Virus record (IMG/VR): IMGVR_UViG_3300032285_001935
Location: 1 to 27,805 of that record
DNA: 27,805 bases
Direction: 5' to 3' (one strand)
DNA from: a virus
Shown here one piece after another: positions 1 through 27,805 of this stretch; the stretch's first letter is position 1, and every line of letters begins with the position of its first letter. Made by a program: the position numbers and the translations under genes. Under the pieces are notes generated by a model. That model saw only the letters and a list, made by a program, of their open reading frames with translations, was not told where the DNA came from and made no database searches.

Positions 1-212
1 TCCATAGTAGTGATATTAAGACTATTGCGATTGTGATGCCAATCACCCATAAAAATTCCAACATCGCAACCCTCCTCTTTGGCTTTTGCAATATACCAAT
101 CTACAAAATCTTCGCAGTCTTTGTTATGAACACTACTGTTAGACTTTAATCCAAAATGTATGTCAGTAAAACAAGCAACTTTTTTAAACAGTTGTGTCGT
201 TTGCTGTGTCAT
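1..212 (-). CDS. 47: gp47-like recombination nuclease subunit (SbcD/Mre11-type), 5' part only
   Basis: This is the N-terminal 70 codons of a calcineurin-like metallophosphoesterase; the rest lies beyond the left window edge. The translation starts MTQQTTQLFKKVACFTDIHF. It shows metal-binding motif I, D-x-H (D17, H19), and a G-D-x-H motif (GDWHHNR, residues 56-62), as in SbcD/Mre11/T4 gp47. In T4, gp47 pairs with the ATPase gp46 to process DNA ends for recombination-dependent replication and host DNA degradation; that role is inferred from the family. The ATG (212-210) is preceded by a good ribosome site, GAGGA on the minus strand (225-221), eight bases upstream. The start lies inside the end of the upstream gp55 gene, a 29-base overlap in another frame, so the two genes are probably translationally coupled and share a transcript. 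Confidence 0.85.
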   Translation of the reverse strand, partial: MTQQTTQLFKKVACFTDIHFGLKSNSSVHNKDCEDFVDWYIAKAKEEGCDVGIFMGDWHHNRNSLNITTM

Positions 213-1044
213 TAGTTGTATCCTCGTTATGTCGTTTCAAAGCCGCGGCATGTTCACCCGCACCTGTTCTGCTATAGCTAGGGTTCATACCATTCATTTC
301 GAGAATATCGTCTCGTATGTTTTGATTGCGCTTTTCAATATTGATAACACGCACAAATGAATTAGTAACAGCGGCAGTAAAATAAGCAAAAGGATTATCA
401 CTTTTGGATTCATCAAATTGTAGTCCTATTTGTGTCAACTGTAAAATAGCTTGACCTTTCATTTCATCATTGTATGTGTAGCCACGAACGTTACCGCGAG
501 TAGCGTACCTCTCACACAATTTTAACATCATTCTTGCTAGAGTTGGAGTAATTTGGCCCGCATCTTTGTCAAAATGCCCTTTATCTAAAGTACCCTTCCA
601 ATGGCTTTTGCCCACACAGATTAATTTTTCTGCATCTTCGTCATCGAATTTCCAGTGTTGGAACGGTGGAAAGTTTACTTTGTCTCTATGGTCAGCAAGA
701 CTTTTAGGATTCTTCTTGCGAGTGTTGTTCAACGGAATATGATCAAAACTCATAATCCTAAACACTAGATCCAATTTATTAATTTTTTTATAATCGACTT
801 CACAGTCTGCTTGTTTGACTTTCTCACCTGCTTTTTTGCGAGTTTGATAGTCTAGATCGCCGATGCGTTTAGCCCTGTTTCGTTTGGCTTCTGCTACTGT
901 TCTTATGTTAATTTTATCAACACTCGGTAGGATAATATCGTATTGATGATATTCTGGTTTGGTAAACACACAATACGAACTTTTTGAACGGTGTATTTCT
1001 AACAACATATCCTTGTTGTTTAGGTAGTTAACTTTAGCTGTCAT
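184..1044 (-). CDS. 55: gp55-like sigma factor for late transcription
   Basis: This 286-residue protein resembles the T4 gp55 group of minimal sigma factors, which direct host RNA polymerase to late promoters of the TATAAATA type. The sigma-region-2-like core is at about residues 165-250, with LARMMLKLCERYATRG, then YTYNDEMKGQAILQLTQIGL, the hallmark NPFAYFT (217-223) and NIEKRNQNIRDDILE. It is about 100 residues longer than T4 gp55 (185). The extra N-terminal part (1-160) contains LDLVFRIMSFDHIPLN and RKKNPKSLADHRDKVNFPPF, blocks I associate with gp55 of aquatic T4-like phages. The C-terminus is polar (repeats of N-D-T) and overlaps the next gene. The start at 1044 has GGAGA (1057-1053) eight bases upstream and a strong sigma70-type promoter just before it, consistent with expression by host polymerase before late genes switch on. 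Confidence 0.85.
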   Translation of the reverse strand: MTAKVNYLNNKDMLLEIHRSKSSYCVFTKPEYHQYDIILPSVDKINIRTVAEAKRNRAKRIGDLDYQTRKKAGEKVKQADCEVDYKKINKLDLVFRIMSFDHIPLNNTRKKNPKSLADHRDKVNFPPFQHWKFDDEDAEKLICVGKSHWKGTLDKGHFDKDAGQITPTLARMMLKLCERYATRGNVRGYTYNDEMKGQAILQLTQIGLQFDESKSDNPFAYFTAAVTNSFVRVINIEKRNQNIRDDILEMNGMNPSYSRTGAGEHAAALKRHNEDTTNDTANDTTV

Positions 1045-1066
1045 TAATTCATTCTCCGGATGTTAT

Positions 1067-1095
1067 ATTATAAACTACGCACATAATAAAGTCAA
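1067..1095 (-). promoter_or_regulatory. sigma70-type promoter for the gp55-gp47 pair
   Basis: Read on the minus strand, TTGACT (1095-1090) and a perfect TATAAT (1072-1067) are separated by exactly 17 bases. This is close to the bacterial housekeeping consensus. The start of transcription would fall near 1060, giving a leader of about 16 bases that contains the gp55 ribosome site. The position and spacing are read directly; activity is inferred. The promoter overlaps the rightward late-type motif at 1073-1102. Confidence 0.75.
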
Positions 1096-1102
1096 CTAAA
1101 TA
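1073..1102 (+). promoter_or_regulatory. late-type promoter with conserved upstream element, before the gp48-like gene
   Basis: An upstream block AACTACGCACAT (1073-1084), an 11-base gap and CTAAATA (1096-1102) form a 30-base element. The 3' part matches the T4 late promoter core (TATAAATA) except at its first positions. The same upstream block with identical spacing occurs at 6533-6562. If the last A of the core is at about -7, the upstream block covers roughly -36 to -25. The start codon of the gp48-like gene is 26 bases downstream. Confidence 0.6.
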
Positions 1103-1128
1103 TTGTACCAAAAGGACAATTACTTATT

Positions 1129-2151
1129 ATGGCAGACCAAACAATTAATTCACAAATCGGTGCCGCAACCGGGTTACTTGGCGCCGCCACTTCGGGTGTT
1201 AGTGCCGCTAAAAACTTAGGTAGTGCAATTTCATCAGCGTTTGATGCTGGCGGTGGTGGTGCTAACGGTGTTGCAAGTGCGATTCGAAGTATCGATTTAC
1301 CAGCGGCTGGCGAAGCTATTGGAGATATCGAAAGTGCCATTGCTAGTTTTGGTGGTGATGGTAGTAATGAAAAAGATTGGCGTGTACGACTAAGTCTTTC
1401 TAGTTGGTCCAGCTTTAGAGGTAGTCCAGTTTTAAAACCATTAAAAGATGCAGGCGGTTTAATTTTTCCTTACACTCCAAAAATTAGTATTTCTAGTTCA
1501 GCTAGTTATAATCCAATCCCAACTGTACATACTAATTATTCTTTCCAGGCTTACAAAAGTAGCGATCCTGGAACAATAAGTATTACAGCACCGATGTATG
1601 TAGAAGATCCTGAACAGGGTCTATATTGGATTGCCATGGTTCACTATCTACGTTCGCTGACTAAAATGTTTAGCGGAGCAGATCCAAAAGCAGGAAATCC
1701 TCCACCTGTAATTATGTTAAATGGATATGGAAATTACGTTTTTAAAAATGTCCCTGTGGTCGTTAAGATGATGAAAGTAGAATTAGCCAACGATGTTGAC
1801 TATATTGGAGTTAATGTAGTTGGTTCTGCCGCAGGCGAGATACAAGGTATTACAGATAGTATCGGCGGTTTGTCAGACTCGTTAGGTAGTGTGCTTCCAG
1901 GATTTAGCGGAGTAACTGATATAGTAACCGGAGCAGTGAGTAGTATCGCTGGCGGTATAGGACAAATTGCAGGGCTTGCTGGCAGCTTAGGTCTCGGTGG
2001 AATCACTGAAGGCGGCGTGACTCGTGTACCGACTAAGAGTAGTTTTACTGTTGAATTAATTCCTGTTTATAGTAGAGACAGTGTTCGTAAGTTCAGCCTA
2101 GATAGATTTGTCTCAGGTGGATACCTAACCAACCCAACTGGATACATTTAA
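1129..2151 (+). CDS. 48: gp48-like baseplate tail-tube cap protein
   Basis: This 340-residue structural protein is first in the + strand baseplate operon. After a Gly/Ala/Ser-rich N-terminus (1-80) come beta-rich segments (FPYTPKISISS), a helical stretch (YWIAMVHYLRSLTKMF), a PPPVIMLNGYGNYVFKNVPV block, and a C-terminal strand pair, SSFTVELIPVYSRDSVRKFS. This order resembles the C-terminal halves of T4 gp48 and gp54, which cap the hub and nucleate the tail tube. The similar length (T4 gp48 is 364) and the position before gp53 favour gp48. A Gly-rich hydrophobic insertion lies at about residues 228-300. The ATG follows AAGGA (1112-1116) at a rather long 12-base spacing. gp54 or another tube-proximal baseplate protein is the main alternative. 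Confidence 0.62.
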   Translation: MADQTINSQIGAATGLLGAATSGVSAAKNLGSAISSAFDAGGGGANGVASAIRSIDLPAAGEAIGDIESAIASFGGDGSNEKDWRVRLSLSSWSSFRGSPVLKPLKDAGGLIFPYTPKISISSSASYNPIPTVHTNYSFQAYKSSDPGTISITAPMYVEDPEQGLYWIAMVHYLRSLTKMFSGADPKAGNPPPVIMLNGYGNYVFKNVPVVVKMMKVELANDVDYIGVNVVGSAAGEIQGITDSIGGLSDSLGSVLPGFSGVTDIVTGAVSSIAGGIGQIAGLAGSLGLGGITEGGVTRVPTKSSFTVELIPVYSRDSVRKFSLDRFVSGGYLTNPTGYI

Positions 2152-2152
2152 T

Positions 2153-2455
2153 ATGTCATCAAATTATCAAAACACTAGCCCGTGGTTTAATACAAAGGTA
2201 GTTAATAACTATCTTGATGTAATGGCTATCAGAGCAGTAAGCTCACAACCTGATGATTTTTTATATACAATACAACCACAATATACATATCGTCCTGATT
2301 TATTAGCCTTTGACTTGTACGGGGATCCTAACTTATGGTGGGTATTCACTCAGCGTAACATGGATGTACTACAAGATCCTATTTTTGATTTTGTACCAGG
2401 TACTAAAATTTACATTCCAAAGAACAGCGGCCTTAAAACAGTATTAGGAATATAA
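2153..2455 (+). CDS. 53: gp53-like baseplate wedge protein
   Basis: This short, 100-residue protein carries the core signature of T4 gp53: SPWFNTK near the N-terminus, then YRPDLLAFDLYGDPNLWWVF (about 49-68), then VPGTKIYIP (about 84-92), a LysM-like ending. In T4, gp53 joins adjacent baseplate wedges around the hub. T4 gp53 is about 196 residues, so this is a minimal form containing mainly the conserved core; I see no sign that it is truncated by mutation. The start codon comes one base after the preceding stop (TAATATG) and has no strong Shine-Dalgarno sequence, so translation probably depends on coupling to the gp48-like gene. Confidence 0.82.
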   Translation: MSSNYQNTSPWFNTKVVNNYLDVMAIRAVSSQPDDFLYTIQPQYTYRPDLLAFDLYGDPNLWWVFTQRNMDVLQDPIFDFVPGTKIYIPKNSGLKTVLGI

Positions 2456-2456
2456 T

Positions 2457-4709
2457 ATGGGATTATTCGATTCGGTTGCAATTAATCCATCACAAATTAA
2501 TTCTGCATCTAATGCAGTTCAACAACTTGGCAATGCTAATGGAGTATCCGGTATAACAAACGCTGTAACAGGTGCGTTCGGTAGTATAGGAAAATTCTTT
2601 AAAACTTTATCAGGAACTAAATTACCTTTAAAGAATCCGTTGTTTGCCTATGCTACCTATGATTATGTTATAGGATTAGGAGCATTATCTCAAGCTGAAA
2701 TTAATGATCCTGATAAGGCATATTTCGCAGGAAAAACACCATTGCTGATTTGTAAGAGTGCAAACGCAGATCCAAACAACCGAGTTAAAACAACATTTGG
2801 TAAGTTTGATTTTTTTATTAACAATTTAAAAATTAGTAGTTTAATAGGATTTGCAGCCGGCGGTAATGGCGGATCTTGTACACTAACATTTGATATTATT
2901 GAACCTTATAGTATGGGTATGTTCTTTATCGCTTGTCAAACAGCCGCAGATAAGTTGGGATTTGACAACTGGCGTGAAGCTCCTTTTGTAATTACTATCG
3001 ATTTCCGTGGAAATAAAGAAACGGGACAGATGGTGAATATTCCTGGAACAAAGCGATACATTCCATTTATGTTTGCAGATATCGCTATGACTGCTGATGC
3101 AAATGGTTCTAAATATACCTGTAAAGCAATCGCTTGGGGAGCAGGTGCAATTACTGATGCTGTTGCTAATTTAAAAAGTGATGTGACAGCACAGGGCAAT
3201 ACAGTGCAAGAAATTTTACAAACTGGAGAAAATAGTCTCCAAGCCGCACTGAATAAAAAATGTAAAGCGATCGCTAAACAAAATAATATTGAAACACCGG
3301 ACGAATATTTAATATTATTTCCGAATGAAATAGCATCGGATACCGGAGCCGAATTTACATCGATACCTGCCGGTCAAACTGCACCTACGGCTTCACCGAG
3401 TATTGATGTTAATGATTATCAAGCTACTTATAAAACATTAGGAGTTTCTCGAAGTGATATTAACAGTTCACTAGTACAAAGTGTAGGAGCGGTAAATGCT
3501 CTTGGTGCTTCTGCTATGAGACCAGGTAAACCAGATTCTCCTCAAAACAAAGATAATTCAGTATATGATGCTAAGATCGATCAATTTATTAGATCAAAAA
3601 ATACATCGACATCGACTACAAACTCTGTTACGTTCCCACAAAATGCAAGTATATCGACAGCAATTAATAATGTTTTATTAAAAGCGGCTTTCGCAGACGA
3701 AACTCTTCAGGCAAGCGCCTTAGATGAAAAAGGTATGCGAAATCATTGGATTATCGTACCGCAACAGTATATTATAAGTTCACAGACTAACATTAATACT
3801 GGATCTAAGGCACTCCTTCATGTGTATAAAGTTATTCCCTATAAGGTACACGCTAGTAAACTTATGCCAGCAGGCGGCAAAGCTCCAGGATTTGAAAATC
3901 TTAATAACGAAGCAGTAAAAGAATACAATTATATGTTTACAGGAAAGAATGTAGATATAATTGAGTGGAAACTTCAATTCGATATGAGCTTCACAGCCGA
4001 GCTTCCGGTATCAGCCGCCGCACAATCGACTGATACACAATTGGCAGCTAACGAAGGCGATGGTTCTAAATCTCAAGAGAAAGTTAAACCATTAAGTGAA
4101 GGAAAAACTTTTGATAAAACTCCCGGTGTGCAAAATCCAACAGTGAAATTTATTACTACCCTAACTGGAACTGATTTACAAGGTGGTGGTGGTAGCGATA
4201 CACAAGCAACTCGTGCCGCAAGAACATGGCATGATGCAGTGACTAGGGGTATGGAAATGCAAGCCTTAAGGATGAAAATAATAGGAGATCCTTATTATAT
4301 TGCACAAAGCGGTGTAGGCAATTATTTTAGTGCTCCATCACAGTATTCAAACCTTAACAGTGACGGATCTGTAAACTGGACTAGCGGCGAAGTTGACATT
4401 CGAGTTAATTATAGAAGTCCGATCGATATTAATCAAGCCACAGGATTGTATAATTTTGGATCAAAAACTTTTAAAGATCCTGAAACAGGAAAAAGCCAGT
4501 CGGTGTCGCAGTTCAGCGGACTTTATCAATTGATATATGTTGATAGTGTTTTTAGCAACGGACAATTCACACAAGATTTAAAAGCTCTTCGTCGACCAAT
4601 GCAAGAATCAACACAAGAGCCAGCCGAAGTATATTCATCGAATACAGATAAACCAGCATCAACTCAAACTGCTGAAAATACAAATAACGACGGATGGTAC
4701 GAAGGATAA
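2457..4709 (+). CDS. baseplate hub protein, probable gp27 counterpart
   Basis: This 750-residue virion protein lies immediately before the gp5-like spike gene, the position expected for a gp27-type hub subunit that carries the spike. The N-terminus has a Gly/Ser-rich hydrophobic stretch (about 27-50), then LPLKNPLFAYATYDYVIGLG and a beta-rich domain including CTLTFDIIEPYSMGMFFIAC. Residues 488-510 (KEYNYMFTGKNVDIIEWKL) match a motif common to phage hub proteins. GDPYYIAQSGVGNYF (from 610) and SGLYQLIYVDSVFSNGQFTQ (from 687) also resemble closing hub motifs. Residues 520-560 are a Ser/Ala/Lys-rich linker. The start follows AGGA within the end of gp53, one base after its stop. I am confident it is structural; identity with gp27 rests on synteny and general resemblance. 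Confidence 0.6.
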   Translation: MGLFDSVAINPSQINSASNAVQQLGNANGVSGITNAVTGAFGSIGKFFKTLSGTKLPLKNPLFAYATYDYVIGLGALSQAEINDPDKAYFAGKTPLLICKSANADPNNRVKTTFGKFDFFINNLKISSLIGFAAGGNGGSCTLTFDIIEPYSMGMFFIACQTAADKLGFDNWREAPFVITIDFRGNKETGQMVNIPGTKRYIPFMFADIAMTADANGSKYTCKAIAWGAGAITDAVANLKSDVTAQGNTVQEILQTGENSLQAALNKKCKAIAKQNNIETPDEYLILFPNEIASDTGAEFTSIPAGQTAPTASPSIDVNDYQATYKTLGVSRSDINSSLVQSVGAVNALGASAMRPGKPDSPQNKDNSVYDAKIDQFIRSKNTSTSTTNSVTFPQNASISTAINNVLLKAAFADETLQASALDEKGMRNHWIIVPQQYIISSQTNINTGSKALLHVYKVIPYKVHASKLMPAGGKAPGFENLNNEAVKEYNYMFTGKNVDIIEWKLQFDMSFTAELPVSAAAQSTDTQLAANEGDGSKSQEKVKPLSEGKTFDKTPGVQNPTVKFITTLTGTDLQGGGGSDTQATRAARTWHDAVTRGMEMQALRMKIIGDPYYIAQSGVGNYFSAPSQYSNLNSDGSVNWTSGEVDIRVNYRSPIDINQATGLYNFGSKTFKDPETGKSQSVSQFSGLYQLIYVDSVFSNGQFTQDLKALRRPMQESTQEPAEVYSSNTDKPASTQTAENTNNDGWYEG

Positions 4710-4710
4710 T

Positions 4711-6087
4711 ATGGCAAGTACACAAAATTTTCAAAGTTCAACAACTCCTGCCGCTCCTGATGCAGGGCCGTTCCTTGCCAGAGTAATTAGTCATCAAGAT
4801 TCTAGCTTTATGGGAACCCTACAGGTTGAACTACTACGTCCAATTGGAAACAGTGCCGGCAGTATAGCTGGAAGTTCTGAATTACGTATAGTAAGCTACC
4901 TGAGTCCTTTTTACGGAGTCACTGGCGCAAGATATATAGGTCAAGATCCTAACGATTATAATCAAACACAAAAAAGTTATGGCATGTGGATGGTACCTCC
5001 GGATGTCGGAACTACAGTAATGGTAATTTTTATCCAAGGCGATGTCAAGCGCGGTTTTTGGATAGGATGCGTGCCGGATGAAAATATGAATTTCATGATA
5101 CCGGGAATTGCCGCTACTGAACAGGTAGTCGAAGGTGGCAACAGAGCTCCAGTTGCAGAATATAACAAAAGAGTAAACGAGTCTACGGCCGACCCAACAA
5201 CTTATACTAAACCGAGACATCCTTTATATAATAAGTTAGTTACTCAGGGTCTCGACCAAGATGACACTAGGGGTATTACAACTAGTAGTAGTCGTAGAGA
5301 AACACCTAGTATGGTTTTTGGTATCAGCACTCCTGGCCCAGTTGATAAACAACCTAATGCTAAAAAAGGTCCTATAGGGCAAGCTGACTCGCAAATTCCT
5401 AATGCATTTGTCAGCCGTTTAGGCGGAGCAACATTTGTAATGGATGACGGTGATTCTGCGTTTCTTCGTAAGACAGATGCCAGTAAAGGTCCTCCGGAAT
5501 ATGTTGCAATAGAACAAAATGAAACTGGCGGAGATGTCACAATACCGCACAATGAACTTGTAAGAATTCGCACAAGAACTGGCCATCAAATACTTTTACA
5601 CAACAGCGAAGATTTGATCTACATTGGTAATGCTAAAGGTACAACTTGGATAGAATTAACTAGCAACGGTAAGATAGATATCTATGCTAAAGATAGTGTA
5701 AGTGTACACAGTGAAAACGATATTAATTTTACTGCGGATAGAGACATTAATTTTACAGCGAAAAGAAATTTTAATCTTAACTCTGCAGGCACTAACAATC
5801 TAACAGCCACTGGTGCAACTAATATCAGAAGTGGCGGAAATCACGTTGAAACTGCGGCGAATATTCATATGAATGGTCCAGCTGCCGCTGTGGCTCCTAA
5901 AGCAAGTAGAATACCGCAACACGAGCCGTGGGCCGGTCACGAACATTTAAATCCAACAGCGTATACACCTGCTAAAACTGCGGCAGTAGCTAATCCAGTC
6001 GCTCCAACAGCGACCTACTGGAAGAAATATACAACAAGTATCGACACTTTTAAGAGGGTACCTCCTCCTGAACAAGGAAACCAATAA
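4711..6087 (+). CDS. 5: gp5-like central spike protein (OB fold plus beta-helix, no lysozyme domain)
   Basis: This 458-residue spike is related to T4 gp5 and VgrG. The N-terminal OB-fold region (about 20-135) includes FLARVISHQDSSFMGTLQVE and MWMVPPDVGTTVMVIFIQGD. A linker leads to IRTRTGHQILLHNSEDLIYI and then a triple-beta-helix needle (about 310-385) with repeats such as DSVSVHSENDINFTADRDIN. The C-terminal part has a His-rich motif, IPQHEPWAGHEHLNP (401-415), that I associate with this spike family and that could bind metal. T4 gp5 carries a lysozyme domain between OB fold and needle; no such catalytic domain is visible here. The gene starts one base after the hub stop, with AAGGA upstream, and its stop overlaps the gp25 start (TAATG). 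Confidence 0.8.
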   Translation: MASTQNFQSSTTPAAPDAGPFLARVISHQDSSFMGTLQVELLRPIGNSAGSIAGSSELRIVSYLSPFYGVTGARYIGQDPNDYNQTQKSYGMWMVPPDVGTTVMVIFIQGDVKRGFWIGCVPDENMNFMIPGIAATEQVVEGGNRAPVAEYNKRVNESTADPTTYTKPRHPLYNKLVTQGLDQDDTRGITTSSSRRETPSMVFGISTPGPVDKQPNAKKGPIGQADSQIPNAFVSRLGGATFVMDDGDSAFLRKTDASKGPPEYVAIEQNETGGDVTIPHNELVRIRTRTGHQILLHNSEDLIYIGNAKGTTWIELTSNGKIDIYAKDSVSVHSENDINFTADRDINFTAKRNFNLNSAGTNNLTATGATNIRSGGNHVETAANIHMNGPAAAVAPKASRIPQHEPWAGHEHLNPTAYTPAKTAAVANPVAPTATYWKKYTTSIDTFKRVPPPEQGNQ

Positions 6088-6530
6088 TGAGCTCAAATGC
6101 TAATTTATACAATAAAATAACTCTTCCGGCAACTAGTCAGCCTGACAACCTTGGTTCTAAGATGTATAAGGGTTTTAGTAGCGTTAATGCATCTACTGAA
6201 AATTATAACCTATTTGATTTTGAATTAATTAAACAGGATATTCTTAATCACTTTAATACAAGACAGGGCGAACGACTAATGAATCCTACCTTTGGTTGTG
6301 TTATCTGGGATTTGTTATTTGAACCGTTAACCGAAGATATTAAGAACATAATACTACAGAATGTTAATACTATCATTAATTATGACCCGAGAGTCAAGGC
6401 AGAAAGTGTAATAGTTACCAGCTACGGACAGGGTATACAAATACAATGTACCTTAAAATTTGTTCCCTATAATATTCAACAAAGTTTGCAATTAAGTTTT
6501 GATCAAGCTAACGGACTATTAGTTGGTTAA
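6087..6530 (+). CDS. 25: gp25-like baseplate wedge protein
   Basis: This 147-residue member of the GPW/gp25 family is one of the best conserved proteins of contractile tails and starts sheath assembly on the wedge. The conserved core runs through FELIKQDILNHFNTRQGERL, then MNPTFGCVIWDLLFEPLTED and NYDPRVKAESVIV. The R-x-G-E-R-x-M-x-P-x-F-G pattern is the family hallmark, including the EPR-loop-like segment. Length is close to T4 gp25 (132). The start overlaps the last base of the spike stop codon and has AAGGA upstream in the spike gene, so the two are probably translationally coupled. It ends the first tightly packed cluster; a 50-base gap with a promoter motif follows. Confidence 0.92.
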   Translation: MSSNANLYNKITLPATSQPDNLGSKMYKGFSSVNASTENYNLFDFELIKQDILNHFNTRQGERLMNPTFGCVIWDLLFEPLTEDIKNIILQNVNTIINYDPRVKAESVIVTSYGQGIQIQCTLKFVPYNIQQSLQLSFDQANGLLVG

Positions 6531-6532
6531 TT

Positions 6533-6562
6533 AACTACGCACATTAATCAATAAAATAAATA
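6533..6562 (+). promoter_or_regulatory. late-type promoter with conserved upstream element, before gp6
   Basis: AACTACGCACAT (6533-6544), an 11-base gap, and ATAAATA (6556-6562; AATAAATA when extended by one base) repeat the arrangement at 1073-1102 with the same 30-base span. ATAAATA is seven of eight bases of the T4 late core. It sits in the only sizeable gap between gp25 and gp6, with the gp6 ribosome site (GGGAT) and ATG 18 bases downstream. This implies a second transcription start for gp6, the giant protein and the fibres. Confidence 0.68.
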
Positions 6563-6580
6563 CACAATACGGGATATATT

Positions 6581-9500
6581 ATGAGTTCAACAGATAGACA
6601 AAATAATTTGCTAATATCGGAAGATTGGAAAAAGATCTATCAGAGTTTCCGAAACGCTGATTTTCAAAGTTATGATTTTGAAAATTTACGCAGAACTATG
6701 ATTCAATATCTACGTACTAATTTTCCTGAAGATTTTAACGATTATATTGAGTCTAGCGAATACCTTGCCCTAATTGACCTTATTGCGTTCTTGGGCCAAA
6801 GCATAGCTTTCCGTGTTGACTTAAATGCTCGTGAAAATTTCTTAGAGCTTGCTAGTCGTCGTGACAGTGTACTACGTCTAGCACGATTAATCAGCTATAA
6901 TGCTAAAAGAAATATAGCCGCTAACGGATTACTTAAGATTACGACAGCGCAAACAACTGAAACAGTTATTGATAGCAATGGTCGCAATATTGCTAATCAG
7001 GTTATTTCTTGGAACGATCCTAGCAATACCAACTGGTATGATCAATTTATCAAGGTTATCAATGCGGCACTACCGCAATCACAGCAGTTTGGTAGCCCGT
7101 CAGCATCAGATACGATTTATGGAATTCCGACAAGTCAATATAGATTTAATGCAACTAATACTAATGTTCCTATATTTGGATTCACTAGTAGTGTTGCCGG
7201 CCGTTCAATGAACTTTGAAATTACTAGTACTACATTCAAAGGTCAAAATTACATTTACGAAGAAGCTCCAAAAGTTGGTAATAAGCCAGCATGTGTTTAT
7301 AGAGAAGACGGCCACGGTGCAGGTAGTGCCGGCACTGGTTTCTTTTTTAACTTTACCCAAGGTAATTTACAAGCAGGTCAATTTACAGTATCTCAACCAA
7401 GTAGTAACGAAAGTATCGATGTAGCAACAGCAAACATCAACAATAGTGACGTCTGGTTATACACATTGAACCAAGACGGTATCGAAAGCGATCTGTGGAC
7501 ACAGGTTAGTTCTACAACTGGCAACAATATTATCTATAATAGTTTGAATAAGTCAATTAAAAATATCTATACTGTGGTAACTCGTGTAAACGATCAAATC
7601 AGTCTAGCATTTAGTGACGGCACATTTGGTAATCTTCCGTTAGGATCTTTTAGAACTTATTACAGAGTAAGCAATGGATTAACTTATGTTGTTAATCCTG
7701 CCGATATTAGAAATATCAGTATAACAATTCCATATACATCAGCTGCCGGCAAAGCCGAATCATTAACTCTAACATTGGGACTAGCATCGTCGGTTAGTAA
7801 TGCTACTGCAACAGAAGATAATGTTTCTGTTAAGACCAATGCTCCGCAAACATATTATACACAGAATCGTATGATAACCGGTGAGGACTATAACATTAGT
7901 CCGCTTGCCGCATCGCAACAAGTTGCTAAAGTTAAAAGTGTTAATAGAACTAGTAGCGGTATTAGTAGATATTTTGATCTATCAGATCCCACTGGAAAGT
8001 ACAGCAGTACAAATCTATTTGCTGATGACGGAGTAATTTATCAAGACTTCTACACTGATTCAGGAACCCAATTTAATTATGTAACTAAAACTGATATCCA
8101 GGGAGTTATATATAATCGAATCGCTGATCTATTGGCAAGTCCAGACTTGGCTAATTTTTATTATAATAATTTTGTTAATTTCTTAACAGCAAGTCTTAAC
8201 ATTGCTTGGTATAAAACTACATCTGATTCAGTATCGTCAACAGGATACGTAGGCGATATAGTTGATGCCGGAGCATATAAGGTTGGTTCTTATACCAATA
8301 CCGACTTAAAATATCTTACAAAAGGCTCTCTAATTAAATTTACAGCGCCAACCGGACAATACTTTAATACAAATAATGCCAATGCATTAGTCACCGGAAC
8401 AGCAACAGTTCCTGGTGCATCTAGTTACATTTGGGCAGAAGTTGTAAGTGTAAGCGGTGACGGTACTGCTAATAACACTGGTAAACTAACGTCAGGACTT
8501 GGTCCGATAACTTTAAATCAACCTATACCATCTGGTGCAGTCCTTTCAAAATTGCTACCGCAACTAACAACTTCTATTAATTCAACTGTTATTACAACAA
8601 TGATAGATTTGATTTTTGCGAATAAACCATTTGGTCTAAGATACAATGCCGCAATTCAAACTTGGCAAATTATTTACGAAGCTAATCTTAATATATCATC
8701 TGCTTTTAGTCTTGGCAACCAAGGTGACACTACAAACACTCAACAGGATGCTAGCTGGTTGTTATTGTTTACTACTAACAACGTATTCTATACTGTTACT
8801 ACACGATTATTAAGATATGTTTTTGAAAGTAACAAGCAGGTTCGTTTTTACTTTGATAGTACTAATCCTATATACGATAGTTCTACAGGTAAAGTTATAT
8901 CTGATCAAATTAATGTATTAAGCATAAACACTCAGCCTGATGCAACTTCAGCATTTACTAGAGACCAAAAATGGAAAGTAGTAAAAGAGTATGTAGGTGT
9001 TGATGGATATATCGATAATAAAAAAATAGTAATTAGTTTTAGCGAAGATACTGATAACGGTGTGATCCAAGATCCGGAAACATTTTTAAACATTGTTGCT
9101 CCTACGACTAATGCGTTAACAAAGTATGTTATTCAACAACGCTATCTGTTAAATGACGGACAAGAAGAATATCAATATATCAGTAATGCAAATAATACAG
9201 TGGTAATTGCTCCTACTCAATCATCAATACTAACTACATTGACCACATATCCAGACGGACAATATTTTTACTTTGTTGATACTAAGGTAGTTAAAAAATT
9301 AAATCTATCAACAGCCGCACTAGTTCCTACTTTAGATTATAAGGTATTTGTAGGTAGAGATAATTTAAAATTCCAGTATACTCATAGTGCTGATTACAAT
9401 TCTCGTATTGATCCGAGTGCTAGTAATATAATTGATGTGTACATTTTAACTAAAAATTATGATACATCTTTTAGACAATGGTTGTCTAATAATTCTTTAA

Positions 9501-10045
9501 CACTGCCATTGCCTCCAAGCTCGGACGAATTGTATAATTTATTAGCACCAAGTCTAAACTTGATTAAATCAATAAGTGATGAAATTGTATATCATCCTGT
9601 GTCATATAAATTGCTGTTTGGTGCATCTGCTGGTAGAGAAGTACAGGCAACATTTAAAGTAACTAAAAATTCTAGTAGTGTTATATCGGATAATGATATT
9701 AAGGCAAGAGTTGTAACGGCACTTAATACATTCTTCGCATTAGATAATTGGGATTTTGGAGATACTTTTTATTTTACAGAACTATCAACTTATGTTATGA
9801 ATCAACTAGCACCAGACATTACTAATTTTGTTATAGTGCCGTTGCAAAGTGATTTATATTTTGGTAGTCTATTCCAGATAGCGTGTCCAAGCAACCAGAT
9901 CTTTATTAATGGTGCAACCGTTGATAATATTGAAATCATTTCAGGCATTACTGGGGCAAACATCAGAACAGTTACTGGTTCTGCATTAAACTCAGTATCG
10001 TCAAATCAAAATGTAACTAGTGCAAATTATGGAGCAACAAATTAA
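6581..10045 (+). CDS. 6: gp6-like baseplate wedge protein (enlarged)
   Basis: This 1154-residue wedge protein is of the T4 gp6/Baseplate-J type, which forms the ring of wedges around the hub and controls baseplate opening. The N-terminal region, with NFPEDFNDYIESSEYLALID and FLGQSIAFRVDLNARENFLE, is strongly gp6-like. MITGEDYNISPL (from 431) and QQVAKVKSVNRTSSG mark the middle domain. The C-terminus has DNWDFGDTFYFTELSTYV (from 1055) and LYFGSLFQIACPSNQIFING, also typical. T4 gp6 has 660 residues; the additional mass is mainly beta-rich sequence inserted at about residues 480-950. GGGAT lies seven bases before the ATG. The stop overlaps the start of the next gene (TAATG), implying coupled translation. 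Confidence 0.88.
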   Translation: MSSTDRQNNLLISEDWKKIYQSFRNADFQSYDFENLRRTMIQYLRTNFPEDFNDYIESSEYLALIDLIAFLGQSIAFRVDLNARENFLELASRRDSVLRLARLISYNAKRNIAANGLLKITTAQTTETVIDSNGRNIANQVISWNDPSNTNWYDQFIKVINAALPQSQQFGSPSASDTIYGIPTSQYRFNATNTNVPIFGFTSSVAGRSMNFEITSTTFKGQNYIYEEAPKVGNKPACVYREDGHGAGSAGTGFFFNFTQGNLQAGQFTVSQPSSNESIDVATANINNSDVWLYTLNQDGIESDLWTQVSSTTGNNIIYNSLNKSIKNIYTVVTRVNDQISLAFSDGTFGNLPLGSFRTYYRVSNGLTYVVNPADIRNISITIPYTSAAGKAESLTLTLGLASSVSNATATEDNVSVKTNAPQTYYTQNRMITGEDYNISPLAASQQVAKVKSVNRTSSGISRYFDLSDPTGKYSSTNLFADDGVIYQDFYTDSGTQFNYVTKTDIQGVIYNRIADLLASPDLANFYYNNFVNFLTASLNIAWYKTTSDSVSSTGYVGDIVDAGAYKVGSYTNTDLKYLTKGSLIKFTAPTGQYFNTNNANALVTGTATVPGASSYIWAEVVSVSGDGTANNTGKLTSGLGPITLNQPIPSGAVLSKLLPQLTTSINSTVITTMIDLIFANKPFGLRYNAAIQTWQIIYEANLNISSAFSLGNQGDTTNTQQDASWLLLFTTNNVFYTVTTRLLRYVFESNKQVRFYFDSTNPIYDSSTGKVISDQINVLSINTQPDATSAFTRDQKWKVVKEYVGVDGYIDNKKIVISFSEDTDNGVIQDPETFLNIVAPTTNALTKYVIQQRYLLNDGQEEYQYISNANNTVVIAPTQSSILTTLTTYPDGQYFYFVDTKVVKKLNLSTAALVPTLDYKVFVGRDNLKFQYTHSADYNSRIDPSASNIIDVYILTKNYDTSFRQWLSNNSLTLPLPPSSDELYNLLAPSLNLIKSISDEIVYHPVSYKLLFGASAGREVQATFKVTKNSSSVISDNDIKARVVTALNTFFALDNWDFGDTFYFTELSTYVMNQLAPDITNFVIVPLQSDLYFGSLFQIACPSNQIFINGATVDNIEIISGITGANIRTVTGSALNSVSSNQNVTSANYGATN

Positions 10046-13000
10046 TGGCCATCAGTAATAATCCAAATGGTACCAACTCGGTTGCTGTAAATTTTCTACC
10101 AAATTTTTATAAAACTGAAGCAAATAAAAAATTCTTACAAGCTACTGTTGATCAAATAGTTCAACCTGGTGCTGTAAAAAAGATTAATGGATTTATTGGT
10201 CGAAAGACTGCTAAAGCCGCAGTAGGCAATGATGTTTATATCGATGCGCCTACAGCTCAACGACAGAATTATCAACTTGAACCTAGTTTTACTGTTAAAG
10301 ATACATTAGGAAATCCTACATTCTTTAAAGATTATCAAGACTATATTAATCAAATAAATGTATTCGGCGGCAATACCGCGAATCATGCAAGACTTAACGA
10401 GCAAGAATTTTATAGCTGGGATCCGCACATTGACTGGGACAAGTTTGTTAATTTTCAAAACTACTATTGGCTTCCATACGGCCCTGATACTATTAAGATA
10501 TTTGGTCAACAAAAAGCGATTACAAGTACATATACTGTTGAACTTCAAACTGAAGGTTCGGATTATCAATACTTGTTTACTCCTAACGGGTTAACTCCAA
10601 ATCCTGTATTAACATTATACAGAGGTCAAACATACATATTTGAAATTACTAGTCCAGGAAATCCTTTCAGCATCAAAGTCAACAGAAACATAGGTAAATT
10701 TGATAGATATACTGACGGTGTGACTGGCGGCGGAGTTGTTGACGGAAAAATTACATTTGAAGTACCAGCAAATGCTCCTAGTATTTTGTATTATCAAAGT
10801 GAAACTGATAGAAACTTAGGCGGTGTCATTAAGATTCTTGATATAAAAGAAGATACTTATATTGACATAGAAGCAGATATATTAGGAAAAAAGACCTATA
10901 CACTAACGAACGGTCTAGCATTATCAAACGGAATGAAAGTATCGTTTGGCGGAAATGTTTCACCGGCAAAATATGCTACCGGAGAATATTATGTTGAAGG
11001 TGTCGGATCTTCTATTAAACTAATTAATAAAAATATTCTTGAAGTTATTACAACATATACTGTAACAGAAGCGGTATATTTTGATAGTATTCCTTTTGAC
11101 ACTCAACCATTTAGTGATTCTTCTAATTTTGCATCAACAAAAGATTACTTAACTATAAGTCGTGCAAGCAGAGATCATAATCCTTGGAGCAGATACAATC
11201 GTTGGTTCCATAAAGATACGATCGAATCTACTGCGGCATATCTAGGTCAAACAATTACATTAGATCAAGCATCTCGTGCAGTTCGTCCTATTATTGAATT
11301 TAATGCAGATTTAAAATTATTTAATTTTGGAACTCTAGCAGTTGATGATGTGGATGTTATTGATACATTTACTAAAGATGTGTTTTCTACTATTGAAGGT
11401 AGTCGAGGATACAATATCGACGGAGTAGCTTTAGCAGACGGTCAACTAATATTATTCACCGCCGATACTGATCGACTAGTAAAAAATAATATATACCGAG
11501 TAACATTTACAAACATATTAGGCTATAGACAGATCCATCTAGAGCCGGTAACACAGCCAACAGTAAACAATGTAGTATTGATTAAACAGGGTAAAAAGAA
11601 TCAAGGCCAGATGTACTGGTATGATGGTACTACATGGAAATTATCTCAACAGAAAACAACTACGAATCAAGCTCCGCTATTTGACATAGTTGATAAAAAT
11701 AAAATTTCATACGGTGATGCTGATACATACCCTGGTACAAACTTTATTGGTACTTCAATTTTTAGTTATAAGATAGCATCAGCCGGTCTTACTGATTCAA
11801 ATCTTGGATTTAAATTAACGTATAAAAATATTAATAATATCGGAGATATTGTTTTTAATTTTACACTAGCAACAGATACTTTTCAGTACAAACTATCTAC
11901 TACTACTGCTTTAAAAACAGTATTAATTAAAGTAGGATACCTAGTAACACAGGATTATGCTGGCAATTTAGTTTATCAAAACGGATGGCAAAAATCTTCA
12001 GTTACTACAGCTCAAGCAGGTGTTCGAGTTTATAAAAATAGTAACCTTGTAAATAATTTTCCGATTGATATATTTGATAATGTCGATAACCTCTCAGACT
12101 TAACAGTAAGAGTATATGTAAACGGTATCCGTCTAGATACTAATAAGTGGACATTAGTTGATACACCGGTATTTAAACAAGTTAAACTAACAACTGACAT
12201 TGCAAAATCTGATGTATTAACTATTAAAACATTTGCAAAACAGCCAATTAACAGTAACGGATATTATGAAATTCCTGTTAATCTACAAAATAATCCTATG
12301 AATGATGAGATAGGAGATTTTACTCTTGGCGAAGTCATTGACCATGTTAGTTCTATAGTTGAAAATTTAATAACATTCTCTGGAATATATCCTGGCGCAA
12401 GTAATTTAAGAGACCTTGGAAACATAACTCCATATGGTACTAAATTTGTACAACATAGTGGTCCAGCAAGTTTATCTATCTATCATACTACTAGTGAAAT
12501 TAATAATATTGTTCGCGCGATTGAAAAAAATCGCGAAGATTACAGTAACTTTAAGAAAAATTTTGTTAGTATTGCAACACAACTAGGAGTTGATTCAAAT
12601 CCTGTAGATCAAGTTGACATGATTTTAAATCGTATCAATAAAGATAAGCCAACAACGTTCTCTTATTACTTTAGCGATATGGTTCCATACGGATCATTTG
12701 TAGAGACTGTGTTAACCGTAGTTGATTATAGAATTAAAACCTATCCGTTAACGACCGTATTTAATTTAGACAAGTTATCAAATCAAGCAGTGGGCGTTTA
12801 CCTTAATGGTTTTGATGCACAAACAGGCACGCAATTACTGTATGGTAAAGACTATACATTTGATCAACAAGGCTTTATTGTACTAACTGATACTGTACCC
12901 TTACACAATAATGATACCATCACTATTAGAGAATATGATAATACTGATGGATCATTCGTACCAGAAACTCCGACTAAACTAGGCATATGGCCAAAATATG

Positions 13001-16000
13001 AACCTAAGATTTATTTAGATACAAGTTTTGTTACGCCTACTATGATGATACAAGGTCATGATGGTAGTCAAGTAGCGGCTTACAATGACTATCGAGATGC
13101 TATTTTATTAGAATTAGAAAAACGCATTTATAATAATATTAAAGTTGAATACAATACAAGCATTTATGATATTGCCGATACTATTCCTAGCTATAATAGA
13201 ACTAATGCATATAGTATTGATGAATTTAATAATGTATTAGCACCAAGTTTTTATAAATGGGCAACTTTAGTTGATAAAGATTTTACCAAACCCTTAAACT
13301 ACGATCTTAATAACAGTTTCACTTATAACTATGCAGGACACTCTGCACCTGATGGTACTACTGTGCCAGGCTATTGGAGAGGAATATACAGATGGTTATT
13401 AGATACTGATCGTCCTCATATTTGTCCTTGGGAAATGTTAGGGTTTACTGAGCAACCTACATGGTGGACAAGTTTGTATGGTCCGGCACCATACACTAGA
13501 GATAATCGAGTTATGTGGAAAGACATTGCTGATGGTGTAGTTCGTCAGCCAGGAGTTCCTGCAATAACCTTAACAAAATATGTTAAGCCTTTCTTACTTG
13601 ATCATATTCCGGTTGACGACAATGGTAAACTTCTTAGTCCGTTGATTTCGGGCCTTGCAAGAGGAACTGTTACACAACAAACTGACAGTGATTTTGTATT
13701 CGGCGATGTTGGACCTGTAGAGTCTGCTTGGAGAAAGAGTAGTCACTTTCCTTTCAGTGTTATCTTAACATCAATGTTGTTGACTCCGGCTAAAACTTTT
13801 GGTCTATTGTTAGATAGATCAAGAATCGTACGTAACCTAGCAGGTCAGCTAGTTTATTCAGATACTAATTTAAGAATTAAGCCATCGGCTATTTTACTTC
13901 CTAACGTTACTGCTAGTGAGAATAGAGTTCAAACCGCAGGTATTATCAATTATCTTATCAATTATATTCTAAGTGATAATTTAAAATCTTATACAGCATA
14001 CCAGTATGATTTAACAAATCTAGCACCACAGATCAGCTATCGTGTCGGCGGTTTCACTAGCAAACAAAAATTTAATTTATTACTAGATTCGAGAACATAT
14101 GCATCGTCGAATGTAGTGTTTATACCACAAGATGATTATAATATTATTCTTAACAGTTCAAGCCCTGTTAAGAAAATAGTATACAGCGGAGTAATTGTTA
14201 CCAAGGTAACTGCTGGATACGAAGTTAAAGGATATAGCCAAACACAGCCATTCTTTAAATATTATCAATATACACAATCTGGTGTAACAATTAATGTTGG
14301 CGGTATATCTGAAAAATTTAACACATGGACTACATTGCACGATTATGCAGTAGGTACTATTGTTAAACTAGCTCAACAATATTATCGAGTATTAGTTAAT
14401 CATACCACTACTACAGTATTTGAACCTAAATATTATCAAGCTCTTAGTAGTCTACCTATTACTGGCGGACGTGATGCTACTTTTAGAAAGCTATGGGATA
14501 GAACTAAAGAACTAGTAGCACCTTACGGAACAACATTTAATAGTGTTCAAGAAGTTGTTGATTTCTTATTAGGCTACGGCGAGTATCTAAAAGATCAAGG
14601 TTTTGTATTTGACGAATTTAATAAAAATCTTGGAACTGTAACTAATTGGGAAACTAGCGCCAAAGAATTTATGTTCTGGACTACACAGAATTGGAGTTCA
14701 GGTGCAGACAAGTGGACCGATTGGAGACCAAATGTCGCTGTGCCATTTAATTTAATTGTAAAGTATAATGGGGATTATTATCGTTCTATAAGAAATGTAG
14801 AAGCTAGTTCAACCTTCGATCCAACAAATTTTATTAAATTAGATAATTTAAGTACAGTTGGAAGTGGAGTTATTAGTCTTAGCCCTAGTGCTGATAAGAT
14901 TACATTTAATACTACCCTAGCAGTTGTAGATGATATTGGTAATCAATTCAACGGGTATGAAATTTTTAAAGTAGACGGTACACCTTTAGAAAAATCGTAT
15001 ATTAATTCTTTTAGAAGTGACAATGCAGTCAGCTATAGTTCTACGACTAATGATGGCATATACGGCGCAAGTTTTTATCTAATACAAAAAGAACAAGTAG
15101 TATTGTTAAACAATTCAACTATGTTTAATGATACTATCTATAGTCCTGCGAGCGGATATAGACAAGAACGAATCACAGTAGCTGGTTATGTAAGTGTTGG
15201 ATGGACTGGTGGCTTTGATGCTCCTGGGTTTGTATTTGACGAAGCTGTAATTACAGAATGGCAACCGTGGAAAGATTATAACATTGGTGAAGTTGTAAAA
15301 TACGGTCAATATTATTTGCAAGCAGATCCTAAGGGTAATTTTGTACCAGGTGCAGAAATGCTAGATCAAACTCAATGGTTAAAGTTATCTAGTAAACCAT
15401 CTTCTAAACTTATTCCTAACTGGACCTATAAGGCTGCACAATTTACTGACTTCTATAGTTTAGATAGTGATAACTTTGATGCAACACAACAACAGGTTGC
15501 CCAACATTTAATCGGATATCAAAAGCGTTCATACCTTGATAATATTATCAAAGATGATGTAAGTGAATTCAAGTTCTATCAAGGAATGATTCGTGAAAAA
15601 GGTACACAAAACGTTCTTAACAAATTGTTTGATGTACTAAGTGCTGACGGAAAAGAAAGTTTAACATTCAAAGAAGAGTGGGCTATTCGATTAGGTCAAT
15701 ATGGTGCTAGTGGAGCATTTGAAAATATTGAATTTGTATTAGATGAAGCACAATTTAAAATTAATCCGCAAGGTTTTTATCTAGTTAGTCAACCAGACTC
15801 TAATGCACTTGACTATATTATTAGACAAACACCAAACAATGTTTATTTAAAACCTCTAGGATATTCTAGTACACCTTGGCCTGTATTAGAAAATTATCAA
15901 CCTTATCTTCGTAGTGCAGGTTATGTTAGAGCCTCTGAAGTATTTGTCTCATTAAAAACTATATCTGATATTGTAAATTATGATGTAACTTATTTTAATA

Positions 16001-19000
16001 ACGGATCTTATGTATCGTGTGCGTTTGAAGGCACTAGTTGGAATGTATATAGATTTACAGATGTTAATTTTAAAGTTACTACTATTACATACGACAACAA
16101 CGTATTAACTATCACTCTCCGTGATATAGTTACATTAAAAGTTGATACTTGGATCGGTATATCACAGACTACAAACATTAATGGTTTTTATAAAATAACT
16201 AGTATAACTTTAAATTCGTTTACAGTAAGTGCATCGCCTACTAGTTGGTCAACATTTACTGAACAATCAAAAGTAATCATATATGCATTATTAAGCCAGC
16301 GCACTGCTTCTATCAATAACATTGATGATATTATTCCTCGAAAACTCACTGCTGGTGAACGTTTATGGACCGATGATAGTGGCGATGGCACCTGGGCGAC
16401 ATGGACTTATAATCCTGTATACACGCAGACAAAATTCTTTAACTCTACACCAGCTACTGGATTAAATTATGGTAGAGCTGTAGCAATCAATGCGACAGGT
16501 AACATCCTTGGTGTTTCTACTGCTAACGGTGATATTGTAACTTGGGATAAGGCAAGTGTTAAAACTCCTTGGATCCAACGACAACTGGTAACTAAGCCCT
16601 ATGTTACTAATCAAGTAACACTGGCTAACTTATATGCAACTGTAATGGCATTTAGTAATGACGGCCTTTGGTTAGCCACTGGCAGTCCAGGAGTTGGATA
16701 TGCATACACAAGATATAAAGGCGTATACTCTAGTTCAACTTATTATGTAGTTGGCGACATTGTAGCAACAGCTTACCCTACATCACAAGAAACAGACTTC
16801 TTGGATAGAGTGAGCCAATTGACTGATCAATTTAGTATAAATTCTAATGTAGCAGGATACCCATGGGGTGTAACATTGCCACTTGGTCAAAATACATATG
16901 ATCAACTGATTCTATTGTCTCCGGTAACAACTGCATCGATACCTAACTTTACTAGTTTAGTAACACTTGCTTATTCAGTAAAAACAGCATACCTTACCTG
17001 GCAATCAGTAAGAGCTAATGCATATTTTTATAGAGCACTAGCAAATACACAAAATCATGCACCTGCTACCGGTCAGCAGTCAAATACCTATTGGGAAAGT
17101 ATACCGTATATTCCAGTTGATGATGCAGGAACAAACAGCGGACTAGTAGCACAGGGTGTTGTGCATCTTTATAAGAAAGACCCGGACAATATTTACACGT
17201 TAGTGGATTCTTTTGTTAGCCCAAACCCTACAGCTAGCGAACTATTTGGTTCAAGTATAAAATTCTTTACTTCAACGACAAATGGATTTACAGATCAACT
17301 TATAATAGGAGCACCGGGTACTAGTAATGTATATAATTTTGCTTTTGGTTCTGTTAAAGAAACATCAACAGCATTTAATCCGGTTGGAACAGTCGGGGGA
17401 ATTATTGTTGTAACCTCTACAGCAGGCATCTTACCAGGTATGACAGTTAATGGTACTGGATTTACCAGCGGCCAAACTGTATCAGCTGTTATTAATTCTA
17501 AGACTTTACAACTAAGCGGAAGTCCTGACAGCACTCCGAATGGTGTTTTAACATTCAGTGTTACTGGTTGGTTCTTTACTGACTATCAAAAATCTACAAT
17601 ATATACTGTTCCAACTAGTAGAAATTTTGGAGCTAGCGTAGTAGTCAGCGGAGACTATAAATCTGCATACGCATTATCAGCAGTTAACGGAATAAATCCA
17701 GGTACAGTCGTAATAGTATACAATAATACCTATCAAAAAATAACGGGTACCGGTATAGCATTTGGTTCATCAGTAGCACTTTCAAATGATGGCACTTATC
17801 TAGTAATATCTGATCCTTTAGCAAGTGGCACAAGTGTTAACCAAGGATCAGTTTATATCTATAAACTAGTTAGTAACACGTATTCATTATATCAAACTAT
17901 TGTAAATCATAATCCGGAAAATTCTGGATTCTTTGGTAGCAAAGTTGCGTTCATGACAGACAACACTCTAGTAGTTTATAGCTCAAGTGGTGATACTGTT
18001 AATGAAATGACGTTTGACCAAACTCAAACATCTTTTGATAAAAAGAGTACTACATTTATTACTAGACATATTGATAGTGGTAAGGTAGACATCTACGACA
18101 ACTATTCAACTAAGTGGGTCTTTAGCGAATCGTTATCAACTACTAATACACTAAATGATGGCTACGGTACTGGCTTCGCAGTAGGATTAAATCACATTAT
18201 TGTAGGTGCTCCTACTACACTTGATCAAACATTATCTTCAGGTGCGGTATATGATTATTACAAACTTCCTGGTAAATTTACCTGGACAAAAACACATACT
18301 GAAATCGTAAAACCAGATGTATCAAAAATTAAAAGAGCATTCTTATATAATAGAACTACTGGCGAGCTAATCAAACACTTAGATGTTATTGATCCGTTGC
18401 AGGGCAAAATAGCAGGACCAGCTAGCGAAGAGATTACATTTAGTTCTTTCTATGATCCAGCAGAATATACTATAGGCGATGATACTGTAACTATAAATGC
18501 AGACAAGCCATGGACCACTAAACAGGTAGGAAAATTATGGTGGGATCTAAGAACAACCAAGTTCATTGATCCGTATGACGGAGACGTTGTTTACAGAACT
18601 AGCAATTGGAATACCTTAGCAACTGGTGCATCTGTCGATATCTATGAGTGGGTATCAAGTGCATACAAACCAGCTGACTGGGACAACCTAGCTGATACCG
18701 AAGCAGGCCTTGCTAAAAATATCAGTGGCAAGAGTTTATATGGTAATACTTCATATAGTGTCAGCCAGACATACGATACAATAAGCCAGACATATAGAAA
18801 TGTTTATTATTTCTGGGTTAAAAATAAAACTATCGTTCCAAATGTACCTGGTAGATATATCTCAGCATCAGAAGTTGCATCGTTAATTTCAAATCCAAGA
18901 GGTCAGGGTTATGAATACTTGTCGTTGACTGGAATTAATTCATTCAATCTTACAAATGCCAAATCAATGTTGACCGCAGATAGTGTTGTACTATCAGTTG

Positions 19001-22000
19001 AGTATTGGACTACTGATAAGACCGATCGAAATGTACATAGTCATTGGAAAATAATCAGTGATGAAGAAACTACAGTAATACCTACAACTATAGAACAAAA
19101 ATGGTTTGATAGTTTGTGTGGTAGAGATTCTAATGGGTTGACTGTTCCTGATCTAAAACAACCGATAAAATTAAGATACGGAATTGAAAACAGACCGCGT
19201 CAAAGTATGTTTGTTAATCGATTTGAAGCACTTAAACAGTTTATAGAACAAGTTAATATTACTCTATCTGAAAATCAAATTGTACAATCAAAGAATCTAA
19301 CTAATTTAGAAAAATATGATTCATATCCAGACTATGTAACACTAGTTGATGGAACAAAGATTCTTCCTAGCGGACTTTATGATACTACTATCGATACTGA
19401 TGCAGAATTGTCATATGTCAGCATCGGAGCATTTAAACGACCCGACCTTACACCTATAATAGTTGATGGTAAGATCACAGGAATAACAATTAATTCTGCC
19501 GGTCTTGGATATTTGTATCCGCCATTTATTAGTATAGTTGGTAGTGGCCGCGGAGCAGTTGTTCGTGCAACTATTAATACATTAGGTCAAATAACAGGCG
19601 CAACTATTTCTTCCGCTGGCGAAGGATATGATTCAAATACAGTAGCAATCATTAGAGATTATTCGGTACTAGTTTACAGCGATTCACAGTCTAACGGTAA
19701 TTGGGCCATTTATTCTTATGATCCGACCGGAAAAGTATGGTCTAGAATTAAATCTAAGACATATGATGTAAGAGATTATTGGGAATATACTGACTGGTAT
19801 GCAACTGGATATAATCAATTTTCAGCCGCTGACTACGGAGTTGATACATTTGATCAATTAAATTATATTAATCCTTTGATTGGTAAACTAGTGTTAGTAC
19901 GTACTAGCTCAACAAATGGCTGGCAATTATTATATAGATATGCAACATCTTCTAGTATTGATTGGACACAGAGTTATCGAGTAGTAGGTGTACAAAACGG
20001 CACTATAAAATTTAAATCAAGTTTTTATCAGTTCTCTAACACTAGCATCGGCTATGACGATTCAACGTTCGACGGCGCAGTATTCGACGGTGAAGCAGTA
20101 AATGAACTAAGAATCGTATTAACTGCATTAAAGAAAGACATTTTAATAGATGAACTTAAACAAAAGTATATAGATTTATTCTTTACTAGTGTACGATATG
20201 CACTAAGCGAACAAGTGTACATTGATTGGATTTTTAAAACAAGTCTTGTTAAGGCTCAGCACAACATTGGCGAACTAGGACAACCAGTCAATTATCAAAT
20301 TGACAATTTATCTAATTTTCAAGAATATGTAAATGAAGTAAAACCATATCGTACAAAGATTCGCGAGTATGTTAGTGCTTATTCTAAAATAGATGATTCT
20401 ATAACAATGGTAAGTGACTTTGATCTTCCAGTAGTGTATGATAATAATAAAATAGTTAATATCAATACATGGATAACAAACGGAAAAATTCAAGCAGACA
20501 ATGCCGCAATACAAACGTATCCATGGAAGAACTGGTTAGATAATGTAGGATTTATCGTAACTGAACTAAGACTTGTCAACGGCGGCGAAGGATATGTAAA
20601 TGAGCCAGTGGTAAAAATTACCAGCGATTCTGGATCTGGTGCGACCGCAAGAGCATTCTTTGCTAACGGAAAAATTAATAGAATAGTACTCCTAACAAAT
20701 GGTAGTAAGTATTTGTCAGCACCAACAGTTACCTTAGACGGTGGACTGTCAGCGACTGGAACAGCCGCTAAAGTTGTAGCAGTCATCGGTAATAGTGTTG
20801 AAGCTGATATGCCTCACGGTGTTGTTCGTTCATCGCTGATAAAAATTAAATTTGATAGACTAACTCAATCTTACTATATTACTCAACTACAGCAAACTGA
20901 AACATTTGTCGGCAGCGGTTCTAAATTACAATTTAATTTAACATGGGCTCCTGATATTAATATCGGTAATAGTACTGTAACAATAACATCTCCAGGACAA
21001 ACTAGTGAAATTTTAGTATTAAGAGATTTATATACTCTAGCAGTTAAAAAATCAACTACAAAAGGATATACTAGCTATTCTGGAACGATTACATTTGCAA
21101 CAGCACCTGCTAACTTGGCTGTTATTAAGGTAACTTATATTAAAGATTGGGATTTATTAAATGCCGCAGATAGAACACAGTTCTATTACGATCCACAAAC
21201 TGGACAAATCGGTAATGATTTGTCACAACTAATGTCCGGCATTGATTACGGCGGCGTAACAATTAATGGTTTAGGATTTGACGTTGCCGCAGGTTGGGGA
21301 GCGTTGCCATACTATACAGACAAGTGGGATACATTTGATGCTACATATAGCGATTATATTGTAACTGTATCTGCAGGCACACATTCTTTCACATTGCCAT
21401 ACACTCCATCAGCTAGTACAATTTTAAATGTCTATTATGTACGTACAACTACTTTATCATATACTAGCAATGGAATAGATACAAAGTATTCTTATACTCC
21501 ATCGAATAGAACACCAGTAGTTACAGCGAGTACCACACAGACATCGCTAGCACCAGTAACATTATCGGGAACTGCTGGAACAAGATTATTAAGAGTAAAT
21601 TCTACAAGTAAAATTCGTCTCGGTGATACTGTTACTTGTACCGCAGTTGCAGCCTTTTCTTTGAATACAAAAGTTACAGCTATCAATAGCGGTACAAATA
21701 CAGTTACATTGAGCCAGATTCTATATCTGGATGTGCCAACGAGCTCAAGCATTGTCTTTACTCGAACACTAGCTCAACCAACTAATTTTTCAATATTCTC
21801 TAACGGTAATGTAACACTAGCAACACCATTATCAAGTGGTACTCAGTTGAACATTATAACAGAGTCTGAACCAATAAGACTTGACGATCCTAACTATGGA
21901 ACAGTAGACCAAACTAATACTAATGCAATTATGTCATCAATAACTGCAAGCGGATCTACTGCAACATTTACAATACCAAATACATTTACTGTACTTGCAG

Positions 22001-24471
22001 GTGACAAATTTATTTGGAGACAAAGTACCAGTGACGGTTCTATCAAACCTCAAGACACTGACTATGATACTGCACTCAATGGCGGCAATCTTGCTTATAG
22101 TACTGCTACTGGATTATCAGCAGATGATATACTAGTCGACGGTGATGGATTAATTACTCCTACTACTAGCCCTGCTCCTGAAGAAGTGGTTCCTGGACAA
22201 GTAGTAGATGCTGTTGCTATTAAAGTATTTGATCAACCAATAACTGGAAGTGCAAATATTAAAGTTGACAATTATCTTGCTGACGGATCTAATAGTGCGT
22301 TTGTGATCACACAAACACCATCGAGCCCTCGAGCAATAGTTGTTAAAATTGGTTCAACTATTCAAAAGTATACCACAGACTACACAGTTGATTATAAAAA
22401 TAAACTAGTAAACTTTACATCTGCACCAGCGGCAAACAGTACGGTATCAATATTCAGTCTTGGATTTAGTGGTGATAATATTTTAGACATTGACTATTTT
22501 GTTGCCGATGGATCTACATTAGAATTTATTACTAAAGCACCGTGGTTAGACTCAGTAACTAGTTTAGTATATCTTAATGGTCTTGCAATAAGTCCAAAAT
22601 TGTTTAGAACAGATAGTACATATGTAAGTGCAAATAGAATTGGCCTACAATTTAGTACCCCGCCGGCAATTGGATCTATTATTAACTATATTATTGTTAG
22701 CGGAAATCAACAGACATTTGCTATTACTAAAACTGAACTAGTTCCAACTAACGGTGCTACAACTTATGCACTACAATACCCTATAGGTGATCGCTTACCC
22801 CTTGAAACTAATTTTATTGTTCGAGTTGATCAGTCAATTTTAACTGGACCTAACAACAGTTATTTTACAATCGCAGATAATAATTTAGATTATACAATTG
22901 ATCCTACTACATTCTTACCTTATAGTGTGTCAATTGGTGATATAAAAATACTAGCTAACGGAAAACTATTAACTATTGGTTCAGATTATACAATTAATCT
23001 TAGTGGGATAACGATTTCGATTAATCAAACAGTCTATAACAAATATGTTGGTAAACAACTAATTGTTAGTATTGTTTCGGATCAACAGTACACTTATAAT
23101 TCAACAACAGGTACAATTACATTTAAACAAGCCTATGATAATACCAAGGTTGTCGAAGTTATTAGTTCATACAAACATGATGTTTTAGATATTCAACGAA
23201 CTGATATTAATGTTTCGTCAAGTCTAGCATTGACTCCGGATACTGTAAAATATTTCTATTATAAATCAATCACTGGCGGAATATTATCATTGAACCGTTC
23301 GATTATAAATGACAGCTATGTATGGGTTGTTAAGAACGGAACACTGTTAACACCAGCGATTGATTATAAATTGAATGATGATCGAGTGTCTATCACCCTA
23401 GCATCTGGTACAGTTGTAACAGATAAAGTTACACTAATCACCTATGGTAGCAATGTATTAACAACTGGAATCGCATATATGCAGTTTAAAGATATGCTAA
23501 ATCGCGTACACTTTAAACGCTTAAATCGCAATAAAGAAACATATCTTGTAAAAGCTCTACACTACAATGATACTACAATTACAGTTGCAGATGCAAGTAG
23601 TTTTGACTTGCCTAATACTGCTAATAATAAACCAGGAATTATTGAAATTCGAGGAGAACGCATCGAGTTCTTTGCAATTACTGGAAACGTATTAAGCAAA
23701 CTGCGTAGAGGTACATTGGGAACAGGAACACCTCCTGTACATAATTCTGGTTCTTGGGTTCAAGAAATTGGTGCTAGTGAAACAATACCATATGTTGAGA
23801 ATACTATTACTGAACAAATTATCAGCGATGGTACCAACACTGTTAATTTAAATATTATAACACCAACTAAAGCATCAACAACATGGTCATATGCTACTGG
23901 TTATACTTCAAGCATACCTGCAGGCTACGGACAAAGCAATGATATAGATGTGTTTGTAGGCGGCTACGATACTAGTTCTGTATGGACGCCAAATACATCT
24001 TATAGTGTAGGAATTATTGTTACTATCGGTAGTTACACATATCAATGTAAGACTGCTCATACTAGTAGTTTAGTCTTTACTTCTGATACTGCTAAATGGA
24101 CCTTCTTTATTGGCAATATTAGATTAAAGAAAAAACCTTACATGGTGCATAATGTTAATCAAGCACCTGATAGCCCAGAAGGTGATATACAATTAGATGC
24201 TGATTTTGCAGTTAATGGATCTTCAAAACAGGTTAGATTAACTAATAAACTAGCAATAGGTACACAAGTAACCGTGGTAAAACGCCAAGGCGTTGCTTGG
24301 GATAGTACAGTAAATATATTAAACGACTCTACTGACGTTGCTAAGTTCTTAAAAGCTGTTCCCGGAACATGGTATAAGGACTTTAAACAAATAAGTACAA
24401 TTACTACTGCTACAACTTTCGATAACGATACATCGTTTGATGGCACATCAATAACATTTGACCAAGGATAA
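10045..24471 (+). CDS. giant multidomain virion protein (4808 residues), baseplate periphery, gp7 position
   Basis: This single uninterrupted frame directly follows and overlaps gp6, where T4 has gp7. The N-terminus (FLPNFYKTEANKKFLQATVD, EFYSWDPHIDWDKFVNFQNY) resembles giant structural proteins of aquatic T4-like phages. Recognisable parts are: cupredoxin-like (about 185-268); a conserved block ASRDHNPWSRYNRWFHKDTI (about 373-392); CBM5/12-like segments near W1428, W1739 and W4647; an FG-GAP-type propeller (about 2135-2770); a conserved LWWDLRTTKFIDPYDGDVVY block near 2832; Gly-Tyr repeats (about 3142-3205 and 3501-3585); repeated beta-sandwich-like units (about 3640-4480); and a conserved C-terminal block, IIEIRGERIEFFAITG. 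I count about five cysteines and see no signal peptide or membrane segment. It is probably structural and host-facing. It is not the tape measure, which is a helical protein encoded beside the tube genes. Direct homology to gp7 is unproven. Confidence 0.75.
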   Translation: MAISNNPNGTNSVAVNFLPNFYKTEANKKFLQATVDQIVQPGAVKKINGFIGRKTAKAAVGNDVYIDAPTAQRQNYQLEPSFTVKDTLGNPTFFKDYQDYINQINVFGGNTANHARLNEQEFYSWDPHIDWDKFVNFQNYYWLPYGPDTIKIFGQQKAITSTYTVELQTEGSDYQYLFTPNGLTPNPVLTLYRGQTYIFEITSPGNPFSIKVNRNIGKFDRYTDGVTGGGVVDGKITFEVPANAPSILYYQSETDRNLGGVIKILDIKEDTYIDIEADILGKKTYTLTNGLALSNGMKVSFGGNVSPAKYATGEYYVEGVGSSIKLINKNILEVITTYTVTEAVYFDSIPFDTQPFSDSSNFASTKDYLTISRASRDHNPWSRYNRWFHKDTIESTAAYLGQTITLDQASRAVRPIIEFNADLKLFNFGTLAVDDVDVIDTFTKDVFSTIEGSRGYNIDGVALADGQLILFTADTDRLVKNNIYRVTFTNILGYRQIHLEPVTQPTVNNVVLIKQGKKNQGQMYWYDGTTWKLSQQKTTTNQAPLFDIVDKNKISYGDADTYPGTNFIGTSIFSYKIASAGLTDSNLGFKLTYKNINNIGDIVFNFTLATDTFQYKLSTTTALKTVLIKVGYLVTQDYAGNLVYQNGWQKSSVTTAQAGVRVYKNSNLVNNFPIDIFDNVDNLSDLTVRVYVNGIRLDTNKWTLVDTPVFKQVKLTTDIAKSDVLTIKTFAKQPINSNGYYEIPVNLQNNPMNDEIGDFTLGEVIDHVSSIVENLITFSGIYPGASNLRDLGNITPYGTKFVQHSGPASLSIYHTTSEINNIVRAIEKNREDYSNFKKNFVSIATQLGVDSNPVDQVDMILNRINKDKPTTFSYYFSDMVPYGSFVETVLTVVDYRIKTYPLTTVFNLDKLSNQAVGVYLNGFDAQTGTQLLYGKDYTFDQQGFIVLTDTVPLHNNDTITIREYDNTDGSFVPETPTKLGIWPKYEPKIYLDTSFVTPTMMIQGHDGSQVAAYNDYRDAILLELEKRIYNNIKVEYNTSIYDIADTIPSYNRTNAYSIDEFNNVLAPSFYKWATLVDKDFTKPLNYDLNNSFTYNYAGHSAPDGTTVPGYWRGIYRWLLDTDRPHICPWEMLGFTEQPTWWTSLYGPAPYTRDNRVMWKDIADGVVRQPGVPAITLTKYVKPFLLDHIPVDDNGKLLSPLISGLARGTVTQQTDSDFVFGDVGPVESAWRKSSHFPFSVILTSMLLTPAKTFGLLLDRSRIVRNLAGQLVYSDTNLRIKPSAILLPNVTASENRVQTAGIINYLINYILSDNLKSYTAYQYDLTNLAPQISYRVGGFTSKQKFNLLLDSRTYASSNVVFIPQDDYNIILNSSSPVKKIVYSGVIVTKVTAGYEVKGYSQTQPFFKYYQYTQSGVTINVGGISEKFNTWTTLHDYAVGTIVKLAQQYYRVLVNHTTTTVFEPKYYQALSSLPITGGRDATFRKLWDRTKELVAPYGTTFNSVQEVVDFLLGYGEYLKDQGFVFDEFNKNLGTVTNWETSAKEFMFWTTQNWSSGADKWTDWRPNVAVPFNLIVKYNGDYYRSIRNVEASSTFDPTNFIKLDNLSTVGSGVISLSPSADKITFNTTLAVVDDIGNQFNGYEIFKVDGTPLEKSYINSFRSDNAVSYSSTTNDGIYGASFYLIQKEQVVLLNNSTMFNDTIYSPASGYRQERITVAGYVSVGWTGGFDAPGFVFDEAVITEWQPWKDYNIGEVVKYGQYYLQADPKGNFVPGAEMLDQTQWLKLSSKPSSKLIPNWTYKAAQFTDFYSLDSDNFDATQQQVAQHLIGYQKRSYLDNIIKDDVSEFKFYQGMIREKGTQNVLNKLFDVLSADGKESLTFKEEWAIRLGQYGASGAFENIEFVLDEAQFKINPQGFYLVSQPDSNALDYIIRQTPNNVYLKPLGYSSTPWPVLENYQPYLRSAGYVRASEVFVSLKTISDIVNYDVTYFNNGSYVSCAFEGTSWNVYRFTDVNFKVTTITYDNNVLTITLRDIVTLKVDTWIGISQTTNINGFYKITSITLNSFTVSASPTSWSTFTEQSKVIIYALLSQRTASINNIDDIIPRKLTAGERLWTDDSGDGTWATWTYNPVYTQTKFFNSTPATGLNYGRAVAINATGNILGVSTANGDIVTWDKASVKTPWIQRQLVTKPYVTNQVTLANLYATVMAFSNDGLWLATGSPGVGYAYTRYKGVYSSSTYYVVGDIVATAYPTSQETDFLDRVSQLTDQFSINSNVAGYPWGVTLPLGQNTYDQLILLSPVTTASIPNFTSLVTLAYSVKTAYLTWQSVRANAYFYRALANTQNHAPATGQQSNTYWESIPYIPVDDAGTNSGLVAQGVVHLYKKDPDNIYTLVDSFVSPNPTASELFGSSIKFFTSTTNGFTDQLIIGAPGTSNVYNFAFGSVKETSTAFNPVGTVGGIIVVTSTAGILPGMTVNGTGFTSGQTVSAVINSKTLQLSGSPDSTPNGVLTFSVTGWFFTDYQKSTIYTVPTSRNFGASVVVSGDYKSAYALSAVNGINPGTVVIVYNNTYQKITGTGIAFGSSVALSNDGTYLVISDPLASGTSVNQGSVYIYKLVSNTYSLYQTIVNHNPENSGFFGSKVAFMTDNTLVVYSSSGDTVNEMTFDQTQTSFDKKSTTFITRHIDSGKVDIYDNYSTKWVFSESLSTTNTLNDGYGTGFAVGLNHIIVGAPTTLDQTLSSGAVYDYYKLPGKFTWTKTHTEIVKPDVSKIKRAFLYNRTTGELIKHLDVIDPLQGKIAGPASEEITFSSFYDPAEYTIGDDTVTINADKPWTTKQVGKLWWDLRTTKFIDPYDGDVVYRTSNWNTLATGASVDIYEWVSSAYKPADWDNLADTEAGLAKNISGKSLYGNTSYSVSQTYDTISQTYRNVYYFWVKNKTIVPNVPGRYISASEVASLISNPRGQGYEYLSLTGINSFNLTNAKSMLTADSVVLSVEYWTTDKTDRNVHSHWKIISDEETTVIPTTIEQKWFDSLCGRDSNGLTVPDLKQPIKLRYGIENRPRQSMFVNRFEALKQFIEQVNITLSENQIVQSKNLTNLEKYDSYPDYVTLVDGTKILPSGLYDTTIDTDAELSYVSIGAFKRPDLTPIIVDGKITGITINSAGLGYLYPPFISIVGSGRGAVVRATINTLGQITGATISSAGEGYDSNTVAIIRDYSVLVYSDSQSNGNWAIYSYDPTGKVWSRIKSKTYDVRDYWEYTDWYATGYNQFSAADYGVDTFDQLNYINPLIGKLVLVRTSSTNGWQLLYRYATSSSIDWTQSYRVVGVQNGTIKFKSSFYQFSNTSIGYDDSTFDGAVFDGEAVNELRIVLTALKKDILIDELKQKYIDLFFTSVRYALSEQVYIDWIFKTSLVKAQHNIGELGQPVNYQIDNLSNFQEYVNEVKPYRTKIREYVSAYSKIDDSITMVSDFDLPVVYDNNKIVNINTWITNGKIQADNAAIQTYPWKNWLDNVGFIVTELRLVNGGEGYVNEPVVKITSDSGSGATARAFFANGKINRIVLLTNGSKYLSAPTVTLDGGLSATGTAAKVVAVIGNSVEADMPHGVVRSSLIKIKFDRLTQSYYITQLQQTETFVGSGSKLQFNLTWAPDINIGNSTVTITSPGQTSEILVLRDLYTLAVKKSTTKGYTSYSGTITFATAPANLAVIKVTYIKDWDLLNAADRTQFYYDPQTGQIGNDLSQLMSGIDYGGVTINGLGFDVAAGWGALPYYTDKWDTFDATYSDYIVTVSAGTHSFTLPYTPSASTILNVYYVRTTTLSYTSNGIDTKYSYTPSNRTPVVTASTTQTSLAPVTLSGTAGTRLLRVNSTSKIRLGDTVTCTAVAAFSLNTKVTAINSGTNTVTLSQILYLDVPTSSSIVFTRTLAQPTNFSIFSNGNVTLATPLSSGTQLNIITESEPIRLDDPNYGTVDQTNTNAIMSSITASGSTATFTIPNTFTVLAGDKFIWRQSTSDGSIKPQDTDYDTALNGGNLAYSTATGLSADDILVDGDGLITPTTSPAPEEVVPGQVVDAVAIKVFDQPITGSANIKVDNYLADGSNSAFVITQTPSSPRAIVVKIGSTIQKYTTDYTVDYKNKLVNFTSAPAANSTVSIFSLGFSGDNILDIDYFVADGSTLEFITKAPWLDSVTSLVYLNGLAISPKLFRTDSTYVSANRIGLQFSTPPAIGSIINYIIVSGNQQTFAITKTELVPTNGATTYALQYPIGDRLPLETNFIVRVDQSILTGPNNSYFTIADNNLDYTIDPTTFLPYSVSIGDIKILANGKLLTIGSDYTINLSGITISINQTVYNKYVGKQLIVSIVSDQQYTYNSTTGTITFKQAYDNTKVVEVISSYKHDVLDIQRTDINVSSSLALTPDTVKYFYYKSITGGILSLNRSIINDSYVWVVKNGTLLTPAIDYKLNDDRVSITLASGTVVTDKVTLITYGSNVLTTGIAYMQFKDMLNRVHFKRLNRNKETYLVKALHYNDTTITVADASSFDLPNTANNKPGIIEIRGERIEFFAITGNVLSKLRRGTLGTGTPPVHNSGSWVQEIGASETIPYVENTITEQIISDGTNTVNLNIITPTKASTTWSYATGYTSSIPAGYGQSNDIDVFVGGYDTSSVWTPNTSYSVGIIVTIGSYTYQCKTAHTSSLVFTSDTAKWTFFIGNIRLKKKPYMVHNVNQAPDSPEGDIQLDADFAVNGSSKQVRLTNKLAIGTQVTVVKRQGVAWDSTVNILNDSTDVAKFLKAVPGTWYKDFKQISTITTATTFDNDTSFDGTSITFDQG
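10597..10848 (+). other. cupredoxin-like domain with lost copper ligands (giant protein residues 185-268)
   Basis: LTLYRGQTYIFEI (from 189), NPFSIK (206-211), a D-G-V-T-G-G-G turn, DGKITFEVPANAPSILYYQ (233-251) and GGVIKI follow the strand order of a cupredoxin-like module seen in many marine proteins. There the pattern is usually HPF ... ITFxVPxxAPxxLYYxCxxHxxMGG. Here the His is Asn206, the Cys is Ser252 and the second His/Met region is D-R-N-L. The fold is inferred from the pattern, and copper binding is not expected. Confidence 0.55.
14320..14448 (+). other. CBM5/12-like segment 1 (giant protein residues about 1426-1468)
   Basis: W1428 begins the pattern W-x6-Y-x-x-G-x-x-V followed by QQYYRVLVNHTTTTVFEPKY. 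This resembles small chitin/cellulose-binding modules of the CBM5/12 type (W...Y..G..V...G..Y.....H.S....W). The segment is short and the assignment rests on pattern alone. Confidence 0.4.
15253..15399 (+). other. CBM5/12-like segment 2 (giant protein residues about 1737-1785)
   Basis: WQPWKDYNIGEVVKYGQYYL begins at W1739 and is followed by FVPGAEMLDQTQWLKL, the same aromatic and glycine spacing as segment 1 with a closing Trp. A partial relative, VPFNLIVKYNGDYYRSIRNV, lies between them near 14740-14800. Confidence 0.42.
16447..18354 (+). repeat. FG-GAP-type beta-propeller repeats in the giant protein (residues about 2135-2770)
   Basis: Repeats of the form F-G-x-S-V-x-x-S-x-D-G-x-x-L-x-x-x-x-P followed by G-x-V-Y-x-Y occur at F2401 (FGSSIKFF, LIIGAPG), F2528 (FGASVVVSGD), F2573 (FGSSVALSNDGTYLVISDP, then GSVYIYKL), F2630 (FGSKVAF) and G2706 (GYGTGFAV, IIVGAP, SGAVYDYYKL). 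Weaker copies are at Y2142 (YGRAVAINATGNILGV) and F2203 (FSNDGLWLATGSP). This is the sequence style of the FG-GAP_2 family; six or seven blades would make one closed propeller. Its role could be carbohydrate or protein contact at the particle surface. Confidence 0.65.
19468..19659 (+). repeat. Gly-Tyr repeat pair A (giant protein residues about 3142-3205)
   Basis: Two consecutive units of the form G-x-I-T-x-x-x-I-x-S-A-G-x-G-Y are visible: GKITGITINSAGLGYLYPPF and GQITGATISSAGEGYDSNT, separated by SIVGSGRGAVVRATINTL. These short beta-rich units recur in phage adhesins and virion proteins. Their function is unknown. Confidence 0.6.
20545..20799 (+). repeat. Gly-Tyr repeat pair B (giant protein residues about 3501-3585)
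   Basis: The same unit type as pair A occurs again: ELRLVNGGEGYVNEPVVKIT, a GSGATARAFF turn, then GKINRIVLLTNGSKYLSAPT. The second unit has Ser-Lys-Tyr instead of Gly-Gly-Tyr. The copies lie about 360 residues after pair A, with an unrelated segment between. Confidence 0.58.
20962..23484 (+). repeat. array of beta-sandwich-like repeats in the giant protein (residues about 3640-4480)
   Basis: Recurring units have the outline V-x-V-x-x-N/D-G-x-x-L ... D-Y-T-V ... I-x-F/I ... P-x-x-x-x-x-I-x-V. Clear examples are VVKIGSTIQKYTTDYTVDYK (about 4099), LVYLNGLAISPKLF (about 4174), DIKILANGKLLTIGSDYTIN (about 4299) and VVKNGTLLTPAIDYKLNDD (about 4427). Related single units lie earlier, VRVYVNGIRLDTNKW (about 690) and VGVYLNGFDAQTG (about 916). 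They probably form a rod or arm of stacked domains. The boundaries are approximate. Confidence 0.5.
23977..24114 (+). other. CBM5/12-like segment 3 (giant protein residues about 4645-4690)
   Basis: This is the clearest of the CBM5/12-like segments: WTPNTSYSVGIIVTIGSYTY from W4647, then QCKTAHTSSLVFTSDTAKW. It keeps the opening Trp, the Tyr, Gly and Val spacing, G-S-Y-x-Y-x-C, the H-T-S motif and the closing Trp. A carbohydrate-binding or structural role near the C-terminus is inferred. Confidence 0.52.
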
Positions 24472-24476
24472 ACAGA

Positions 24477-26978
24477 ATGACGCAACAGATAATCAATATA
24501 GGAGCCGCAGCCAATGACGGTAAAGGTGATAGCCTTCGTAGTGCCGGCATAAAGGTAAACGCTAACTTTGCTGAATTGTATTCAACTAAAGTTCCTGATT
24601 TCTTTGGCAATGCCAACAAAATACTAAGCACTAATGGAACTAGTTTGTTTTGGGTGCCGTCGACAATAACTAATGCTATTCAAACTACTTCAGTGTATAA
24701 TGATCCTGTATGGATCGGTACACTAGCATATAGCAAATTAACAGGCAAGCCAACAATCCCAACAGCAGTCAGTCAATTAAATAATGACCTTGGATTCATT
24801 ACTACTAACGGTTTACCGAGTCAAAGTAGCAATAGCGGGAAATATTTAACAACTAATGGAACATCTTTAAGTTGGGTAGCAGTAAATCCTGGGTCAGGCA
24901 CAGTGACACAAGTTAGTTTTACTAATGGTAACGGATTCTCAGGAACAGTTTCAACTAGTACAACAACTCCAGCTATTAGTATTGGTACAAGTATTACTGG
25001 AATATTAAAAGGCGATGGTACAAGTATATTAGCGGCATCAGCAGGTACCGATTATCTAGCCTCACTACCAACAGCAAGTACTAGCACATTAGGTGGTGTT
25101 AAAGTTGATGGCACAAGTGTTACAATTAATGGCAGTGGTGTTATTAGTGTTAGTGCAGGCCTTGCTGGATCTGTTGTGTTTAAAGGCGGATGGAACGCAA
25201 GTACCAATAGTCCTACACTAGTGAGTGGTACAGGTTCAGCCGGTTGGATGTATATTGTAACTATAGGCGGTACACAAAACTTAGGTGGCGGCACAGCAAC
25301 TTATGCTGCCGGTGATCTTTTAGTATATGACGGTACTAATTGGATCGACGTAGCGGCTAATAACGGTGTTGTATCATTTAACACACGAACTGGAGCAGTT
25401 ACCCTAACCAGTGCTGACATTACATCTGCTTTAGGATATACTCCTTATAATTCAACAAATCCAAATAACTATCTAACATCGATTACTAGTAGTCAAGTTA
25501 CAACAGCTTTAGGATTCACACCTCTACAGACAACTAGTTTAAGTGTAACAACTGCTAGTGCTAGCGGTAGCGGCAGTTTAACGTATAGTGGTAATATTTT
25601 TACATTCACCCCGCCGGCTGCATATTCACTACCGACAGCAACCCCAACAGTACTTGGCGGTGTAAAGATTGATAATAGCACAATTACAATTAGCAATGGA
25701 GTTATTGCAGTTAGTAATGCATTAACTAGTGCAGTGCAGTTTAAAGGTTCATGGGATGCAAGTACTAATACTCCGGGATTAAGTGCAAGTTCGCCCACAG
25801 GCGTTGCCGCTGGCTGGGAATATATTGTTAGTGCAAGCGGCACAAGAGATTTAGGCAATGGCAGTGTAGCATACTCCATAGGAGATTTGGTAATATATGA
25901 CGGCTCTAAGTGGGTACGAATTCCAGGCGGAAATTCTGTTACAACATTTAATACACGACAAGGTGCAATTACTTTAACCAGTAGTGATGTTACAACTGCA
26001 CTCGGCGGCACACAGGTCGCTAATAAAATATTTGCAGGACCTGCAACTGGTGTAGATGCAACACCGACATTCCGTTCGCTAGTCGCTGAAGATATTCCGT
26101 CGTTAACTTCTGCACAGTTAGCTACTATTGTTAGTGATGAAACTGGATCCGGTAAGGTAGTTTTTGGAACAAGTCCAGCAATTACAACTAGTCTAACAAC
26201 GCCGAGTACAAGTTTTGATTTAATCAATACTACAGCGGCAACAGTAAACTTTGCCGGTGCAGGTACTACTATTAGTATAGGTGCTAATTCTGGAACTATT
26301 ACAGTAGGCAACCCAACAGTTGTTGGAACACAAGCTACAGTGAACTTATGGAATAGTGTATCAACAACAGTTAATGCATTTAGCGCAAGTACTACTACTA
26401 AAATTGGTGCAAGCGGAACGATCCAACTAGGTCAAAGTGCAAGTACAACTACAACAGTACAAGTTGGCGGAGCATTTGATGGTAACACATTAAAAGTTGC
26501 AGGCACAGGTGCAGGCACGATCAATCTAACTACAGATGTTACAAGTGGCACAGTAAACATATTCACTAGCGCAACTGGTACAATTAAAATTGGTACAACC
26601 GGCAGCGGTATTGTAGGATTTGCGGCACCTGCAACATCGACCAGCACAGCCGCAAGTTTAGGTTATTTAGGTATGCCACAGCAAAGTAAGTCTAGTGCGT
26701 ATACAACAGTTGTTAGTGATGCTGGAAAACACATTTATGTAACTGCTACAGCAACTATTACTATTGACTCTAATGCTAACGTTCCTTATCCGATTGGAAC
26801 TAGTATTGCGTTTATTGCGGCAGCAGGTGCTACGGTTACTATTGCCATTACCTCGGATGCTATGTATTTAGGCGGAACAGGTACAACAGGATCACGTACA
26901 CTAGCCGCATACGGTATGGCTACTGCGGTCAAAGTTACTAGCACGAGCTGGTTTATTAACGGAACAGGATTAACATAA
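24477..26978 (+). CDS. tail fibre / host-recognition protein (833 residues)
   Basis: This beta-rich, cysteine-free fibre protein starts INIGAAANDGKGDSLRSAGI followed by KVNANFAELY, an N-terminal block found on many phage fibres and baseplate-attached proteins. The body contains short repeats (LSTNGTSLFWV, LTTNGTSLSWV), fibre motifs such as SGTVTQVSFTNGNGF and GILKGDGTSILAASAGTDYL, and two long copies of a 120-residue module ending with FNTRTGAVTLTSADI or FNTRQGAITLTSSDV. A third partial ALGFTP block also occurs. The C-terminus, GMPQQSKSSAYTTVVSDAGK onward to TSTSWFINGTGLT, is a widespread fibre end module. No chaperone or peptidase domain is visible. The start has AAGGA (24464-24468) eight bases upstream, inside the end of the giant gene. 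It is probably a trimer; the receptor is unknown. Confidence 0.8.
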   Translation: MTQQIINIGAAANDGKGDSLRSAGIKVNANFAELYSTKVPDFFGNANKILSTNGTSLFWVPSTITNAIQTTSVYNDPVWIGTLAYSKLTGKPTIPTAVSQLNNDLGFITTNGLPSQSSNSGKYLTTNGTSLSWVAVNPGSGTVTQVSFTNGNGFSGTVSTSTTTPAISIGTSITGILKGDGTSILAASAGTDYLASLPTASTSTLGGVKVDGTSVTINGSGVISVSAGLAGSVVFKGGWNASTNSPTLVSGTGSAGWMYIVTIGGTQNLGGGTATYAAGDLLVYDGTNWIDVAANNGVVSFNTRTGAVTLTSADITSALGYTPYNSTNPNNYLTSITSSQVTTALGFTPLQTTSLSVTTASASGSGSLTYSGNIFTFTPPAAYSLPTATPTVLGGVKIDNSTITISNGVIAVSNALTSAVQFKGSWDASTNTPGLSASSPTGVAAGWEYIVSASGTRDLGNGSVAYSIGDLVIYDGSKWVRIPGGNSVTTFNTRQGAITLTSSDVTTALGGTQVANKIFAGPATGVDATPTFRSLVAEDIPSLTSAQLATIVSDETGSGKVVFGTSPAITTSLTTPSTSFDLINTTAATVNFAGAGTTISIGANSGTITVGNPTVVGTQATVNLWNSVSTTVNAFSASTTTKIGASGTIQLGQSASTTTTVQVGGAFDGNTLKVAGTGAGTINLTTDVTSGTVNIFTSATGTIKIGTTGSGIVGFAAPATSTSTAASLGYLGMPQQSKSSAYTTVVSDAGKHIYVTATATITIDSNANVPYPIGTSIAFIAAAGATVTIAITSDAMYLGGTGTTGSRTLAAYGMATAVKVTSTSWFINGTGLT
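25089..25448 (+). repeat. fibre module, copy 1 (fibre residues 205-324)
   Basis: The copy runs from LGGVKVDGTSVTINGSGVIS through VFKGGWNASTNSP and GDLLVYDGTNW to FNTRTGAVTLTSADITSALG. It aligns with copy 2 along almost its whole length with a two-residue difference in length, which indicates an internal duplication. Such modules are exchanged between fibre genes. Confidence 0.75.
25653..26015 (+). repeat. fibre module, copy 2 (fibre residues 393-513)
   Basis: Copy 2 begins LGGVKIDNSTITISNGVIAV and continues with QFKGSWDASTNTPG, GDLVIYDGSKW and FNTRQGAITLTSSDVTTALG. It lies 188 residues after copy 1. The copies have diverged in both DNA and protein, so the duplication is not recent. Confidence 0.75.
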
Positions 26979-26979
26979 T

Positions 26980-27681
26980 ATGACTGGTATGATGATGCAC
27001 CACATGAGCCATAAAGCGGCTTCAGCGGTTGCCAACAACGGATACTATTTTGCAGTGTGTGTTTTTCCTGACTCAAGGGGAAACACCCTTGGGTTTGATA
27101 TACAAACTACTTCGCCCTATTCTATACCAAGCGGCTTTACTCTTGTTTCTACAGCAACATTTGACCCAACTCATAACGGTACCGGTAACAATTTAAGCAA
27201 CGGAAATCTGTCAGTAAAAAATGGAACTACTAATAATACGGCTGTGACCACCTATGGTATTAAGACAAACGATAAAGTCATAATGAGTTTTAAATATATC
27301 CATACCTATGTTTGGCCAGCGGCTGATAACGCGATCTTTGGAGTTGCTAAACAATCAATTTACTTATCAGCAGGGCAGTGGCCAGGTAATCTTGGCAATG
27401 TTCCTTCTACATATTCTGCAGGTATATATGACGACGGACGTACTATAATTTCTACTTTAGGTGGCACTACTGAAGATTTTAATGCGGCTACACGTAGAGC
27501 TAGAATATATAATCCCAACGATATCATTGATGTAGCAGTGGATCAAGCAAATAAAAAAATGTGGTTTAGAGTCAACGGAAATCCTTGGATGGCTACATAC
27601 GCCGCCCCTACAGTTGATGTAGGTGCTAACCCAGCTACTAACGCCGGTGGATTCAGTGTAAGTAGTTTAGTTGGGTTCTAA
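26980..27681 (+). CDS. small SPRY/concanavalin-like protein, probable tail adhesin
   Basis: This 233-residue protein is encoded one base after the fibre stop (TAATATG) with AGGA upstream. The N-terminus is rich in Met and His (MTGMMMHHMSH) and is not a signal peptide. From about residue 20 it is beta-rich. The C-terminal half shows a SPRY/B30.2-like pattern: SAGIYDDGRTI, then NPNDIIDVAVDQANKKMWFR from N178, then VNGNPW, then a Gly-rich closing stretch GGFSVSSLVGF. In SPRY domains the equivalent section reads roughly G-D-x-I-x-V-x-x-D-x-x-x-x-x-I-W-F-x-x-N-G. Position at the end of the fibre block suggests a lectin-like receptor-binding or fibre-tip protein. The SPRY call is moderate, and the adhesin role is inferred. 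Confidence 0.6.
   Translation: MTGMMMHHMSHKAASAVANNGYYFAVCVFPDSRGNTLGFDIQTTSPYSIPSGFTLVSTATFDPTHNGTGNNLSNGNLSVKNGTTNNTAVTTYGIKTNDKVIMSFKYIHTYVWPAADNAIFGVAKQSIYLSAGQWPGNLGNVPSTYSAGIYDDGRTIISTLGGTTEDFNAATRRARIYNPNDIIDVAVDQANKKMWFRVNGNPWMATYAAPTVDVGANPATNAGGFSVSSLVGF
27072..27093 (+). other. RNA hairpin inside the SPRY-like gene
   Basis: CAAGGG (27074-27079) pairs with CCCTTG (27086-27091) around a six-base loop. The flanking T-G and C-G pairs extend the stem to eight. It is followed by only three T residues, so it is not a convincing terminator. It lies near the 5' end of the coding region. Confidence 0.5.
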
Positions 27682-27688
27682 GTGATTA

Positions 27689-27717
27689 AACTAGCAGATA
27701 ATAAACATTGATAAATA
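27689..27717 (+). promoter_or_regulatory. late-type promoter before the last gene, with degenerate upstream element
   Basis: GATAAATA (27710-27717) is seven of eight bases of the T4 late core. Upstream, AACTAGCAGAT (27689-27699) resembles the AACTACGCACAT block of the two other intergenic regions with one base missing, and the total span is 29 instead of 30. The following ATG is 20 bases after the core. Confidence 0.55.
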
Positions 27718-27737
27718 TTAGATAAAGAGAGTTAACT

Positions 27738-27805
27738 ATGCACAAAGATCAAACAGGAGTTCACATAGAGGGTCATATCAAGATCTGGGATCCCGAAAGT
27801 AAGGA
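27738..27805 (+). CDS. start of a further structural-operon gene (truncated by window end)
   Basis: Twenty-two codons are visible, starting MHKDQTGVHIEGHIKIWDPE. GHIKIWDPES resembles the N-terminus of small proteins that follow fibre genes in T4-like aquatic phages, but so little is present that I assign no function. A GAGAG ribosome-site sequence lies seven bases before the ATG, and a late-type promoter precedes it. Confidence 0.65.
   Translation, partial: MHKDQTGVHIEGHIKIWDPESK

Follow-up and report, generated by a model that had tools for sequence, protein, structure and literature searches.

Very large gp7 proteins are already known from cyanophages. Genes annotated as gp7, or located in the gp7 slot, encode 5195 residues in P-SSM2, 4749 in S-T4, 3884 in S-CAM9, 4024 in S-B05, 3274 in Syn1, 1454 in S-CRM01, 1915 in S-B68, 3032 in S-CAM1, and 4458 in MED4-213, and the 7312-residue "baseplate wedge initiator" of P-SSM4 is the largest bacterial-virus protein in a surveyed set (PMC8553790). 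Cyanophage gp7 and T4 gp7 have a common core motif (hhalign 94.4%, T4 residues 726–813). Another family of giant proteins, PHROG 10938, is annotated in RaK2, PA5oct, and Atu_ph07 only as "virion structural protein" or "hypothetical". Its members are encoded next to gp6 in PA5oct (gp355, 3857 aa, marked ESI-MS/MS in the record), Atu_ph07 (gp180, 4449 aa), RaK2 (gp465, 3326 aa), Phosso (4555 aa), and 121Q (582, 3323 aa), whereas the gp6 match of SCTP-2 (homologue 140, 3807 aa) lies elsewhere in the genome. For CBB_236, apparently the gene beside gp6, 21 peptides were reported (PMC5259590).

The window studied here is the whole of a virus fragment of 27,805 nucleotides (IMG/VR record IMGVR_UViG_3300032285_001935); the source record consists of this fragment only, and what is said below about the remainder of the genome comes from relatives. 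As the sequence-only reading had described, half of the window (51.9%) is taken by a single open reading frame, which begins with ATG, contains no internal stop, and overlaps the gp6 gene by 1 nt in a TAATG junction. At the GC content of the window, 4808 open codons would occur by chance with a probability of ~10^-149. The differences from the relative L014 fall mainly in third codon positions (472, 238, and 1657 in positions one, two, and three), and 1476 of the 2016 changed codons are synonymous. This pattern of substitutions relative to close relatives indicates that the giant ORF is coding, and the ORF is unbroken after gp6 in dozens of independent contigs.

The other genes of the window encode a gp55-type late sigma factor (minus strand), a 340-aa structural protein, gp53, a 750-aa structural protein, a gp5-type hub, gp25, gp6, an 833-aa fibre protein, and a 233-aa ORF (Table 1). 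The wedge-region gene order is 53-5-25-6-giant. The hub has OB and DUF2345-type matches and no lysozyme family match at 458 aa, whereas the hub of RaK2 has 886 aa and is described as a tail lysozyme. The 833-aa ORF starts with MTQQIINIGAAANDGKGDSLRSAGIKVNANFAELY, which matches gp10 residues 1–34 (hhalign 95.3%); besides this gp10-type N-terminal anchor, the ORF has a stretch of CBM5/12-like sequence and matches several fibre-type PHROGs. Two homologues of the 833-aa ORF were found among the loci of relatives, few of which extend so far downstream.

Table 1. Genes and protein segments of the window. Residue numbers of segments refer to the giant protein.
Feature	Position	Strand	Evidence
gp53-like wedge protein	2153..2455	+	PF11246 above cut-off; phrog_7145
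gp5-like hub protein, OB domain, 458 aa	4711..6087	+	PF04717 above cut-off; phrog_13211
gp25-like wedge protein	6087..6530	+	PF04965 E 2.1e-13
gp6-like baseplate wedge protein, 1154 aa	6581..10045	+	phrog_10646 E 1.5e-298; phrog_219; hhalign 95.6% to P-SSM2 gp6
Giant virion protein, 4808 aa, PHROG 10938; proposed gp7-type baseplate wedge protein	10045..24471	+	phrog_10938 1102 bits; homologues
Optional beta domain, residues 165–290	10537..10914	+	tblastn to P-SSM2/S-B43/Bellamy; presence table
Constant core block 1, residues 300–1420, in all lineages including XacN1/RAS14	10942..14304	+	family comparison
CBM5/12 (chitin-binding type 3)-like module 1, residues 1425–1470	14317..14454	+	VIA Z 7.0, rmsd 1.2, 45 aa to 3wx7; motif
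CBM5/12-like module 2, residues 1555–1602	14707..14850	+	VIA Z 7.4, rmsd 1.5, 45 aa to Milano baseplate chain 8fqc_P1
CBM5/12-like module 3, residues 1733–1782	15241..15390	+	VIA Z 5.1 to A-1(L) tail fibre 8kec_a; Pfam CBM_5_12 E 0.034, below cut-off
Constant helical segment with KGT motif, residues 1795–1925	15427..15819	+	family alignment, near-invariant K-G-T; AF2 helices
gp7-core motif candidate MIREKGTQNVLNKLFDVLSADGKE, residues 1848–1871	15586..15657	+	best slice versus joint profile of T4 and cyanophage gp7 cores, 30–33%
Optional FG-GAP (integrin-alpha-like) beta-propeller region, residues 2135–2760	16447..18324	+	PF14312 E 1.2e-9 at residues 2572–2606; repeats; presence table; segment lengths
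Constant core block 2, residues 2765–3100	18337..19344	+	hhalign 97–98% to XacN1/RAS14; RaK2 copy well predicted here by AF2
GxGY...P.V.I repeat, residues 3150–3215	19492..19689	+	hhalign 86% to P-SSM2 gp7 1116–1195, 67% to P-SSM2 gp8
Helical block, residues 3300–3450, kept in all lineages except XacN1/RAS14	19942..20394	+	family comparison
T7 tail-fibre N-terminal-like stretch in fibre-type beta repeats, residues 4076–4159	22270..22521	+	PF03906 E 1.5e-4 to 4.4e-4, below curated cut-off
Beta domain common to giant and cyanophage gp7 N-terminus, residues 4497–4575	23533..23769	+	hhalign 96.6% to cyanophage gp7 residues 70–165
CBM5/12-like module 4, residues 4647–4676	23983..24072	+	PF02839 27.2 bits on slice (cut-off 26.2), 22.1 bits on whole protein
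833-aa fibre/tail protein, residues 2–35 match T4 gp10 N-terminus	24477..26978	+	hhalign; phrog_677, phrog_958

The giant protein matches phrog_10938 in five stretches and is a member of a family of giant tail-baseplate proteins that is widespread and already on record. Homologues from the main lineages cover 53–72% of it in tblastn comparisons, and the more distant proteins encoded after gp6 in XacN1 (3313 aa) and RAS14 (3138 aa) are colinear with it, with hhalign values of 97–99% in three blocks. In a scan of viral contigs, 303 stretches were confirmed to encode relatives, and 80 of them were retained; later scans yielded additional ones, some of them on marine MAG contigs. Giants occupy the slot adjacent to gp6 in more than 60 distinct IMG/VR and MAG loci and range from ~3.0 to >5.2 kaa, the largest partial copies exceeding 5,200 aa (L139); the size of 4808 residues is thus typical of the family, not exceptional. 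Two of the contigs with a giant, L145 (PBPT01000016.1, 335 kb) and L146 (PBPT01000082.1, 153 kb), are assigned to a Neomarinimicrobiota MAG, with similar cases in L147–L154; L145 and L146 are probably jumbo-phage sequences that were mis-binned into, or present in the sample of, a Neomarinimicrobiota MAG. A radical SAM gene cluster is located shortly downstream of the giant in Atu_ph07 (L002 33592–40330) and Phosso (L005 32251–39994).

The giant family is built of a constant core and optional inserts, namely chitin-binding-like modules, an FG-GAP propeller, and fibre-type beta repeats. Residues 300–1420, 1480–1570, 1640–1735, 1795–1925, and 2765–3100 are kept in all lineages examined, and the other segments are variable; for the far lineages, presence was read from a MAFFT alignment and is approximate. 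The beta domain near the N-terminus also occurs in P-SSM2 and other cyanophage fibre-type proteins and is absent from RaK2-like relatives. The propeller is absent from the RaK2, PA5oct, and XacN1 lineages and from L074, L082, and L143. An AF2 model of residues 985–2060 has a mean pLDDT of 82, and comparison of the model with known structures by VIA identified a chitin-binding type 3 fold in three core modules (Z 5.1–7.4, 45–48 aa). Pfam matches to CBM5/12 are near or below the cut-off in three places of the giant. The modules are thus predicted to have the chitin-binding type 3 fold, and they may contact glycans. The GxGY...P.V.I repeat recurs at residue 3514 of the giant and is also present in gp7 and gp8 of P-SSM2 (L098). 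This module can mislead annotation, and the phrog_438 matches in Atu_ph07 and G001 may stem from such a region. Together with the T7-tail-fibre-like stretch and the beta domain found in cyanophage gp7, these modules bear out in broad terms the earlier description of the protein as a mosaic of at least five domain types.

Adjacency or overlap of gp6 and gp7 like that of gp6 and the giant ORF is found in T4, P-SSM2, and other cyanophages, and the order in the window corresponds to gp25-gp6-gp7. Direct comparison of sequences did not connect the giant to T4 wedge proteins. Neither the whole protein nor its 400-aa slices matched the T4 gp7 family in hhalign, and a slice comparison of the kind proposed in the sequence-only reading, with T4 gp7, gp8, and gp10 among the targets, returned no direct match: the 16 templates comprised T4 proteins, the gp7 family, and one reversed control, and no 400-aa slice exceeded 5.2% with any of them. 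A whole-protein phmmer search of the PDB returned nothing relevant, and the KGT segments of 33 family members, scanned with PHROG and Pfam, matched phrog_10938 only. The sensitivity of hhalign can be gauged from the accepted gp6 homologue, which reaches 15% with T4 gp6 and 95.6% with P-SSM2 gp6.

When a combined profile of the T4 and cyanophage gp7 cores was used, the best slice of the giant was always one with FYQGMIREKGTQNVLNKLF (aligned residues 1848–1871). This slice scored 15–33% in hhalign and ranked first with four master sequences, while the next slices were near 1%. In the 1326 control comparisons, of 16 column-shuffled profiles and one reversed profile with 78 slices, the maximum was 7.2%. 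When the family was divided into seven disjoint subsets, the motif ranked first in four of them (marine 46%, PA5oct-like 29%, freshwater 5%, XacN1 1%), and it did not rank first with the Atu/Phosso, RaK2-like, or SCTP-2 profiles alone. The residues K, G, and T are nearly invariant in alignments of the giant family. The motif, whose match spans only 24 columns at a modest probability, provides moderate support for a gp7-type core within the giant. The sequence-only reading had placed a wedge anchor at the N-terminus of the protein; the gp7 slot and the weak but specific core motif agree with an anchor, whereas the motif is internal, at residue ~1850. The "baseplate wedge initiator" of Bellamy was discarded as evidence for gp7, as it is a 481-aa fibre-like gene with only the optional beta domain in common with the giant.

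Structure prediction was less informative for the putative gp7-type segment than for the modules. AlphaFold confidence in the region of the KGT motif is ~63 in the model of the window protein and ~48 in that of the RaK2 core copy, which lacks the insertions and has a mean pLDDT of 71, with high values in block 2. Foldseek and VIA searches with the two AlphaFold models singled out only the chitin-binding-like modules; single domains filled the lists, and no gp7 chain was among the matches listed, the gp7-like segment being of low confidence in the models. E1-enzyme folds were nearly tied in one fold search (Z ~7, 75–83 aa) and were interpreted as a common arrangement of beta-strands. A search of BFVD returned mainly the giant's own family.

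The distribution of the other wedge proteins was evaluated in genomes of relatives. With searches of limited sensitivity that recovered T4 itself, phrog_964 (gp7) matched nothing in PA5oct, Atu_ph07, RaK2, 121Q, XacN1, and the 372-kb G001, and phrog_977 (gp8) and phrog_963 (gp11) matched nothing convincing in G001, G002, PA5oct, Atu_ph07, RaK2, and XacN1. These results are suggestive only of an absence of T4-type gp7, gp8, and gp11 from the genomes of relatives. In PA5oct, the gene that lies downstream of the giant encodes a gp10 C-terminal domain, and gp10 and gp9 N-termini are present on large fibre ORFs of the 372-kb relatives G001 and G002. Further giant ORFs with gp9/gp10-type N-termini are found in G001 and G002 (G001:C1:223339 and G002:C1:195251, open frames of 4043 and 3131 aa); they are apparently giant baseplate-attached fibres. 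The earlier statement that no separate gp7–gp11 genes are seen between gp6 and the fibre therefore stands in part: gp7, gp8, and gp11 were not detected in relatives, whereas a gp10-type N-terminus is located on the ORF that follows the giant.

The product of the giant ORF is probably the equivalent of the gp7 wedge protein in a jumbo T4-like phage, with interchangeable outer modules. This reading is based on the slot after gp6, the homology of giant cyanophage gp7 to T4 gp7, and the match of the KGT motif, together with the lack of phrog_964 matches in relatives and the virion association of PA5oct gp355 and CBB_236. It is unlikely, although conceivable, that the giant has no relation to gp7 and, while occupying the gp7 slot, is an adhesin or fibre attached to the baseplate, the true gp7 having escaped recognition, for example as the 750-aa ORF at 2457–4709. 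Most of the recognisable domains of the giant are indeed of fibre or adhesin type, and a whole-protein match to gp7 is lacking. However, every lineage retains the constant core and, within it, the gp7-type KGT motif, and the 750-aa and 340-aa upstream ORFs gave no gp7 signal (≤0.5%) by the hhalign method that was used on the giant, and no gp8 signal, for which reason both were dropped as alternative gp7 or gp8 candidates.

A fusion that absorbed gp7 together with gp8-like or gp11-like functions, or both, into one chain would explain why phrog_977 and phrog_963 were not convincingly found in the six genomes searched, and the GxGY repeat is common to the giant and P-SSM2 gp8. We nevertheless consider such a fusion quite improbable. 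Slices of the giant match none of T4 gp8, gp9, gp10, gp11, and gp12 (all ≤5% in hhalign, a comparison of limited sensitivity in which the accepted gp6 scores 15%), so that a combination of gp8, gp9, or gp11 with gp7 is unsupported. Moreover, the gp8-type repeat also occurs in P-SSM2 gp7, indicating a promiscuous module, the gp10-type N-terminus is on a separate ORF, and P-SSM2 has a giant gp7 in addition to a separate gp8. That the ORF encodes a precursor from which separate wedge and fibre proteins are released by cleavage as the virion assembles is suggested by its size and modular layout only, and is very improbable: the RaK2, PA5oct, and XacN1 relatives lack whole modules while their gene structure is unchanged, and cleavage is not known for T4 gp7 or cyanophage gp7.

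If the giant is the gp7 equivalent, it would be a gp7 protein enlarged about fivefold by modules that were added before, inside, and after the conserved core. The KGT segment (residues ~1795–1925) and the constant blocks (300–1735 and 2765–3100) would dock onto the gp6 dimer of every one of the six wedges, in the manner of T4 gp7, and the gp10-type N-terminus of the next ORF may in turn dock onto the giant. The chitin-binding-like modules, the propeller, and the C-terminal fibre-type repeats would project from the edge of the baseplate, where they may contact surface glycans or brace fibres. We infer the docking onto gp6, the copy number, and the surface contact from these comparisons. The long sensing arm that had been proposed is consistent with the presence of modules of host-touching type, that is, the chitin-binding-like modules, the propeller, and the fibre repeats.

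What is new here is a specific, testable assignment of gp7 to a family listed as "virion structural protein". If true, the assignment completes the gp6-gp7-gp25-gp53 wedge set of this jumbo lineage and links the family to the very large gp7 proteins of cyanophages, which themselves rank with the largest proteins that bacterial viruses encode. It also singles out 24 residues to look for directly in any cryo-EM map of a baseplate of this type. A broader and more doubtful idea is that the gp7 scaffold of jumbo myoviruses is an exchangeable carrier with a fixed gp6-docking core, on which lineages swap modules of the glycan-binding and propeller types; recognition of the host might then fall to the wedge scaffold itself as well as to its fibres, and the scaffold might replace periphery proteins of the gp8 and gp11 types.

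The giant of the window resembles T4 gp7 (1032 aa) in gene position and in the junction with gp6, and the T4 helical motif DFYSTKGIEASYKFLFKVLY resembles FYQGMIREKGTQNVLNKLF. In contrast, T4 gp7 has no direct sequence match to the giant, is about one-fifth of its size, and no modules of sugar-binding type were found in it. The giant gp7 proteins of the cyanophages P-SSM2, S-T4, and P-SSM4 are similar to the window protein in their slot after gp6, order of size, KGT-type motif, beta domain, and GxGY repeats; however, the gp7 core is N-terminal in cyanophages (~residue 200) and its candidate counterpart is at ~1850 in the window giant, and the sequences are otherwise not alignable. The PHROG 10938 giants of PA5oct, Atu_ph07, RaK2, 121Q, and SCTP-2 are colinear with the window protein, are encoded directly after gp6 except in SCTP-2, and have 3.3–4.4 kaa. 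Relative to these isolates, with which it has ~25–35% sequence identity, the window giant has extra chitin-binding-like modules, the FG-GAP propeller, and longer C-terminal repeats.
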